DNA of 64,000 bases from Ignavibacteriota bacterium (GTDB lineage: Bacteria; Bacteroidota; Ignavibacteria; UBA10030; SZUA-254). Where the stretch lies: contig JACREZ010000034.1 in the NCBI GenBank assembly GCA_016212665.1, positions 124,001 to 188,000 on the forward strand. The letters run 5' to 3'. Below are positions 1-64,000 of this stretch, piece after piece. A program made the position numbers and the translations under genes. Numbering within the stretch: position 1 is the first letter of the stretch; each line of letters starts with the position of its first letter. Below the pieces are notes generated by a model, which saw only the letters and a list, made by a program, of their open reading frames with translations, had not been told where the DNA came from and did no database searches.

Positions 1-150
1 CGTTCACTTGATAGATACTCGGCACGATACGATTTTATTAAAATATTAGACGCTACAGGAAACCTTGTGCCAAATACCGAAACACCCGGACAACCAATCG
101 GGAATGAATGGGAAATTCGTACCTACATTCACTTGAATGTCGGAATGTGA
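1..150 (+). CDS. C-terminal fragment of an unrecognised protein, cut by the window edge
   Basis: Frame 1 is open from base 1 to a TGA at 148-150 and gives 49 residues ending in WEIRTYIHLNVGM. The alternating polar/hydrophobic end (YIHLNVGM) could be the last strand of a beta-rich or outer-membrane protein, but that is a guess. It runs in the same direction as the glucan-utilisation genes, about 80 bases before the next start, so it may be the preceding gene of that locus. No family is recognisable from this fragment. Confidence 0.5.
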   Translation, partial: RSLDRYSARYDFIKILDATGNLVPNTETPGQPIGNEWEIRTYIHLNVGM

Positions 151-231
151 GGAAACAATGGGTTGTCTTTTTGAAAGAATGAGATGCCAAACAACAAAAG
201 AAATAAACAGTTACAAATTTGGAGTGAAGTC

Positions 232-2724
232 ATGACCAAGGGAAATCTATTTTGTTTGTTCGCAGTTGCAATGATAGTGTTGGTGTTCGCTATTTCAGGT
301 TGTGAAAGAGATACCAGTATGTTAGAGTCGGCTACCTATCCTAAAGATGCCGAAGTGTTCACCGATCAGTTCGGTCCTGCAATACAATATCAATCGTTCG
401 GTGATTCAAAGTTAGATGCCTTACAAATGGATGAAACGGAAACATACAGCGGTACAACATCGCTTAAAATATCCGTACCGAACGATGGATATATGTATAG
501 CACTTATCCTTATGCAGGTGGCGCCTTTGTTTCTACTTCTGGACGCGACCTTCGCGGGTATAATGTGCTTACCTTTTGGGCAAGAGCTACAGTAGAAACA
601 AAATTTAATTTCGGTATTGGAAATGACAATACAGGAACTTCTAAATATACTGCACAAGTATCGGATGTCGCGTTGCATCAGGTGTGGACAAAGTATGTCT
701 TTCCAATTCCTTCTCCTGAAAAACTCTCAAAAGAAAAAGGTCTGTTTTTCTTTTCTGCCGCTAATTTGAATGGTGTAGGTTACAATTTCTGGCTTGATGA
801 AATTAAATATGAGAACATTGGTACTATTACTGATCCGCGTACATCTATAACAACATCATCATTTAACAATGCAATTGAAGGGGATACCTTTGTAATTGAT
901 AAATCGATTGATGTGAAGTTTAATCTCAATGGTAGAGATCAAACGGTACAAGCATCACCGAGTTATTTAAAATATTTTTCATCTGCTGATACTGTTGCCT
1001 CAGTCAGTACCGATGGGGTTATTAAAGCGGTGGGACCCGGCAGTGCAATTATTACAGCAAAACTTGGTTCGGTTAATGCCACTGGTCAAGTAGCCGTCAA
1101 CAACGTTAAAGCTGCACTAAGTCCAACGACTCCGGCTACTACTCCTCTACATGCATCGGATAAAGTGATTTCAATTTTCAGCGATACATACAGCAACATC
1201 CCGGTGGATACGTGGTCGGCAGAGTGGACGAATCATGCAAAAGTTGAAAACAGAACGATTAACGATAACAATGTAAAAGTATATACTAACCTTGATTTTG
1301 CAGGAATCATTTTTTCGAAGAACACCATTGATGCCTCAATGATGACTCATTTTCACTTGGATATCTGGACTCAGTATCCGACTTCATCTGCTTCGTTCAA
1401 AGTTAAATTGGTTGACTTTGGGAACAATGGTAAATATGGAGGAGGTGATGACGTTCAATCTGAATGTACTTTTACTTCAACAACACAACCGAATGCTTTA
1501 CGAACAGGTTCGTGGATTAGTCTTGATATTCCCCTTTCAGATTTTGCTGCACTTACCACACGAAGCCACCTCGCACAATTAATTATATCGGGTGGGTTGA
1601 AAACCGTTTGGGTGGATAATGTGTATCTTTATCAGGGAACGGTCACTCCCGGACAAACAGCGCCAACAACCGCGGCTCCTCTACCAACCGTCCCGAGTGT
1701 TAATGTAATATCATTATTCAGTGATAATTACAATAACAATGCTGTCGATACCTGGTCTGCCCAATGGGATATGGCTGATGAAACATACAGGTCGGTTGCA
1801 GGAAACGATGTTATGCTTTACACTAATCTTGATTATGCTGGTATAGAATTTACAGGCGCGAATCAGATTAATGCTTCATCAATGGAAAATTTCCACGTTG
1901 ATATCTGGACACCAAACTCGATTTTGGGTGCAACGTTTAAAGTTAAATTGGTAGATTTCGGGGTAAATGGTGTGTATGGTGGTGGCGATGATGTACAATC
2001 CGAACTTACTTTTACCTCTGCTTCCTCACCCAGCCCTCTTAGAACCGCCTCCTGGGTATCTCTCGATATTCCATTAGCTAGTTTTACAGGACTTACTACG
2101 AAAGCAAATCTGTCGCAATTAATTCTTTCGGCAACCGGCGCATTGAAAACGATTTGGGTTGACAATATCTATTTCTACAAAGTAATTCCTGCAACGGGCG
2201 CTCCGATTCCTCCGGTTAGAGATGAAGCCGATGTGATTTCGCTTTTTAGTGACGCGTATACCAATCATCCGGTTAATGGAGATATATGGGCGGCGTCCTG
2301 GCAATACAGTACCGCTATTGTTACAAACAAAACTATAGGTAGTGATAATGTGAAGGTATATACAAACCTCAATTTTGCAGGTGTTGAATTCACCGGTGCA
2401 AATATGATTGATGCCTCTACGATGAATTACTTCCACATTGATGTATGGACTCCGAATTCTGTTGTCTCTCCTTCAGCCATAAAAATAAAATTAGTTGACT
2501 TTGGTGGCAATGGAGTGTATGGCGGAAGCGATGATACAGCGTTTGAACTGACATTTAATTCAACCTCAACACCACCATTAGTTACCGGTGGTTGGGTAAG
2601 TCTTGATATTCAGTTGTCGAGATTCACAGGACTAACACAAAGAGCACATCTCGCTCAACTGATTGTTTCAGGCGCAGGAGATGTAAAAACCGTATGGTTT
2701 GATAATGTCTATTTCCATAAATAA
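232..2724 (+). CDS. Surface lipoprotein with carbohydrate-binding-like domains and an Ig-like domain
   Basis: Probably an envelope lipoprotein that binds beta-glucan; no catalytic domain is visible. I chose ATG 232 over 184 because GGAG sits 7 bases upstream and it gives a compact lipoprotein signal with lipobox (..AISGC). In order: a ~160-residue beta-sandwich-like carbohydrate-binding-type domain, an Ig-like group 2 (Big_2) domain (ends near base 1110), then three copies of a ~160-residue domain (about 1163-1635, 1704-2185, 2231-2724). Each copy starts like VISLFSD.Y, carries KLVDFG and GGGDD, and ends in VWVDNVYFY. The same domain recurs in the proteins at 7742 and 14645. The ROK regulator follows after 33 bases. 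Glucan binding is inferred from the GH16/GH17 neighbours. Confidence 0.8.
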   Translation: MTKGNLFCLFAVAMIVLVFAISGCERDTSMLESATYPKDAEVFTDQFGPAIQYQSFGDSKLDALQMDETETYSGTTSLKISVPNDGYMYSTYPYAGGAFVSTSGRDLRGYNVLTFWARATVETKFNFGIGNDNTGTSKYTAQVSDVALHQVWTKYVFPIPSPEKLSKEKGLFFFSAANLNGVGYNFWLDEIKYENIGTITDPRTSITTSSFNNAIEGDTFVIDKSIDVKFNLNGRDQTVQASPSYLKYFSSADTVASVSTDGVIKAVGPGSAIITAKLGSVNATGQVAVNNVKAALSPTTPATTPLHASDKVISIFSDTYSNIPVDTWSAEWTNHAKVENRTINDNNVKVYTNLDFAGIIFSKNTIDASMMTHFHLDIWTQYPTSSASFKVKLVDFGNNGKYGGGDDVQSECTFTSTTQPNALRTGSWISLDIPLSDFAALTTRSHLAQLIISGGLKTVWVDNVYLYQGTVTPGQTAPTTAAPLPTVPSVNVISLFSDNYNNNAVDTWSAQWDMADETYRSVAGNDVMLYTNLDYAGIEFTGANQINASSMENFHVDIWTPNSILGATFKVKLVDFGVNGVYGGGDDVQSELTFTSASSPSPLRTASWVSLDIPLASFTGLTTKANLSQLILSATGALKTIWVDNIYFYKVIPATGAPIPPVRDEADVISLFSDAYTNHPVNGDIWAASWQYSTAIVTNKTIGSDNVKVYTNLNFAGVEFTGANMIDASTMNYFHIDVWTPNSVVSPSAIKIKLVDFGGNGVYGGSDDTAFELTFNSTSTPPLVTGGWVSLDIQLSRFTGLTQRAHLAQLIVSGAGDVKTVWFDNVYFHK

Positions 2725-2757
2725 TACTTCAGAATATTAAAGACAAAAAATTATTCT

Positions 2758-4029
2758 ATGAATCAAGACGAACAAAATACAACTGAGAAGCATAACGGTA
2801 ACGTAACTCGTAATCGTCCATTAGCTGAATCGGTGTTGCGGCTAATTTGGAGCGAGCGTCAAATTTCCCGCGCTGATGTCGCAAGACGACTCGGTTTATC
2901 TCGTTCTACTGTCTCTGAAATTTTAGTACCGCTCCTCAAAACGGGGTTGGTAGCCGAAGTTGGCATAGGGAAATCGCGCGGTGGAAGGCCCCCTATTGTT
3001 CTTGAATTCCAAGACAATGCACGATATATCATTGGAGTAGATATTGGAGCAACCCACGTTTCTGTTGTTATTACCAATATGCGGGGCAAAGTGCTTGTTT
3101 GGAAAGAAAAAAATCATCCCGTTCGTACAGACCCGGAAGGAACTCGTGAGTTGGTGTTTGAACTCTGCGACAAGTGTATTGCAACTCAAGATAAGGGAGT
3201 GAAACGATTATTTCGAATAGGCGTTGCTTTGCCAAGTCCAATCGACCCGATTCGTCCGAATTGGCTTTCTGAAGTTGTTATTCCTGCATGGCAGGGGAGA
3301 ACAGGATTAGAACGTCTCCAACAAAAGTATAACGTGCCTGCTCACGTAGATAACGATGCCAACCTTGCGGCGCTTGCAGAATATTGGTGGGGAGCCGGGC
3401 GGGGAGTGGATGACCGTATCTTTATTAAAATGGGGTATGGAATAGGCGCCGGATATATTTTTGGAGGAAATATATATCGGGGCTCGTCAGGTTTAGCAGG
3501 CGAAATCGGTCACATCCCAATTGATATAAATGGTAAACAATGTGTTTGCGGGCTAAAAGGTTGTCTGACCACGTTTGTTGGTGCAGAGGCGCTGGTTGCT
3601 CGAGCAAGAGAGTTACGGAACAAGTACCCGAAAAGTTTGCTCGCTGGAAATTCATTAACCATGACGGATATTGAGAACGCTGCATTATCCAACGACCCTC
3701 TTGCCCTTCAAGTGGTAAGTGAACTATCAACTTACATGGGAATAGCAATAGCAAGTTTAGTTAATACTATGAATCCCGCGATGGTAATTCTTGGCGGAGG
3801 GATGGCGCGCTTAGGAACATTACTTACTGAACAGATTCGTGATAAAGTGAAACGGAGTACGTTATTGAATCCCGGTTCTAATGTAGAAATAGGGACAAGC
3901 AAAATCGGTCCTCAAGCCGTTGCTATAGGAGCGGCAACACTCGCCCTTGATGAAGCATTAAGCGAACCAAACTTATTTCAACGGTCAGCCCGTAAACGGG
4001 TAAAACGATCTACATCTAAATCGAAATGA
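2758..4029 (+). CDS. ROK-family transcriptional regulator (NagC/XylR type)
   Basis: Sugar-responsive repressor or activator with an N-terminal winged helix (about residues 20-75, RADVARRLGLSRSTVSEIL) and a C-terminal ROK sugar-kinase fold. The fold shows the phosphate loop (GVDIGATHVS), the sugar-site acid (DNDANLAALAEYW), the GEIGH motif and the ROK zinc motif CVCGLKGC. Its length of 423 residues is slightly above the ~400 usual for the family. The stop overlaps the ATG at 4026 (ATGA). Its place between a glucan-binding lipoprotein and GH16/transporter genes suggests it senses glucose or a laminari-oligosaccharide and controls this locus; that is inference. Confidence 0.9.
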   Translation: MNQDEQNTTEKHNGNVTRNRPLAESVLRLIWSERQISRADVARRLGLSRSTVSEILVPLLKTGLVAEVGIGKSRGGRPPIVLEFQDNARYIIGVDIGATHVSVVITNMRGKVLVWKEKNHPVRTDPEGTRELVFELCDKCIATQDKGVKRLFRIGVALPSPIDPIRPNWLSEVVIPAWQGRTGLERLQQKYNVPAHVDNDANLAALAEYWWGAGRGVDDRIFIKMGYGIGAGYIFGGNIYRGSSGLAGEIGHIPIDINGKQCVCGLKGCLTTFVGAEALVARARELRNKYPKSLLAGNSLTMTDIENAALSNDPLALQVVSELSTYMGIAIASLVNTMNPAMVILGGGMARLGTLLTEQIRDKVKRSTLLNPGSNVEIGTSKIGPQAVAIGAATLALDEALSEPNLFQRSARKRVKRSTSKSK

Positions 4030-4049
4030 ATAACCTGAAGGATATTATT

Positions 4050-4898
4050 ATGACTTGGAACGACTTCATTAAATTATCGAAGCAGTTAACTTTGCTATCC
4101 GGCATTCATGGTTGTTATGTTGTAATTTTTCTTGCTCTTGCAGGATGTAATCATACAACCGAACCTGAACAACCGAGCTTAAGCCTTGTTTGGCAAGACG
4201 AATTTAACGGTGTCGCAGGAACGCAGATTGATTCTACTCGTTGGAGCCATGAAATAGGGTCGGGCTGGGGAAATAATCAACTTGAATATGATACTAATCG
4301 TCCGGAAAATATTTCTCAAGATGGAGTAGGGAATCTTGCAATCACTGCGCGCAAAGAATATTACAAGGGACAAAGTTATACTTCTGCCAGAATCACAACT
4401 AAGGGGTTGGCTGAATTCACATACGGAAGAGTTGAAGCACGTATCAAATTACCGGTAGGGCAGGGTCTCTGGCCCGCCTTTTGGATGCTTGGCGCAAACG
4501 ATGATTCTGTGACTTGGCCCAAGTGCGGCGAGATAGATATTATGGAATATCGAGGTCAAATTCCCAATGGTATAAACGGTAGCGCTCACGGACCTAACTA
4601 CTCTGGCAGAAATGCAATCACGAAACCCTATTATTTAATTAATGACAGGTTCGATAATCGTTTCCATACTTTTGCAGTAGCATGGGGAAAAGATTATTTG
4701 AAATATTTTGTCGATGATACACTTTATCAGGTGATAACTCCCGCAAACATTACCGGGACATGGGTGTTCGACCATCCGTTTTATATTATTCTTAATCTTG
4801 CAGTAGGCGGTGATTATGTAGGCTCACCAAATGCTACAACGCCGTTTCCGCAAACGATGCTTATTGATTGGGTGCGGGTTTACAAGGAGGTTGAATGA
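4050..4898 (+). CDS. GH16 endo-beta-1,3-glucanase (laminarinase) lipoprotein
   Basis: Predicted to hydrolyse internal beta-1,3 (or mixed-linkage) glucan bonds at the cell surface. The catalytic signature EIDIME (first Glu codon at base 4530) is the beta-bulge form common in laminarinases. Other GH16 hallmarks are LVWQDEFNG near the mature N terminus, the GRVEARIKLP stretch, WPAFWMLG, and WVRVYKE at the C terminus. The lipobox is ALAGC. An upstream ATG at 4026 overlaps the ROK stop, but ATG 4050 has AAGGA 7 bases upstream, so I use 4050 (282 residues). It is a single-domain enzyme of normal GH16 length. The transporter gene follows after 84 bases. Confidence 0.92.
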   Translation: MTWNDFIKLSKQLTLLSGIHGCYVVIFLALAGCNHTTEPEQPSLSLVWQDEFNGVAGTQIDSTRWSHEIGSGWGNNQLEYDTNRPENISQDGVGNLAITARKEYYKGQSYTSARITTKGLAEFTYGRVEARIKLPVGQGLWPAFWMLGANDDSVTWPKCGEIDIMEYRGQIPNGINGSAHGPNYSGRNAITKPYYLINDRFDNRFHTFAVAWGKDYLKYFVDDTLYQVITPANITGTWVFDHPFYIILNLAVGGDYVGSPNATTPFPQTMLIDWVRVYKEVE

Positions 4899-4982
4899 TT
4901 TTTTTAAAGAGCATTTTCTCTCTCTGTTTTCTCTTCAAGAGAGTTTGCGTTCAAAGAGCAAGTATGAAAAGGAGGACTGTCT

Positions 4983-6467
4983 ATGAATTATTTTAACAAT
5001 TACGAAACGGCACCGGAAGATAGGATTTCATTTTCCAAAAAAGTTGCTTATGGTTCAGGAGCGTTTGTTAATAATCTACTGGCAGCTGCGATTGGAGGGA
5101 TGATGATTGTTCTCAACCTTGGATTGGGAATGAATCCTGCTATTGTTGGAATCCTAGGGGCGTTGCCACGCCTCGTCGATGCGTTTATCGATCCTGTCAT
5201 GGGATTTATTTCTGACCATACCCGATCGAAGTGGGGACGAAGAAGACCATATATTTTTACAGGGGCAATCGGTTCAGGAATTATTTTTGCTTTGTTGTGG
5301 CAATTACCTAAGGGACAGACGGAAACATTTTATTTTGTTTACTTCCTCATTGGTTCCATCCTTTTTTATATCGCTTATACTGTATATGCCGCACCCTGGG
5401 TTGCCCTCGGATACGAACTCACTCCTGATTACAATGAGCGCACGCGACTTATGGGAGTACAAAACTTTCTCGGTCAAATTGCCTATATCATTTCTCCTTG
5501 GTTTTTGTGGATCATGACAAACAAAGATTTTTTTCTCGACCAAGTTTCCGGGGCAGCAGGTTTATCAATTATCATTGGCATTGTTACGATCGGGTTCGGT
5601 ATTTTACCGGCAATATTCTTAAAAGAACGATTCAAAGAAGTTGCCGAACAGGAAGAAACAAATCAAAAGGGAGTAACAAAGCAAGTAGAAGGCAGCGCCT
5701 TATTGCAAAATAGTAAACGATTCTTTAAAGGTTTTGGAGTAACATTGAAATCCGGTCCATTTCAAAAACTCTGCCTTGCCACGTTCTTAGTTTTTAATGG
5801 TTTCATTCTTGTTTCATCATTTCAATCTTATGTAATTATTTATTATGTGGCACAAGGGGATCAAACCTTGGGGGCAAAATACGCAGGCATTGCCGGGACT
5901 GTCGGTGCCGCAGGAACATTCATTGTTATTGCATTTGTAACTTGGCTTGGAACAAAGATTGGAAAAAGGAAAGCATTTTTTGTTTCGACGTTGATTTCGA
6001 TTCTTGGTTATGGGCTGAAGTGGATATGTTACGATCCCAACATTCCTCTCCTCAGTGTTCTTCCGGCACCCTTAATAGCATTTGGCTTAGGCGGATTATT
6101 CACTCTCATTCCTTCAATGGTTGCTGATGTTGTTGATGTGGATGAATTACAAACTCGTGAACGACGTGAAGGGATGTATAGTTCAATTTTCTGGTGGGTT
6201 GTTAAACTTGGTATGGCGGCAGCACTTGCCGGAGGAGGTTTCCTCCTCAATGCAACGGGCTTTGACCTTGCTCTTGGTGGAAACCAAACCGCACAGACAA
6301 TATTTCTCATGCGATTATTCGATGCCGGAATACCATTGCTGGCGTCAGTGTTAGCAATATGGGCTGTAGTTTCTTATCCCATTACCGCAGAAAGAGCACA
6401 CGAGGTTCGTATGGAATTAGAAAGGAGAAGAGGCACTACTTCTCAACCGGAAAAAAAGGAATCCTAA
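4983..6467 (+). CDS. GPH-family sugar:cation symporter (MFS)
   Basis: Inner-membrane transporter of about 12 helices, of the glycoside-pentoside-hexuronide:cation symporter family (MelB-like). Seen: KVAYGSGAFVNN at the start, DPVMGFISDHTRSKWGRRRPYI after helix 2 (the family motif RxGRRRP), and LTPDYNERTRLMG in the central region. A strong AAAGGAGG lies 7 bases before ATG 4983. Its length of 494 residues is normal. Flanked by GH16 and GH17 genes, it most likely imports laminaribiose or short beta-1,3-glucans for the cytoplasmic phosphorylase at 11022; substrate is inferred. Confidence 0.9.
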   Translation: MNYFNNYETAPEDRISFSKKVAYGSGAFVNNLLAAAIGGMMIVLNLGLGMNPAIVGILGALPRLVDAFIDPVMGFISDHTRSKWGRRRPYIFTGAIGSGIIFALLWQLPKGQTETFYFVYFLIGSILFYIAYTVYAAPWVALGYELTPDYNERTRLMGVQNFLGQIAYIISPWFLWIMTNKDFFLDQVSGAAGLSIIIGIVTIGFGILPAIFLKERFKEVAEQEETNQKGVTKQVEGSALLQNSKRFFKGFGVTLKSGPFQKLCLATFLVFNGFILVSSFQSYVIIYYVAQGDQTLGAKYAGIAGTVGAAGTFIVIAFVTWLGTKIGKRKAFFVSTLISILGYGLKWICYDPNIPLLSVLPAPLIAFGLGGLFTLIPSMVADVVDVDELQTRERREGMYSSIFWWVVKLGMAAALAGGGFLLNATGFDLALGGNQTAQTIFLMRLFDAGIPLLASVLAIWAVVSYPITAERAHEVRMELERRRGTTSQPEKKES

Positions 6468-6526
6468 ATGATGAGACATGAACTAATAATCTCAGTTGTC
6501 TTCATAAATGGACGAAGAATGCTACG

Positions 6527-7633
6527 GTGAAAAATCTCATCCTATCCATATTGTTGGTGTATTGCTTCCTTGAATTATTAAACGCCCAAAACAGTGTTGT
6601 ACTAAAGGGGCGTAAAGGAGAACCAATGATTTCACAGATAAAACAAGAACTCGAATCAGAAGTAGTCTTTAATAAAATTTCTGTTAATGAAACCAGGAAA
6701 TTCAATCCATACATAGGTAAACAGTGGATTGGAAATGCAATCGCCTATGGCTGTTACCGAAAAGGTCAGTCGCCCGGAGGGAATAATCCTACCAAAGATG
6801 AGATAAGGGAAGATGTGTCTATCATGGCAAAGCATTGGAATCTCATAAGAGTTTATAGTGCGGATGTTAATACCGAATATCTTTTAGAAGTGATTAACGA
6901 AAAAAACTTTTCTATAAAGGTTTTGCTTGGAGTTTGGATTGAAAACGAGACCGGCAATTCAAGTATGAAAAATGCAAACATAGAACAACTATTGCAGTGC
7001 ATTTCATTGGTTCGTCAATACGAGAAGCATATTGTTGGTGTAAGTGTTGGGAATGAGACACAGGTCGCGTGGTCGGGGCACAAAATGAATTCGGATGTAC
7101 TTATAAGGTATATACGAGCTATACGAAAATATACAGATGTTCCGGTAACAACTGCCGACGATTATAATTTTTGGAACAAAGAAGAGAGTAAGTTGGTCGC
7201 GAGTGAAATTGATTTTCTTGTTACACATCTTCATCCACTTTGGAACGGGAAGACACTCAGCAACGGAATATCCTGGTTAGATGAAACATTTCGCTTCATT
7301 CAGGAAATGCATCCCGGAAAACAAATTGTTCTTGGAGAAACCGGCTGGGCGACAATGTATGATTCTACAAAAAGAGGAAGAGATGAACAGGGGACATTGA
7401 TAAAGGGTGAGGTAAGCGTAGAGGCTCAAGAGCAATTCCTCATCAATATTCATGGATGGATAGAGAAAAATAAAATCCCCACATTCATATTTGAGGCATT
7501 TGATGAATCATGGAAGGGTGGCGGTGAAAAATCTGGTCCCGATGATGTAGAAAAACATTGGGGCGTTTTTAATGAGAATCGTACTCCTAAAAAATCATTT
7601 ATAACCTATTTACAACATCGTAAAACAAAATGA
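6527..7633 (+). CDS. GH17-family exported beta-1,3-glucanase-like hydrolase
   Basis: Predicted beta-1,3-glucan hydrolase with a GH17 (beta/alpha)8 fold. The acid/base Glu lies in GVSVGNE (E177) and the nucleophile in VLGETGW (E271), the spacing expected for clan GH-A. A GTG start at 6527 gives a clean signal peptide ending LLNAQ; the nearby ATG at 6508 is out of frame. Length 368 is usual for bacterial GH17. It lies 59 bases after the transporter. Bacterial GH17 members can also be transglycosylases, so exo-hydrolysis versus transfer is not settled. Confidence 0.85.
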   Translation: MKNLILSILLVYCFLELLNAQNSVVLKGRKGEPMISQIKQELESEVVFNKISVNETRKFNPYIGKQWIGNAIAYGCYRKGQSPGGNNPTKDEIREDVSIMAKHWNLIRVYSADVNTEYLLEVINEKNFSIKVLLGVWIENETGNSSMKNANIEQLLQCISLVRQYEKHIVGVSVGNETQVAWSGHKMNSDVLIRYIRAIRKYTDVPVTTADDYNFWNKEESKLVASEIDFLVTHLHPLWNGKTLSNGISWLDETFRFIQEMHPGKQIVLGETGWATMYDSTKRGRDEQGTLIKGEVSVEAQEQFLINIHGWIEKNKIPTFIFEAFDESWKGGGEKSGPDDVEKHWGVFNENRTPKKSFITYLQHRKTK

Positions 7634-7741
7634 GTTTATCTATTGTTGGCACAGAACGAAAATAGAAACAATCGATTATCTATACTTAAATAAATTAATT
7701 AACCATAACAAATCACACAAAATCTAATCTCATAAAGGAAA

Positions 7742-10669
7742 ATGAACATGAAACACTTTTATCTATATGTTCTAACATGCGTATTACTGAGCAGTATATC
7801 GTTCGCTCAAAACGTTCCCGTTACGTTTGAACCTGGTGGAAATGGTGGAACGTGGACTTGGACCGTATTTGAAAATAGTACGAATCCTGCACTTCAGGTC
7901 GTTGCTAATCCCTCAGCAACAGGGATAAATACTTCGAGCTACGTGGCTCAATTTACAGCATTACAGGCAGGTCAGCCGTGGGCTGGTTGTGAAAGCCAGC
8001 ACACTACCGATCTCGGAACATTTACATTAGATGCAACCAATTGCACAATTAAAATGATGGTTTACAAATCTGTAATTAGTGACGTAGGCATCAAATTTGC
8101 AACCTCAGTCGGAGGTTCGGACGGAGAAATTAAAGTCGCGAATACAAAGATTAATGAATGGGAAGAATTAACTTTCGATTTTTCGGCACGGATTGGTAAT
8201 CCAGCATCGACGAACATTGATCAAATAATTGTATTCCCCGATTTTAATCTTGGTGGAAGAACTTCAGATAATGTAGTTTATTTTGATAATATTACTTTTT
8301 CTGCAATTTTACCCGCAACGCAACCTACGATTGCCGCACCCACACCCACTCTTCCATCGAGTAATGTTATTTCATTATTTAGTAATGCGTACACCAATGT
8401 AACAGTTGATACATGGTCTGCTGTCTGGGATATGGCTGATGTGAGTGATGTACAGATTGTCGGTGACGATACAAAAAAGTACTCAAATCTCACTTTTGCC
8501 GGAATTGAATTTACCTCAAGCACGATTAATGCAACAGCAATGAACTTTTTCCACATGGATATGTGGACCCCGGATTCAACAGCGTTACCAAAAATATTCA
8601 AACTTAAAATAGTTGATTTTGGTGCTGATGGCGCATGGAGCGGTGGAGATGATGTTGAGCATGAATTAACATTTAATGCTTCATCCATTCCTCCACTTAC
8701 AACCGGGAACTGGATGAGTTTTGATATTCCCCTATCAAACTTTACCGGTCTTACAACAAGAGGTCATCTTGCACAAATGATTATTTCGGGCGATCTAAGA
8801 ACTGTGTTTATAGACAATGTTTATTTCTATGCAGGAGCAGAAACAGAACCGGCTACCGCAGCCCCAACTCCTACAGTATCTGCAGAAAATGTAATCTCGT
8901 TATTCAGCAATGCCTATACCAACGTAACGGTTGATACATGGTCGGCAGTGTGGGATAATGCTGATGTGAGTGATATACAAATTGCAGGTAACGACACCAA
9001 GAAATATACGAGTCTTGTATTTGCCGGAATTGAATTTACGTCTAGCACGATTAATGCAACAGCAATGAACTTTTTCCACATGGATATGTGGACCCCGGAT
9101 TCAACAGCGTTACCAAAAATATTCAAAATAAAATTGGTTGATTTTGGGGCTGATGGCGCATGGAGCGGTGGAGATGATGTTGAGCATGAATTAACGTTGA
9201 ATGCTTCCTCAGTTCCCGCGCTTTCAACTGGCAACTGGATGAGTCTTAACATTCCTTTGGCAAACTTCACAGGTCTTACAACAAAGGCTCATCTTGCCCA
9301 ACTTATTATTTCGGGCGATCTAAGAACTGTATTTATTGATAATGTGTATTTCTACGCCGGAGCCGAAACTGAGCCGAGTGTCGCCGCACCCACACCGACG
9401 GTTCCTGCAGGAGAAGTTATTTCATTGTTCAGCAACGCATACACGAATGTTACCGTTGATACATGGTCTGCCGGGTGGGATATGGCGGATGTGAGTGATG
9501 TACAAATTGCAGGGAACGACACCAAGAAATATACAAGTCTTGTGTTTGCGGGAATTGAATTTACTTCAAGTACGATTAATGCCTCTGCGATGAATTACTT
9601 CCACATGGATTTCTGGACACCTGATTCAACGGCGTCCCCAAAGATTTTCAAAATTAAAATAGTAGATTTTGGAGCGGGCGGAGTATGGGGCGGTGGTGAT
9701 GACGTAGAACATGAATTAACTTTTAGTGCATCGACAACTCCTGCGCTTGCTACGGGGAGTTGGGTTAGTTTTGATCTTCCGTTATCAAGCTTTACCGGTC
9801 TTACGACAAGAGGTCATCTTGCACAAATGATTATCTCCGGCGATCTACGAACCATGTTTATTGATAACGTGTATTTCTACAGAGGTATGATTCCGACAGA
9901 GTACCATGCGAAATGGAATATGGTTTCAGTTCCCTCGACCATTTCAAATTATGCAAAATCTGCTGTATTCCCGACTGCAACAACTGCTGCTTTTGCCTAT
10001 AGTGGTGGATATTCTACCGCCGACATTTTAGAAAATGGGAAAGGATACTGGATAAAATTCGATAATGCAACTTCCGTTACGTTCGGTGGTACTTCAATTA
10101 CCTCAATAACGATTCCTGTTGTCGAAGGATGGAATATGATAGGCTCGATTAGCGCACCGATCGATGTTACAAGTATCACTTCAGATCCCTCAGGTATGGA
10201 AACCTCACAGTTTTTTGATTACAGTGAAACAGGATATGCAGTCTCAAGCTCTATTGAACCGGGAAAAGCATATTGGGTAAAGGTAAATACAGCCGGTTCG
10301 TTAATACTTTCATCAGTCCTAACTTATGCCGGGAACAGAATCAGTATTATGCCGAATTCAGAGTTACCTCCGTCTCCGCCAGAAACAAATAATTATATCA
10401 TGCCGAGCGAATTCTCATTAAGTCAGAACTATCCCAACCCTTTCAACCCAACAACTATCATTCATTACTCCTTAGCGACAAACGAATTTGTCTCTCTAAA
10501 AGTATTTAATATGTTAGGCCAGGAGGTGGCAACGTTAGTTAGTGAAATGCAGAATGCAGGTGTAAAAAATATTGAATTTGACTCACAGAATTTACCAAGC
10601 GGTCTGTATTTCTATAAGATGAACGCGGGTAGCTTCAGCGAGATGAAGAAAATGGTAATCATGAAATAG
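7742..10669 (+). CDS. T9SS-exported multi-domain carbohydrate-binding-like protein without a catalytic domain
   Basis: Secreted protein of 975 residues. The signal peptide ends SISFAQ. In order: an N-terminal beta-sandwich domain (to about base 8310), three copies of the ~160-residue domain also found at 232 and 14645 (about 8363-8830, 8888-9356, 9413-9880), a 'WNMVSVP' module that repeats as two halves (about 9907-10320), and a T9SS type A C-terminal domain (SLSQNYPNPFNP through MKKMVIMK). Copies 1 and 2 share 84 identical bases. Linkers are rich in A, P and T. AAGGA precedes the ATG. No glycosidase signature is present, so it is likely a cell-attached glucan-binding or scaffold protein; that role is inferred from the neighbours. 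Confidence 0.85.
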   Translation: MNMKHFYLYVLTCVLLSSISFAQNVPVTFEPGGNGGTWTWTVFENSTNPALQVVANPSATGINTSSYVAQFTALQAGQPWAGCESQHTTDLGTFTLDATNCTIKMMVYKSVISDVGIKFATSVGGSDGEIKVANTKINEWEELTFDFSARIGNPASTNIDQIIVFPDFNLGGRTSDNVVYFDNITFSAILPATQPTIAAPTPTLPSSNVISLFSNAYTNVTVDTWSAVWDMADVSDVQIVGDDTKKYSNLTFAGIEFTSSTINATAMNFFHMDMWTPDSTALPKIFKLKIVDFGADGAWSGGDDVEHELTFNASSIPPLTTGNWMSFDIPLSNFTGLTTRGHLAQMIISGDLRTVFIDNVYFYAGAETEPATAAPTPTVSAENVISLFSNAYTNVTVDTWSAVWDNADVSDIQIAGNDTKKYTSLVFAGIEFTSSTINATAMNFFHMDMWTPDSTALPKIFKIKLVDFGADGAWSGGDDVEHELTLNASSVPALSTGNWMSLNIPLANFTGLTTKAHLAQLIISGDLRTVFIDNVYFYAGAETEPSVAAPTPTVPAGEVISLFSNAYTNVTVDTWSAGWDMADVSDVQIAGNDTKKYTSLVFAGIEFTSSTINASAMNYFHMDFWTPDSTASPKIFKIKIVDFGAGGVWGGGDDVEHELTFSASTTPALATGSWVSFDLPLSSFTGLTTRGHLAQMIISGDLRTMFIDNVYFYRGMIPTEYHAKWNMVSVPSTISNYAKSAVFPTATTAAFAYSGGYSTADILENGKGYWIKFDNATSVTFGGTSITSITIPVVEGWNMIGSISAPIDVTSITSDPSGMETSQFFDYSETGYAVSSSIEPGKAYWVKVNTAGSLILSSVLTYAGNRISIMPNSELPPSPPETNNYIMPSEFSLSQNYPNPFNPTTIIHYSLATNEFVSLKVFNMLGQEVATLVSEMQNAGVKNIEFDSQNLPSGLYFYKMNAGSFSEMKKMVIMK
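8519..8602 (+). repeat. 84-base exact repeat, copy 1 (inside a domain repeat)
   Basis: This segment is identical to 9044-9127. It encodes the ..STINATAMNFFHMDMWTP.. part of domain copies 1 and 2. Perfect identity inside copies that otherwise differ points to recent intragenic duplication or gene conversion. Confidence 0.95.
9044..9127 (+). repeat. 84-base exact repeat, copy 2
   Basis: Identical to 8519-8602; divergence resumes immediately on both sides (preceding base A versus T, following base C versus A). Confidence 0.95.
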
Positions 10670-10758
10670 TAGAATAAGTGGTTAAAATAAAGGAAGATCT
10701 TGTAGAACAAATAATAAACTAATAGTTAAGGATTACACGATCGAAAAGAACTTCCTAA

Positions 10759-10858
10759 CGAGGTTGTCCGATAAATGTATGTTATGACAGGTATTATAAA
10801 AACATCCAATTCCATCCTCGGAAATTACAAGTTATAATATAATTTTTGGACAGCCTCG
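10759..10858. repeat. 100-base element with terminal inverted repeats
   Basis: The ends are CGAGGTTGTCC and GGACAGCCTCG, inverted with one mismatch; the interior is AT-rich and noncoding. The termini match the type seen at 17893-18000 (GAGGTTGTCC...GGACAACCCC), so the two may share a mobilising transposase. It fills most of the gap between the T9SS protein and the phosphorylase. Confidence 0.65.
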
Positions 10859-10901
10859 TGTTTATTGAATCATCCTCAGTACAATAAATTTCATTACAAA
10901 T

Positions 10902-10932
10902 AAAATCCCAGTAGTTTGACTGGGATTTTTGT
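10902..10932 (+). terminator. Rho-independent terminator
   Basis: A perfect 10-base stem (AAAATCCCAG / CTGGGATTTT) with an 8-base loop, followed by T residues. It would end transcription of the glucan operon before the phosphorylase gene, which should then have its own promoter in 10933-11021. Confidence 0.85.
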
Positions 10933-11021
10933 TCAAATGAACATGTAACTTCATCAATGAATTTGTAATATTGCTATGCGGTTAATAATACCGGAGCAAT
11001 AATTGAATAAAGGTTTTGTGA

Positions 11022-14000
11022 ATGATAAAGAAAACGATGCATAGAAAAGTCTCTGGATTTACTGCTTTCCATCAGTCTGTAGAAGGCACTTATGTAGAGA
11101 TTGAGGGAGAAAAATTTTACAAAATATCCAATTACAATCAAATGCAACCTTTTTTCATGAGCATTGTAAGCGATTCTGATCACTGGATGTTTATTTCAAG
11201 TAATGGAGGGCTCACTGCAGGCCGAAAAAATCCTGATAATGCCCTTTTCCCTTACTACACGGATGATAAGATTCACGATTCTCATGAACATACAGGTAGT
11301 AAAACCATCCTATTAGTTTCATTGTCTGATAAACAATATTTATGGGAACCGTTTTCTATTCGATGTGAAGGAATATACAGGGTCGAAAATAATCTTTATA
11401 AAAATATATATGGGAATAAAATCGTTTATGAGGAAATCAATCACGATTTATCTGTTACATTTCGTTATTCATGGTTCAACAGTAAAAAATATGGATTTAT
11501 AAAACGAGCTCAACTATCGAATCATAATCACTATCCAATAAAGGTCGAAATACTGGATGGGATTCAAAATATTCTTCCATCCGATCTGAGTCGTCGTTTT
11601 CAACAAGAGTATAGCACGCTCATCGACGGATATAAAAAAAATGAGTTAGAGGTTGAATCAGGTTTAGGCATCTTTGCACTGAGTTCTATCCCTATTGACA
11701 AGGCTGAACCAAACGAAGCATTAAAAGCAACGATTGTATGGTCTGTTGGCTTAGACAATAAAAAAATTCTCCTTTCGTCTGAACAATTAGACGCGTTTAG
11801 AACCGGGCATGCCATACGACAAGAGACAGATGTTCATGGCGAACGGGGTGCGTATTTTATTCATGCGGAATGTAACGTTTCCCAGGTGGGTGAAAAAGAA
11901 TGGTTGCTTGTGGCTGATATTAATCAGGACGCAAGAAAAGTAGCTGAGGTGAAAAGCTTGCTTCAGGGAAAAAGGAATATCGCAAAATTGGTCATGGAAG
12001 ATGTTGCCTTAGGGACAAGCCGTCTCAGGAAAATCATTGCAAGTGCGGATGGATTACAATTAACAGAAGATTTTCTCGTTTGTTCTCGTCATTATTCTAA
12101 CGTCTTATATAATGTGATGCGCGGGGGAGTATTTGATGATGGATATACAATCAATAAACATGATTTTATTTCTTTTATTCGAAAGGGAAATAAAAAGATA
12201 GCAAAACAATTCAAAGGGTTTTTCCAGCGCTTACCGGAAAAATTTCAACGTTCTGAATTATTTTTCAAAGCAGAGACTCTTCGCTCTCTGGATTTTGAAA
12301 AATTATGCTATGAATATTTACCCCTCACATTTAGTCGCCGTCATGGCGACCCAAGCCGACCATGGAATCTTTTCTCTATTGAAACAAAAGACGATAATGG
12401 TGAGAAAATTCTCAATTACGAAGGTAATTGGAGAGATATATTTCAAAATTGGGAAGCATTAGCATTGAGTTACCCGGAGTACGTTGAAGGCATGATTACG
12501 AAATTTGTCAATGCCTCAACGGTTGATGGATATAATCCGTACAGGGTGACACGAGACGGTTTTGATTGGGAATCTATTAATCCCCACGACGAATGGTCGT
12601 ACATTGGATATTGGGGGGACCACCAAGTAATCTACTTGGTGAAATTATTGGAGATATCGTCGCATTATCATCGGGAAAAAATTCAGACATTATTACTAAA
12701 AGATATTTTTGCGTATGCGAATGTACCGTATCGAATAAAATCATATTCTGCAATGTTACAAGACCCACATTGCACTATTGATTTTGATATGAACCTGGAT
12801 AAAGAGATTCAAAAAAGAGTTAATCAAATTGGAACTGATGGTAAATTCATCCTGAACAAAAGAGGTGAGATTGTTCATGTCAATTTGATTGAAAAAATGA
12901 TTGTATCAATACTATCAAAACTTTCCAATTTTATTCCTGAAGCAGGTATTTGGATGAATACTCAACGGCCTGAGTGGAACGATGCGAATAATGCACTTGT
13001 CGGTTTCGGTGTTTCCATGGTTACGTTATGCTATCTAAGAAGATATATCTGTGTCTTTCGAGAACTGATTTGGGCATTGGATGAAAAAAAATATGCACTC
13101 ATATCAGAAGAAGTCGAATTCCTGTTCACTTCAATAAAGAAAATATTCCTCAAGTTTGAGCCTCTCTTGATTGGTCCAGTAACGAACAGACAACGAAAAG
13201 TAATTCTCGACAATCTTGGGCAGGCAGGCAGTAACTTTAGAAGTGTTGTGTACAAGAAAGGATTGTCGGGAAGAAGGAAAAAAGTTGATATTTCTTCCAT
13301 GCTGGAATTTTCCGAATTGTCCTTGAAATATATTGACCACACGATAAAAGCAAACAAACGCGAGGATAATATGTATCAAGCATATACCTTGATGAAGGTC
13401 GAAAACAATAATGAAATTTCAATCCGAAATTTGTATGAAATGCTGGAAGGGCAGGTGGCAATTTTAAGTTCCGGTTATCTTTCTGCAAGTGAGGCATTGT
13501 TAGTTCTGGATTCTCTTAAAAAGAGTTCCATGTATAGAATTGACCAGAATAGTTATATGCTTTATCCGGATCGGTTATTACCGCGCTTTGTAGAAAAAAA
13601 TAATCTGGCGAAGCATCAGTATACAAAATCAAAATTACTTAAGTTGCTTCTCAAAGATGGAAACCGACAGATTGTTACAATGGATGTGACGGGGAAAGTA
13701 CACTTTAATAGTGAATTCAGAAATAAGAATGTATTACTCTCTGCCCTTGATAATATAAACGATGAGAAGTATTCTGCGTTAGTTAAAAAAGAGAAAGATA
13801 TAGTTGTTGATATGTACGAGCGCCTGTTTGACCACCAATCATTTACAGGACGGTCGGGGACATTTTATAAATATGAAGGATTGGGATGTATATACTGGCA
13901 CATGGTTTCAAAATTGCTTATCGCTGTTCAGGAAGTAATATTACAAGCGCGCCGAAATAATGATGATGGTACTGTTATACAAAGATTAGCAACTCATTAT

Positions 14001-14498
14001 AAAGAAATTAAAGAGGGTATTGGAGTACATAAATCCCCGGCGGTATACGGTGCATTTCCGATTGACCCTTATTCTCATACCCCCAGAAACAAAGGTGCGC
14101 AGCAACCGGGGATGAGTGGTCAAGTAAAAGAAGATATCATTTCTAGGTTTGTAGAGTTAGGACTTTTTATCAATGATGGAAAAATTATTTTTCACCCGGA
14201 ATTGTTAGATGTGGACGAATTCCTAAAGGAATCTAAATTATTCGAGTACATTGATGTTGCCCAAGAAGAAAAATCGATAAAGATTAATAAAGGTAGTTTA
14301 GCATTTACATTTTGTCAAGTTCCTGTTGTATATCATTTATCTGTGAATCCCAAACTTCACATTACGAATCGAACCGGGAAGGTTGTTAAACAAAAAGAAC
14401 TTAGCCTCGATAAGAAGACGAGCTCGTCAATATTTAAACGAGATGGTCGTGTGCGTAGAATAGATGTTTACGTATCCTCTGTTCTGACAAATGATTAA
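11022..14498 (+). CDS. Large cytoplasmic beta-glucan phosphorylase (GH94/GH149/GH161 type)
   Basis: Predicted to cleave beta-glucan oligosaccharides with phosphate, giving glucose 1-phosphate. It has no signal peptide. Family-like segments are the N-terminal beta-sandwich (NGGLTAGRKNPDNALFPYY), the GYWGDHQVIYLVKLLE stretch, and RPEWNDANNALVG, where the Asp (D654) aligns with the general acid of GH94-type phosphorylases. At 1158 residues it is much longer than cellobiose phosphorylases (~800) and closer to the beta-1,3-glucan phosphorylases of GH149/GH161. The laminarinase context supports a beta-1,3 substrate. AAAGG lies 8 bases before ATG 11022. Exact family assignment is uncertain. Confidence 0.75.
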   Translation: MIKKTMHRKVSGFTAFHQSVEGTYVEIEGEKFYKISNYNQMQPFFMSIVSDSDHWMFISSNGGLTAGRKNPDNALFPYYTDDKIHDSHEHTGSKTILLVSLSDKQYLWEPFSIRCEGIYRVENNLYKNIYGNKIVYEEINHDLSVTFRYSWFNSKKYGFIKRAQLSNHNHYPIKVEILDGIQNILPSDLSRRFQQEYSTLIDGYKKNELEVESGLGIFALSSIPIDKAEPNEALKATIVWSVGLDNKKILLSSEQLDAFRTGHAIRQETDVHGERGAYFIHAECNVSQVGEKEWLLVADINQDARKVAEVKSLLQGKRNIAKLVMEDVALGTSRLRKIIASADGLQLTEDFLVCSRHYSNVLYNVMRGGVFDDGYTINKHDFISFIRKGNKKIAKQFKGFFQRLPEKFQRSELFFKAETLRSLDFEKLCYEYLPLTFSRRHGDPSRPWNLFSIETKDDNGEKILNYEGNWRDIFQNWEALALSYPEYVEGMITKFVNASTVDGYNPYRVTRDGFDWESINPHDEWSYIGYWGDHQVIYLVKLLEISSHYHREKIQTLLLKDIFAYANVPYRIKSYSAMLQDPHCTIDFDMNLDKEIQKRVNQIGTDGKFILNKRGEIVHVNLIEKMIVSILSKLSNFIPEAGIWMNTQRPEWNDANNALVGFGVSMVTLCYLRRYICVFRELIWALDEKKYALISEEVEFLFTSIKKIFLKFEPLLIGPVTNRQRKVILDNLGQAGSNFRSVVYKKGLSGRRKKVDISSMLEFSELSLKYIDHTIKANKREDNMYQAYTLMKVENNNEISIRNLYEMLEGQVAILSSGYLSASEALLVLDSLKKSSMYRIDQNSYMLYPDRLLPRFVEKNNLAKHQYTKSKLLKLLLKDGNRQIVTMDVTGKVHFNSEFRNKNVLLSALDNINDEKYSALVKKEKDIVVDMYERLFDHQSFTGRSGTFYKYEGLGCIYWHMVSKLLIAVQEVILQARRNNDDGTVIQRLATHYKEIKEGIGVHKSPAVYGAFPIDPYSHTPRNKGAQQPGMSGQVKEDIISRFVELGLFINDGKIIFHPELLDVDEFLKESKLFEYIDVAQEEKSIKINKGSLAFTFCQVPVVYHLSVNPKLHITNRTGKVVKQKELSLDKKTSSSIFKRDGRVRRIDVYVSSVLTND

Positions 14499-14644
14499 TA
14501 TGTAGTTTGATTTTATACCGATTAGATACTAAGTACATTTTCGTGTTTTGCTGTTTGCCTTAATTCCAGATAACTTTCAAACGTGTTGTGCCCAAGTTGC
14601 CTTCTCAAGAAAGAGAAGTATATATTAATAACGGAAATGTGTGT

Positions 14645-17293
14645 ATGAGAACTCGCTGTTACATCAATACTATACTTGTCATTCTTCTTGTCACATTGTT
14701 CGTATTTACGGTACAAGTAACAAGTTATTCATTGCAGGGAAATGAAGTAGATAATCGAAAACAAGAAGAGAAAAAATTACAACAGAATAAATCTATCTCT
14801 ATAGAATTGACATCCGTACCACCTTACGGTTCATCAGAAGTATTGCATGGAAAAGTTCATGGAGTAAATCCATCTGCATATAATGTGGTCGTCTATATTT
14901 TTATGGATGGAGCAGGATGGTGGGTCAAACCTTCGGCAAGCCAACCGTTGACTTCTATTGCATCTGATTCGACATGGACCTGTTCGATAGTAAGCGGCGG
15001 AAGTGATATCTATGCAATTATGATAAATGCATACCTTATTCCTGTAGGTTCATCACCACCGATACAATTCGATGAACAACAATTATTAATGATTTCTGTG
15101 GCGAGCGTAGATACATTTCGCTATGGTAAGCCATTCTCGTTTTCAGGGTATGAGTGGTGGGCAAAAGCAAGCGCTTCTCCTGTTGGTCCCGGTGCGAATT
15201 ATTTTTCTGATAGTTCAGATAACGTTTGGGTTGATAGTTTAGGTCAGTTACATTTGAAAATAACTTTGAGGGATGGTCGTTGGCAATGCCCCGAGCTAAT
15301 ATCAAAGAAATCCTTTGGGTATGGAAAATATATTTTTCATATAGGAAGTAGAGTTGGCGCATTGGATAGCAATGCTGTGTTAGGACTTTTTACTTGGGAT
15401 AATGCACCGGAAGAAACTCACAGAGAAATTGATATTGAATATTCGCGATGGGGTAACGGGCAGGGATTAAATGCACAATACGTTGTTCAGCCTTACGACC
15501 AAACAGGCCACATGTATAGGTGGAATATGCCTACCTCAATGGAAATCTCAAGCGGTTCTATCAGTTGGGAACCCGACAGTATCAACTTTTTAAGTTATTC
15601 TGGAACAGGTTTGTTGATAAGTCAGTGGCGTTATGAGGGAGCATTTATTCCGCATCCCGGGAACGAAAAGGTTCACATGAATCTTTGGCTTTGTAATAAT
15701 GGAGGAATACCCGTTGATACTGAACGGGTCGAAGCAATAATTACCTCGTTTGAATTTATTCCCTCTTCGGCAATATATTCAAATGAGCCGGTTGTCTCCG
15801 CACCGATTCCAACGGCATTGCCTGATAGCGTCATTTCGGTTTACAGTAATACATATACCAATGTCCCTGTAACTACATGGTCTGCATCCTGGGATATGGC
15901 GGATGTCAGTGATGTACAGGTAACAGGCAATGACATGAAAAAATATACAAATCTTGTGTATGCCGGAATTGAATTTACATCCCCTACAATCAATGGTTTG
16001 AATACAACCTATTTCCACATGGATATATGGACTCCTGATACAATTACCTCATCATCGATATACAAAGTTAAATTAGTGGATTTTGGAGCGAATGGAATTT
16101 ATTCGGGGGGTGATGATGTTGAATCGGAACTACAATTCAACACCGTTACAACACCTGCCTTGGTCAAAAGAACATGGGTCGGCATTGATGTTCCGCTTTC
16201 ACAATTTACAGCACTTGTTACACGTGGCCATCTTGCTCAATTAATAATATCGGGAACACTTTCTACTATCTTTGTAGATAATATTTATTTCTATAACAAG
16301 ACCATAGAAACTAATGAGCCATTGTTACCGGCTGAGGCGCCCACAATAGCTGGTGATAGCGTGCTCTCTTTGTTTAGCGATGCATATTCTAACGTTCCTG
16401 TTGATTCATGGTCAACTTCATGGGACATGGCTGACGTGTCAGATGTAAACATTATAGACGATCATGTTAAAAAATATACAAATCTCACTTTTGCCGGGAT
16501 AGAGTTCGCTACCTATACCATAGATGTCTCAACAATGAATAATTTTCATATGGATGTTTGGATTCCTGAAAACATTACAGCAGCCAAAAATCTAAGAGTA
16601 AAATTAGTGGATTTCGGAGCGAATGGAATTTATTCGGGGGGTGATGATGTTGAATCTGAGGTAACGATAAATTCTGATGTATATCCTTTGCTCAGTGGTA
16701 GAAACTGGGTCGGTATAGATATCCGGTTATCGGAATTTACGGCACTGACTACAAAACGTCATCTTGCTCAATTGCTTATCGCGGGCGATTTTCCTACTCT
16801 GTATTTGGATAATGTTTATTTTTACATCAGACCTGATTCTTCTCCCACTACAAGTCAATCGGTTGCATACCAGTCCGGCTGGAATTTAGTCTCACTTCCT
16901 TTATCCGTGCAAAATTATTCTAAGAGTGTATTATTCCCATCATCAATATCTCAAGCGTATCTATTCACCAACGGGTATATTGGTGAGGATACATTAACGA
17001 CAGCCAGAGGATATTGGCTAAAGTTCTCTGAAGCAACCTCGGTTAGTTTTACCGGGTACCAACGTACAACAGATTCAGTAAGTCTTACACAGGGGTGGAA
17101 TTTAATCGGATCATTATCTGATTCTGTTAATGTATCACACATTACCTCTACTCCACCCGGATTGTATCTTTCGCAATACTTTGGATACAATAATGGATAT
17201 TATACTGTGACAACGCTTGAACCGGGAAAGGGCTTCTGGGTAAAAGTTAGCCATGATGGAAGATTAATATTACAAAGCGGGTGTGACAAATAA
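14645..17293 (+). CDS. GH16-domain secreted protein with two carbohydrate-binding-like domains, apparently lacking its T9SS domain
   Basis: Exported enzyme-like protein of 882 residues. I prefer ATG 14645 over GTG 14588 because it puts the signal segment (INTILVILLVTLFVF) at the N terminus. In order: an N-terminal beta domain (~residues 55-150), a GH16 domain with REIDIEY (E261, D263, E265) to about residue 375, two copies of the shared ~160-residue domain (about 15830-16300 and 16357-16830), and the 'GWNLVSLP' module. It stops at QSGCDK, where homologous proteins in this window continue into a linker and the T9SS signal. GH16 motif EIDIE lacks the beta-bulge Met of the lipoprotein at 4050, so its specificity may differ. 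Confidence 0.8.
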   Translation: MRTRCYINTILVILLVTLFVFTVQVTSYSLQGNEVDNRKQEEKKLQQNKSISIELTSVPPYGSSEVLHGKVHGVNPSAYNVVVYIFMDGAGWWVKPSASQPLTSIASDSTWTCSIVSGGSDIYAIMINAYLIPVGSSPPIQFDEQQLLMISVASVDTFRYGKPFSFSGYEWWAKASASPVGPGANYFSDSSDNVWVDSLGQLHLKITLRDGRWQCPELISKKSFGYGKYIFHIGSRVGALDSNAVLGLFTWDNAPEETHREIDIEYSRWGNGQGLNAQYVVQPYDQTGHMYRWNMPTSMEISSGSISWEPDSINFLSYSGTGLLISQWRYEGAFIPHPGNEKVHMNLWLCNNGGIPVDTERVEAIITSFEFIPSSAIYSNEPVVSAPIPTALPDSVISVYSNTYTNVPVTTWSASWDMADVSDVQVTGNDMKKYTNLVYAGIEFTSPTINGLNTTYFHMDIWTPDTITSSSIYKVKLVDFGANGIYSGGDDVESELQFNTVTTPALVKRTWVGIDVPLSQFTALVTRGHLAQLIISGTLSTIFVDNIYFYNKTIETNEPLLPAEAPTIAGDSVLSLFSDAYSNVPVDSWSTSWDMADVSDVNIIDDHVKKYTNLTFAGIEFATYTIDVSTMNNFHMDVWIPENITAAKNLRVKLVDFGANGIYSGGDDVESEVTINSDVYPLLSGRNWVGIDIRLSEFTALTTKRHLAQLLIAGDFPTLYLDNVYFYIRPDSSPTTSQSVAYQSGWNLVSLPLSVQNYSKSVLFPSSISQAYLFTNGYIGEDTLTTARGYWLKFSEATSVSFTGYQRTTDSVSLTQGWNLIGSLSDSVNVSHITSTPPGLYLSQYFGYNNGYYTVTTLEPGKGFWVKVSHDGRLILQSGCDK

Positions 17294-17638
17294 AACCGGG
17301 TGCGCATTCTCCCTGTCTGTCATCATCTGTGATTTCCATGATGAACATTGTTTTCATATATACTGATATCCCGTGTTACTTCTGTCACTCGTCTTCCACC
17401 CTCTGTAACCAACCGTACGGCATTGAGTTAACATTCTTTATTAAATATTCTTCGTTGTTGTTTTTGTTGTTCTTCCATTTCGGACCTTTCTTGGTATTAC
17501 GAAACTCTCTTTTCTTCGTGTCCCAAATCTGGGGGGAATATCACTACGCCAACGATGTTCTTGGTGGACAGGGAGAAAAGGATAATTGCAAAGCCTTTGA
17601 CCATAGAGGAATTGCAAAAATTGTATTGATATGAAGGG

Positions 17639-17721
17639 GAAAGTGCGACTCACTTTTTCCAAAACATCAATCAAAATTTGTGTGACTGCTAATCCTAAAG
17701 CAGAAAGTGAGTCGCACTTTC
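17639..17721. repeat. 83-base element with perfect 18-base inverted ends
   Basis: Arms 17639-17656 and 17704-17721 are exact inverted copies of GAAAGTGCGACTCACTTT. Size and end style resemble the 76-base elements at 45893 and 48080, suggesting a common class of miniature elements. Confidence 0.8.
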
Positions 17722-17892
17722 ATTTTCCTCAGTCTCATTCCTGCAATAAATGATTCTTTGAATTTCATCTCTGAGAAGTTCGATGTTCTTTTCAATAAGA
17801 ACAATCAGTATGAAACTGTTTTTCCAAAAAATCATGGAATGATTCTTGCCAATTAACCTACCGAAATACGGACAATTCTCACTTGTTTCTTT

Positions 17893-18000
17893 GAGGTTGT
17901 CCGAAAAGTCCGATTGGCGTGTAGCCGCAGACTTTACGTCTGCGTTTTTATTTGGAACCGCAACCATAAAGGTTGCGCCTACGACTTTTGGACAACCCCT
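17893..18000. repeat. 108-base element with terminal inverted repeats and two internal hairpins
   Basis: The ends GAGGTTGTCCGAAAAG and CTTTTGGACAACCCCT are inverted with two mismatches. Inside are hairpins CGCAGAC/GTCTGCG and GCAACC/GGTTGC. The termini match the element at 10759-10858. It lies directly upstream of nifJ, between base 18000 and the start at 18063, so it could carry part of that gene's leader. Confidence 0.75.
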
Positions 18001-18062
18001 TATACTCTAAGATTTTTTTACACAATCATACTGAATTAAGAAGAAGAAAGGTACATCGAACA

Positions 18063-21680
<3,618 letters not shown>

Positions 21681-21773
21681 AAAAAATCAAATTCAACAAA
21701 AAAAAGTTGATAAAAGGAAAACAATTGTGTAGTTTCCGATTGTGTCAATAAGATAGAAATGTGTTTTCTTAGA

Positions 21774-21839
21774 ATGAAAAAGAGAATGTTGTTGTTGATG
21801 TTGTTATGTTCTGTAATAACGACAATGATTTCTTGTTGA
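21774..21839 (+). CDS. Possible 21-residue micro-lipoprotein or signal-peptide remnant
   Basis: In the 224-base gap after nifJ, ATG 21774 opens MKKRMLLLMLLCSVITTMISC then TGA. This is a complete lipoprotein signal peptide whose lipobox Cys is the last residue. A mature product would be a lipid-modified cysteine only. It may be the leftover of a lost lipoprotein gene, a genuine peptide, or chance. The Shine-Dalgarno is weak. Confidence 0.35.
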   Translation: MKKRMLLLMLLCSVITTMISC

Positions 21840-21904
21840 ATCAAAAAAGAAAACAGTGATACTTGTCTTATGGTGCAATTATTGTATAACGCAAGCCATC
21901 AATT

Positions 21905-24900
21905 ATGAAAAGTTCTTTGCAGATGAGAAAACGGGAGAAATTGTCTTTCTTTAAGAAAGCAATCGTTCTTGGCGGTATCGCTTCAATCTTATATTTATTG
22001 ATTGGAATGATTCGACTTCCGATGTTGTTGGAGGAATTGCTTCTTCCTCCAATAACAAATCCCAATCGTTATGTTAGCGAACTTATTCTTACGCTCACAC
22101 TTTTTTCTGCCGGCTTCGGGATATTTTCATTTGGTTGGTGGAAGGAATTTCAGACACGATTGTTCGGTCAAATTCAGACAGAAGATGCTTTACGCGAAAG
22201 CGAAGAGCGGTACCGGCGTTTGGTAGAAATGTCGCCGGATGCAATCGCTGTTCATATCGAAGGGAAGTTCGTGTATGTCAATCCTTCGGGAGTGAAACTC
22301 CTCGGGGCGAAAAATGCAGATGAGTTGTTAGGCAAATCAGTTCTTACCATCGTTCACCCCTACTATCACGACACTGTCCGTAAACGCGTACAAATGATGA
22401 CGGAAGAAGGTCGGGAGGTTCCGCTCATTGAGGAAAAATTTATCAGGGTTGACGGACAAATAATTGATGTAGAAGTTGCCGCAGTTCCTTTTACATACCA
22501 AGGCAATCCGGCGGTACAGGTTGTCGCACGAGATATTTCTGATAGAAAACGTTCCGGTAAAATTGTGAAGGAATGGCAGGAGCGGTATGAAAAAGTACTT
22601 TCCATTACAGACGAAATTGTATATGACTGGGACTTGAAAAAGAACAGTACGGTCTGGAGCGCAACACTTCAAACCGTGTTAGGGTATGTGCCCGAAGAAC
22701 TTAGTACGAAGAAAACTCCCTGGGAATCTTATATCCATCCGGATGAGCGCGAACATGTTACACGGCAAATAGAAAATGCTCTCTCAAAATCTTCTACAAT
22801 AGAAATTGATTACCGGCTTCGACATAAAAATGGTGAGTATCGTTTTATCCATGACCGGGCATTTATTTTCAGGGATGAACAGGGAAACGCAATTCGTTCG
22901 ATAGGTTCTATCACGGATATTACCGATAGGAAACTTGCAGAAGAAGCCCGTTTCTTGGACCAACAACGGTATAAAACACTCTTCGAATTTTCTCCAAGCG
23001 GGGTCATGTTGGAAGATGCAAACGGAACGATTGTCGATGCAAACGAATCATTCTTTCGCATGACGGGGTATTCGCGGGAAGAACTGATCGGGAATAATGT
23101 GCGATTTCTGGCTCCGCCTCAACATAGGGAACAAGTCCAGAAACATATAACTAAAATTCTTTCAGGGAATATTCTTGAACATCAGGTTGAAAATATCAAA
23201 AAAGACGGGACGTCCTATTCGATTGAGATCCGGGAACGGATGATCCGGCTGCCAAACGGGCAAGATGGAATTCTTGTCGTTGCAAATGATATTTCGGAGC
23301 GGCTGCAACAAGAGCAAAAATTAAAGAATCAATTTGAACAACTCCAGTCTATTTACTTCCTCACTGCCGCGCTCAACCACACGGACGATATTGATATAAT
23401 TTATCAAGAATCTCTTTCGGCAATTACGCGGAACTTGCATATAGACCGCGCTTCGCTTCTTCTTTTTGATAAAGACGGAATACTTCGGTTCAAAGCATGG
23501 CGCGGAATTTCTGATTGGTATCGCAGTAAGGTTGAAGGGCATACGCCGTGGAATCCACAAACAACAAACCCTGCGCCGATATTCGTGTCGGATGTTCGGA
23601 ACGAGCAAAGCCTTGCAACGTATCATCCTGTGTTTGAGAAAGAACATATTGTTGCATTAGGATTTATCCCGTTGGTTTTTCAGGATAGATTGCTGGGAAA
23701 ATTCATGGTGTATTTCGATGCACCGCACGTGTTTACTGAAACAGAAGTACAAATACTGCTTACCATTGCCGGGCATATTGCCTTTGCAATCGAACGACGA
23801 CAAGCAATGGCTGAATTAGCCGCAAGCGAGGAGAGGTATCGAACGCTTTCGGAAGCCGCACACGATGCAATATTTATCATCAATAAAAATGATGAAGTAG
23901 AGTACGTCAACAGTTTCGCCGCACAAATGTTTAATGATGTACCGTTAAACATTATCGGAAAACAACGTATGAATTTATTCCCCGGTGAAGCGGCGGCGAG
24001 ACAAGGAGAAGCGCTACGGAAAATCTTTGCAACGGGTAAACCGATGCAGTCGGAAAATCCGCTCCCGACAAAAGCAGGATTGCGTTGGCATGACACTCAT
24101 CTTGTGCCGATAAAAAATCAGGAAGGAACGGTCACATCCGTGTTGGGAATTTCCCGTGATATCACAGAACGAAAGAAGGTTGAAGACGCCTTGCGGCTCA
24201 GTGTAGAGCAGCAAGAACTTGTTCTCCGTTCTTTGCCAATGGTATTTTATACAACCGATGTTTCCAGAACCTTGGCAACGACATGGATTAGCGAACAGGT
24301 TGAACGAATAACAGGATTTTCTCCCAATCACTTTATTGAAGATGCGAAATTCTGGGAATCGCGAATTCACCCGGACGATATCGAACATGCAATGTCGGAA
24401 TACAACGGCGTTATTAAGCAGAATACTACCCGGACGGAATACCGGTGGAAGTGCGCCGATGGTTCCTATCGCTGGTTTGAAGACCAAACGGTACTGATTC
24501 GCGATTCCGCAGGAAATCCGAAAGAGATTATCGGTATCTGGCTCGATATTACTAACCAAATGCGTGCTGAAGAAAGTGTCCGAGAATCGGAAGCGCGATG
24601 GCGTTCGTTGATGGAAAGTTCGCCCGGATTAGTCCACGAAATTGACAGGCAAGGGAAGATATTATATATCAATCGCGCTACACCCGGATATGAACGGGAC
24701 AGTGTTATCGGTTCGACAATTTATGATTATGTCTCGACAGAGACGGCACTATTTATGCGTCAACAAGTCGAGGAAGTTTTTGAAAAGCAACATTCCGTCT
24801 GGTTTGAAGTTCCTGCGGCAGGTCCGTACGGAAGCGAAGCATGGTACACGTGCATCATCGGACCGATAATTAAAGATGGAAAAGTTGCTTCCGCTATAAT

Positions 24901-27900
24901 GGATTCAATTGATATCACCGAGCATAAACATCGCGAACATTTGCAAAACACTGTTTACCAGATTGCTCAGTTTGCAGACAAATCGCAATCGCCGGAAGAA
25001 CTGTTTAAGGGAGTTCACGATAGTATCAGCGAGGTTATGCATGCAAGTAATTTCTATATCGCACTGTATGATGAGCAGGATGATTTATTAAGTTTCCCGT
25101 ACTTTGTTGATGAAGTTGACGTTCCGAATCCGCCGGGAAGACCGGGAAGGGGAGTGACAGCTTATGTACTACGAACGGGAAAATCACTTCTTTGTCCCCA
25201 GAAAAAGTTTGAAGAACTTGTTCGTCAGGGAGAGATTGAATTAGTCGGAATTCCATCGCCAGTCTGGCTGGGCGTTCCGTTGATTGTCGAGGGAAAAACA
25301 ATCGGCGTCATGGCGGTTCAGGATTATCACGATGAACATGCGTACGGCGATGAAGAACTGCAAGTGCTGGAATATGTGTCATCACAGATTGCAATGACGA
25401 TTCGCCGGAAGCAGGCAGAGGAAGATTTACAACGCTCTGAAGAGCGATACCGTTCACTGTTCGAAGAATCGAAAGATGTTATTTATTTTACATCAGAGTT
25501 CGGACATATTATTGAAATCAACCCCGCTGGTGTAGAACTATTCGGGTATCATTCAAAGGAAGAACTCCTCACGGTTGATGTTGCAAATGAGTTGTACTGG
25601 GAGCCGCGGCAACGAGAAGAAGAATCACGCATTATCAGGAGACAGGGATACGTACAGGATTTTGAATTAGAACTGAAACGCAAGGACGGAACGAAAATTA
25701 CCGTTCTTGATACGGCAACAACGGTACGGGATTCTATCGGGTCCATTATCGGGTACAGGGGCATCATGCGCGATATAACCGAACGGAAACGTTCGGAAGA
25801 AGCACTCAGGGAATCGTACCAAATTGTTGAAGCGTTAATTCAGGCTTCGCCGTTAGCAATCAATGTTCTTGATTTGAATGGGAATGTTACGATATGGAAT
25901 CCAAAATCGGAGGAGATTTTTGGCTGGACGGAGAATGACGTAATCGGGAAGTCATTGCCGTATCTAACAGAAGATAAATTTGATGAATACAACTGTGCCG
26001 CCGAACGAGTGAGAAAAGGGGGTGTGTATATCGTTCACGACACATATAGAAAACGGAAAGATGGCACACTTGTACACGTCAGCATTTCGACCGCATCGTT
26101 GCGAGATGGAAACAATACTATCATCGGAACGATGGCGCTTATCAATGATATTACTGAACGCAAAAAGGCTGAGGAAGCATTGCGGCAAAGTGAAATCAAA
26201 CTCCGTGAAATAGTTGAACATAGCACGAATCTTTTCTACTCACACACACCCGAACATGTGATTACGTATGTTAGCCCACAGACTCGTTCCTATTTTGATT
26301 GTGAACCCGAGGAAGCGCTTGTCCGGTGGACAGAACTTGCGACTGAAAATCCGATAAACAATATCGGGTACGATATGACTCAACGGGCAATCGAAACGGG
26401 GATACGGCAAAGCCCGTTTCGTTTAGAACTGGTTGGAAAGAAAGCACGAAAAATTTGGGTGGAAGTGAATGAGTCTCCGGTCGTGTTAAACGGAAAAACC
26501 ATTGCCATAGTCGGCTCGCTTACCGATATAACGGAAAAAGTCAAAGTAGAAGAAGAGGTTGGGAAACTCCGTAAAGCAATCGAGTCGTTGGGTGAGGTTG
26601 TGTTTATTACAGACAAAGAAGGGATTATCACGTTCGCTAACCCTGAGTTTACCAAACTCTACGGTTACACCCAGGAGGAAGTAATCGGAAAAGTAACTCC
26701 ACGAATATTAAAGAGTGGTTCAACTTCTCGGGAAGATTATTCAAAGATTTGGGAGACGTTGTTGAACAGACAGTTTGTCAAACGCGAAATTCACAACAAA
26801 ACGAAAGAAGGAAAACAGGTTATCGTCGAATCTTCCATGAGTCCCGTGTTAGATGAATTTGGAAATATTGACGGCTTCATGGCGATTCAACTTGATATTA
26901 CAGAAAAGAAGCGCCTTGAAGAACAGTTCTTACGTTCGCAACGACTCGAAAGTTTAGGAACACTCGCCGGAGGTGTAGCGCACGATTTGAATAACGTTCT
27001 CGCTCCGATATTGCTTTCCATTGATGTTTTGAAGCGGTATGCTACAACAGACCACGCAGTGAAAATTCTTCAAACCATCCGGAGTAGCGCAGAACGCGGA
27101 AAGCATATCATTAAACAAATCCTTTCGTTTGCACGTGGTTCGGAAGGAGAGCGGGGGAATATCCAATTACGACATCTTATTAGAGAGATGGAACAAATTG
27201 CGAAGGAAACATTCCCGCGCTCAATCGAAGTTCATTGCTCGATTCAAAAAGAACTATGGACTGTGTTGGGAGATCCGACGCAATTACACCAAGTATTATT
27301 GAACTTGTGCGTGAACGCGCGCGATGCAATGCCCGATGGCGGCTCGCTGGAACTGAAAGCGGAAAATATTTTTATTGATGAGCATTTTGCAAAAATGCAA
27401 TACGGAGCGAAAGTCGGTCCGTACGTTGTTCTCTCTGTCAGCGATACGGGAACAGGAATTCCCCCTGAAGTATTACCCAAAATATTTGACCCGTTCTTTA
27501 CAACGAAACCGCAAGCGAGCGGCACGGGACTCGGTCTTTCAACCGTTCATGCAATTGTGAAGGGACACGAAGGGTTTATTGATGTGTACTCGCATATCGG
27601 AAGCGGAACAACATTTAAAGTTTTTCTTCCTGCTATAGAATCGGCGGAAGCGATACAAGTGACAAAAGCTATTGTTGAGTATCCTCCCGGCAACGGCGAA
27701 TGTGTGTTGGTGATAGATGATGAAGCGTCTGTTCGGGATATTACAAAATACACTCTTGAAATGTACGGCTACAAAGTACTCACCGCGGGCGATGGCGCAA
27801 AGGGCGTTGCATTATACAAAGAACGAAAGCAGGATATAGATGTCGTCATCACTGATATGATGATGCCGGTGATGGATGGTAATGCGACGATTCTCGCACT

Positions 27901-28060
27901 GAAGGAATTGGAGCCATCGGTAAAAATTATTGCTTCAAGCGGATTAACAACCGGCTCACAAATATCTTTTACACTTGAAACAGAAGTGTTTGCTTTTCTT
28001 GCAAAGCCATACACTGCTGAAAGTTTACTCAAAGCACTCCATGAAGTTTTAACAAAATGA
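21905..28060 (+). CDS. Giant hybrid sensor histidine kinase: 2 TM, ~10 PAS, 2 GAF, HisKA, HATPase, receiver
   Basis: Inner-membrane anchored signalling kinase of 2051 residues. Two membrane segments lie near residues 20-40 and 62-80. PAS domains start near residues 97, 225, 350, 640, 770, 895, 1178, 1301, 1426 and 1552; GAF domains lie near 480-640 and 1015-1170. The HisKA phosphoacceptor is H1693 (GGVAHDLNN), followed by the ATPase lid (VSDTGTGIPPE, GTGLGLSTVHAIV). The C-terminal receiver has D1984 (VITDMMMP). It lacks a DNA-binding output, so it should act through its own receiver or partners outside the window. Its place after nifJ suggests sensing of redox or energy state; ligands are unknown. 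Confidence 0.93.
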   Translation: MKSSLQMRKREKLSFFKKAIVLGGIASILYLLIGMIRLPMLLEELLLPPITNPNRYVSELILTLTLFSAGFGIFSFGWWKEFQTRLFGQIQTEDALRESEERYRRLVEMSPDAIAVHIEGKFVYVNPSGVKLLGAKNADELLGKSVLTIVHPYYHDTVRKRVQMMTEEGREVPLIEEKFIRVDGQIIDVEVAAVPFTYQGNPAVQVVARDISDRKRSGKIVKEWQERYEKVLSITDEIVYDWDLKKNSTVWSATLQTVLGYVPEELSTKKTPWESYIHPDEREHVTRQIENALSKSSTIEIDYRLRHKNGEYRFIHDRAFIFRDEQGNAIRSIGSITDITDRKLAEEARFLDQQRYKTLFEFSPSGVMLEDANGTIVDANESFFRMTGYSREELIGNNVRFLAPPQHREQVQKHITKILSGNILEHQVENIKKDGTSYSIEIRERMIRLPNGQDGILVVANDISERLQQEQKLKNQFEQLQSIYFLTAALNHTDDIDIIYQESLSAITRNLHIDRASLLLFDKDGILRFKAWRGISDWYRSKVEGHTPWNPQTTNPAPIFVSDVRNEQSLATYHPVFEKEHIVALGFIPLVFQDRLLGKFMVYFDAPHVFTETEVQILLTIAGHIAFAIERRQAMAELAASEERYRTLSEAAHDAIFIINKNDEVEYVNSFAAQMFNDVPLNIIGKQRMNLFPGEAAARQGEALRKIFATGKPMQSENPLPTKAGLRWHDTHLVPIKNQEGTVTSVLGISRDITERKKVEDALRLSVEQQELVLRSLPMVFYTTDVSRTLATTWISEQVERITGFSPNHFIEDAKFWESRIHPDDIEHAMSEYNGVIKQNTTRTEYRWKCADGSYRWFEDQTVLIRDSAGNPKEIIGIWLDITNQMRAEESVRESEARWRSLMESSPGLVHEIDRQGKILYINRATPGYERDSVIGSTIYDYVSTETALFMRQQVEEVFEKQHSVWFEVPAAGPYGSEAWYTCIIGPIIKDGKVASAIMDSIDITEHKHREHLQNTVYQIAQFADKSQSPEELFKGVHDSISEVMHASNFYIALYDEQDDLLSFPYFVDEVDVPNPPGRPGRGVTAYVLRTGKSLLCPQKKFEELVRQGEIELVGIPSPVWLGVPLIVEGKTIGVMAVQDYHDEHAYGDEELQVLEYVSSQIAMTIRRKQAEEDLQRSEERYRSLFEESKDVIYFTSEFGHIIEINPAGVELFGYHSKEELLTVDVANELYWEPRQREEESRIIRRQGYVQDFELELKRKDGTKITVLDTATTVRDSIGSIIGYRGIMRDITERKRSEEALRESYQIVEALIQASPLAINVLDLNGNVTIWNPKSEEIFGWTENDVIGKSLPYLTEDKFDEYNCAAERVRKGGVYIVHDTYRKRKDGTLVHVSISTASLRDGNNTIIGTMALINDITERKKAEEALRQSEIKLREIVEHSTNLFYSHTPEHVITYVSPQTRSYFDCEPEEALVRWTELATENPINNIGYDMTQRAIETGIRQSPFRLELVGKKARKIWVEVNESPVVLNGKTIAIVGSLTDITEKVKVEEEVGKLRKAIESLGEVVFITDKEGIITFANPEFTKLYGYTQEEVIGKVTPRILKSGSTSREDYSKIWETLLNRQFVKREIHNKTKEGKQVIVESSMSPVLDEFGNIDGFMAIQLDITEKKRLEEQFLRSQRLESLGTLAGGVAHDLNNVLAPILLSIDVLKRYATTDHAVKILQTIRSSAERGKHIIKQILSFARGSEGERGNIQLRHLIREMEQIAKETFPRSIEVHCSIQKELWTVLGDPTQLHQVLLNLCVNARDAMPDGGSLELKAENIFIDEHFAKMQYGAKVGPYVVLSVSDTGTGIPPEVLPKIFDPFFTTKPQASGTGLGLSTVHAIVKGHEGFIDVYSHIGSGTTFKVFLPAIESAEAIQVTKAIVEYPPGNGECVLVIDDEASVRDITKYTLEMYGYKVLTAGDGAKGVALYKERKQDIDVVITDMMMPVMDGNATILALKELEPSVKIIASSGLTTGSQISFTLETEVFAFLAKPYTAESLLKALHEVLTK

Positions 28061-28087
28061 ACATTATTCAGAAATAGGAACACAAAA

Positions 28088-29092
28088 ATGGATTTGAAAA
28101 CAACATACCTTGGAATCCCACTAAAAAATCCCATCATCCCATCATCAAGTCCGCTCTCCCATTCGGTTGAGAGCATGAAGCGTCTTGAAGATGCCGGCGC
28201 GGCGGCGGTTGTGATGTACTCTTTGTTTGAAGAACAAATTGCCCATGAAGCCGCCGAACTCGACCATTATCTCTCCTTCGGAACGGAAAGTTTTGCAGAA
28301 TCATTAACATACTTTCCGAACTTCGGCGAATATAATCTGGGACCGGACGAGTATGTAGAACTTCTTCGCAAAGCAAAACAATCGTTGGAAATCCCGGTCA
28401 TTGCGAGCCTGAACGGAATTACTGTCGGTGGATGGATTAATTATGCCACAAAACTTGAACAGGCTGGCGCAGATGCAATTGAACTAAATGTTTATTACAT
28501 TCCAACCGACCCGTTGCTCACCGGCGCAGAAGTGGAAGAACGGTATCTCGAAGTTCTGCACGCTGTAAAACGCGCAGTGAAAATTCCCGTTGCGATGAAG
28601 TTAAGTCCGTTCTTCAGTTCGTTCGCGAACGTGGCTCGACGATTTGACCAGTCGGGCGCTGATGGATTAGTGTTATTCAATCGTTTCTATCAGCCGGATA
28701 TTGACCTGACAACATTAGACGTGAAGCCCGGGGTTACATTAAGCACATCATTCGCTACGCGAGTACCAATGCGTTGGATTGCAATCTTACATGGAAGAGT
28801 GAATGCGAGTCTCGCGGCGACAGGCGGCATTCACACAGCAGAAGATGTGATAAAAATGTTGATGGCGGGCGCGGATGTTACGATGATGTGTTCGGCTTTG
28901 TTAAAACATGGACACCACTACATTGCTCAAGTTTTGCAAGACGTGGAGAAGTGGATGGTAGAACATGATTATGTTTCCGTTCAACAAATGAAAGGAAGTA
29001 TGAGCCAACAATCAGTTGCTGACCCGTCTGCATTCGAGCGCGCAAATTATATGAAAGCCTTAAATAAGTATCAAGGAATTGGAATAATATGA
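28088..29092 (+). CDS. Dihydroorotate-dehydrogenase-like flavoprotein
   Basis: A (beta/alpha)8 flavin-dependent oxidoreductase resembling class 1 dihydroorotate dehydrogenases: [16 protein letters not shown] at the N terminus, [25 protein letters not shown] and [19 protein letters not shown] near the phosphate-binding end. The normal class 1A catalytic cysteine context is not obvious, so it is probably not PyrD. Homologues of this type are often found beside nifJ, as here. The stop overlaps the Rrf2 start (ATGA), suggesting translational coupling. Substrate unknown. Confidence 0.85.
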
Positions 29093-29523
29093 GTATCATT
29101 TTTAGCAGGCAGTGTGAGTATGCACTGCAAGCAGTTCTTTTTCTCGCCCTGAAACCGGAAGGTGAAAAAACTTCAATCAAGGAATTAACTCAACATCTGG
29201 ATTTGCCGTATCATTTTGCGGCGAAAATTCTCCAGGCGCTCTCGCGAAAGGGGTTGCTTTCTTCCTTCAAGGGCTCGCTCGGTGGATTTGCCTTAAAAAA
29301 ATCAACCGATAAAATCACATTGTATCAAATCATCGAAGCGGTAGATGGTTTGAGTTTTATGAATGGTTGTGTTCTGGGGTTCGATGATTGTGGTGATGCG
29401 CATCCGTGTGCGTTACATGAACATTGGGGAAGGATGAGAGAGGAACTGAAACAACTTCTCACAACGAAAAGTGTTGCACAATTAGCATCAGAAATGAAAA
29501 AACCTCAATTTAACAGGAAATAA
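29089..29523 (+). CDS. Rrf2-family transcriptional regulator with a cysteine cluster
   Basis: A 144-residue winged-helix regulator. The N terminus ([16 protein letters not shown]) and the [19 protein letters not shown] recognition region are typical of Rrf2. [16 protein letters not shown] holds three cysteines spaced like the Fe-S ligands of NsrR/IscR-type members, so it may sense NO, O2 or Fe-S status. It overlaps the DHODH-like gene by 4 bases and precedes a palindrome at 29536-29559 and a redox gene group that includes a nitrite reductase and a hemerythrin. An NsrR-like role is inferred. Confidence 0.9.
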
Positions 29524-29535
29524 TAGACAAAAATC

Positions 29536-29559
29536 ATATTGGATATAAATATCCAATAT
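29536..29559. promoter_or_regulatory. Palindrome, candidate Rrf2 operator
   Basis: ATATTGGATA, 4-base spacer TAAA, TATCCAATAT: a perfect 10-base inverted repeat just after the Rrf2 gene and 117 bases before the polyferredoxin ATG. It is AT-rich with no trailing T run, so an operator is more likely than a terminator. Rrf2 proteins bind palindromes of this size; binding here is inferred. Confidence 0.5.
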
Positions 29560-29676
29560 GGCATACAAGTTGGACTATTCAGATTGGTTTTGAGGAAATA
29601 GCCCGAAAATTAAAACATTTTCAAAGAGTGTACTCTTCGGCAATCTCAAAATTGAGAACAATCTGATAGACTGACT

Positions 29677-30921
29677 ATGAAACCTGATAATACTGATTCA
29701 TCTGTTCTTACTACGAATTCATTGACGTTTACTGAACCATTCAGTAAAACAATTGTTGATACATTTCAAACAATTCCCCATCGGGCAGAAGCGCGTAAAC
29801 TGAAAATCAAAAAAATCCCGACGGAACAGCGGAAGAAAAAAATAAAGTTTTCGCTTGAACCACTCTGGTATAAACGAATTGTTCATCGCCTCCGGGATGA
29901 TTCACAATTTCTCCGCTCGACTATTCAATTCTCGTTTATCCTTCTTTGCGTCTGGATTGGCATTGAGTTCTATCTTTTCATGCAGTGGGGGATGTCGAAT
30001 GGTGAAACTACATATTTTGAACGACCTCCGGGAGTTGAAGGTTTTCTTCCTATAAGTGCGCTCATCAGTTTGAAATATTGGTTGCAAACCGGAATCATCA
30101 ACGATGTTCATCCTTCGGGGCTTTTTATTTTCATCGCGATTGTTGCAGGTGGAGTTTTACTGAAAAAAGCATTTTGCAGTTGGCTCTGCCCGGTTGGAAC
30201 GCTGAGTGAATCACTCTGGATGTTCGGGAAAAAATTATTCGGAAGAAATCTCACTCCGCCCAAATGGCTTGATTACCCGTTGCGTTCATTGAAATATCTC
30301 CTGCTGTTTTTCTTCGCCTATTCCATTTGGCAAATGACCGTACCTGATTTGCAAGCATTTATTTACAGCCCGTATAACAAAATGGCTGACGTGAAGATGT
30401 ATCAGTTCTTCGCGAACATTTCCTCATTTGCTCTCTGGACAATCATTATCCTGATGGTCTTTTCACTGTTCATAAAAAATTTCTGGTGCAGATTTTTATG
30501 TCCGTATGGCGCGTTGCTCGGAGTTCTCAGTTGGTTCAGCCCGTTGAAAATTACACGCAACAAATCCACCTGTATTGATTGTGAACTGTGTACGAAAGCC
30601 TGTCCGTCAAACATCAAGGTTCATAAAGTGAAGAGAGTGTGGAGTGATGAATGTATGAATTGTCTCGCGTGTGTCGAAGCGTGTCCGGTTAAGGAGACAC
30701 TCGATATCAGGACATCCGTCACAAAGACTCGAATCCCGAATTGGGTGTTTGGCGTCTTCGTCGTCGGTACATTTGCCGGGATAACGGGATTAGCAATGAT
30801 AACCGGGCATTGGCAAAACGGAATGACAAAGGAGGAATATCTAAAGCGTTTCCCGCAAATTGAATCACCGATATATCAGCACAACCGGGGTGAAGTTCCT
30901 CAATATGGTCCAAATGACTGA
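29677..30921 (+). CDS. Membrane-bound 4Fe-4S polyferredoxin (NapH/CcoG-like)
   Basis: Inner-membrane electron carrier of 414 residues with about five membrane segments. It shows the paired CxxxCP motifs of the NapH/NosR/CcoG group (FCSWLCPVG and WCRFLCPYG) and two [4Fe-4S] motifs (CIDCELCTKACP and CMNCLACVEACP). It probably passes electrons from quinol or ferredoxin towards a periplasmic acceptor; the octahaem nitrite reductase at 32381 is the obvious candidate, by context only. A charged ~90-residue N-terminal cytoplasmic stretch precedes the first helix. Confidence 0.85.
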   Translation: MKPDNTDSSVLTTNSLTFTEPFSKTIVDTFQTIPHRAEARKLKIKKIPTEQRKKKIKFSLEPLWYKRIVHRLRDDSQFLRSTIQFSFILLCVWIGIEFYLFMQWGMSNGETTYFERPPGVEGFLPISALISLKYWLQTGIINDVHPSGLFIFIAIVAGGVLLKKAFCSWLCPVGTLSESLWMFGKKLFGRNLTPPKWLDYPLRSLKYLLLFFFAYSIWQMTVPDLQAFIYSPYNKMADVKMYQFFANISSFALWTIIILMVFSLFIKNFWCRFLCPYGALLGVLSWFSPLKITRNKSTCIDCELCTKACPSNIKVHKVKRVWSDECMNCLACVEACPVKETLDIRTSVTKTRIPNWVFGVFVVGTFAGITGLAMITGHWQNGMTKEEYLKRFPQIESPIYQHNRGEVPQYGPND

Positions 30922-30928
30922 GTATTCT

Positions 30929-31678
30929 ATGGAAAAAATATCATCGTTTTACGATTCGCTTGCTCAGGATTATGATAGCATGATAGACTTTGAGAAGCGG
31001 TTCAACAGGGAACAACCGGTTTTCAACGGACTCGTTTCAAAGTACAGTATTCACTCAGCAATTGATGCCGGATGCGGTACAGGATTTCATTCGCTTGTAC
31101 TTGCATGGTTGGGAGTGAAGGTGACAGCAGTTGATATTTCTTCTGAAATGATTTCGCGTTTGAAGCAACGTGCTGTTGAAATGAACGTAAACATCGAAAC
31201 CGTTCTTTCGGATTTTCAACATCTTTCCGATACTGTTCGGCAGAAAGTAGATGCTGTTTTCTGTCTCGGCAATACACTTCCGCATCTTCTTTCTGATGCA
31301 GAAGTGAATCAGGCATTGACAAATTTTCGCTCTGTGTTGAATGAGCAGGGAGTAGTAATTCTTCAACTACTGAATTATGGGAGAATCATGAAGAAGAAGG
31401 AAAGGATTCAGAATGTGAAAGAACGAGATGGGAAAATATTTGTCCGCTTTTATGATTATCTTGATGATGTCATTGCATTTAATATTCTCACACTCAGGCA
31501 GAAAGAGAATCAGATGACGCACACTCTTCATACGACTCATCTGAACCCGGTGACACTATCTCGTTTACAATACAATTTGTCAAAAGCCGGCTTCCAACAG
31601 ATTGAGCATTTCGGCTCTCTTTCGTTCGAGCCGTTTGATGTCGAAGCATCGCACGACCTTATCGTCGTTGCCTCTTGA
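30929..31678 (+). CDS. Class I SAM-dependent methyltransferase
   Basis: Rossmann-fold methyltransferase: SFYDSLAQDYDSM at the N terminus, motif I AIDAGCGTGFHS, acidic end of beta-2 VTAVDIS, and VDAVFCLGNTLPHLL. I use ATG 30929, 7 bases after the polyferredoxin stop, because the family motif starts there; ATG 30914, overlapping the previous gene, is also possible. The substrate is unknown. Its sequence resembles small-molecule or glycine/sarcosine-type methyltransferases more than RNA or DNA ones. Confidence 0.8.
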   Translation: MEKISSFYDSLAQDYDSMIDFEKRFNREQPVFNGLVSKYSIHSAIDAGCGTGFHSLVLAWLGVKVTAVDISSEMISRLKQRAVEMNVNIETVLSDFQHLSDTVRQKVDAVFCLGNTLPHLLSDAEVNQALTNFRSVLNEQGVVILQLLNYGRIMKKKERIQNVKERDGKIFVRFYDYLDDVIAFNILTLRQKENQMTHTLHTTHLNPVTLSRLQYNLSKAGFQQIEHFGSLSFEPFDVEASHDLIVVAS

Positions 31679-31712
31679 ATTTTTTTATCAACACATAACA
31701 AAGGAAAACACT

Positions 31713-32159
31713 ATGAACCAATCAACCATCACAAACTATTATGAAGACGACCATGACCGGCTGGATAATCTCTTCAAACAATTTCAATCATTAAAACGAA
31801 ACGAACTTCCGAGAGCGAAAGAATTTTTTCTTGAGTTTCATTCGGGATTGCTTCGACATATCATGTGGGAAGAGGAAATTCTCTTTCCACTCTTCGAACA
31901 AAAGACAGGAATGCATCACTCTGGTCCGACGGAAGTAATGCGGATGGAACACCGTGTAATCAAGAAACATCTTGAAGCAATACACACCGCAATTCAATCG
32001 GGCAATCCTGAAACTGATTCGGACGAACAGACGATGCTCAATACGTTGTTCGCCCACAATCAAAAAGAAGAGCAAATCTTATATCCGGCGATTGACCGAA
32101 CGATTAACAGTAACGAACGGGTAACCGTATTTCAGAAGATGGAAACCGTTTCTCAATAA
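31713..32159 (+). CDS. Hemerythrin-like HHE-domain protein
   Basis: A 148-residue four-helix di-iron protein. Expected ligand motifs are YYEDDHDRLD, FHSGLLRHIMWEEEILFP, MRMEHRVIKKHLEA and FAHNQKEEQILYP. ATG 31713 is preferred because AAAGGA precedes it. Such proteins bind O2 or NO or repair Fe-S clusters; the Rrf2 regulator and nitrite reductase nearby favour a nitrosative-stress role, by inference. A terminator follows at 32234. Confidence 0.88.
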   Translation: MNQSTITNYYEDDHDRLDNLFKQFQSLKRNELPRAKEFFLEFHSGLLRHIMWEEEILFPLFEQKTGMHHSGPTEVMRMEHRVIKKHLEAIHTAIQSGNPETDSDEQTMLNTLFAHNQKEEQILYPAIDRTINSNERVTVFQKMETVSQ

Positions 32160-32233
32160 CTTCCGTCGTCGTTGAAGAATTCAACAAAGAGATTCTCTCT
32201 TAATAGTGAGAGTTAAATAACTCACTTTCTCTC

Positions 32234-32270
32234 AGGGCTGAAACAGGTCATGTTCAGCCCTTTTGATTTT
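32234..32270 (+). terminator. Rho-independent terminator
   Basis: A 9-base stem AGGGCTGAA / TTCAGCCCT with a 10-base loop, followed by TTTGATTTTT. It ends the upstream redox operon and separates it from the nitrite reductase gene. Confidence 0.85.
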
Positions 32271-32380
32271 TATATAAAATAAAGGAGAATAAACTTCGTT
32301 TCTGATGGCATTAGAATTGTACAGAGGCATATGTCTTAGAGTTTTGTATCTAATTATCCTATTATCTTGAAAGAAGAACA

Positions 32381-34000
32381 ATGAAACGTATATTTGTTAT
32401 TTCTATCATTCCCCTGTTCTTATTTATCACTGTTGGTTTTATCATTTTGATTCCGGAAACAACGGAACCATCGCCCGTGCAAGCGGTGAATCCGCAGCAG
32501 TGTTTTGAGTGCCATGAAGAAGTGAAAGAACTTCACACCGGAAGCAAGCATGCAAAATTGAACTGCACAACATGTCACTCGGAACTGACAAAGCATCTTG
32601 AGGACGCGACGAGCAAACCGGTGACGAATCTCGAACTGACGAAATGCGGCGGTTGTCACAAAGACCAGTACGAGTCGTTCATGCACGTGAATCTTGCATC
32701 GAAAGCGAAGTTGGAGAAGGCGACAACGACAAGCCGCTCGCCAACGTTCGATAAATTAATGACGCCGCACGGTTTTACCAAAGAGCATGATGAGCCGCGC
32801 AGTCATGCGTTCATGCTGATGGACCATTACATCGTTGACCGCGCATACGGCGGCCGTTTTCAATTAAAGAGTTGGCAGAACATTACGAAGACCGGAAACG
32901 TATGGGATTTTCTGGAAGATAAAGAACCATCAACAAGCGACCAGAAAGCATTTATCACACAGTCGGCAACAGCCGCAAACCCGACGTGCATCAGTTGCAA
33001 ATCCACCAATCAAATTCTTACATGGAAATATAAAGGCGAGCCATCGCCCGATGCAAAATGGTCGCGCACGTCGAAAGTTGTCGAGATGGCGCGTGCAATC
33101 AATCAACCGGTCGGATGCATTCATTGTCACGACCCGCACGGAACAAATCCGCGAGTTGTTCGCGATGCGTTGATTGAAGCAGTGGTTGACCGCGGCGAAG
33201 GAACGTATCCGTATGACAAAGAAAAAAGCAAGCAAATCACGATGAAGAAAATTACGTTCAGAGATTTTCGGGCTATCGGAATCTTAAATAAAAAAGATTC
33301 CAATCTCATGTGCGCTCAATGTCATGTCGAGTACAACTGCAATCCCGGGCACGACCCGAAAACCGGGGAAGCAATCGGGTACGCAGATTCCCGGACAAAT
33401 ATCTTTCCGTGGGTGAACGTTCTGGATTACAATAAGAAGATGGAAACATTTAACTTCAAGGACTTCAAACATGCAGTGACCGGGGCGTCGCTTTCCAAAC
33501 TTCAGCATCCCGAATCGGAAACATTCTGGAATAGCAAACATGAACGTGCCGGAGTTGAGTGTAAAGATTGCCACATGCCGAAAACAAAGAAGGGAAACAA
33601 AACGTTTACCTGGCACGGACAGAAGAGCGCACGATACATGACGAAAGAAACGTGTTTGAATTGCCATAAAGAATGGAACGAAAAGGAAGCCGAGTACCAG
33701 ATTGATGCAATTCAGAATTATATCCGCGGCAAGATGCGAAAAGCGGAATATAACATCGGCTTGTTCATTGATACGTACACGCGGGCGAAAGATGCAGGTG
33801 TTGATACTACGGCGCTGAAAGAGTCACGCAAGTATCACGATCAGGCACACTCACTGTGGGAGTGGTGGACAGCAGAAAACTCTGATGGATTCCACAATCC
33901 GACAATTGCCCGTGAATCCTTGACGCAATCAATCACCGCCGCACAGGATGGAATCAAGTTTCTGGAAAAAGCCATAACAGAAAAGAAAGCATTGAAATAA
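32381..34000 (+). CDS. Octahaem c-type nitrite reductase (TvNiR type)
   Basis: Periplasmic ammonia-forming nitrite reductase candidate of 539 residues with an N-terminal signal/anchor. Eight haem motifs occur in order: CFECH, CTTCH, CGGCH, CISCK (C203-K207), CIHCH, CAQCH, CKDCH, CLNCH. The fourth, with Lys as haem ligand, is the catalytic haem in octahaem nitrite reductases such as TvNiR; NrfA has only five. After the sixth motif, HVEYNC places Y318 and C320 as in the Tyr-x-Cys pair that forms a thioether crosslink in TvNiR. H376 (LQHPESE) fits the active-site His. A porin-like gene follows. Confidence 0.93.
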   Translation: MKRIFVISIIPLFLFITVGFIILIPETTEPSPVQAVNPQQCFECHEEVKELHTGSKHAKLNCTTCHSELTKHLEDATSKPVTNLELTKCGGCHKDQYESFMHVNLASKAKLEKATTTSRSPTFDKLMTPHGFTKEHDEPRSHAFMLMDHYIVDRAYGGRFQLKSWQNITKTGNVWDFLEDKEPSTSDQKAFITQSATAANPTCISCKSTNQILTWKYKGEPSPDAKWSRTSKVVEMARAINQPVGCIHCHDPHGTNPRVVRDALIEAVVDRGEGTYPYDKEKSKQITMKKITFRDFRAIGILNKKDSNLMCAQCHVEYNCNPGHDPKTGEAIGYADSRTNIFPWVNVLDYNKKMETFNFKDFKHAVTGASLSKLQHPESETFWNSKHERAGVECKDCHMPKTKKGNKTFTWHGQKSARYMTKETCLNCHKEWNEKEAEYQIDAIQNYIRGKMRKAEYNIGLFIDTYTRAKDAGVDTTALKESRKYHDQAHSLWEWWTAENSDGFHNPTIARESLTQSITAAQDGIKFLEKAITEKKALK

Positions 34001-34118
34001 ATTGTAAGACCGGCAATAGGACAAACAGTAGGACATGTAGGAATGCGTGTCTGACCAGTTAGTTCAATTAGAAAAAAGACAAAATATTTTATCCACAATT
34101 AAAGAAAGAACAACTAAC

Positions 34119-35360
34119 ATGAAACATCTTTTCATTCTCTTTATCCTCGCATTGTTTGTTTCAACTGCGTTCGCACAAGATTTCACACCATCCACAAAAT
34201 GGAGCGGTGAAGTTCGCGTACGTAGCGAAGTGGACATGCGGGACTTCAACAATCTTACACCCGCAAACACTTACACGCTTCTCCGCTCACGGTTAGGATT
34301 TGAAGCATTGCCTGTTGAAAATGTGAAAGCATTTCTTCAGGTTCAGGATTCCCGAACATTCGGTCAGGAACAAACCACGCAGACAGATTTAAAAAATCTC
34401 GATTTACATCAGGGATATCTTGAGGTTTCAAAATTTATCTCCGATAACATGACACTTAAACTCGGACGGATGGAACTTGCCTACGGGAACGAACGCATTC
34501 TTGGCGCTGTCGGGTTTCATAATTTCGGGCGGGTGTTTGATGGCGGCTTATTGAAAATCAATACCGAATCATTCGGGTTAGATGTGATGGCAATGAACCA
34601 CACTGAAGTTCAGGCATATCAACCGAATGCAACACTTGCAACTACAGCGTATGTTTGGGATGGCGGCTATGATATTTATGGCGGCTATGCAACACTCAAA
34701 GGAATTGAGAATCAGAAAATTGACGGTTACTTGCTCTATCAATGGAACAGAACGACGACGGTTACGAACAATTCCGATTTGGCTCGTTTCACTCTCGGCG
34801 GTTACGGCAAAGGAAAGTTCGATGAGTTCGATTACGAAGCGGAACTTGCGTATCAGGGTGGAAAAGTCCGCGACCTTGATGCCGCGGCGTACATGCTCAC
34901 CGCAACGCTCGGATATTCATTGAGTGATATGCCGGTCTCCCGCGTCGCAGTCGGTTATGAATTATTAAGTGGAACTCCCGCCGGCGACACGAAATACAAA
35001 TCGTTCGACCCGACATTTCATACCGGGCACAAGTTTTATGGCTTCATGGATTATTTCATCAACATCCCGGTGAACACAGGCGGACGCGGGTTAGCCGATT
35101 TACTTGTTCGCGCAACGATGAAAGTTTCAGACCGAGGGACATTGAATTTCTGGTTCCATAATTTCTCACTTGCAGAAGATGTGAACGGCGAGAAAGGTCT
35201 CGGACAGGAAATTGATTTGACCTACTTGTGTAAATACAATTCCAATCTCAATCTCGAACTCGGTGCCAGCACATTCATCCCGGGCGAATTGATGCGTGCA
35301 AACTTCGGTAGCGCAGATGCCGCATTCTGGGGATATTTCTCAGCGAGTGTAATGTTTTAA
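34119..35360 (+). CDS. Outer-membrane beta-barrel, alginate-export/porin-like
   Basis: A 413-residue protein whose signal peptide ends VSTAFAQ and whose last residue is Phe (SASVMF), as in outer-membrane barrels. The body has alternating strands typical of the alginate-export-domain family (SGEVRVRSEVDMRD, LLRSRLGFEAL, LKLGRMELAYGNERILG). ATG 34119 is used because it places the signal peptide at the N terminus. Lying directly after the nitrite reductase, it may admit nitrite or another small anion; substrate is inferred. Confidence 0.82.
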   Translation: MKHLFILFILALFVSTAFAQDFTPSTKWSGEVRVRSEVDMRDFNNLTPANTYTLLRSRLGFEALPVENVKAFLQVQDSRTFGQEQTTQTDLKNLDLHQGYLEVSKFISDNMTLKLGRMELAYGNERILGAVGFHNFGRVFDGGLLKINTESFGLDVMAMNHTEVQAYQPNATLATTAYVWDGGYDIYGGYATLKGIENQKIDGYLLYQWNRTTTVTNNSDLARFTLGGYGKGKFDEFDYEAELAYQGGKVRDLDAAAYMLTATLGYSLSDMPVSRVAVGYELLSGTPAGDTKYKSFDPTFHTGHKFYGFMDYFINIPVNTGGRGLADLLVRATMKVSDRGTLNFWFHNFSLAEDVNGEKGLGQEIDLTYLCKYNSNLNLELGASTFIPGELMRANFGSADAAFWGYFSASVMF

Positions 35361-35527
35361 GGATATCATGCTAAACATATTGCAAAAGAAGTATGACTTA
35401 TCTAAGTAAATAATCTCATTTAAAATTTACAAAAAAGGAAATAAATCCCTTGTAATTTATTCACTTATTACTATATTATTAGTGAACCAGTCAAGACTCG
35501 AATGAGTTGTAGCTGGTGGTAGATTTT

Positions 35528-35566
35528 GAAGCCGCTTGGGTCGCTCCCGGCGGCTTCTCTATTTTG
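35528..35566. terminator. Bidirectional terminator between convergent genes
   Basis: GAAGCCGC / GCGGCTTC, a perfect 8-base stem with a GC-rich loop, followed by TCTATTTT. It lies between the converging porin and DUF3800 genes and overlaps the last codons of the latter. Confidence 0.7.
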
Positions 35567-36347
35567 GATAATAGACAATCCCAAAGGGACTTTTGCTTGC
35601 GCGTGGATTAAATCTGTGTTTTAAAACATCGAGTAATTTTAAATCATCGCCATATGAAAGAACGTCAAGAACTCTTTTTGCCCAACCCTGTTTTGGTTCA
35701 CATAAGTTTTGTTTGGCAAACAAACTAACTAAAAAAGAAATCATATCTACAATTTGAATAAAATACGATTCATCAGATGATTTTGGAAGAGGGTCCTCTA
35801 TTAATCTTTCAATTTCCTTTCTGTAGGGTTCGGGATAGATTTGGGAAGGGATATAATTAATACGTTGGATGGACCGTGTTGTTGAACGCATCATTTTAAT
35901 TCTTCCTTCATCTGTAATGATAAGGAATTGTCCATCATGTTCAGGGAGGTTGAGATCGTTTTCAATACGTTGAATATTATATGTTAAAGCATTCTTTAGT
36001 ACCTCGTATTTAGGTCTTCGTATTTTTGTTTTATCAATGACCACTGAAATGATTTTGAAATCTAAAGTTGAGATGAAGTTACAAAAATCAAAAAGAATGT
36101 TTTTTCGTTCAACAGGTTTGTATTTGCCATGGTAGGGGTTCTTATCTGTAATGAATTCCTTTGTATGAAATTCTGATTTAACAGGAAAATCCCAAGTTAT
36201 CTTAAGTCCTTGACGAAACTTCTGAATGGAATAGTAATTCTGTTTCCATTTTGAATAATGAAAGTAGATACTGCTTAGAACAAATAATTCAGACGAATAA
36301 TCAGGATAACCATCATCGCCTGATTCATCAAAATAAGAGATAAACAT
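35559..36347 (-). CDS. DUF3800-domain protein
   Basis: A 262-residue protein with the DUF3800 signature: FISYFDESGDDG at the N terminus, an internal IITDEGR, and SYFIQIVDMISFLVSLF near the C terminus. These conserved acids look like an RNase H-like metal site. Members occur singly in accessory regions and some are linked to defence; function is not established. It is more AT-rich than the flanking symporter gene, which suggests acquisition by transfer. Confidence 0.85.
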   Translation of the reverse strand: MFISYFDESGDDGYPDYSSELFVLSSIYFHYSKWKQNYYSIQKFRQGLKITWDFPVKSEFHTKEFITDKNPYHGKYKPVERKNILFDFCNFISTLDFKIISVVIDKTKIRRPKYEVLKNALTYNIQRIENDLNLPEHDGQFLIITDEGRIKMMRSTTRSIQRINYIPSQIYPEPYRKEIERLIEDPLPKSSDESYFIQIVDMISFLVSLFAKQNLCEPKQGWAKRVLDVLSYGDDLKLLDVLKHRFNPRASKSPFGIVYYPK

Positions 36348-36363
36348 TTCCTGCTTTCTTAAA

Positions 36364-38184
36364 TCAAATGACTTGTTTGGGCTGGTTTGATTTCTTCCCC
36401 CACAACTTATTCATCACATACAGTAACGCAAGACCTGAAATGATGAACACCGCAAGCAGCGGGAACGCATAGTTCATTCTTCCATACAGAAAATTTCCGA
36501 CGGTGAAGAGCGATGACCAGATTGCTGTGCAACCGGAAAGCCAGCCGAGCAATGCAAGCGGAATATTTTCTGCAGATTTTTCATCTCGTTCTTCACCAAC
36601 TTCTTCGCGAATGTGTTTCCAGCCGGGACCGAAGGGTCGAACTTTTTTGTAAAAACTGATAAGCACTTGCTTATCGGTTGGAGGTGCGAGATACGCGGTG
36701 AGAATCCAGCAGAGAGTTGTGAAGGCAATCGTAATGAGCAACGCCGTGTGCGTGTTGAAATGAATTCCGTTTTTGCTGAGAATGAGTAACACCAATGAAA
36801 TGGCGAACGAACTGACCATTGCCGCAACTTCGCTCCACGCATTGACCCGCCACCAGAACCAACGCACAAGATAGAGCAAGCCCGTTCCCGCGCCGACTTG
36901 CAGGATAATATCGAACGCGTCCTTTGCGCTATCCAATACGAACACAAATGCTGATGAAAAAATAAAGAGGAGCACCGTGGTTACGCGGCCTGCGAAAACA
37001 TAATGCCGGTCATCTGCATCTTTGCGGATAAAGCGTCTGTAAAAATCATGCACGAGATACGATGCGCCCCAGTTGAGATGTGTGAGAATTGTGGAGGAGT
37101 TTGCGGCAATCAGTCCACCGACCATCAAGCCAATAAACCCGACGGGAAGAAATTTTAACATTGCGGGATATGCGATGTCGTGACCGAGAAGTGTCGGGTC
37201 TAAATCAGGAAATGCTTTTTGAATGTCCGAGAGTTCGGGATAGATAATCAACGATGCGAGCCCGACCAGAATCCAGGGCCAGGGACGGAGAACATAATGA
37301 GCGATGTTGAAAAACAGAACCGCTCCAAGCGAATCTTTTTCCGACTTTGATGCCAACATACGTTGTGCGATATAACTTCCGCCGCCGGGTTCTGCGCCCG
37401 GATACCAGACCGCCCACCATTGCACCGCAATCGGCATAATGAAGACCGCAATCGCCATATCCCAGTTGTTGGTAAAATCGGGAAGAACATCAAGATAATT
37501 CAGTCCGCCGGGACCTTTCATCGCCGAAACTTTCTCTACCAAGCCGCTGAGTCCGCCAACCTGTGGCAGGTTGATAGCAAAATATGCGGCGGCAATTACT
37601 GCGGTCATCTTGATAAAGAATTGAATCATGTCAATCACCAGCACGCCCCACAGTCCGGAGTGTGTTGCAAAAATGACATTCAACATTCCGACTGCAAGTA
37701 ATGTTTGCCATCGTTCAAGTCCGAAAAGAATGGCGGCGATTTTACATGCGGCAAGATTCACCGTTGCCATAATCATGCAGTTGAAAAACAATCCCAGATA
37801 GACCGAACGAAAGCCGCGTACAAAACTTGCCGCTTTTCCTGAGTAACGGATTTCATAAAATTCCAAGTCAGTCATGACGTTGGAGCGGCGCCACAACCGT
37901 GCATAAAAAAATACCGTTGCAACTCCGGTGAGAACGAACGCCCACCAAACCCAGTTGCCTGCAACACCTTGTCGCCGCACAATATCGGTGACGAGGTTTG
38001 GCGTATCACTGCTGAACGTTGTGGCGACCATCGAAAGTCCGGCAAGCCACCACGGGACGGAGCGACCGGAAACGAAAAACTCGGAAGTGCTTTTCCCCGC
38101 GCGTTTGCCAAAGAACAATGCCGGGAAAAAGCAGATGAACAATGTGAAGGCAATAATCAGCCAGTCAATCAGTTGGAGATGCAT
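36364..38184 (-). CDS. Sodium:solute symporter (SSS family)
   Basis: A 606-residue inner-membrane transporter with about 13-15 helices. Seen: LIDWLIIAFTLFICFFPALFFGKRAGKSTSEFFVSG at the N terminus in two parts, AGLSMVATTFSSDTPNLV, and the MVGGLIAANSSTILTHLNWGASYLVHD region containing the conserved sodium-site serines. It resembles sodium:sugar symporters. Alone between unrelated genes; substrate unknown. Confidence 0.88.
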   Translation of the reverse strand: MHLQLIDWLIIAFTLFICFFPALFFGKRAGKSTSEFFVSGRSVPWWLAGLSMVATTFSSDTPNLVTDIVRRQGVAGNWVWWAFVLTGVATVFFYARLWRRSNVMTDLEFYEIRYSGKAASFVRGFRSVYLGLFFNCMIMATVNLAACKIAAILFGLERWQTLLAVGMLNVIFATHSGLWGVLVIDMIQFFIKMTAVIAAAYFAINLPQVGGLSGLVEKVSAMKGPGGLNYLDVLPDFTNNWDMAIAVFIMPIAVQWWAVWYPGAEPGGGSYIAQRMLASKSEKDSLGAVLFFNIAHYVLRPWPWILVGLASLIIYPELSDIQKAFPDLDPTLLGHDIAYPAMLKFLPVGFIGLMVGGLIAANSSTILTHLNWGASYLVHDFYRRFIRKDADDRHYVFAGRVTTVLLFIFSSAFVFVLDSAKDAFDIILQVGAGTGLLYLVRWFWWRVNAWSEVAAMVSSFAISLVLLILSKNGIHFNTHTALLITIAFTTLCWILTAYLAPPTDKQVLISFYKKVRPFGPGWKHIREEVGEERDEKSAENIPLALLGWLSGCTAIWSSLFTVGNFLYGRMNYAFPLLAVFIISGLALLYVMNKLWGKKSNQPKQVI

Positions 38185-38229
38185 AATTATCTTTTATTAT
38201 ATAATGGGAAAGGTGTACACGTGGGGTTG

Positions 38230-38589
38230 TTAGTCTGATAATTTTCTAAACCGATGTCTCCCTTTTTCTACAACCACAAACGATTTTCTTAGATCTTCCT
38301 CCGAGTAAGAAGAAAGCACGTTTGTAAGTTCTTTATGGACGTCATCTAAAGTATGTGGAACCATCCGGAGAAAAATAACTCCGTTACCCAGGCGTTTTAA
38401 GAAAACTAATTCCCCGAAATCTTTATCACGAGTTATCAAGATTCTGTTTTGCGATTGCGACCAGCTTAGTATTTCTTCGTCGGAGGCTTGTGATAGACCT
38501 ACATCTGATGCTCGAAGAATGTCATGGGTTGATCTCTTCAAGAAGAGATACGTTAACTCATAGACATCTTGATCGAGTAATAATTTCAT
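38230..38589 (-). CDS. DUF5615 PIN-like toxin
   Basis: A 119-residue PIN-like nuclease: MKLLLDQDV with the first acid, DVGLSQASDEEIL, then RILITRDKDFGEL with the central Asp pair. It is the second gene of a two-gene unit and overlaps the DUF433 antitoxin by 4 bases, the usual order for this toxin-antitoxin type. Confidence 0.85.
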   Translation of the reverse strand: MKLLLDQDVYELTYLFLKRSTHDILRASDVGLSQASDEEILSWSQSQNRILITRDKDFGELVFLKRLGNGVIFLRMVPHTLDDVHKELTNVLSSYSEEDLRKSFVVVEKGRHRFRKLSD

Positions 38590-38816
38590 GCAGTAACTGC
38601 AACATGAAGTTCTTCTGCCTTCAAAACATCAATAGCGTGCCGGATACATGCGTGAATGTCTTCAATTTGTAAGTCGGGGTAGTAATCACTTATGATTGTG
38701 CTGAACCCGATTCCTTCGTTTACTAATTCAAGAACGTTTTCAACTGTTATTCTTGTCCCGGCGACGAAAGGTTTTCCGAGATGAATGTTCGGATTTATTT
38801 CAATTCTTTGATTCAT
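38586..38816 (-). CDS. DUF433 antitoxin
   Basis: A 76-residue DUF433 protein with the conserved IHLGKPFVAGTRITVENVLE and YYPDLQIEDIHACIRHA. It should neutralise the DUF5615 partner and repress the pair through its helix-turn-helix. It is divergent from the sigma factor at 38922, with 105 bases between. Confidence 0.88.
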   Translation of the reverse strand: MNQRIEINPNIHLGKPFVAGTRITVENVLELVNEGIGFSTIISDYYPDLQIEDIHACIRHAIDVLKAEELHVAVTA

Positions 38817-38921
38817 AATTCATTGCAAAAAAATTTGAAAATGTGTAGTAGCATACAAAACACAACGAAGAATTGCAAATGTAATTGTAACTTCAACACA
38901 CTTTCACTACATTTTCACCGC

Positions 38922-39569
38922 ATGAATCGAAAACCAATTTCAAGCATTACACCAGAGCCGCAACTCATTGAACTTGACAGGGAACTCCTTGCCAAAGCAA
39001 AGTCGGGTGATGAGCGTGCGTTTACTGAACTTGTGAAGAAGTACGAGCAGATGGTCTATAGTTTTTCGTTCAAGGTGTGCCGCGATAAGGATGATGCGGA
39101 AGAAACTCTGCAAGATACATTTGTTAATGTGTTCCGAAAGTTGAAACAGTTTGACGGGAAGTCGAAGTTCAGTACGTGGTTGTACAGCATTGTCGCGAAC
39201 AATTGTTTGATGAAACGGAGACGAAGCAAGTTAGAACAACACTCGGTGAGCATCGAAGAGCCATCCATGCCTGAACACTCGCACAGTGAGTATGATGATT
39301 CGATCCAGGATTCACGATTGAAGATTAAGGCATGGAGTGAGACTCCGCTTGATGAAATGATGGGGAAAGAACTTCGTCTTACATTGGATGAAGCAATTTT
39401 GAAACTGCCGGTAGATTATCGCCTTGTGTTTTTACTTCGGGATGTTGAAGGACAATCGGCAGAGGAGACGGCGAAGATAATGAAGTTGACTGTCCCTGCC
39501 GTGAAATCAAGATTACGACGAGCCAGAGTTTTTCTCCGCGAACAATTAAACGAGTATATGACATCATGA
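38922..39569 (+). CDS. ECF-type RNA polymerase sigma factor
   Basis: A 215-residue sigma-70 group 4 protein. Region 2 is visible as FTELVKKYEQMVYSFSFKV..DAEETLQDTFVNVFRKL and FSTWLYSIVANNCLMKRRR; region 4 as LDEAILKLPVDYRLVFLLRDVEG and TVPAVKSRLRRAR. ATG 38922 is used because the earlier in-frame codons are an AT-rich leader without sigma homology. The stop overlaps the anti-sigma ATG (ATGA). It probably drives the thiol/sulfur operon that follows. Confidence 0.92.
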   Translation: MNRKPISSITPEPQLIELDRELLAKAKSGDERAFTELVKKYEQMVYSFSFKVCRDKDDAEETLQDTFVNVFRKLKQFDGKSKFSTWLYSIVANNCLMKRRRSKLEQHSVSIEEPSMPEHSHSEYDDSIQDSRLKIKAWSETPLDEMMGKELRLTLDEAILKLPVDYRLVFLLRDVEGQSAEETAKIMKLTVPAVKSRLRRARVFLREQLNEYMTS

Positions 39570-39796
39570 AAAAGAAGCAAACGTGCCGTGATGTGTTCAA
39601 ACACATCTGTAATAATTTAGATAAAGATTTGAACTCGTCTGAGTGCCGCATAATAAAAAAACATTTGGATGACTGTCCGGACTGCACGGTGTATATGAAT
39701 AACTTGAAACAAACAATAGAATTGTTTCGTGCATATCCTGAGCCGAGATTGTCCAAATCGGGACGGGAAAGACTCCGTACGGCTCTGCAATTGTAG
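39566..39796 (+). CDS. Zinc-finger anti-sigma factor (zf-HC2 type)
   Basis: A 76-residue protein with the ZAS motif HLDDCPDC (HxxxCxxC) plus an upstream Cys pair; no membrane segment, so soluble and likely redox-sensitive like RsrA. Overlap with the sigma gene supports a matched pair. Oxidation of the cysteines would release the sigma factor; inferred from the family and the thiol genes downstream. Confidence 0.85.
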   Translation: MKKKQTCRDVFKHICNNLDKDLNSSECRIIKKHLDDCPDCTVYMNNLKQTIELFRAYPEPRLSKSGRERLRTALQL

Positions 39797-39896
39797 TAGT
39801 AGTGTAACCCAAATTGCCTTGTGAATCCTTTCCCGAATTCTTGCATCTTATTAAATAAAGAGAACAAACAACAAATCAACAACGAAACAGTAAAAC

Positions 39897-40328
39897 ATGA
39901 AAACGAAAACAGCAATAGTAAAACAAGTCCGCGGTATTACACTTGCGGGAAAATCAGATTCAAACCATTGGGTGATGATGGATGGCGGTCCCACGTTCGG
40001 CGGAAGTGAAGCCGGTTCCAGTCCGAAAGAATTACTTCTGATGGCGCTCGGCGGATGCACGGCGATGGATGTCATTCCCATCCTGAAGAAAAAGAAAACG
40101 CCGGTTCAGGATTTTCAAATCAACCTGACAGCGAATATGCAGGAAGAACATCCGCAGGTGTTGACCGATATTCATGTCGAGTACGTCTTCTATGGTGAAG
40201 GAATCAACAGCGAAGATGTCGAGCGGGCTATCGAACTTTCAACGACAAAGTATTGCGCAATCTCAGCGATGCTGAGACCGAGTGTGAAGATAACTCACTC
40301 ATATAAAATTGAACAACCGAATTTCTAA
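39897..40328 (+). CDS. OsmC-family peroxiredoxin-like protein
   Basis: A 143-residue OsmC/Ohr-fold protein with the two reactive cysteines in LMALGGCTAMD and TTKYCAISAML. Such proteins reduce organic hydroperoxides or handle persulfides. It is the first gene after the sigma/anti-sigma pair. Confidence 0.9.
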   Translation: MKTKTAIVKQVRGITLAGKSDSNHWVMMDGGPTFGGSEAGSSPKELLLMALGGCTAMDVIPILKKKKTPVQDFQINLTANMQEEHPQVLTDIHVEYVFYGEGINSEDVERAIELSTTKYCAISAMLRPSVKITHSYKIEQPNF

Positions 40329-40365
40329 CAACATTATTTTTTTCACTTTTTAATTTTTAACTGAT

Positions 40366-40710
40366 ATGAACAATTCTGTAGTAGTAGGAACAGACACAAA
40401 CTTTCAACAAGAAGTATTAAACTCACAAGTCCCGGTGTTAGTTGACTTTTGGGCGCCATGGTGCGGACCGTGCAGAATGGTCGCTCCGGTGGTTGAACAA
40501 CTTGCCAGCGAATTTGCAGGGAAGGTCAAAGTTGTAAAACTAAACACTGACGAGAATCAGCAAACGGCGGAAACGTACGGCATCATGAGCATCCCCACGC
40601 TTGCGATTTTCAAGAACGGACAGGTCGTGGATGGTGTTGTCGGCGCCGTGCCGAAGAATGTTCTCAAAGAAAAATTGAACAAGTACGCGCAGGAAGCGAC
40701 CGTAAACTGA
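40366..40710 (+). CDS. trxA: Thioredoxin
   Basis: A 114-residue cytosolic thioredoxin: [20 protein letters not shown] with the active-site WCGPC, the cis-Pro loop [11 protein letters not shown], and [15 protein letters not shown]. It reduces protein disulfides and probably serves the OsmC and MsrA proteins of the neighbourhood. Confidence 0.96.
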
Positions 40711-40812
40711 AAGTAGTTTTTTTCTTTTGTCTATGATCATTAGTCATTGGTCATTGGGTAGTCCGTGAATCTTGAAACCGCAAACCAGTAACCCGAAACC
40801 TGAACCTTGTCA

Positions 40813-41013
40813 ATGAAGATAGAAAAGAGTATTGTGATTGAAGACCTCGTGCGAGAACTTCCGCAGTCGGTCACGTATTTGATGGAACAGGGAATCCGTT
40901 GCCTTCGATGTGGCGAACCGGTTTGGGGAACGCTCGAAAGCGCGGCGAAAGAAAAAGGATTCTCTGACATACAAATTGAAAAATTTGTCGAAGACCTGAA
41001 CGCACTTCAATGA
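40813..41013 (+). CDS. DUF1858 small redox-disulfide protein
   Basis: A 66-residue protein with IEDLVRELPQSVTYLMEQGIRCLRCGEP, the DUF1858 fold and its Cys pair (CLRC). Members are fused or linked to thiol and hybrid-cluster proteins. ATG 40813 is used rather than the TTG two codons earlier. Confidence 0.85.
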   Translation: MKIEKSIVIEDLVRELPQSVTYLMEQGIRCLRCGEPVWGTLESAAKEKGFSDIQIEKFVEDLNALQ

Positions 41014-41038
41014 ATGCAACCGGAAACAATAAACTATT

Positions 41039-41065
41039 TAACCACTAACCACTAACCACTAACCA
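41039..41065 (+). repeat. Short tandem repeat AACCACT
   Basis: About four units of AACCACT just upstream of the FmdB gene. Related ACTAACCACTAACC-like strings occur near 43270 and, inverted, near 51655. Confidence 0.7.
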
Positions 41066-41072
41066 AGTCTGT

Positions 41073-41306
41073 ATGCCTGTATTTGAATATCAATGTAAAT
41101 CCTGCAACTCGCAGTACGACATTTACCACAAAGTGAGAGAAGTCGTTGACGATGTTGTATGCCCGACCTGCAGTTCGAAAGAACATAAACGGTTGATGTC
41201 GGCGACGCAAGTTTCGATGTCATCATATTCTTCGCCTTCATACTCTTCCGCGCCTTCGTGCGATACGGGAGGATGTTGCGGCGGCGGTTCGTGCGGCATC
41301 AATTAG
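41073..41306 (+). CDS. FmdB-family zinc ribbon protein
   Basis: A 77-residue protein starting MPVFEYQCKSCNSQYD with a CPTC pair, the FmdB zinc ribbon, then a Ser-rich stretch and a Cys/Gly tail (CDTGGCCGGGSCG) that could hold further metal or sulfur. Function in the family is unproven; found here among thiol genes. Confidence 0.88.
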   Translation: MPVFEYQCKSCNSQYDIYHKVREVVDDVVCPTCSSKEHKRLMSATQVSMSSYSSPSYSSAPSCDTGGCCGGGSCGIN

Positions 41307-41318
41307 AAAGCATCAAAC

Positions 41319-41705
41319 GTGTCAACACCGCAAATTGTTCTTCTCATCATCGGCGCGCTTATCGCGTTCGTTTATCTCAGAAAATATCGCATGAGTAAAT
41401 TAGTGAAAAATTATTCCCCGGCAGAATTGTCGCAAGCGTTGAAAGCAAATTCCAATCTCGTGTTGTTGGATGTTCGTTCACAAAGCGAGCGAAGTCAGAA
41501 TCATATCAAAGGTTCACTTCACATTCCTCTGCATGAATTATCAAACAGACTGAAGGAACTTGAACGATACAAAACTCAGGAAATCGTTTGCTACTGTCTG
41601 AGCGGGAGTCGGAGTTTGATTGCCGCGGTAAAACTCCATCAACAGGGGTTCATCGCCGCAAATCTGAAAGGAGGAATTGCCGAATGGAATTTTTACAATC
41701 GCTGA
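41319..41705 (+). CDS. Membrane-anchored rhodanese-domain protein
   Basis: A 128-residue protein from a GTG start with an N-terminal membrane helix (IVLLIIGALIAFVYL) and a rhodanese domain. NLVLLDVRSQSER and the active-site loop CYCLSGSRS carry the sulfur-accepting Cys. It would transfer sulfane sulfur. It overlaps the next gene by 22 bases. Confidence 0.9.
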   Translation: MSTPQIVLLIIGALIAFVYLRKYRMSKLVKNYSPAELSQALKANSNLVLLDVRSQSERSQNHIKGSLHIPLHELSNRLKELERYKTQEIVCYCLSGSRSLIAAVKLHQQGFIAANLKGGIAEWNFYNR

Positions 41706-41926
41706 AGAAGTGGAAACACTTCATTCTCCCAACGCTACTTGGCGCAACAGGTGGATACGCGTACTATTATTTTATCGGATGTGTTTCGGGAACCTGTGCA
41801 ATCACTTCCAATCCGTACATTAGTACCGGTTATGGCGCACTCATGGGTTTTCTTGTTTTCTCTTCGTTTCGACGGAAACCTGTTATCCCGAACGGCTCAC
41901 AAGAGGAACAAACGAAAAATATGTAG
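41684..41926 (+). CDS. DUF6132-family small membrane protein
   Basis: An 80-residue protein with two likely membrane segments and the conserved GCVSGTCAITSNPY motif. AAAGGAGG ends 9 bases before ATG 41684, supporting this start inside the rhodanese gene. Function unknown; its cysteine pair and rhodanese partner suggest sulfur handling. Confidence 0.85.
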   Translation: MEFLQSLKKWKHFILPTLLGATGGYAYYYFIGCVSGTCAITSNPYISTGYGALMGFLVFSSFRRKPVIPNGSQEEQTKNM

Positions 41927-42027
41927 AGCGCGTTGGTGCAGAGTGCGCGGGTGAATATTCTCCCATGCTCTCAACGCCCTTGCACCCATACACTTTTATT
42001 GAAAACAATTTATTCAAAGGAAAAAAC

Positions 42028-42411
42028 ATGAACTACGGTATCTCGAAAACACTCAACCTCACCTACGAACAGGCAATCGAAAAAGTCACGGAAGAACTGA
42101 AGAAGGAAGGGTTCGGCGTGCTGACAACCATTGACGTGAAAGACACGCTCAAGAAAAAAATAAACGCAGATTATACAAAGTATATCATTCTCGGAGCGTG
42201 TAACCCATCCTTTGCATATCAAACATTGCAGGCGGAAGAACAAATCGGTTTGTTGTTGCCGTGCAATGTTATTGTGTATGAAAAAGGAAACGAAACTGTT
42301 GTCGCCGCATTCGACCCGATGGTGATGGGACAGTTGATTGACAACCCGAAGATTGAACCGGTAGCGATGGAAGTTCGCTTACGTTTGGAGCGGGTGATTG
42401 CCGCTATGTAG
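42028..42411 (+). CDS. DUF302-domain protein
   Basis: A 127-residue DUF302 protein: GISKTLNLTYEQAIEKVTEELKKEGFGVLTTID in two parts, and ILGACNPSFAYQTL with the conserved CNP. AAAGGA lies before ATG 42028. Function unknown. It is the last gene of the sigma-linked thiol group. Confidence 0.88.
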   Translation: MNYGISKTLNLTYEQAIEKVTEELKKEGFGVLTTIDVKDTLKKKINADYTKYIILGACNPSFAYQTLQAEEQIGLLLPCNVIVYEKGNETVVAAFDPMVMGQLIDNPKIEPVAMEVRLRLERVIAAM

Positions 42412-42510
42412 AGGTTGCAATTATTGCCAAACTTTCACCCCCGCACCCAACACCCGCGCGCCATTGCGCCTGAAAACATTTCAATTTTTTCTATGACCTA
42501 CATCCACCAC

Positions 42511-43059
42511 TTACGACCTACCACCTTTCACCTTCTCACTGAACCTCTTCTGAAACTTCTCCACCTTCGGTTTCACAACGAATAAACAATACGGCGCCAT
42601 GCCGTTTTCATTGTAATAATTTTGGTGATAGTCTTCGGCTTCAAAGAAGATTGTGAACGGTTCGAGCGTGGTGACAATTGGTTTTCCGAACACGCCTGAT
42701 TCATCGAGTTGTTGCATGTACTGTTCGGCAATCTGTTTCTGTTCTTCGTTGTGATAGAAAATGACGGAGCGGTATTGCGTGCCGACATCATTCCCCTGTC
42801 TGTTCAGTGTCGTCGGGTCGTGCGTTTGCCAGAAGACTTCGAGCAGTTCGGAAAACGAAATGATGTTCGGGTCGAAGGTAACCTGGCAGACTTCTGCATG
42901 TCCTGTTGTTCCGTTGCAAACTTCTTTGTACGTAGGATTGTTCACCTGACCGCCTGCGTAGCCGGAGACGACGGATACTACTCCGTTCAATCTCTGAAAG
43001 ACTGCTTCGACACACCAGAAACATCCGGCTCCAAACGTTGATAGTTGTCGTTGATTCAT
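42511..43059 (-). CDS. msrA: Peptide methionine-S-sulfoxide reductase
   Basis: A 182-residue MsrA that reduces methionine-S-sulfoxide in proteins. The active site GAGCFWCVEAVF (catalytic C13) lies at the N terminus, followed by SGYAGG, GHAEVCQVTFDP and the HDPTTLNRQGNDVGTQYRS region. No signal peptide, so cytoplasmic. It lies convergent to the thiol operon and would be recharged by thioredoxin. Confidence 0.96.
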   Translation of the reverse strand: MNQRQLSTFGAGCFWCVEAVFQRLNGVVSVVSGYAGGQVNNPTYKEVCNGTTGHAEVCQVTFDPNIISFSELLEVFWQTHDPTTLNRQGNDVGTQYRSVIFYHNEEQKQIAEQYMQQLDESGVFGKPIVTTLEPFTIFFEAEDYHQNYYNENGMAPYCLFVVKPKVEKFQKRFSEKVKGGRS

Positions 43060-43298
43060 ATTGATTCCTTACTTGATGAGATGAAGATAGGAAAATCTCT
43101 TCTCAAAAAGGAACGCTCTCTCCGTTAGCGCTCTTCCTGCGGATGGAATTTATCTTTCTTCGTCCGATAAAACAATTCTTTTGCAGTTTTTTTGCTTCAT
43201 TATTATTCACTTTCTTTTTATCTTTGTCCCCGAAACGATGGCTTGTTTACAATCAATTCCTTTATACTACCCACTCACCCCGAACCACTAACCAAACA

Positions 43299-44324
43299 GT
43301 GAGTGTGCAGTTCAAATATTCCCTTCGCGAACTTCTCAGTTCTATTATGTCGGGAAACTACACCGCGCCGCAGATGAAAGAATTCTACCGCATCGTCTTT
43401 TCCATCGCCGCGCCGGTGATTCGGAAGAAGATTCATTCGGGAAGAATTGTGCCGTCGTATTTCAAACTCCCGCCCGACGATTTCATCCATGATTGTATTG
43501 CCGAGGTATTTATGCTTGATGAACACGACTCGTGCATCCAAATCAAATCATACTTCGAAGGACTGACCTTCGACGAACTGAATGAAGATGAGTTGTTTTT
43601 CCATCTCCGGAGAATCGTCTTCGGAAAAGTAAACAACAACATCTTCCGGATGTTCAGCGAGAACGACCCTTCGCTCGGGAAAATTCTTCGCAACATGAAA
43701 CTTGCGCTTCAATCGTTACAGAATTTTTCCTACGTCGAACGGTTCGGCGAGTATTGCATCGTCCCGATGATGTGCGATACGCTCGAACATCTGCCGGAGA
43801 TTGAACGGGAGGAACTTGAGCAACACCTCCGTTTCTCGTTCGAAGGCGATGAAAAAATCCCCGCGCTCATGGGGAAACTCTCCCGATTCCTCCGCGAGCA
43901 AGAAGAATACAGCCGTATAGTTCCCGTCATGACGATTGCGTATGCGTTTCGGATTCTTTTCTCGGAAGAAACAATGATGGAAATCTCACAGCCGGATGTC
44001 GAATCGAAACTTGCAATGGATGATTCGCTCGCACTCATCAAAGATGCGTGCAGGGAAACGAAATCAAAAACATCACCGAACTATGTCGGGAAGAAAAATG
44101 TACCGGAAGAGATGTTTGAGAAATATTTTCAAGTGATTGAGTCGAGCCTTATTGACAGAATCATTCATCAGGACGGAGAAGCAGTCTCGTACTTCGACCG
44201 TCTGGAAACGCTCCTTCCCGGCTTGACGAAAGAAGAATACCGGGAGAACTACAAATCGCATCTCGAACACCTGACACGGGTGACATACGATTGCGCGATA
44301 AAGAAACTGAGGAGAGAGTTATGA
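43299..44324 (+). CDS. Unrecognised protein, possibly a highly diverged sigma factor
   Basis: No clear family. The start is uncertain: GTG 43299 is used because the earlier part of the open frame is Phe-rich and untidy; ATG 43347 is an alternative. RELLSSIMSGNYTAPQMKEFYRI resembles the opening of ECF sigma region 2.1 (split motif), DDFIHDCIAEVF the region 2.2 helix, and the last residues VTYDCAIKKLRREL the end of region 4. The middle (about 150 residues) has no sigma resemblance. The next gene encodes an HxxxCxxC zinc finger, as in anti-sigma factors. Sigma identity is inference. Confidence 0.55.
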   Translation: MSVQFKYSLRELLSSIMSGNYTAPQMKEFYRIVFSIAAPVIRKKIHSGRIVPSYFKLPPDDFIHDCIAEVFMLDEHDSCIQIKSYFEGLTFDELNEDELFFHLRRIVFGKVNNNIFRMFSENDPSLGKILRNMKLALQSLQNFSYVERFGEYCIVPMMCDTLEHLPEIEREELEQHLRFSFEGDEKIPALMGKLSRFLREQEEYSRIVPVMTIAYAFRILFSEETMMEISQPDVESKLAMDDSLALIKDACRETKSKTSPNYVGKKNVPEEMFEKYFQVIESSLIDRIIHQDGEAVSYFDRLETLLPGLTKEEYRENYKSHLEHLTRVTYDCAIKKLRREL

Positions 44325-44329
44325 ACATC

Positions 44330-44427
44330 AATGTAGGTCGAGTTTCAACTCGACCCGCCGATGATAAAAACAGACTCCACAGTCATGCTTTGAAACGAAA
44401 AGGCGAACTGAAGTTCGCCCTACATTA
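44330..44427. repeat. 98-base palindromic element with two hairpins
   Basis: The ends AATGTAGG / CCTACATT are inverted, with hairpins GGTCGAGTT/AACTCGACC and GGCGAAC/GTTCGCC inside. It fills the gap between the sigma-like gene and its zinc-finger neighbour. Confidence 0.7.
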
Positions 44428-44468
44428 TTATCAGAGTTCCTCAACTGCAAGGATAATAGTATAAACCA

Positions 44469-45884
44469 ATGAATCATTATAGTGAACATGTTCTTGAAAT
44501 GTATGTTGTTGGCTCGGAAAAAGTCGAGAGCCGGCGGCAGGACATTGAATTGCACTTGCGGGAGTGCCACGGGTGCAGAACGCTCGTGAGCAACATCCGT
44601 GAGTTTTACGGCGAGATGAAGGAAGAATACGAACGGAACGAATCGCTCGAACCGAAAGAGCGAAGTGCGCTTGTGCCGGTTGAATTGAGCGTAACTCCCC
44701 TAAACGAACCCTTCTCTGCCCCCGTGCTGTACCGACCGCAGACGTTTATACAGAAAATTCAATACTATCTCATCCGGTATCCGGTGAGAACGGTTGCGGC
44801 GGGTGTTGCTTCCTCAAGTTTATTATATGCTTTGACGTTTTTTGCTTTGGGTGATTTGCTTCAGGATAGAAATCCTGCCATCTACAATTACAATAACAAA
44901 ACAGGTTATTTTGAAGTATTCAATAAGGGATACAACAAGTTGTGGGAACTTCCCATTCTTGTTGATGACAATTTAAATGAATTTGAAATCCATAACCGAA
45001 TAACTTTTACAAAAATTGCAGATTTAAATGGCGATAAAGTGAACGAGGTCGCAACCACAATTCGACTTCCGGATGATGAGAAAGCAATCTTCCAACAAAA
45101 ACTTCGTGTCTTTGATTCAAAAAAGAATTTGATTTTTTTCAAAGGATTCAATTCTGACTTTCAATATCTTAACAGGCGTTATGACAATGTATTTACGGCT
45201 CATGCTTTATTAGTGGAAGATTTTACAGGCGCCGGAAAGAATGATATTATCGTTTCAGCGACGAGCATCCGTTCGCCAATGTACCTGCAACGAATTGATG
45301 CTGGAGGAAATGTACTTGGGGAGTACTGGCACTTCGGACAAATGAATGGACTTTTTTCAAAGGATATAACGAATGACGGTATCAATGAAATTGTAGCTTT
45401 TGGAATTGATGATGCACTGGATTCAGTTCATGTTGAGCGACTCTGCATTGTTGTCTTGGATGGAACAAAAATATCTGGTAAGAAAAAATCTACAGTTTCT
45501 CAGGGCTTTGCTATGCCTTTTTCCGATGCCGAAATTCTCTATTTACAGTTTCCAATATGCGATATGAATGTTGTTCTTGGCAACAAACCAAATAACCTCA
45601 CTTTTCAATCAGAAAAGGAGGGTCTATTAACATTTAGCACTACAAGTAACAGACCCGATAATGTTCCTGATTTTCATTATCTACTTTCTAATGATATGAA
45701 AGTAGTTGAAGTGAAATCTACCACGGCGACTGATAGAGTTCGTGAACAACTTATCAAAGAAGGAAAACTCAAAGGCTCAATTGATAAAACATATTTAGAG
45801 AATTTGAAAAATGAAGTGCAGTACTGGAACGGAACTTCATGGCAAAAAAGTTGGACGAAAGTGAATCATTCGTTGGCTCAATAG
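44469..45884 (+). CDS. Membrane protein with N-terminal anti-sigma zinc finger and FG-GAP-like C-terminal part
   Basis: A 471-residue protein. HLRECHGC (residues about 29-36) is an HxxxCxxC anti-sigma zinc finger; a single membrane helix lies near residues 105-130 (TVAAGVASSSLLYALTFFALG); the remaining ~340 residues hold beta-propeller-like calcium-loop motifs (ADLNGDKVNEVA, EDFTGAGKNDII, KDITNDGINEIVAF) as in FG-GAP/VCBS proteins. It looks like a transmembrane anti-sigma regulator with a periplasmic sensor. The presumed sigma partner is the gene at 43299. Confidence 0.75.
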   Translation: MNHYSEHVLEMYVVGSEKVESRRQDIELHLRECHGCRTLVSNIREFYGEMKEEYERNESLEPKERSALVPVELSVTPLNEPFSAPVLYRPQTFIQKIQYYLIRYPVRTVAAGVASSSLLYALTFFALGDLLQDRNPAIYNYNNKTGYFEVFNKGYNKLWELPILVDDNLNEFEIHNRITFTKIADLNGDKVNEVATTIRLPDDEKAIFQQKLRVFDSKKNLIFFKGFNSDFQYLNRRYDNVFTAHALLVEDFTGAGKNDIIVSATSIRSPMYLQRIDAGGNVLGEYWHFGQMNGLFSKDITNDGINEIVAFGIDDALDSVHVERLCIVVLDGTKISGKKKSTVSQGFAMPFSDAEILYLQFPICDMNVVLGNKPNNLTFQSEKEGLLTFSTTSNRPDNVPDFHYLLSNDMKVVEVKSTTATDRVREQLIKEGKLKGSIDKTYLENLKNEVQYWNGTSWQKSWTKVNHSLAQ

Positions 45885-45892
45885 CGACGTAT

Positions 45893-45968
45893 GTGCCACG
45901 CACTTTTCCTACAAAACTGTACTAATCTTTTCAATCTCATCGAATCTTGAAGAGCAAGTGCGTGGCAC
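45893..45968. repeat. 76-base inverted-repeat element, copy A
   Basis: Ends GTGCCACGCACTT and AAGTGCGTGGCAC are exact inverted repeats of 13 bases. It matches the element at 48080-48155 over its full length with few differences. Confidence 0.9.
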
Positions 45969-46038
45969 GTTCATTTTTTCGTGATTGAATTTCTCATCAA
46001 GAGTTATTACATTAAGACAACACAAATTTAATCAAGTT

Positions 46039-46242
46039 ATGAAATTGAAAGTCATTATTCACGAAGCAGAAGAAGGCGGCTTCTGGGCAGAAGTCCCATC
46101 CATCCCCGGTTGTGCCACCCAGGGAGAATCATTCGAAGAACTTCTTCAAAATATTTATGAAGCGGTGGAAGGATGTTTGTTGGTAGATATTGACCAACCA
46201 ACTCTTACGGGAAATGAGAGAATTGTAGAAATTGCAGTATGA
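46039..46242 (+). CDS. hicB: HicB-type antitoxin
   Basis: A 67-residue partial RNase-H-fold antitoxin: [30 protein letters not shown] (split family signature) and [14 protein letters not shown]. No C-terminal DNA-binding domain, the short HicB type. It overlaps hicA by 4 bases. Antitoxin-first order is seen here. Confidence 0.9.
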
Positions 46243-46445
46243 GACAACTATCGGGGAAAGAACTTGCATCAATCCTCGAACATCATGGGTGGGAATTACT
46301 GCGGGTACACGGCAGTCACCATATCTTCGGGAAGACGGGAAGTAAATTCAGAATTTCTATCCCGATACATGGAAATACTCCATTGAAAAAAGGATTGCAG
46401 AGACATCTTCTTGCTCTTGCTGGATTGAAGGAGAGTGACATTTAA
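46239..46445 (+). CDS. hicA: HicA-type mRNA interferase toxin
   Basis: A 68-residue double-stranded-RNA-binding-fold toxin with the catalytic His in [11 protein letters not shown] and the [18 protein letters not shown] segment. It cleaves mRNA when unopposed. Full family length, so apparently intact. Confidence 0.92.
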
Positions 46446-46455
46446 TCCGGATGGA

Positions 46456-46492
46456 TTAACCTTCGTAAGGTTGTTGTACATGCCACGCACTT
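46456..46492. repeat. Partial copy of the 45893/48080 repeat end
   Basis: Bases 46456-46492 (AACCTTCGTAAGG..CATGCCACGCACTT) resemble the left flank and left arm of the 48080 element, but the matching right arm is missing. It abuts the nested palindrome at 46523. Confidence 0.6.
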
Positions 46493-46522
46493 TTTCTTCA
46501 CCGAAAAACTTGAAACTCTTCA

Positions 46523-46691
46523 CCCCGTTGGTCTACGACTCGTAGAGGGTGAAATATTTATAGAAAAGATAGACCGAGAAAAAAAACTCCGTAGGAGTGA
46601 CATAGAAATTATTTCACTCCTACGGAGTTGTAGATTTTGTTCTGTTGTTTTTCTATAAATATAGCATCCTCTACGAGTCGTAAACCTACGG
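46523..46691. repeat. 169-base nested palindrome
   Basis: The outer arms, about 46523-46565 and 46649-46691, are imperfect inverted copies (shared GACTCGTAGAGG and TATTTATAGAAAA). The inner arms AACTCCGTAGGAGTGA (46585-46600) and its exact inverse (46614-46629) form a second hairpin. It directly abuts the truncated vapC end and is likely an inserted mobile palindromic element. Confidence 0.88.
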
Positions 46692-46693
46692 GA

Positions 46694-47041
46694 TTAGTAA
46701 ACCGCAAGGTTAGGTTTATCTTTTGCGAACTGACACGTTAACATTCTATCAAACGGGTCGCGATGGATTGATGGTAACAGAGGAAGTTCTCGAATCTGCT
46801 GTTCAGTCAGAGGGAGAGGAAGAATCTGATGTTGTTGACGCATCTCAATAGGATACTCGTATGCAGGTTCGATGAGAGTAAGTTTCCCGGTCTGCTGTTT
46901 CACAATTGCTTCCCAAATTGAAACAGCGCTCAGGTAAACACTATTACGGGAATCACGGATTATTTCTCTGTGCTTTTGTGATAACTTTTCATCTTCGGTT
47001 ATGTACCAAATAAAAATTGCAGTATCAAGAAGAAACTTCAT
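46694..47041 (-). pseudogene. VapC-like PIN-domain toxin, truncated at the 3' end
   Basis: A 115-residue PIN ribonuclease: FLLDTAIFIWYI with the first Asp, VYLSAVSIWEAIVKQQTGKL with the central Glu, and HRDPFDRMLTCQ with the third acid. Homologues continue past this point into an LVT.D strand with a fourth acid and end in Y and a hydrophobic tail. Here the protein stops at KPNLAVY, 2 bases from the nested palindrome. This suggests insertion of the element removed the last ~15-20 residues. The antitoxin overlaps by 4 bases. Activity is doubtful. Confidence 0.75.
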
Positions 47042-47274
47042 TTGCCTTCAAATTCATCAAGAATATAATCAGGAAGCGGGTCATCAAAATCATCTGCTAT
47101 AAAAATTTTCCCTTTTGCCAGTCCGTACGGGCGTGGCTGATTGATTTCATGCTCAATTGGTTCCATCCGGATAGCCGGCTGGTCTTTTTGTGCAATGACG
47201 AGATTTTCACCCTTCAACACTGATTCGATATACTGTTGAACGTTCGAATAAAATTCTTCTAATGCTATAGTCAT
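47038..47274 (-). CDS. Phd/YefM-like antitoxin
   Basis: A 78-residue antitoxin. The N terminus (IALEEFYSNVQQYIESVLKGENLVIAQ) is Phd-like, and the C-terminal tail YGLAKGKIFIADDFDDPLP is the toxin-binding tail commonly found with VapC-type PIN toxins. ATG 47274 gives this form; longer frames run into a repeat. It is the first gene of the pair. Confidence 0.82.
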   Translation of the reverse strand: MTIALEEFYSNVQQYIESVLKGENLVIAQKDQPAIRMEPIEHEINQPRPYGLAKGKIFIADDFDDPLPDYILDEFEGK

Positions 47275-47352
47275 AGTAATACCTGAATTTGATACGTTAA
47301 TGTAATAATTAACGCAGAAAGAATCAAGATGCCAAATAGTGTGAGTCAACGT

Positions 47353-47433
47353 GTCGTTCCCACGCAAGTGGGAATCCAATCAGTCACGTCAAGACCACAC
47401 TGTCTCTTGGATTCCCGTTGGCACGGGAATGAC
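47353..47433. repeat. 81-base palindromic element (REP-like)
   Basis: The arms GTCGTTCCC..GGGAATCCAA and TTGGATTCCC..GGGAATGAC are inverted with some mismatches; each arm is also a small hairpin. The GTC..GAC ends resemble those at 56273 and 59934. Confidence 0.75.
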
Positions 47434-47495
47434 ATTAGAGTACTTTTTGTAAAGCCCGCATTCCTGCCGAGAAGTTGAGTGTATGGCATTTCATT

Positions 47496-47741
47496 TCAAT
47501 GCACCAACTCCACTTTCATTTTGTACCCGAGAGCATGTAATAATTCCATCAGTTCCTCGAAACTGACTTCGAAATTCTGTGCATCCATTAGCCCGATACG
47601 CGCAACGATTTCCTGTGTTTGGTTCCGGTCAAATGTTTCCTCTTGCACCATGTTCTCGCACCACGAAATGAGTTCTTCCCGCGAAACAATCTGATTAAAA
47701 TATTGCTGAAGTTTATTTGCTACGATGCTATTAGTAATCAT
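47496..47741 (-). CDS. Unrecognised small protein, second gene of a two-gene cassette
   Basis: An 81-residue acidic, probably helical cytoplasmic protein (Glu/Gln-rich; SREELISWCENMVQEE, FEELMELLHALGYK). It overlaps the upstream gene by 4 bases and lies among toxin-antitoxin modules and palindromic repeats. It could be an antitoxin or immunity partner, but no family is recognised. Confidence 0.6.
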   Translation of the reverse strand: MITNSIVANKLQQYFNQIVSREELISWCENMVQEETFDRNQTQEIVARIGLMDAQNFEVSFEELMELLHALGYKMKVELVH

Positions 47742-47986
47742 AATTCATCTTTTAATTGTTGATGTCCTTTGTCGATCGGGTATTTCTCGTGGCGTTCAAC
47801 AAGAATTCCTGAATCATCATAAATTTCTTGATGAAAAGAAAAGGTGATTTCTTCTTTACTCACCTTTTTTACATATCGGGCAAACCATCCCGCTTTGCCT
47901 TGTACGTCGAACCAATACGTTCTTGTCCCATCTTCATGGTCAATCCAATGATTGAATTTTTTCTCATTTTCGAAACGAGTTGCCAT
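47738..47986 (-). CDS. Unrecognised small protein, first gene of a two-gene cassette
   Basis: An 82-residue protein from ATG 47986 (an upstream in-frame Met adds 10 residues). It is rich in aromatic and charged residues (GTRTYWFDVQGKAGWFARYVKK) and ends HEKYPIDKGHQQL. The style faintly recalls small TumE-like toxin families, but I cannot assign it. Paired with 47496 by a 4-base overlap. Confidence 0.55.
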   Translation of the reverse strand: MATRFENEKKFNHWIDHEDGTRTYWFDVQGKAGWFARYVKKVSKEEITFSFHQEIYDDSGILVERHEKYPIDKGHQQLKDEL

Positions 47987-48079
47987 AATAAATTCTTGGT
48001 AAATATACATCCGCACGATTACAAATACAAAGCAAAGCTATTCATAATCCGATCCCGTGGAATAACCTTGCGAAGGTAT

Positions 48080-48155
48080 GTGCCACGCACTTTTCCTACA
48101 AAATCGTACAAATCTTTTCAATCTTATCGAATCTTGAAGCGCAAGTGCGTGGCAC
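48080..48155. repeat. 76-base inverted-repeat element, copy B
   Basis: Ends GTGCCACGCACTT / AAGTGCGTGGCAC, exact inverted repeats; the interior is nearly the same as at 45893-45968. Identical length in both copies argues for a defined mobile unit. Confidence 0.9.
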
Positions 48156-48263
48156 ATTCCGGTATATTCAAAAAAAATCTAAATGAAAATTTAGCAGAAC
48201 CACCCACCTGTAAGGATGATAGAAGAAAAACTACTTCTTTTATTCATAAACATAGGTGTTACA

Positions 48264-51200
48264 ATGAAAAGATTATTTACAACATTTTTATTTTTATCAT
48301 TCCTTTTTGAATGTTCCGCAGGTGTACTTGGCTCATGGACTTATAAATCTTCCATTGCAGAAGGGAGAAGAAATCTTTCTGCAGTTGTGGTCAATGGAAA
48401 AATTTATGCAATAGGTGGTGGATTGGCAAGCAACCCGTGGAATCATCGGAGGACGGAAGAATATGACCCTTCAACCGATACTTGGACAATAAAGCAACAG
48501 TTGCAAAATACCCGTTATGATTTTGCATTATCCGTTGTAGATGGAAAAATCTATGCTATTGGTGGGCATAATGGTAGTAACCCTATAACAAGTGTTGAGT
48601 TGTATGACCCATCTACCAACACATGGACTTCAAAAACTTCTATGCCAACAGCGAGAGGCGGTGTTGCAGGTGGTGTGGTCAATAACAAAATTTATGTAAT
48701 TGGAGGTGAAAATCAATCTGGAACTTCGTTAGCCACGGTCGAAGAGTATAATCCTGTAGCCGATACAGTCGGTGGAAGTCCATGGACAACCAAAACGAGT
48801 TTACCACAACCAACAGGTGTTCATGCTGTTGCAGTGTACAACAACAAGGTGTATGTTTTCGGGGGAAAGGGGGTTCCCGGGACAGTTATTTATAACGATG
48901 TACAAATATACGATCCTTCGACTGATAGCTGGTCAAGTGGATTACCAATGCCCACAGCAAGACAGCGGCTTGGTGCAACAGTCCTTGGTAATAAGATTTA
49001 TGTTGTTGGTGGTACAAATAATTCAAATTATACAAATGTAACTGAAATTTATGATCCACTCACAAATTCATGGTCAGTCGGTGATTCACTTCAGACAACC
49101 AGAAACTCATTTGGTATCACGACGTTGAACAATAATATTTTTGTAATTGGAGGTGGAAGTCAATCTACACCATTTTTAAGTAGTGTTGAATGTTATACTC
49201 CCGATCTGGTTGCCTACTATCCATTCAACAACAATGCAAATGATGAAAGTGGAAATGGGTTTAATGGACAACTTTTTAATAATCCCTTATTGAGCAATAA
49301 TAGATTTAACAATTCCAATTCAGCCTTTTCTTTCAATGGTACAAACCAATACATTGAAATTCAGGATCCAAATGGAGTATTAAATTTTGATGTAAATACA
49401 CAATTTTATTCAGTATGTGCATGGGTTAAACTATCTTCATTAGCTCACGATCAAACATTTATTGTCGATCGCGGTGATGGAGACGAACCTGAATCTTATA
49501 CTTTACAGTATAGAGCTTCCGAACAAAAATTCTTTGCTGATATGTGGAACGTTCCTGGTAATTGTCCACTTTGGAGCACTACATCTCCATCAATAGATAT
49601 TTGGTATCATCTTTCTATGGTAGTAGATAATCAAATATTAAAATTTTATGTCAATGGTGTTTTACAAGATCAAAAAAATCTTTGCCCATCAATTCTTGTA
49701 ACAGAAAATAATTTACACAAAATCACTATCGGGAGAATGGTCCCACAATATAGTGACTATACCGAAGGTGTTCTCGATGACATCCGCATCTACAATCGTG
49801 CTTTATCTGCATCTGAAATCTCTAACCTCTATCATGAAGATTGTTATGGCTATACTTCCAATTTTATAATTCCATCAATAGTAGATACCGTAAACGATAC
49901 AGTATTCGTTCCGGTCAATATTTCAATCCCTTCATGCAAATCGTATAGTTCTGCCGAGTTTAAGTTAGGCGATTATCAGGCAGGATTGGAATTCATCGGT
50001 ATCGAGACGGCATCGAGTTTTGTCGGAGATTCAGGGTGGTCGGTTCAGGTATTTGAGACAGATACATCGTTAAACATTGCAACGGCAGGAGCAAAGAATA
50101 TTTCCGGCGACGGAACGTTGCTCTGGGTTAAGTTCAAACTTACCGGCTCAATTTGCACAAGTTATCCGATAACTTTCAAACAGGCGTTCTTTAACACAGG
50201 AAACGATTCTGCCACAAAGGCAAACGGAAGCGTTACTATCAAAGCACGTCCCGTGTATGGTGATGTGGATTTAGATGGAAATGTTTACGCTGTTGATGCC
50301 TCTGCTATCTTAAAGCATTTGGTGTACGATTCTGTTTTAACGTGTCAACAAATCGCAAACGCCGATGTTACACTGCACGATTCGATAACTGCTCTTGATG
50401 CGTCTGTGATTCTCATGTATAGGGTTGGAAGAATAACGAGTTTACCGTACGATACTACCGCGTTCGGGACACTTCGCGCAAGCGGAACAATTACCATGTC
50501 GAACATAAAAACAGAAGGTAACAGAATTGAAATACCGTTAAATCTTTCAGGTGGAAGTAATATTCTTTCGTTCGAAGGAAATATAACATACAATCCTGAT
50601 GATTTATCATTCATGTATGTTCTTTGGTCGGAGCAGTTAAATGGTTTTGAAATTCCCATCAAAGTTGAATCAGGAAGAATTACGTTTGCCGGAGCTAATT
50701 CCTTGCCGGATGGACAGGTAGGAGTATTTGCAACACTTGTGTTTACAAAGAATCCATCTTTTACTGAAACAGTAGTTTCCATTGACAATCTACAATGGAA
50801 TGAAGAGGAAACCGTACCCAACGCCGCCTCCATAACTATACGGGACGCGAACGTGTTTATAAATGTCGCGAAAGATTGGAATATGGTTTCTGTTCCTATT
50901 GGTTCATCCGATTTCAGGAAAACTACAATATATCCGACGGCAATTTCAAATGCCTTTGCATATCAACGAGGATATGAAACTCGTGACACATTGAAAAACG
51001 GAGAAGGATACTGGGTAAAATTTGCAGAGCCACAAGGTGTCACGTATTCGGGCACAGAGAATCAAACAGGTAGATTTGATGTAAATGCTGGATGGAATAT
51101 GATTGGTTCGATTTCATCCTCTGTTTCAGTATCAACGATTTCAAGTGAACCTGCCGGTATCGTTACATCTCAATTCTTTGGTTACAATGCCGGATATTTT

Positions 51201-51644
51201 TCAAGTGCAACCATTGAGCCTGGAAAAGCATGTTGGGTAAAAGTCAATCAAAGCGGCACGCTGATTCTCTCCTCATCAGCCACGATGTCGGCAGTCAACA
51301 AAATTACTATCGTTCCTACCAACGAACTGCCGCCATCGCCGCCGGACGGAGAAGTGAATTCTAAGAATTCAACAGTCCCAAGTGAATTTGCACTTGCACA
51401 GAACTATCCCAATCCGTTCAACCCGGTGACAGTTATAAGTTATCAGTTAAAAGTGAAAAGTGATGTTACACTGAAAATTTATGATGTGCTTGGACAGGAA
51501 GTTGCCACGCTCGTCCATCAAACACAGGATGCCGGATATAAATCAATCGAGTGGGACGCTTCGAACATTGAAAGCGGAATATATTTCTATCGCCTTACGG
51601 CAGGAAATTTTGTCGAGACGAAGAAACTCCTTTTGGTGAAATAG
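48264..51644 (+). CDS. T9SS-exported Kelch/LamG/cohesin-dockerin-like multidomain protein
   Basis: Secreted protein of 1126 residues; ATG 48264 puts the signal peptide (LFTTFLFLSFLFECSAG) first. In order: about six Kelch repeats (to ~base 49200; motif NGKIYAIGG), a LamG/concanavalin-like domain (LVAYYPFNNNANDESGNGF to DDIRIYNRALSASEIS), a cohesin-like domain, a dockerin-like pair (GDVDLDGNVYAVDAS, ADVTLHDSITALDAS), a second cohesin-like domain, a two-part 'WNMVSVP' module, and a T9SS type A domain (ALAQNYPNPFNP to KKLLLVK). No enzyme site is visible; likely adhesion or surface scaffold. Alone in its transcription unit. Confidence 0.85.
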   Translation: MKRLFTTFLFLSFLFECSAGVLGSWTYKSSIAEGRRNLSAVVVNGKIYAIGGGLASNPWNHRRTEEYDPSTDTWTIKQQLQNTRYDFALSVVDGKIYAIGGHNGSNPITSVELYDPSTNTWTSKTSMPTARGGVAGGVVNNKIYVIGGENQSGTSLATVEEYNPVADTVGGSPWTTKTSLPQPTGVHAVAVYNNKVYVFGGKGVPGTVIYNDVQIYDPSTDSWSSGLPMPTARQRLGATVLGNKIYVVGGTNNSNYTNVTEIYDPLTNSWSVGDSLQTTRNSFGITTLNNNIFVIGGGSQSTPFLSSVECYTPDLVAYYPFNNNANDESGNGFNGQLFNNPLLSNNRFNNSNSAFSFNGTNQYIEIQDPNGVLNFDVNTQFYSVCAWVKLSSLAHDQTFIVDRGDGDEPESYTLQYRASEQKFFADMWNVPGNCPLWSTTSPSIDIWYHLSMVVDNQILKFYVNGVLQDQKNLCPSILVTENNLHKITIGRMVPQYSDYTEGVLDDIRIYNRALSASEISNLYHEDCYGYTSNFIIPSIVDTVNDTVFVPVNISIPSCKSYSSAEFKLGDYQAGLEFIGIETASSFVGDSGWSVQVFETDTSLNIATAGAKNISGDGTLLWVKFKLTGSICTSYPITFKQAFFNTGNDSATKANGSVTIKARPVYGDVDLDGNVYAVDASAILKHLVYDSVLTCQQIANADVTLHDSITALDASVILMYRVGRITSLPYDTTAFGTLRASGTITMSNIKTEGNRIEIPLNLSGGSNILSFEGNITYNPDDLSFMYVLWSEQLNGFEIPIKVESGRITFAGANSLPDGQVGVFATLVFTKNPSFTETVVSIDNLQWNEEETVPNAASITIRDANVFINVAKDWNMVSVPIGSSDFRKTTIYPTAISNAFAYQRGYETRDTLKNGEGYWVKFAEPQGVTYSGTENQTGRFDVNAGWNMIGSISSSVSVSTISSEPAGIVTSQFFGYNAGYFSSATIEPGKACWVKVNQSGTLILSSSATMSAVNKITIVPTNELPPSPPDGEVNSKNSTVPSEFALAQNYPNPFNPVTVISYQLKVKSDVTLKIYDVLGQEVATLVHQTQDAGYKSIEWDASNIESGIYFYRLTAGNFVETKKLLLVK

Positions 51645-51736
51645 TTACTTGGTGAGTGGTTAGTCGTGAGTGGTGAATTTAGTGGATTGAAGATGAAGTC
51701 AACCGGATAATCATCAACCGGTAACAAATAGCTGGA

Positions 51737-51785
51737 AAAAGTGCCGTTCGTTTTTTAGGGAAGAAACGGGCGGCACTTTTTTTGA
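51737..51785 (+). terminator. Terminator downstream of the T9SS protein
   Basis: An imperfect stem (AAAGTGCCG..CGTTT with AAACGGGCGGCACTTT) followed by a T run. It lies 93 bases after the stop at 51644. Confidence 0.8.
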
Positions 51786-51798
51786 TTGAAAGTAGAAT

Positions 51799-51861
51799 GT
51801 ATTCTACCGATTGCAAGCAGGAAATTTTGTCGAAACGAAGAAACTCCTTTTGGTGAAGTGA
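51799..51861 (+). pseudogene. Orphan fragment of a T9SS C-terminal domain
   Basis: Frame 51799-51861 reads VFYRLQAGNFVETKKLLLVK then TGA, nearly the same as the last 20 residues of the protein at 48264 (YFYRLTAGNFVETKKLLLVK). No start codon or upstream domain is present, so it is a duplicated or leftover 3' end. Confidence 0.85.
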
Positions 51862-51897
51862 CGTTTCTTTATGAGCTGAAATCCGAGTAACAATAAA

Positions 51898-51932
51898 AAA
51901 ACTCCGACTTCTATCTTGGAAGTCGGAGTTTT
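51898..51932. terminator. Bidirectional terminator before the RND operon end
   Basis: A perfect 14-base stem (AAAACTCCGACTTC and its inverse) with a 7-base loop, flanked by A and T runs. It ends the minus-strand efflux operon. Confidence 0.9.
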
Positions 51933-51947
51933 CGTTTCTATTCTCTG

Positions 51948-54900
51948 TTACTTGCTTTCGCTGAACTCTACCACCGGCGTAAGTTCAGGCATTGCTTCGC
52001 TCGTTTCCTGTCTGACTTGCTTGCGGAATAGCCGTCGAATGAATGCAGGAAATGTCACTCTCCATTCATCCACTTTAATATAGACAACCGGAACAAGCAC
52101 GAGTGTCAGCAAAAGCGAACTGGTGAGTCCGCCAATCAACGCCCACGCGAGACCAGATTTCCATTCGGAACCCGGGCTCATGCTGAATGCAATCGGCGAC
52201 ATACCGACAATCATCGAAGCGGTTGTCATCAGAATCGGACGCAAGCGGGTTTGTCCCGCATCGACCAACGCATCCTCTGCGGACATGCCATGGTCTTTCT
52301 GCATTTGCGATGTTCTGTCAACAAGAAGAATTGCATTCTTCGCGACAAGCCCAATCAACATAATTACTCCGAGCATCGAAAAAATGCTGAGCGATTTCAT
52401 TGTCAGCGCAAGCGCGAGTATCGCCCCAATCATCGCAACGGGAATCGAAAACAACACGACGAACGGATAGATATATGAATCGTACAACGCGACCATAATC
52501 ATATAGACAAACAAAATCGCCGCCGCAAGAGCGAGAAATAAACTGACAAATCCCTCGGCTCGATTTTTCTCGTCCCCTTGATAAAGAATTGCAACTCCGT
52601 GCGGAAGTTCAACCGCGGTCAATGCTTTTTTAATGTCATCGGTAATTGTCCCTATCGGGCGGCCGACTGCTTGTGAAAACACGGTGACCGAATAGTTTCT
52701 GTTCTGCCGTTGCAACTTCGTAGGTCCGGTTGAGCGGAGGATGGTGGCAAACTGCTTCAGTTCGATTTGCTGTCCTTTATTATTTTTGAAGGAAAGATTT
52801 TCGATGTCCGAAATTTTCGAGCGGTCGAATTGGTCAAGCACGATGCGAATCGGATGCTCGGTCGAACCTTCGCGGAATTTTGATTCATCATCGCCGCTGA
52901 ACGCGATGCGAAGTGTCACTCCGATTTCGCCGAGCGTCAATCCGAGGTTCGACATTTTTTCACGGTCAAGGAGAATGCGATGTTCCGGTTTTCCTTCTTC
53001 CGAGGAGAGACGAACATCGGCGGTTCCGGGAACGGTTCGCACAACCTTCATCACTTTCTCCGCTGAAATGCGAACCTCATCATAATTCGGTCCGCTGACA
53101 ATCAACGCGATGGGTGTTTGATTGGCAACGCCGAAAATTCCAATCGGATTGACACGCACTTTCACACCGGGAAGTTCACGCACTTTCTTTTTGATTTCAA
53201 CAATCAATTCGTCAGTTGATTTTGTTCGTTCGGATTTCGGAACGAGCGCAATGTTCAACTCGGAAACATTGTTGGATGATTGTCCAATCAATCCTTCCGA
53301 CGAAACGCCGACATTGACAAACATTTTCGAAACTTCGGGAAACTCCGAAATGATTTTTTCCACTTCCTGCGTAACATGGTTCGTGTGCTGAACTGTCGAG
53401 CCGGATGGAACTTCGATTGTTACCGCAAACTCGCCCCGGTCGGCAACAGTCATAAATTCACTTCCGACAAATCCGAGCGGAACAAGCGCGAGTGAAGCAA
53501 TCATCAACGCAGTCGTGGATAGAACGACTTTCCATTTGTGATTCAAACTCCATTTCAAAATGTGAATGTACTGTTCAGCGAATTTGTGGTACATCCGTTC
53601 AAACCATAATGCGAACTTGCCGAGAATTGTATCTTTCGTCAGACGCTCTAACTTTGCAAACCGTGAAGCGAGAAGCGGGGTTACCGTGAATGAGACAAAC
53701 AGACTCATCAGCGTCGAGATGACAACGACGAGCGCAAACTCACGCAAGATATTTCCGACCAAACCGGAGACCAACGTAATCGGCACGAAGACGACCACGT
53801 CCACCAGCGTAATCGAAAGCGCTGCAAACCCGATTTCGTTTCTTCCTCTCAGCGCGGCTATCCGCCGCTCGTCTCCTTTTTCAAGATGCCGGTAGATATT
53901 TTCCAATACAACGATGGAATCATCAACCAAAATTCCGATGACGAGCGAAAGACCAAGCAAGGTCATGATGTTCAATGTCATATTAAACAGGTACATGCCG
54001 ATGAACGTCGCGACAATCGAAGAGGGAATAGCAACCAGCACGATGAGCGAGTTGCGGATGCTGTGCAGGAACGCAAGCATCACGAGCGCAACAAAGAGTA
54101 TTGCAAGAGCGAGGTCTTCCTTCACTGCGTTCGCCGCGTCGATGGTAAAGAGCGAACCATCCTGCGCAATGTCGAACTTGAGATTAATGTCTTTGTAGTC
54201 CGCTTCGATGTTCGGAAGTTCTGCGCGAACTAATTTGCTAACGTCCACCGTGTTCGCGTCGGATTGCTTTTGCACCATGACCCCGACCGAACTGACGCCG
54301 TTAATGCGACTGAGTGTTGCATAATCTTTCCGCCCGTCTTCAATTTCGGCAACATCGCTGAGATGAATTTCGCCCCCATCTCTTGAATGACCGATGACAA
54401 GTCGTTTGATTTCTGCAAGCGATTGGAATTTTCCCGCGAGTCGAACAACAAACTGTTCATCCGCATCATTGATTTTTCCTGTCGGGAAATCCATGTTCGA
54501 TGTTTTGATGAGTTGCGTTACCTGCATGAGCGAAAGTCCGTACGAGCGGAGTTTCTGCGCGTCGATGTTTACTTTGATTTCACGCTCATCGCCGCCGACG
54601 AGCGTGATTTGTCCGATGCCTGCAAGTTTCGCGATGCGCGGTTGTACTTTATCTTTTAATATTTGATAAAATTCTCTCGACTCGATATTTGCCGTTGCGC
54701 CCATGCGAAGCACCGGTAGTTCATCAAGCGCGAACTTGGTTACGGTCGGTGTTTTCACGGTTGAAGGAAGCCGCGAAGCAACCTCGCTGACTTTTCTTTG
54801 TGCATCCTGAAGAGCAACGTTGATGTTTGCTGTCATCGAAAACTCGATGGAGACAAACGACACGCCTTCGGAAGAAGTCGCATACACGGTTCCAACCTTG

Positions 54901-55124
54901 TCAATGCCGGAGACCGCATCTTCGATAATCTTTGTCACTGAAGCTTCTACCTCGCTCGGCGACGCGCCCGGATAGACGGTGACAATAGTTACCCACGGCG
55001 GCGTCACGCGCGGAATTAATTCATATTTTAGTTGATTGTAACTGAACAATCCCAACACCGTCAGCGCCGCAAAGATGACGACGATGAGTGTCGGACGTTT
55101 GATTGATAATTCGGTTAACGTCAT
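51948..55124 (-). CDS. RND efflux pump inner-membrane transporter (AcrB/HAE1-like)
   Basis: A 1058-residue proton-driven efflux permease with 12 helices and two large periplasmic loops. Visible: SIKRPTLIVVIFAALTVLGL in helix 1; the TM4 acid pair in GILVDDSIVVLENIYRHL; the TM10 Lys in MLIGLVAKNAILLVD; PGASPSEVEASVTKIIEDAV. It should work with the adaptor at 55144 and TolC-like protein at 56355. Normal length; the start follows the adaptor after 19 bases. The exported substrate is unknown; HAE1-like pumps export drugs, dyes or lipids. Confidence 0.95.
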   Translation of the reverse strand: MTLTELSIKRPTLIVVIFAALTVLGLFSYNQLKYELIPRVTPPWVTIVTVYPGASPSEVEASVTKIIEDAVSGIDKVGTVYATSSEGVSFVSIEFSMTANINVALQDAQRKVSEVASRLPSTVKTPTVTKFALDELPVLRMGATANIESREFYQILKDKVQPRIAKLAGIGQITLVGGDEREIKVNIDAQKLRSYGLSLMQVTQLIKTSNMDFPTGKINDADEQFVVRLAGKFQSLAEIKRLVIGHSRDGGEIHLSDVAEIEDGRKDYATLSRINGVSSVGVMVQKQSDANTVDVSKLVRAELPNIEADYKDINLKFDIAQDGSLFTIDAANAVKEDLALAILFVALVMLAFLHSIRNSLIVLVAIPSSIVATFIGMYLFNMTLNIMTLLGLSLVIGILVDDSIVVLENIYRHLEKGDERRIAALRGRNEIGFAALSITLVDVVVFVPITLVSGLVGNILREFALVVVISTLMSLFVSFTVTPLLASRFAKLERLTKDTILGKFALWFERMYHKFAEQYIHILKWSLNHKWKVVLSTTALMIASLALVPLGFVGSEFMTVADRGEFAVTIEVPSGSTVQHTNHVTQEVEKIISEFPEVSKMFVNVGVSSEGLIGQSSNNVSELNIALVPKSERTKSTDELIVEIKKKVRELPGVKVRVNPIGIFGVANQTPIALIVSGPNYDEVRISAEKVMKVVRTVPGTADVRLSSEEGKPEHRILLDREKMSNLGLTLGEIGVTLRIAFSGDDESKFREGSTEHPIRIVLDQFDRSKISDIENLSFKNNKGQQIELKQFATILRSTGPTKLQRQNRNYSVTVFSQAVGRPIGTITDDIKKALTAVELPHGVAILYQGDEKNRAEGFVSLFLALAAAILFVYMIMVALYDSYIYPFVVLFSIPVAMIGAILALALTMKSLSIFSMLGVIMLIGLVAKNAILLVDRTSQMQKDHGMSAEDALVDAGQTRLRPILMTTASMIVGMSPIAFSMSPGSEWKSGLAWALIGGLTSSLLLTLVLVPVVYIKVDEWRVTFPAFIRRLFRKQVRQETSEAMPELTPVVEFSESK

Positions 55125-55143
55125 AACTTGTACCTTGAACTGC

Positions 55144-56232
55144 TTAGTTATTTTCTGATTCGTTTGACGAGCCGCCCCCTTGGGACTTCGCGATGCTAAC
55201 TTTTGAACTATCCTTTAAGTTGAACTTTCCGCTCGTAACAAGAAGTTCATCACCGTTCAATCCGCTCAGCACTTCCACAGAGTTTGCTGACTCACTTCCG
55301 ATGACAACATCCCGAAGCACCGCTACATTATTTTCAACGATGAACACTTGCGGTTTTTTCATTGTCCCGACCAGCGCATCACGCGGGATTGTCATTGCCG
55401 TTCGTTCTGTTCCGGATGTGAACTGAACACGCACGAACATTCCCGCCTTCAACGGATGTGTTGATGAGTTCGGCAGGGTAATCTCGACAGGATACGTGTG
55501 GCTCTCATCCCCTTTCGAACTGATGGATTTGATTGTGCCGGTGAACTGTACACCGGGATAAATATCGGTTGATGCCTGAACGGAATCGCCCGTTTTTAAT
55601 CGAAAGACATCTTTTTCCGAAACACTCACTTTCACTTTCAGCCGTGAAATATCAATCACGTTTGCGACAATCATCCCGGGTTGAATCATCGTCCCGATAT
55701 CCGGCGCTCGATTGGTGACGATGCCGGAAATCGGTGAACTGATTTTCGTATCGCTCAACTGCCTTCGCGCAACCGTGTATTGCGCCTCCGCCGCTTTGAA
55801 TCCGAGTCGCGCCTGTTCGATTTGCGCATCGGTAACGCTGTTATCTTTCCGGAGCGATTCGAATCGCTCCAAGTCCCGTTTTGCTTTTTGATAATTCACT
55901 TCCGCCGCCCCAAAGTTTGCCTGCTTCAGTTCATCATCAACTTTGATGAGAACGCTTCCCGCCTGCACATGGTCGCCGACGTTGACATACACTTCTTTTA
56001 CTTTTCCCTGCGTCTCCGAAGCGATGGCGACATCGTTATTCGCTTGTGTTGTTCCGACGAGCGAGAACGAATCGCTCAATTTTTGTTTGACGGGAGAAAC
56101 AACCACGACAGGTGTTTCTGTGTAATTTTCCACCTGCGTTTTCGCCGCCATATTTATTTTGTTGTTGATAAGAATTGCAACGATAACTGCAAGGACAATA
56201 ACTGAGATAATAATTGCTTTAATTTTTTTCAT
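55144..56232 (-). CDS. RND periplasmic adaptor subunit (membrane fusion protein)
   Basis: A 362-residue adaptor with an N-terminal membrane anchor (AIIISVIVLAVIVAILI), a lipoyl/barrel-sandwich domain split around a short alpha-hairpin (SETQGKVKEVYVNVGDHVQAG, KISSPISGIVTNRAPDIG) and a beta-barrel region. It links the pump at 51948 to the outer-membrane channel. Same operon order as in many efflux loci. Confidence 0.93.
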   Translation of the reverse strand: MKKIKAIIISVIVLAVIVAILINNKINMAAKTQVENYTETPVVVVSPVKQKLSDSFSLVGTTQANNDVAIASETQGKVKEVYVNVGDHVQAGSVLIKVDDELKQANFGAAEVNYQKAKRDLERFESLRKDNSVTDAQIEQARLGFKAAEAQYTVARRQLSDTKISSPISGIVTNRAPDIGTMIQPGMIVANVIDISRLKVKVSVSEKDVFRLKTGDSVQASTDIYPGVQFTGTIKSISSKGDESHTYPVEITLPNSSTHPLKAGMFVRVQFTSGTERTAMTIPRDALVGTMKKPQVFIVENNVAVLRDVVIGSESANSVEVLSGLNGDELLVTSGKFNLKDSSKVSIAKSQGGGSSNESENN

Positions 56233-56272
56233 GATGGTTCCGGTGTTATGTGTTCAAAAAAATTTCTTTATC

Positions 56273-56341
56273 CGTCATGCCGAACTTGTTTCGGCATCCG
56301 TTCTCTTTGAGGATAGATTCCGACATGTGTCGGAATGACAG
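56273..56341. repeat. 69-base REP-like double hairpin
   Basis: Two hairpins, ATGCCGAA../TTCGGCAT and ATTCCGAC/GTCGGAAT, flanked by GTCAT..ATGAC. It lies between tolC and the adaptor gene and may trim the operon mRNA. Confidence 0.7.
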
Positions 56342-56354
56342 TGTGTTGTGTTTG

Positions 56355-57704
56355 TTATTTCGTCTCACCAACAGATTTTTGTAACCGTGCGAGGGCGAGT
56401 TCATGGTCAACAAGTGAATTTGTATAATTTGTTTTTGCCTGAAGCAACGCAACTTCCGCATCGAGCAAATCGGAATTGGAGGTGATACCCGCTTTGAACT
56501 TATCGTTCGTGATGCGATAATTTTCTTCTGCCTGCTTCACGCCTTTCTCTGCAAGTCCGATACTCTCGCCTGCTTTTTTCAGGTTGAGATAGTTCGATGT
56601 TACTTCCATCGTAATGCCATCCCGCAACTGCGACATTCCATCCTGCGCCTGTTGAAGTTGCGCCTGCGCCTGTTGTGATTGATTGCTTGTCTGTCCCCAG
56701 TTCCAGACATCAAACGATACGGCAATGCTCGCATCCCACGTATCTCTGAATTCATCCACCGTCGGGAAAATGCGTTGGTTCGGGCGCGCGTAGTTATAAT
56801 TTCCGACAAGAAATATTTGCGGATACCAATTCGCCCGCGCAAACGTTACTGCCGCTTCGCTCGCTTTGATTCGATACTCCATTCCTTTGAGTTCTGAACG
56901 GGAAGCAAACGCACGCTCGGTGAGTTTCTCCAAGTCGAATTCCTTTGCCTGTTGTTTCCCGGGAGAAGGTGAGGAACTTAACTCTATCTCCGAATTCAAG
57001 GGTTTTCCAATCAAATAATTCAAATTGAGCGTCGCCAACTGTACACCGTTTGCGGCTTCGAGTTGCATCAACTGCACATTGGAGAGTTGCACCTGAACTT
57101 TCAGCACGTCATTGTTCGTCGCCAATCCCTGATTCATCATGTTCTCAACATCCTTCAAATGCGATTGAACTTGCGCGATGTTTTCATCAATGACTTTTTT
57201 GAATTGCTTTGCTTTGAACAAATTCCAGTACGCGCTCTTAATATTGTAGATGAGTTCTGTTTTATCTTTTTGATAATCCTGCTCGATTGCATACGCGTTA
57301 TACTCTGCCATCTCCGCGCCGCTTTCAATTTTGAAGCCGATAAAGATTGGCTGTTGAAGCGTCAGTTTCAAATTATAGTTATCAAATATCGAAGGCGAAA
57401 TGACAAACTTGTTGTTCGGCGCGGGAAGATACGGAACGGTAAGTTCCGCTGAGGGAATTTCACTCAACCGAGTATATGTTCCGCCGAACTTCAATTGCGG
57501 CAACCGCGAAGCATTTGTCTCGCTTGATTTTGCCGTTGCCGCCTGCACTTTCATCAACGATGAATGGAGCGATTTGCTGTTTTCCAATCCCAACGAAATA
57601 CTTTGCTCAAGCGAAAGCGTTGCCGCCTGCTGTGCGGAAAGTTGTTGGATAAAGAAGAGAAATGTGAAAGAAAAAATAAAGAGCGTTGCAATGTTCTGTT
57701 TCAT
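56355..57704 (-). CDS. TolC-family outer-membrane efflux channel
   Basis: A 449-residue trimeric channel subunit: signal peptide ending QQLSAQQ, then the repeated long helices and SLEQSISLGLENS / LLDAEVALLQAKTNYTNSLVDHELALARL (split), typical of TolC. It completes a tripartite pump. Its start overlaps the TetR stop by 4 bases. Confidence 0.93.
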   Translation of the reverse strand: MKQNIATLFIFSFTFLFFIQQLSAQQAATLSLEQSISLGLENSKSLHSSLMKVQAATAKSSETNASRLPQLKFGGTYTRLSEIPSAELTVPYLPAPNNKFVISPSIFDNYNLKLTLQQPIFIGFKIESGAEMAEYNAYAIEQDYQKDKTELIYNIKSAYWNLFKAKQFKKVIDENIAQVQSHLKDVENMMNQGLATNNDVLKVQVQLSNVQLMQLEAANGVQLATLNLNYLIGKPLNSEIELSSSPSPGKQQAKEFDLEKLTERAFASRSELKGMEYRIKASEAAVTFARANWYPQIFLVGNYNYARPNQRIFPTVDEFRDTWDASIAVSFDVWNWGQTSNQSQQAQAQLQQAQDGMSQLRDGITMEVTSNYLNLKKAGESIGLAEKGVKQAEENYRITNDKFKAGITSNSDLLDAEVALLQAKTNYTNSLVDHELALARLQKSVGETK

Positions 57705-58345
57705 GATACAAGTTCCTTTTCTTTTTGTGATGGTAAAACTTTTTCCATTTGAAGCGCCCGGGCTTTTTCTGTGAGGATTCCTTCAAAAATCACTTTGACG
57801 ATCGTCTCGAAGAGTTGATTCATCGTCACGGGAAGTTCTGCAAGCACTTCGGGTGTCATAAGATTCTGAACGGAGAGCGTGTGCATCATAACGACGACAT
57901 GCTCGTTCACATCTTTTCGGAAATATCCTTTCTTCACTCCTTCGCGAACAAGTTTTTCTACATTCTTCCTCATCCGCTCCATACGGAAGGAATCACAGCA
58001 CTTCCATATTTGCGGCGCGTTCTTTTGAATATCAATAAAGAAATGTTTGCTGAAGCGCGAATGAAACTCCGCTCCGTGAGAAAAAAGTAGTCTCAACTTT
58101 TCCACGAAGTCTAACGACTCATCGGCAATGATGGTATCAATTTTTGAACTGACATCGTTCTGCACGGCGTTAATCACTTCCGAAAGCAATTCTTCTTTGC
58201 TCGGAAAATACTCGTAGAGAGTTTTTTTGCTCATTCCCAACTCGGTCGCAATTTCACTCATCGTTACCTTGCTGAATCCGAGCCGGAAGAAATGGTCTCG
58301 AGCAATCTGTATTATCCGCTCTCGCGTGGCGTCATCTATCGGCAT
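57701..58345 (-). CDS. TetR-family repressor of the efflux operon
   Basis: A 214-residue TetR protein with the N-terminal helix-turn-helix (TMSEIATELGMSKKTLYEYFPSKEEL) and an alpha-helical ligand domain. It is the first gene of the tetR-tolC-adaptor-RND operon and should repress it until a pump substrate binds. A palindromic site lies upstream at 58395. Confidence 0.92.
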   Translation of the reverse strand: MPIDDATRERIIQIARDHFFRLGFSKVTMSEIATELGMSKKTLYEYFPSKEELLSEVINAVQNDVSSKIDTIIADESLDFVEKLRLLFSHGAEFHSRFSKHFFIDIQKNAPQIWKCCDSFRMERMRKNVEKLVREGVKKGYFRKDVNEHVVVMMHTLSVQNLMTPEVLAELPVTMNQLFETIVKVIFEGILTEKARALQMEKVLPSQKEKELVS

Positions 58346-58394
58346 TTAATAAAATCCTTAAATATAAATCGTATTGGCTGTTTTGATGTTTGAT

Positions 58395-58426
58395 TTGGAA
58401 ACTCTAACGGTTTCTACGGTTTCCAA
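58395..58426. promoter_or_regulatory. Candidate TetR operator
   Basis: TTGGAAAC and GTTTCCAA, an exact 8-base inverted repeat with a 16-base spacer that holds another GTTTC. It lies 50 bases before the tetR start. Binding is inferred from position and symmetry. Confidence 0.5.
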
Positions 58427-58594
58427 TATACAGAAGTTTCAATCGTTACAAAATTTTTTTTTGATTCTCGACTTTGCTCTTTCTTTGCCTATTAGAGGGG
58501 CAATGGTTATTTTGACACTCCAAAATTACCCCACAGCATTGCTCCTTGAGCAAAATCCACGCTGATGGAATCCGAAAACTACTAAAGAAAATGT

Positions 58595-59923
58595 ATGCTA
58601 AGGAAAAAAATTATTATCATGGGCGCCGCAGGGAGAGACTTTCACAATTTCAATACAGTATTTCGTGATAACGAACTGTATGATGTGGTGGCTTTTACTG
58701 CAACCCAAATTCCGAATATTGACGGAAGAAAATATCCCGCCGAACTTGCCGGACGATTATATCCGAACGGCATCCCTATTTACCCCGAATCTGATTTGAA
58801 CAAATTGATTACCGACTTTCAGGCAGATGAAGTTGTGTTCGCCTACTCCGATGTTGCGCACCAATATGTCATGGATAAAGCATCACAGGTGATGGCGGCA
58901 GGCGCAGATTTCAAAGTGCTTGGCGCGCGACCGACAATGATTAAAAGCAAAGTCCCTGTCATCGCTGTTGTTGCGGTGAGAACGGGTTCAGGAAAAAGTC
59001 AGACATCGCGGAAAGTATGTAAAATTCTTCGAGAGAAAGGAAAGCGCGTTGTCGCGATCCGCCACCCGATGCCGTACGGCGATTTGATGAAGCAGGTCGT
59101 TGAGCGGTTTGCAACGCTTGATGATTTGGTGAAGTACGATTGTACCGTCGAAGAAATGGAAGAGTACGAACCGCATATTGTCAACGGCGGTGTTATTTAC
59201 TCCGGCGTTGATTATGAAAAGATTGTTCGTGAAGCGGAGAAAGAAGCCGACGTGATTGTGTGGGATGGAGGCAACAATGACATGTCGTTCTATAAACCGG
59301 ATTTGACAATTACCGTTGCTGACCCGCATCGCCCTGGACATGAAATTTCGTATTATCCCGGTGCGGCAAACATTCGCCTTGCTGATGTTATCGTTATCAA
59401 TAAAATTGATTCGGCAACGAGGGAAAATATTGACATCGTTCGGAAGAACATCCGCGAAGTCAATCCCGATGCAATCGTGATTGAAGGCGCATCTCCGATT
59501 ACTGTTGATGACGAGAGTGTCATTCGTGGTAAACGTGTGTTGGTTGTCGAAGATGGTCCCACACTTACACACGGTGAAATGAAATACGGCGCCGGAATTA
59601 TTGCCGCAAGCAAGTTTGGCGCTTCGGCTGTCATTGACCCGCGTCCGTGGGTTGTCAACTCGATTGCGGATACTTTTAAAAAATACCCGTACATCGGAAC
59701 TCTGTTGCCTGCAATGGGTTACGGCGGAAAGCAAATCCAGGATTTGGAAGATACTATCAATCGGGTAGATTGCGACTCAGTCATCATCGGCACGCCGATT
59801 GACCTGCGCAGAATCATCAAGATTAACAAGCCGTCGGTGCGCGTCACGTACGAGTTGGATGAAATTGCCAAACCGGACTTGAACGAAATTCTGACGGATT
59901 TTTTACAGAAACATTCAAAATAA
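58595..59923 (+). CDS. P-loop GTPase of the cyclic 2,3-diphosphoglycerate synthetase type
   Basis: A 442-residue cytoplasmic protein. The N-terminal ~130 residues form a Rossmann-like domain (IIIMGAAGRDFHNFN); the central part is a P-loop domain (AVRTGSGKSQTSRKV, VIWDGGNNDMSF, VIVINKID). It resembles archaeal cyclic 2,3-diphosphoglycerate synthetases, but bacterial versions are of unknown role and often lie beside carbamoyl-transfer genes, as here. It precedes the ornithine carbamoyltransferase with a REP-like element between. Confidence 0.8.
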   Translation: MLRKKIIIMGAAGRDFHNFNTVFRDNELYDVVAFTATQIPNIDGRKYPAELAGRLYPNGIPIYPESDLNKLITDFQADEVVFAYSDVAHQYVMDKASQVMAAGADFKVLGARPTMIKSKVPVIAVVAVRTGSGKSQTSRKVCKILREKGKRVVAIRHPMPYGDLMKQVVERFATLDDLVKYDCTVEEMEEYEPHIVNGGVIYSGVDYEKIVREAEKEADVIVWDGGNNDMSFYKPDLTITVADPHRPGHEISYYPGAANIRLADVIVINKIDSATRENIDIVRKNIREVNPDAIVIEGASPITVDDESVIRGKRVLVVEDGPTLTHGEMKYGAGIIAASKFGASAVIDPRPWVVNSIADTFKKYPYIGTLLPAMGYGGKQIQDLEDTINRVDCDSVIIGTPIDLRRIIKINKPSVRVTYELDEIAKPDLNEILTDFLQKHSK

Positions 59924-59933
59924 CAACACAACA

Positions 59934-60043
59934 TGTCATTACGAATCCCACTTCAGCCAACGGCTCGTAGAGTGGGTGAGGAATCTCTTTCAGTTCAAGT
60001 GAGAGATTCCTCACCCCTGATAAATCAGGGGATTCGGAATGAC
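59934..60043. repeat. 110-base REP-like element with nested hairpins
   Basis: The ends GTCATTACGAATCCC and GGATTCGGAATGAC are inverted with mismatches. Inside are GTGAGGAATCTCT / AGAGATTCCTCAC (exact, 13 bases) and CCCCTGA / TCAGGGG. Ends resemble the elements at 47353 and 56273. Confidence 0.8.
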
Positions 60044-60069
60044 GGTACTACTAAAAGAAAAGGAACACC

Positions 60070-60990
60070 ATGAACAAAGATTTTATCAGCATCGCAGATT
60101 GGTCGCCGGACGAACTGTGGCACTTGCTTCTTCTTTCATTGAAGATGAAAGAGTATCCGGCAAATTACAGTGACTCGCTCAAAGGCAAATCGGTCGCGAT
60201 GATTTTTGAAAAGCAATCGCTCCGCACGCACGTTACGTTTGATGTCGGCATCTACCAACTTGGCGGACATTCCATTTATCTCAGTCAGCAAGGAATCAAT
60301 CTCGGGAAGCGCGAATCAATCTATGACGTTGCGAAAAACTTGGAACGTTGGGTTGACGGACTCGTCATCCGCACGTACGCACACAGTAACTGTGTCCAAC
60401 TCGGAAAACACATGTGGTGCCCGGTCGTGAACGCGCTTGATGATATGGAACATCCGTGTCAGGCGATGGGCGATTTCCTCACCATCGTCGAAAATTTCGG
60501 AGAAGTGTCCGGACACAAACTGACGTTTGTCGGAGACGGGAACAACGTTTGCCATTCACTCATGCTTCTTGCGGCAAAACTTGGAATGAACTTCACCGCC
60601 GCAACACCGAAGGGATACGAACCAAACAAGGAAGTCGTAAAGAAAGCGCAGAAGTTTGCAAAAGCATCCGGCGCGAAAATCGAAGTTGTGAACAACCCGA
60701 AAGAGGGCGTGAAAAAATCCGACGTCGTGTATACCGATGTGTGGGCGAGCATGGGACAGGAATCCGAGAAGGATGAGCGTGCAAAGATTTTCAAAGAGTT
60801 TCAGGTGAACGGAAAGTTGATGAACCTCGCGAAAGATTCGGCAATCTTCATGCACTGTCTCCCCGCGCACCGCGGCGAAGAAGTGACCGACGAAGTGATG
60901 GACGGAAAGCAAGCCCGCATTTTTGATGAAGCGGAAAACCGTCTGCACACGCAGAAAGCAATCCTGCATACACTGATGCACGGAGTGTAG
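60070..60990 (+). CDS. argF: Ornithine carbamoyltransferase
   Basis: A 306-residue transcarbamoylase joining carbamoyl phosphate and ornithine to citrulline, or the reverse. The carbamoyl-phosphate loop is SLRTH (usual STRTR), followed by HPCQAMGD, the DVWASMGQES loop (SMG, ornithine binding) and FMHCLPAHRGEEV. These favour ornithine over aspartate as acceptor. It lies directly before carbamate kinase, so a catabolic direction giving ATP is possible; with the pyrB-like gene the block forms a carbamoyl-phosphate hub. The SLRTH variant is the oddity. Confidence 0.88.
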   Translation: MNKDFISIADWSPDELWHLLLLSLKMKEYPANYSDSLKGKSVAMIFEKQSLRTHVTFDVGIYQLGGHSIYLSQQGINLGKRESIYDVAKNLERWVDGLVIRTYAHSNCVQLGKHMWCPVVNALDDMEHPCQAMGDFLTIVENFGEVSGHKLTFVGDGNNVCHSLMLLAAKLGMNFTAATPKGYEPNKEVVKKAQKFAKASGAKIEVVNNPKEGVKKSDVVYTDVWASMGQESEKDERAKIFKEFQVNGKLMNLAKDSAIFMHCLPAHRGEEVTDEVMDGKQARIFDEAENRLHTQKAILHTLMHGV

Positions 60991-60991
60991 C

Positions 60992-61936
60992 GTGTCTCAA
61001 TCGTTGTGTATTGCTGTCGGCGGTAACTCGCTTATCCGCGCCGGGCAGAAAGGAACGATTCCCGAACAATTTGCCAACGCGCATCTCGCCGCCGCAGGTA
61101 TTGCAGAACTTGCGGCGCGCGGGTATCATCTCGTGGTAACGCACGGAAACGGTCCGCAGGTCGGCGCGCAGTTGCTTCGTTCGGAAGCCGGCTCGGCGCA
61201 AACGTATTCGCTCCCGCTCGATATGTGCGATGCGATGACGCAGGGAGAAATCGGCTACATCATGCAGAACAGTTTGCAATCAAATCTGCGTGAACGTGGT
61301 ATCAATCTCCCCGTTGCAACAATAGTTACGCAGGTGATGGTTGATAAAAACGACCCGGCATTTCAGAGACCGACGAAACCAATCGGTCCTTTCTATTCAA
61401 AAGAAATTGCAGATAAAAAAGAGAAAGAACTCGGTTGGAATATCGTGGAAGATGCGGCACGCGGGTACCGCCGCGTTGTTCCTTCGCCCAAGCCGCGCGG
61501 CATTATCGAACTTGAAGCAATCCGCACCTGCGTTGATAACGGAATCTTAGTTATTGCATGTGGCGGCGGAGGAATTCCGGTCATCAGCGAAGACGGACAA
61601 ATTACCGGCAAAGAAGCGGTGATTGATAAAGACCGCGCGTCCGCTCTGCTCGCTTCGTTGTTAAAGTTGAAACGATTTTTAATTTCGACAGAAGTTGAGC
61701 AGGTGTATTTGAATTTCAAGAAACCGAATCAACAGGCAATCAAACTGATGACGGTGACGGAAGCGAAACAACATCTCGCCGACGGACATTTTGCAGAAGG
61801 AAGCATGAAGCCAAAGATTGAAGCGGCTGTTGAATTTATCGAATCAGGCGGCGACGACGCCATCATCACCGACCCGGAACATCTCGTTGCCGCGGTTGAT
61901 GGAAATGCAGGAACCAGAATTGTGAGAGAACAATGA
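60992..61936 (+). CDS. arcC: Carbamate kinase
   Basis: A 314-residue amino-acid-kinase-fold enzyme interconverting carbamoyl phosphate + ADP with carbamate + ATP. GTG 60992 begins 1 base after the previous stop. Seen: IAVGGNSLI, VVTHGNGPQVG, IACGGGGIPVI, DKDRASALLASLL and the terminal AGTRIV. It overlaps pyrB by 4 bases. Confidence 0.95.
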   Translation: MSQSLCIAVGGNSLIRAGQKGTIPEQFANAHLAAAGIAELAARGYHLVVTHGNGPQVGAQLLRSEAGSAQTYSLPLDMCDAMTQGEIGYIMQNSLQSNLRERGINLPVATIVTQVMVDKNDPAFQRPTKPIGPFYSKEIADKKEKELGWNIVEDAARGYRRVVPSPKPRGIIELEAIRTCVDNGILVIACGGGGIPVISEDGQITGKEAVIDKDRASALLASLLKLKRFLISTEVEQVYLNFKKPNQQAIKLMTVTEAKQHLADGHFAEGSMKPKIEAAVEFIESGGDDAIITDPEHLVAAVDGNAGTRIVREQ

Positions 61937-62859
61937 AACTACAACACGTGTACGAAGCACAGCAATTTACACTCCCGAAACTCCTTGAGTTGTTTAATCT
62001 CGCGGATGACATGGAACGAATTGTCAACCGCGGAGGGACGAAAGATTATCAAAACAAAATCATGGCATCGCTGTTTTATGAGCCGTCAACGCGGACGCGG
62101 TTCTCGTTCGAGAGCGCGATGCTTCGTCTCGGCGGCAGTGTCATCTCGACCGAACGCGCACAAGAGTTTTCTTCCGTCATGCTCGGTGAATCGCTTGAAG
62201 ATACCGTTCGTGTCGTCGGGAATTATTCCGATGTCATTGTTCTCCGCTCGAATGAAATTGGCGGAGCGAAACGTGCGGCAGAAGTTTCTTCCGTTCCCGT
62301 TATCAATGCGGGTGATGGAAAAGGCGGTCAGCACCCGACTCAGGCATTGCTCGATTTATATACAATTCAAAAAGAAGTGAAAACGATTGATGGAGTGAAA
62401 GTCGCAATGGTCGGTAACCTTGCGGACGGAAGAACGGTTCGTTCGCTTGCGTATCTCTTAGGAAAGTTCGAGCGGGTGAAGTTGTACTTTGTTGCGCCAC
62501 CTGCGTTGCAAATGAAACAGGATATTCTCGATTATCTCGCGCGGCACAACTGTTGGTTCACCCTCGAATCGGATTTGAAGAAGGTTCTGCCGGAAGTGGA
62601 TGTTCTCTACGTTACGCGCATCGAACAGGAAGTGCTTGACCAGCATGAGAAAATCAACCGGGAAATTGCTTCATCGTTTTTCATCAATGAAGAAATGATG
62701 AACCTTCTTCGCCCAAACGGACTTGTATTGCACCCGTTGCCGCGTCTTAGTGAGATTGATACAAAAGTTGATGCAGACCCGCGCGCCGCGTACTTCCGTC
62801 AAACACGGAACGGCGTGTTAATCCGGATGGCGTTACTTGTTTCGTTGTGGGAACGGTAA
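61933..62859 (+). CDS. pyrB: Aspartate carbamoyltransferase catalytic subunit
   Basis: A 308-residue ATCase: carbamoyl-phosphate motif FYEPSTRTRFSFESAM, GQHPTQALLD, the VTRIEQE strand and LHPLPRLSEI for aspartate binding. It makes N-carbamoyl-aspartate for pyrimidines. No regulatory subunit (PyrI) follows. Its 4-base overlap with carbamate kinase suggests the kinase supplies or removes its carbamoyl phosphate. Confidence 0.94.
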   Translation: MKLQHVYEAQQFTLPKLLELFNLADDMERIVNRGGTKDYQNKIMASLFYEPSTRTRFSFESAMLRLGGSVISTERAQEFSSVMLGESLEDTVRVVGNYSDVIVLRSNEIGGAKRAAEVSSVPVINAGDGKGGQHPTQALLDLYTIQKEVKTIDGVKVAMVGNLADGRTVRSLAYLLGKFERVKLYFVAPPALQMKQDILDYLARHNCWFTLESDLKKVLPEVDVLYVTRIEQEVLDQHEKINREIASSFFINEEMMNLLRPNGLVLHPLPRLSEIDTKVDADPRAAYFRQTRNGVLIRMALLVSLWER

Positions 62860-62866
62860 ACGCGTT

Positions 62867-64000
62867 CTACAATTCTTCCGGCTCTTCAACAGGGTAACGT
62901 TTCGGCGTCTGAACGACGATTGTTGTCCCTTTCCCGACCGCTGAACTGAAGGCAAAACTGCCGCCAATAAGTTTTGCCCGTTCTTTCATTGTGGTCATAC
63001 CTACGCCCGAGGTGGATAATTGCGCCGCGAGCCGTTCCATGTTTATTCCGACTCCGTCATCGGAAACTGTCAGGATAATGGTTGAATCTGTTTCTTCGTA
63101 ATTGACATAGATATTGGTCGCATACGAATGCTTTTCAATATTGTTGAACGCTTCCTGAGTAATACGGAACAGCGCAAGTTCGATTTCAGGAGCCAACCGG
63201 TGAGAAGGTAATCCGGTAAGATGAGCGCGCATCTGTGTTCGTGTACAGAAATCTTCCACTTTACTACGGACTGCCGCGCCGAGTCCGAAATCATCCAGCG
63301 AACTGGGGCGCAGGTTACGGGAAATTCTTTGTATCTCTTTCATTGCATCTCTCAGGGGGTCAAGGATGTGAGAGAGGTTTTTGATGCCATTATTGACTAA
63401 GGGAAGCGTTTTCCGTTCCACCGTTTCGACATGCCCTTTTACGATAAAGAGGGTCTGGTTTACACCGTCGTGGAGTTCGCGGGAAAACCTCATGCGTTCC
63501 GCCTCCTGTGCATCAATAATCTTGCGGGAGATATCCTTGAGTTGCGCCTCCGCCTCTTTTGTTTTGGTTATATCGTGAATAATGAGAAGCGCCGCCGGGA
63601 CGTCGCTATACAAAATCGGGATGCTCGATATTTCCGTGTCAATGATTTTTTCATCGAGCCGTTTCATTTTCAGTTCCGTTGTTTCGAGCGGCAACTGTTT
63701 CCCGGTAAATCTCGATAGTGATGTCACGGCATGTTCGCGGGATTTCTCTTCAACGAAATCCAACACCGATTTCCCCAGCACGTCGTTCATGAACGATGTA
63801 CCGAGAACTTCGACCACCGCCTTGTTCACATACATAAATACATTGCCAATGAGGACCGCCGTCGGGACGGGAGAATATTCCACCATCGCACGAAACCGTT
63901 CTTCATTCTCCCGGAGGAGTTTGTATTTTTCTTCCTGAGATTTGATGAATCGTTTCTGACTGTACATCGTTACGGAAATAAATCCGATGGCGAGCGTAAG
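62867..64000 (-). CDS. PAS/HisKA_3 sensor histidine kinase, 5' part outside the window
   Basis: The minus-strand frame is open to base 64000 and continues beyond it; the last visible residues upstream of Met 63967 (LTLAIGFISVT) form part of a membrane helix, so the true start lies outside. A PAS domain (FRAMVEYSPVPTAVLIGNVFMYVN) is followed by HisKA_3 (ERMRFSRELHDGVNQTLF, His in ELHDG) and an ATPase domain (LFRITQEAFNNIEKHS, SDDGVGIN, GVGMTTMKERA). This is the NarL/LuxR-coupled kinase class; the response regulator is not in the window. Confidence 0.9.
   Translation of the reverse strand, partial: LTLAIGFISVTMYSQKRFIKSQEEKYKLLRENEERFRAMVEYSPVPTAVLIGNVFMYVNKAVVEVLGTSFMNDVLGKSVLDFVEEKSREHAVTSLSRFTGKQLPLETTELKMKRLDEKIIDTEISSIPILYSDVPAALLIIHDITKTKEAEAQLKDISRKIIDAQEAERMRFSRELHDGVNQTLFIVKGHVETVERKTLPLVNNGIKNLSHILDPLRDAMKEIQRISRNLRPSSLDDFGLGAAVRSKVEDFCTRTQMRAHLTGLPSHRLAPEIELALFRITQEAFNNIEKHSYATNIYVNYEETDSTIILTVSDDGVGINMERLAAQLSTSGVGMTTMKERAKLIGGSFAFSSAVGKGTTIVVQTPKRYPVEEPEEL

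Follow-up and report, generated by a model that had tools for sequence, protein, structure and literature searches.

How might a bacterium take up a beta-1,3-glucan when the genes for its breakdown lie together without SusC/SusD? Few sugars are produced on Earth in larger amounts than laminarin. Bacteroidota are usually assumed to take it up through SusC/SusD, and field studies read the expression of this pair as a sign that laminarin is being used. The locus considered here lies in a window of 64,000 nucleotides (the whole stretch of DNA that was analysed; C34:124001-188000, where C34 is contig JACREZ010000034.1) from a 3.9 Mb Ignavibacteriota genome that is 99.65% complete. Our main reading, to which we give a probability of about 0.6, is a SusC/SusD-free beta-1,3-glucan operon in which a fusion of a glycosidase with a predicted outer-membrane barrel serves as the entry through the outer membrane.

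Gene content of the locus

Eight co-directional genes, all open, closely spaced and on the forward strand, occupy window positions 184-17293. The fusion gene begins outside the window, 3.03 kb to its left, and ends 33 bp before P1; with it, the locus probably forms a nine-gene operon for the use of a laminarin-type beta-1,3-glucan. The features are as follows.

C34:120971-124150 (last 150 bases = window 1-150), + strand, fusion gene, 1059 aa
184-2724, + strand, P1, CBM-like lipoprotein (lipobox ISGC-ERD)
2758-4029, + strand, ROK-family transcription regulator, HTH and ROK (Pfam/NCBIfam)
4026-4898, + strand, GH16 lipoprotein, laminarinase-type motif EIDIME (85 bits, cut-off 22)
4983-6467, + strand, GPH (MFS_2) sugar:cation symporter (MFS_2, 211 bits)
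6527-7633, + strand, GH17, signal peptide by eye (32.5 bits, cut-off 28.2)
7742-10669, + strand, P6, secreted CBM protein with T9SS type A tail
11022-14498, + strand, GH149 beta-1,3-glucan phosphorylase by family, 1158 aa (NF058639)
14588-17293, + strand, GH16-like catalytic domain (motif EIDIE) with two repeat copies
17926-17944, + strand, terminator-like hairpin followed by a T run, between the putative operon and the next gene

Intergenic gaps from P1 onward were 33, -4, 84, 59, 108, 352 and 89 bp. A start at 232 is Met17 of the reading frame opening at 184, that is, of the same lipoprotein P1. The second GH16 assignment is weak but genuine: the catalytic part scanned alone reached 22.3 bits against a cut-off of 22.0. 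Terminator-like hairpins in the region around 17926-17944 were near chance level (17 found, 12.6 expected). All families named in the earlier note were recovered; its gene order was not (the actual order is GH16, GPH, GH17, GH149, GH16), and it had left out the ROK regulator. Further along the window, positions 21905-28060 encode, as judged by eye, a very long multi-PAS hybrid sensor kinase (2051 aa), immediately downstream of a pyruvate:ferredoxin oxidoreductase.

The absence of SusC/SusD, stated in the earlier note, extends beyond the window: neither was found in the locus or in the 39 kb that precede the window. SusD models PF07980 and PF14322 gave no match anywhere in the source genome and did match a control Bacteroides; the SusC model TIGR04056 gave sub-cut-off matches only in the source genome. 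No SusD was found in three Ignavibacteria relatives carrying the locus. The nearest receptor, some 18 kb upstream of the fusion, is a TonB-dependent receptor-like protein that contains a CarboxypepD_reg domain (C34:100642-102900). It was rejected as a SusC, scoring best against models of the siderophore/haem/B12 type and far under the SusC cut-off.

By sequence, the 1158-aa protein is unmistakably a GH149 member. It scored 1713 bits with NF058639 (cut-off 1150; residues 18-1151), aligned from end to end with Pro_7066, a GH149 of solved structure (6HQ6), and carries R471-D472 and W652-N653-D654, the RD and WND motifs named for Pro_7066 (PMC6771811). The substrates of characterised members are beta-1,3-oligoglucosides (PMC5827456). 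Score, motifs and the published family activity uphold the earlier assignment as a probable phosphorylase. The gene is the only GH149 copy in the source genome, whose single GH3 lies outside the locus. Phosphorolysis inside the cell would also be reasonable, because no signal peptide was seen in the GH149 protein and the GPH symporter is an inner-membrane carrier.

The fusion protein and the repeat domain

The import step proposed in the earlier note is plausible; the outer-membrane crossing had been missed: the GPH carrier cannot perform it, and the candidate is the fusion. This protein combines a GH158-like TIM barrel (residues ~25-440) with a predicted C-terminal outer-membrane beta-barrel (~443-1059). 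Its database name is 'GH2', and at E ≤ 1 it matched only two Pfam families, GH2_C (PF02836; 30.0 bits, cut-off 21; residues 84-293) and, below threshold, GH53. The sugar-binding and Ig-like domains that GH2 enzymes carry at the N-terminus were not found in the fusion at E ≤ 1, the TIM barrel starting near residue 25, and the TonB plug PF07715 gave no match at the same level, the N-terminus being occupied by the TIM barrel instead. A profile search retrieved the GH158 endo-beta-1,3-glucanase BuGH158 (6PAL; E 3.6e-7, ~195 residues). Both catalytic glutamates of BuGH158 (GNE, TEWG) align with those of GNE and TEFG in the fusion, which in the source genome are E183 (LGNENN) and E284 (TEFG).

An AlphaFold model was obtained for the fusion of an Ignavibacteriales relative (locus L079, 64-67% identical), using 38 further sequences. 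The model is only moderately confident (mean pLDDT 76.9, pTM 0.54); in it, a TIM barrel that extends to about residue 440 is followed by long antiparallel strands. For the TIM part, the top Foldseek matches were beta-1,3-glucanases of GH158 and GH157; the barrel part retrieved MOMP, BtuB and LptD (E about 1e-7). In the VIA list, which spans the TIM part (23-414) only, so that support for the barrel fold comes from Foldseek and the strand pattern, GH157, GH158 and GH2 glucuronidases tied at Z 26-27; the domain is therefore called 'GH158-like' rather than placed in one exact GH family. Within the barrel of the model, turns of 2-3 residues alternate with long conserved loops, one of which, with GHYHWGYEGDFFGLYPEANYG (mean 0.91), faces away from the TIM domain. 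By DSSP and our own reading of the model, there are about 24 strands, and both ends of the barrel are on the turn side. The C-terminal region appears to be a plug-less outer-membrane beta-barrel of ~24 strands. As both ends lie on the turn side, the usual convention would place the TIM domain in the periplasm. Mean column identity was 69% over 22 full-length sequences, with the C-terminal half as conserved as the enzyme half (0.70 vs 0.72).

The binding domain that the earlier note had counted eight times over three proteins was borne out by alignment: copies of ~155 aa (3 + 3 + 2) share 50-88% pairwise identity and 41 invariant columns.

1165-1632, + strand, repeat copy 1 (P1)
1705-2178, + strand, repeat copy 2 (P1)
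2233-2718, + strand, repeat copy 3 (P1)
8366-8830, + strand, repeat copy 4 (P6)
8891-9355, + strand, repeat copy 5 (P6)
9416-9880, + strand, repeat copy 6 (P6)
15830-16294, + strand, repeat copy 7 (GH16-CBM protein)
16361-16825, + strand, repeat copy 8 (GH16-CBM protein)

Pfam CBM models did not match the domain in the three window proteins, and among 52 copies from the window and its relatives a single one matched Pfam, weakly, as CBM_11 (E 0.0016). The model of a P1 fragment (pLDDT 93.5) contains an N-terminal CBM-like beta-sandwich, a Big_2-like Ig domain and the repeat. In this model the closest structural matches of the repeat were CBM30 and CBM11 (Z about 12 over 139-147 residues, 13-20% identity), and Foldseek also retrieved the laminarin-binding CBM X584 (8QX6). 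All three have the same beta-sandwich CBM fold as the repeat, although no sequence relationship to solved CBMs, these included, was detectable; the predicted fold supports the binding-domain reading, outside Pfam. In a profile search of solved structures, the best matches of the repeat were the kinases DDR1/DDR2 (E about 1e-3), which were rejected because FHMDIWT...VDFG resembles the kinase HRD...DFG region only by chance.

P6 consists of an N-terminal domain, three repeats, an unclassified C-terminal module and the T9SS type A tail; PorV-family genes are present in the source genome. The module (GYW-KF ... GWN-IGS, no Pfam match) is common to P6 (9881-10660) and the GH16-CBM protein (16826-17290). 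The tail follows it in P6 only, and the GH16-CBM protein ends right after the module. The repeat domain also occurs on the Emticicia oligotrophica plasmid NC_018743.1 (4954-5919), in a family 16 glycosylhydrolase.

Conservation and distribution

Relatives of the fusion were found in at least 559 stretches of genome_contigs, and their hosts include Bacteroidota, Ignavibacteria, Gemmatimonadota, Zixibacteria/GN15, Krumholzibacteria and Delongbacteria. Within the phylum, 36 of 296 genomes had a complete or partial fusion, 45 had the repeat, and about 26 had a full-length fusion of 53-64% identity. Wherever both lay on one contig in other genomes (25/25), the nearest repeat was 0.4-1.0 kb from the fusion. 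The best 80 of the at least 559 fusion-bearing stretches were taken as named loci. In 65 of 78, the gene directly downstream of the fusion was P1-like and read in the same direction. A lipobox-like Cys near the N-terminus was present in 73 of 75 P1-like reading frames. The neighbours in the 80 loci included GH16 (69), GH149 (48), GH17 (46) and GPH (41); in some loci GH149 or GPH went undetected in the flanking DNA, which was cut off on one side of several loci. SusC plus SusD occurred within 10 kb of the fusion in a single locus (1/80), as judged by home-made profiles for each protein that detect the pair in locus L130. Most Bacteroidota fusion hosts carry SusCD pairs elsewhere in the genome, and therefore the fusion may assist them there, not replace them. 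In the fusion tree, a starred Bacteroidota clade stood apart from the rest, and the window copy grouped with that of an Ignavibacteriaceae MAG.

The locus is patchy, since fusion and repeat were absent from the one member of the window's family that was sampled for them, and GH149 from the 13 other members sampled. The G+C content of window positions 1-17300 is 36-44%, against 42-47% to the right. This low G+C and the absences within the family suggest a possible acquisition of the locus genes from outside.

Bacteroides finegoldii NZ_OY725931.1 carries a DUF6377 gene, the fusion (annotated 'glycoside hydrolase family 2 TIM barrel-domain'), a P1-like lipoprotein, GH16, two further genes and GH3, in a SusCD-free locus. 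The record was deposited as a 46-kb plasmid; it is more likely a piece of chromosome, because it bears rpsA and a valine--tRNA ligase gene. Two loci (L078:1406-4804 and L080:12417-15797, both on the - strand) encode a single protein of about 1130 aa that joins a GPH symporter to a complete GH3 beta-glucosidase. No GH149 was detected in either locus, and this transporter-hydrolase fusion may swap phosphorolysis for hydrolysis. Flavobacteria (L109:6829-9627, from the cultured Flavobacterium aquatile LMG 4008, and L131:6742-9684) lack the ROK regulator; immediately upstream of their barrel fusion stands a regulator of the Y_Y_Y/LuxR type, beside a CBM protein.

Proposed route, alternatives and known systems

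The gene content, the conserved gene set, the conserved pairing of the fusion with P1, the absence of SusC/SusD, the predicted folds and the catalytic residues were established directly, and a route can be proposed on this basis. The fusion and the lipoprotein P1 would act as a SusCD-free outer-membrane pair for capture, entry and cleavage of the glucan. The surface lipoprotein P1 and P6, exported by T9SS, would hold the glucan through their arrays of CBM-like repeats, while the GH16 proteins, from their family, would cut it outside the cell. Oligosaccharides could then cross the outer membrane via the barrel of the fusion, and the GH158-like domain on the periplasmic side would cut them as they emerge; cleavage at the barrel mouth could set the direction of entry without TonB. 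We infer this pore, its activity and its direction from sequence and AlphaFold models. After entry, GH17 may cut further, GPH would carry short oligosaccharides inward with a cation, and cytoplasmic GH149, with phosphate, would convert them into glucose 1-phosphate and glucose, an activity published for the family. ROK is the candidate for sugar sensing.

The barrel could instead act mainly to expose the GH158-like domain at the cell surface, as an anchor or an exporter resembling an autotransporter, with oligosaccharides entering by other porins. Classical autotransporters have an N-terminal enzyme and a C-terminal barrel, a layout that the fusion shares, and helices stand just before the first strand of the barrel in the model. 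However, autotransporter barrels have 12 strands, and about 24 were counted here by DSSP; moreover, the long loops on the far side from the TIM domain match the enzyme in conservation, which would be needless in a mere anchor, so we consider this arrangement unlikely. Still less probable is uptake through an ordinary TonB-dependent receptor elsewhere, the fusion only trimming glucan within an ordinary CAZyme cluster. The genome does encode receptor-like proteins, including the one with CarboxypepD_reg described above; that protein is of the siderophore/haem/B12 type and lies outside the operon, and the conserved neighbour of the fusion in the 80 loci is a P1-type lipoprotein, not a receptor.

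The substrate may also be other than laminarin, for example mixed-linkage glucan, a curdlan-like exopolysaccharide or fungal wall. Several beta-1,3 and mixed glucans can serve as substrates of GH16 and GH158-like enzymes, and the second GH16 has the motif EIDIE. The BuGH158 locus, too, serves mixed-linkage glucan (PMC7157763). Against this stand the beta-1,3-oligoglucoside substrates of characterised GH149 members (PMC5827456) and the GH17 of the same kind of locus, which is a laminarinase (PMC13188888). We regard another substrate as somewhat improbable.

With the fusion taken as the outer-membrane entry, a SusCD-free module would exist in hundreds of genomes, that of a gut Bacteroides included, and surveys of SusC/SusD would miss this route; the fusion would also be a directly testable enzyme-pore machine. 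More tentatively, at somewhat less than even odds, sequence and models may point to the fusion-P1 type as a further kind of outer-membrane glycan importer: a widespread TonB-independent channel with its own glucanase at the periplasmic mouth, pulled by hydrolysis and hidden by the 'GH2' label.

The cluster as such is already known, and its novelty is not supported. Clusters of GH149 with GH16, GH17, a pfam13347 (MFS_2) transporter and a regulator, as here, were published in 2018 (Kuhaudomlarp, PMC5827456), and some of the Bacteroidetes CAZyme clusters lack susCD. The Type II clusters have a TonB-dependent receptor, unlike the window locus, and the available part of that paper mentions neither a barrel-glycosidase fusion nor a CBM-repeat lipoprotein. 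Flavobacterial laminarin PULs of Formosa (PMC6246565) and Muricauda (PMC13188888, 2026) share GH16, GH149, GH17 and MFS with our locus; the Formosa loci, in contrast to it, lie near TonB receptors and SusD. At the fusion's place, upstream, the Muricauda PUL has a 'GH2 beta-glycosidase' gene, read by its authors as a beta-1,6-glucosidase or galactosidase-type enzyme; it is very likely the same gene, a putative fusion homologue. The accessible descriptions of both PULs note no barrel. A search of the open-access literature, with subscription journals and CAZy outside its scope, found no description of a glycosidase-outer-membrane barrel fusion, and such a fusion with a lipoprotein partner appears to be undescribed there. 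The Bacteroides 1,3GUL (PMC7157763) resembles our locus in serving beta-1,3-glucan with GH16, GH158 and surface binding proteins, but uses SusC/SusD and a separate GH158 protein, whereas here the GH158-like domain is fused to the barrel. A further parallel is the MFS-GH17 fusion FbGH17b of Formosa (PMC6246565), likewise a single chain made of a transporter and a glycosidase that serves laminarin; FbGH17b is an MFS carrier with membrane helices, whereas the fusion described here has a predicted outer-membrane barrel.

Follow-up and report, generated by a model that had tools for sequence, protein, structure and literature searches.

Octahaem nitrite reductases (ONR) are recognized by seven CxxCH haem motifs together with a CxxCK motif in fourth position (PMC5433712, PMC10716430), and the onr gene has been reported from 14 Phyla of Bacteria and one of Archaea (PMC10716430). 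A 2025 review (PMC12285233) calls it unclear what makes some bacteria carry ONR, NrfA, or both. For Melioribacter, a set comprising an Rrf2 regulator, NrfHA, and an "electron transfer protein" has been published (PMC3534657), and for Caldithrix, the menaquinol-oxidizing alternative complex III (ACIII) has been proposed to feed the octahaem epsilon-Hao (PMC5317091), a member of another family than ONR.

The locus described here lies in a stretch of 64,000 nucleotides from an Ignavibacteriota bacterium (the window). We propose, with a probability of about 0.7, that its ONR fills the place of NrfHA in an Rrf2-regulated gene set for nitrite ammonification and acts as a periplasmic nitrite-to-ammonium reductase.

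The octahaem reductase and its relatives

The protein carries CxxCH at residues 41, 62, 89, 246, 311, 394, and 425 and CISCK at 203: eight haem motifs in total, seven CxxCH and one CxxCK, with the CxxCK being the fourth. Its sole Tyr-x-Cys, Y318-N-C320, directly follows the sixth motif, CAQCH (311-315). An earlier note on this DNA, made from the sequence alone, had pointed to the same motifs and residue pair and had assigned the protein to the TvNiR type instead of the five-haem NrfA, and the comparisons bear this out. A phmmer alignment with TvNiR (2ot4) spans residues 33-535 with E = 2e-188, and 276 of 502 residues (55%) are identical in a global alignment. Among solved structures, TvNiR and TvPaR come closest (E 2e-188 to 5e-183), the ONR structure of T. 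ammonificans matches with E 1.2e-161, and the NrfA structures are distant (best E 6e-25). The NCBIfam model for NrfA scores 104 bits against a cut-off of 595, which together with eight motifs, not five, shows that the protein is not an NrfA; Pfam Cytochrom_C552 represents a homologous catalytic core common to ONR and NrfA. The octahaem reductases of the HAO and epsilon-Hao type have eight CxxCH and no CxxCK, and this identity is ruled out by the CISCK at 203.

As ONR we counted proteins with seven CxxCH and one CxxCK in fourth place, Tyr, Arg, and Cys in the active site, a His located between the sixth and seventh sites, and an identity to TvNiR that exceeds 40% across the length; the window protein has this motif pattern, Y318, R154, C320, and H376, and an identity above 40%. 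Further traits of the family are the Tyr-Cys thioether bond, assembly as a hexamer, and the conversion of nitrite to ammonium. TvNiR R131, K188, Y303, C305, Q360, and H361, which we take to be the catalytic residues and whose identity in the TvNiR chain was confirmed, align with R154, K207, Y318, C320, Q375, and H376. The alignment on which the earlier note had staked its assignment thus puts Y318/C320 exactly on Y303/C305, with no displacement from the catalytic haem; the two residues, placed by alignment, are a candidate thioether pair. An AlphaFold model (20 sequences, mean pLDDT 78) superimposes on the Thioalkalivibrio TvNiR/TvPaR chains with Z about 42 (3ttb: 423 residues, rmsd 2.4), with an rmsd of 22 for the alignment rows spanning the N-terminal tri-haem part, on 8rv0 from T. 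ammonificans with Z 39.1, and on NrfA with Z 23.5 at most. We are nearly certain that this gene encodes a TvNiR-family ONR. As an enzyme it is an ordinary new member of a known family and adds only a further lineage.

Scanning genome contigs gave 224 confirmed stretches with ONR relatives, and the best 80 of these 224, which were retained, include Nitrospirota, "Deltaproteobacteria", Beta- and Gammaproteobacteria, Bipolaricaulota, Acidobacteriota, Omnitrophota, and Ignavibacteria. Together with the window, TvNiR, and two further loci (L125 and L126), and with the duplicate loci L092 and L127 dropped, they form a set of 84 sequences, in all of which R154, K207, Y318, C320, Q375, and H376 are invariant (the row of L071 is cut at a contig end). 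The Tyr-x-Cys pair as a peculiarity of the window protein was accordingly rejected. Given this invariance and the published range of onr, neither the residue pair nor a host outside the Gammaproteobacteria is new; the novelty that the earlier note saw in the latter falls also with the ONR known from Trichlorobacter (structures 8rv0/8rvm/8rxu).

Within the class, ONR (E <= 1e-100) is present in 6 of 391 genomes: the window genome, G282 (locus L125), G025, G074 (L001), G095 (L002), and G128 (L003), of which L002 and L003 belong to the same taxonomic order as the window. The window's family has it in 1 of 15 genomes. A quick maximum likelihood tree of 83 rows, with L071 left out, places the six ONRs of the class in one set (SH-aLRT 99) and the window closest to L125 (94), with the branching within the set mostly unresolved. 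Such a patchy occurrence fits gene transfer or repeated loss.

The gene set around ONR and its customary partner

Table 1. Features of the ONR locus (nucleotide positions of the window, or residues of ONR where so given)
Feature	Position	Strand	Remarks
Dihydroorotate-dehydrogenase-like gene	28088..29092	+	Heads block in this family's genomes
Rrf2-family regulator	29089..29523	+	Cys 94, 101, 107 kept in five relatives compared
26-bp palindrome, candidate operator	29535..29560		Between Rrf2 and PolyFd; holds TTGGA-N8-TCCAA (29539-29556)
NapH-like membrane polyferredoxin (PolyFd)	29677..30921	+	CxxxCP at 167, 271; 4Fe-4S motifs at 299, 326
SAM-dependent methyltransferase	30929..31678	+	Member of conserved block
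Hemerythrin (HHE)	31713..32159	+	Weakly YtfE/DnrN-like
Terminator-like hairpin + T-rich tail	32234..32271	+	Between HHE and ONR
TTAGA-N8-TCTAA, candidate weaker operator	32336..32353		27 bp ahead of ONR start codon
Octahaem nitrite reductase (ONR)	32381..34000	+	ATG start, 539 aa plus stop
ONR N-terminus	about residues 2-22		Signal or anchor helix, eight haem c motifs thereafter
ONR catalytic haem 4	C203-I-S-C206-K207		Active-site set R154, K207, Y318, Q375, H376
Outer-membrane porin-like barrel	34119..35360	+	Pfam Alginate_exp, E = 1.7e-34; adjoins ONR

The porin-like gene and the upstream polyferredoxin mentioned in the earlier note are both real (table 1). The porin scores well above the gathering threshold of Pfam Alginate_exp (119.7 vs. 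25.2 bits); its structure model, built from three sequences, has a pLDDT of 48. PolyFd remains under the cut-off of the NapH/MauN subfamily (88 vs. 213 bits), suggesting a NapH-like function at most. The Rrf2 protein passes the cut-off of its superfamily (103.7 vs. 73.3 bits), lies below that of NsrR (55.5 vs. 182 bits), and is a candidate Fe-S/NO sensor. ONR lies 1.46 kb from PolyFd, with the methyltransferase, the hemerythrin, and the terminator-like hairpin intervening, and napA is not among the typed neighboring genes of the window.

Directly upstream of the conserved block lies a 2051-aa ORF (21905-28060), which we take to be a hybrid sensor kinase with many PAS/GAF domains and a C-terminal receiver; a partial relative is found at the same position in G002 (L129). 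Beyond the porin follow two genes on the opposite strand, 35559-36347 (-) and 36364-38184 (-), the latter presumably for a sodium/solute-symporter-like protein, and no relatives of either were found among 80 ONR loci.

To place this arrangement, we consider the distribution of its members across the class. PolyFd was found in 179 of 391 genomes, NrfA (E <= 1e-30) in 163, and the porin (E <= 1e-60) in 48. Linkage was counted from the listed coordinates, covering 150 PolyFd places, 150 NrfA places, and all 48 porin places; at random, two places are expected to lie within 10 kb in about 0.6% of cases. Among the matches listed, PolyFd and NrfA are at most 10 kb apart in 47 of the 74 genomes having both, porin and NrfA in 27 of 34, and porin and PolyFd in 17 of 29. 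Fifteen of these last 17 genomes have no ONR; picked for their porin-PolyFd linkage, they are not a random sample, and the block includes NrfA in every one of the 15. Fourteen also have a called NrfH, and in the remaining locus (L187) it lies in a frame missed by the choice of ORFs. Rrf2, the NapH-like PolyFd, and the porin are a conserved set, the customary partner of which in this class is NrfHA, and since PolyFd and the porin both adjoin NrfHA in ONR-less relatives, they are tied to nitrite ammonification. Porin homologues in relatives adjoin NrfA, ONR, or an ACIII operon: by the listed coordinates 18 of 48 adjoin neither reductase, although G288 among these does have NrfA next door, and four reductase-less porins (G037, G115, G242, and G016) close an ACIII operon, with ACIII named by comparison.

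The tie of this set to ONR is looser. The porin lies within 10 kb of ONR in all three genomes having both, that is, in three of the six ONR genomes, and was not found (E <= 1e-60) in the other three. PolyFd is present in 6/6 ONR genomes against 173/385 others (Fisher p 0.009); it lies within 10 kb of ONR in two of the six and on a separate contig in four. The earlier note had suggested that porin and polyferredoxin complete a nitrite-to-ammonium system with ONR. The larger set stands insofar as both genes adjoin NrfHA in relatives; a PolyFd specific to ONR does not, with 179 of 391 genomes encoding the one and 6 of 391 the other, and only two of six pairs within 10 kb. The gene set belongs first to NrfHA, and its tie to ONR in the window is probable.

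The best evidence for an alternation of ONR and NrfHA in one locus is a site with three states in family f5. Between its flanks, G161 has nothing, G128, of the same genus, has porin-ONR, and G148 and G172 have porin-NrfA-NrfH. The shared flank consists of Rrf2-PolyFd and an octahaem c554-like cytochrome, the latter outside the stretch of G148; the other flank, a gene we take to be PolA-like, is seen in G128 and G161 and not in G148/G172. Identity to G128 is 61% for the porin (G148, G172), 59-62% for Rrf2, 64-71% for PolyFd, and 76-77% for the octahaem cytochrome (G161 and G172). For G148 and G172, the values of Rrf2 and PolyFd are 60-62% and 64-69%. The ONR of G128 thus sits in the NrfHA position directly beside Rrf2-PolyFd, in the order of the gene set. 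An empty, an NrfHA, and an ONR form of one site in close relatives, with regulator and PolyFd kept, offers a direct comparison for the question of ONR versus NrfA. In the open-licence literature of PubMed Central we recognized no description of ONR in an NrfHA locus or beside ACIII. A mutual exclusion of the two reductases in the class is not claimed: NrfA occurs in 1 of 6 ONR genomes and 162 of 385 others (p 0.41).

The one ONR genome with NrfA is that of the window, which encodes NrfH and NrfA on the same contig about 69 kb upstream of ONR (C34:85695-87701; L083:9696-11702). This NrfA, of which G002 has an ortholog with 94% identity, contains five CxxCH and lacks CxxCK, so that ONR has a CxxCK motif in a genome where NrfA manages without one; the NrfA proteins of G148, G172, G245, G193, and G274 have CxxCK as their first motif. 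The active-site Tyr is without a following Cys in all seven NrfA checked (CHVEYYF; six from other genomes and the window genome's own). Two CcmF-type lyases are encoded in the window genome. The one on contig C19 was considered as dedicated to the CxxCK haem of ONR and rejected, with relatives in 373 of 391 genomes, including ONR-less members of the genus (90% and 76% identical). This lyase (L175), conserved in the genus, adjoins a multihaem cytochrome with 11 motifs and what are presumably Rieske/cytochrome b-like genes. In ONR loci of Pseudomonadota (e.g., L042, L052, L069), by contrast, Ccm genes lie close to ONR, where they may form a set devoted to maturation of the CxxCK haem. The clusters, typed by one representative each, occur among 82 loci as follows: CcmF-type 33, NrfG-like TPR 32, CcmA 26, CcmC 19, CcmE 16, and CcmB 11.

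Operators, electron donors, and alternative explanations

A palindrome, AATCAGA-N8-TCTGATT, recurs in the loci compared (36 matches with at most two mismatches in 829 kb, vs. 15 in 2,488 kb shuffled). It is found near the starts of Rrf2, PolyFd, or porin genes in 22 of 33 loci, with 20 shuffles giving 0-1 of 33 each, the loci with this site at Rrf2/PolyFd/NrfHA operons being drawn from L176-L190, L128-L143, and L003. It also stands 41-44 bp ahead of ONR in L001 and L126 (0/300 shuffles each), and is absent ahead of ONR in L125, L002, and L003. A literature search found no paper on this palindrome. In both L001 and L126, ONR lies beside a gene that we take to be glycyl-radical activase-like, with an additional, presumably pyruvate-formate-lyase-like, gene in L126.

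The window lacks this form. Its two candidate operators (table 1) share the pattern TTRGA-N8-TCYAA, which was written after both sites had been seen: two places in the window vs. 0.35 expected, a number reached in 3 of 100 shuffles. The 3.9-Mb genome has 16 places, fewer than the 28 of the reversed control, and the eight distinct places examined outside the window all lie in or touch ORFs. The class operator model scores the site upstream of ONR no better than chance (98/300 shuffles). A shared operator for PolyFd and ONR in the window is at most suggested, given the post hoc pattern, the commoner reversed control, and this chance-level score. A site in similar register, ATTTGGA-N8-TCCAATT, is found in G002; the 26-bp palindrome as a genome-wide operator was rejected, with its full form occurring once in the genome.

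Whether ONR belongs to its upstream neighbors is the first matter to be weighed. An ordinary ONR and a porin might have been acquired together, downstream of an independent block for nitrosative stress or redox functions. Most of this block occurs without ONR in the same genus and family (G001, G002, G007, G011, and G010), in the stretches covered (L128-L133) also without NrfHA or porin; the difference in frequency between PolyFd and ONR and their separation across contigs in four of six genomes point the same way, as does the hairpin, which implies a separate ONR-porin transcript and which a consensus terminator scan did not list. Against such a chance landing stand the ONR of G128, which takes the place of NrfHA directly beside Rrf2-PolyFd, the single operator that precedes NrfHA-type operons and, in two relatives, ONR, and the presence of PolyFd in every ONR genome. 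We regard a chance landing as unlikely, and slightly favor a tie of ONR to the Rrf2-PolyFd-porin set in this window.

The electron donor is a separate matter. In G282 the ONR gene lies about 200 bp downstream of ActA-ActF (ActABCDEF) on the same strand, and in G095 the Act genes are followed by hemerythrin, ONR, porin, and a presumably MoaA-like gene, with only the hemerythrin between ACIII and ONR. Among these genes ActD was called by Pfam, ActC by its NrfD domain, ActA by its five haems, and ActF provisionally. The pentahaem ActA, and not PolyFd, may hand over menaquinol electrons to ONR, in line with the proposal for Caldithrix. All six ONR genomes have ACIII (in G128 by partial matches), and NrfD-type membrane genes precede ONR in L016 and L023; in the latter, genes for a four-haem cytochrome and an Fe-S protein come first. 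However, the ACIII of the window genome is on another contig (C41), and ACIII is not specific to ONR, as it occurs in all 10 ONR-less relatives searched. We consider this donor possible for the window, at clearly less than even odds. With ACIII, NrfD-type genes, and a gene cluster represented by NapA (a member in 9 of 82 ONR loci) all as neighbors, ONR keeps company with several quinol-oxidizing modules, and the ACIII-ONR gene order provides a testable candidate for the unsettled physiological donor of this enzyme.

The enzyme might also detoxify nitrite, hydroxylamine, or NO instead of serving respiration, as its company of a three-Cys Rrf2 regulator and a hemerythrin could indicate, and NrfHA elsewhere in the genome could handle respiration. 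Yet NrfHA, which this very gene set also carries, serves respiration in relatives that have been cultured, and Melioribacter may use nitrite as an electron acceptor (PMC3534657). We regard a detoxifying role as unlikely.

Under our preferred reading, with ONR in the place of NrfHA, the porin would admit nitrite, and ONR would reduce it in the periplasm to ammonium in a six-electron step at haem 4 with its Lys ligand, where R154, H376, and Tyr318 would assist, the latter probably cross-linked to Cys320. Hydroxylamine and sulfite would be side substrates, as judged from TvNiR. Rrf2 might sense nitrite, NO, or Fe-S damage, and menaquinol electrons would reach ONR through some membrane module distinct from a dedicated NrfH. 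For the class as a whole, we tentatively suggest, with somewhat less confidence than for the window, that ONR and NrfHA are interchangeable and partly mobile fillings of a site at which regulator, PolyFd, operator, and porin stay, whereas other members plug ONR into ACIII. If true, ONR would be a donor-agnostic enzyme that needs no dedicated NrfH.

Comparison with known systems

TvNiR and TvPaR of Thioalkalivibrio (2ot4, 3ttb) share with the window protein the eight haems, the fourth CxxCK, the active-site residues, the Tyr-x-Cys, and the fold, and differ from it by an identity of 55% and a host of a different Phylum. Unlike many ONR loci of Pseudomonadota, that of the window has no adjacent cluster of the Ccm/NrfG type. 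TaNiR, the ONR of Trichlorobacter ammonificans (8rv0), belongs to the same enzyme family, and its donor is reportedly proposed to be of the NapGH type; the window likewise has a NapH-like protein near ONR. Unlike the Nap-ONR locus of T. ammonificans, the window pairs this protein with no NapG, and it comes from a set whose customary partner is NrfHA. NrfA is expected to catalyze the same reaction with a homologous catalytic core, but has five haems and no Cys after the active-site Tyr. In the nrfHA locus of Melioribacter roseus (Mros1098-1101; PMC3534657), Rrf2, a multi-TM electron-transfer protein, and a nitrite reductase stand together as in our gene set, with NrfHA where ONR would be; this locus is probably that gene set in its NrfHA version.
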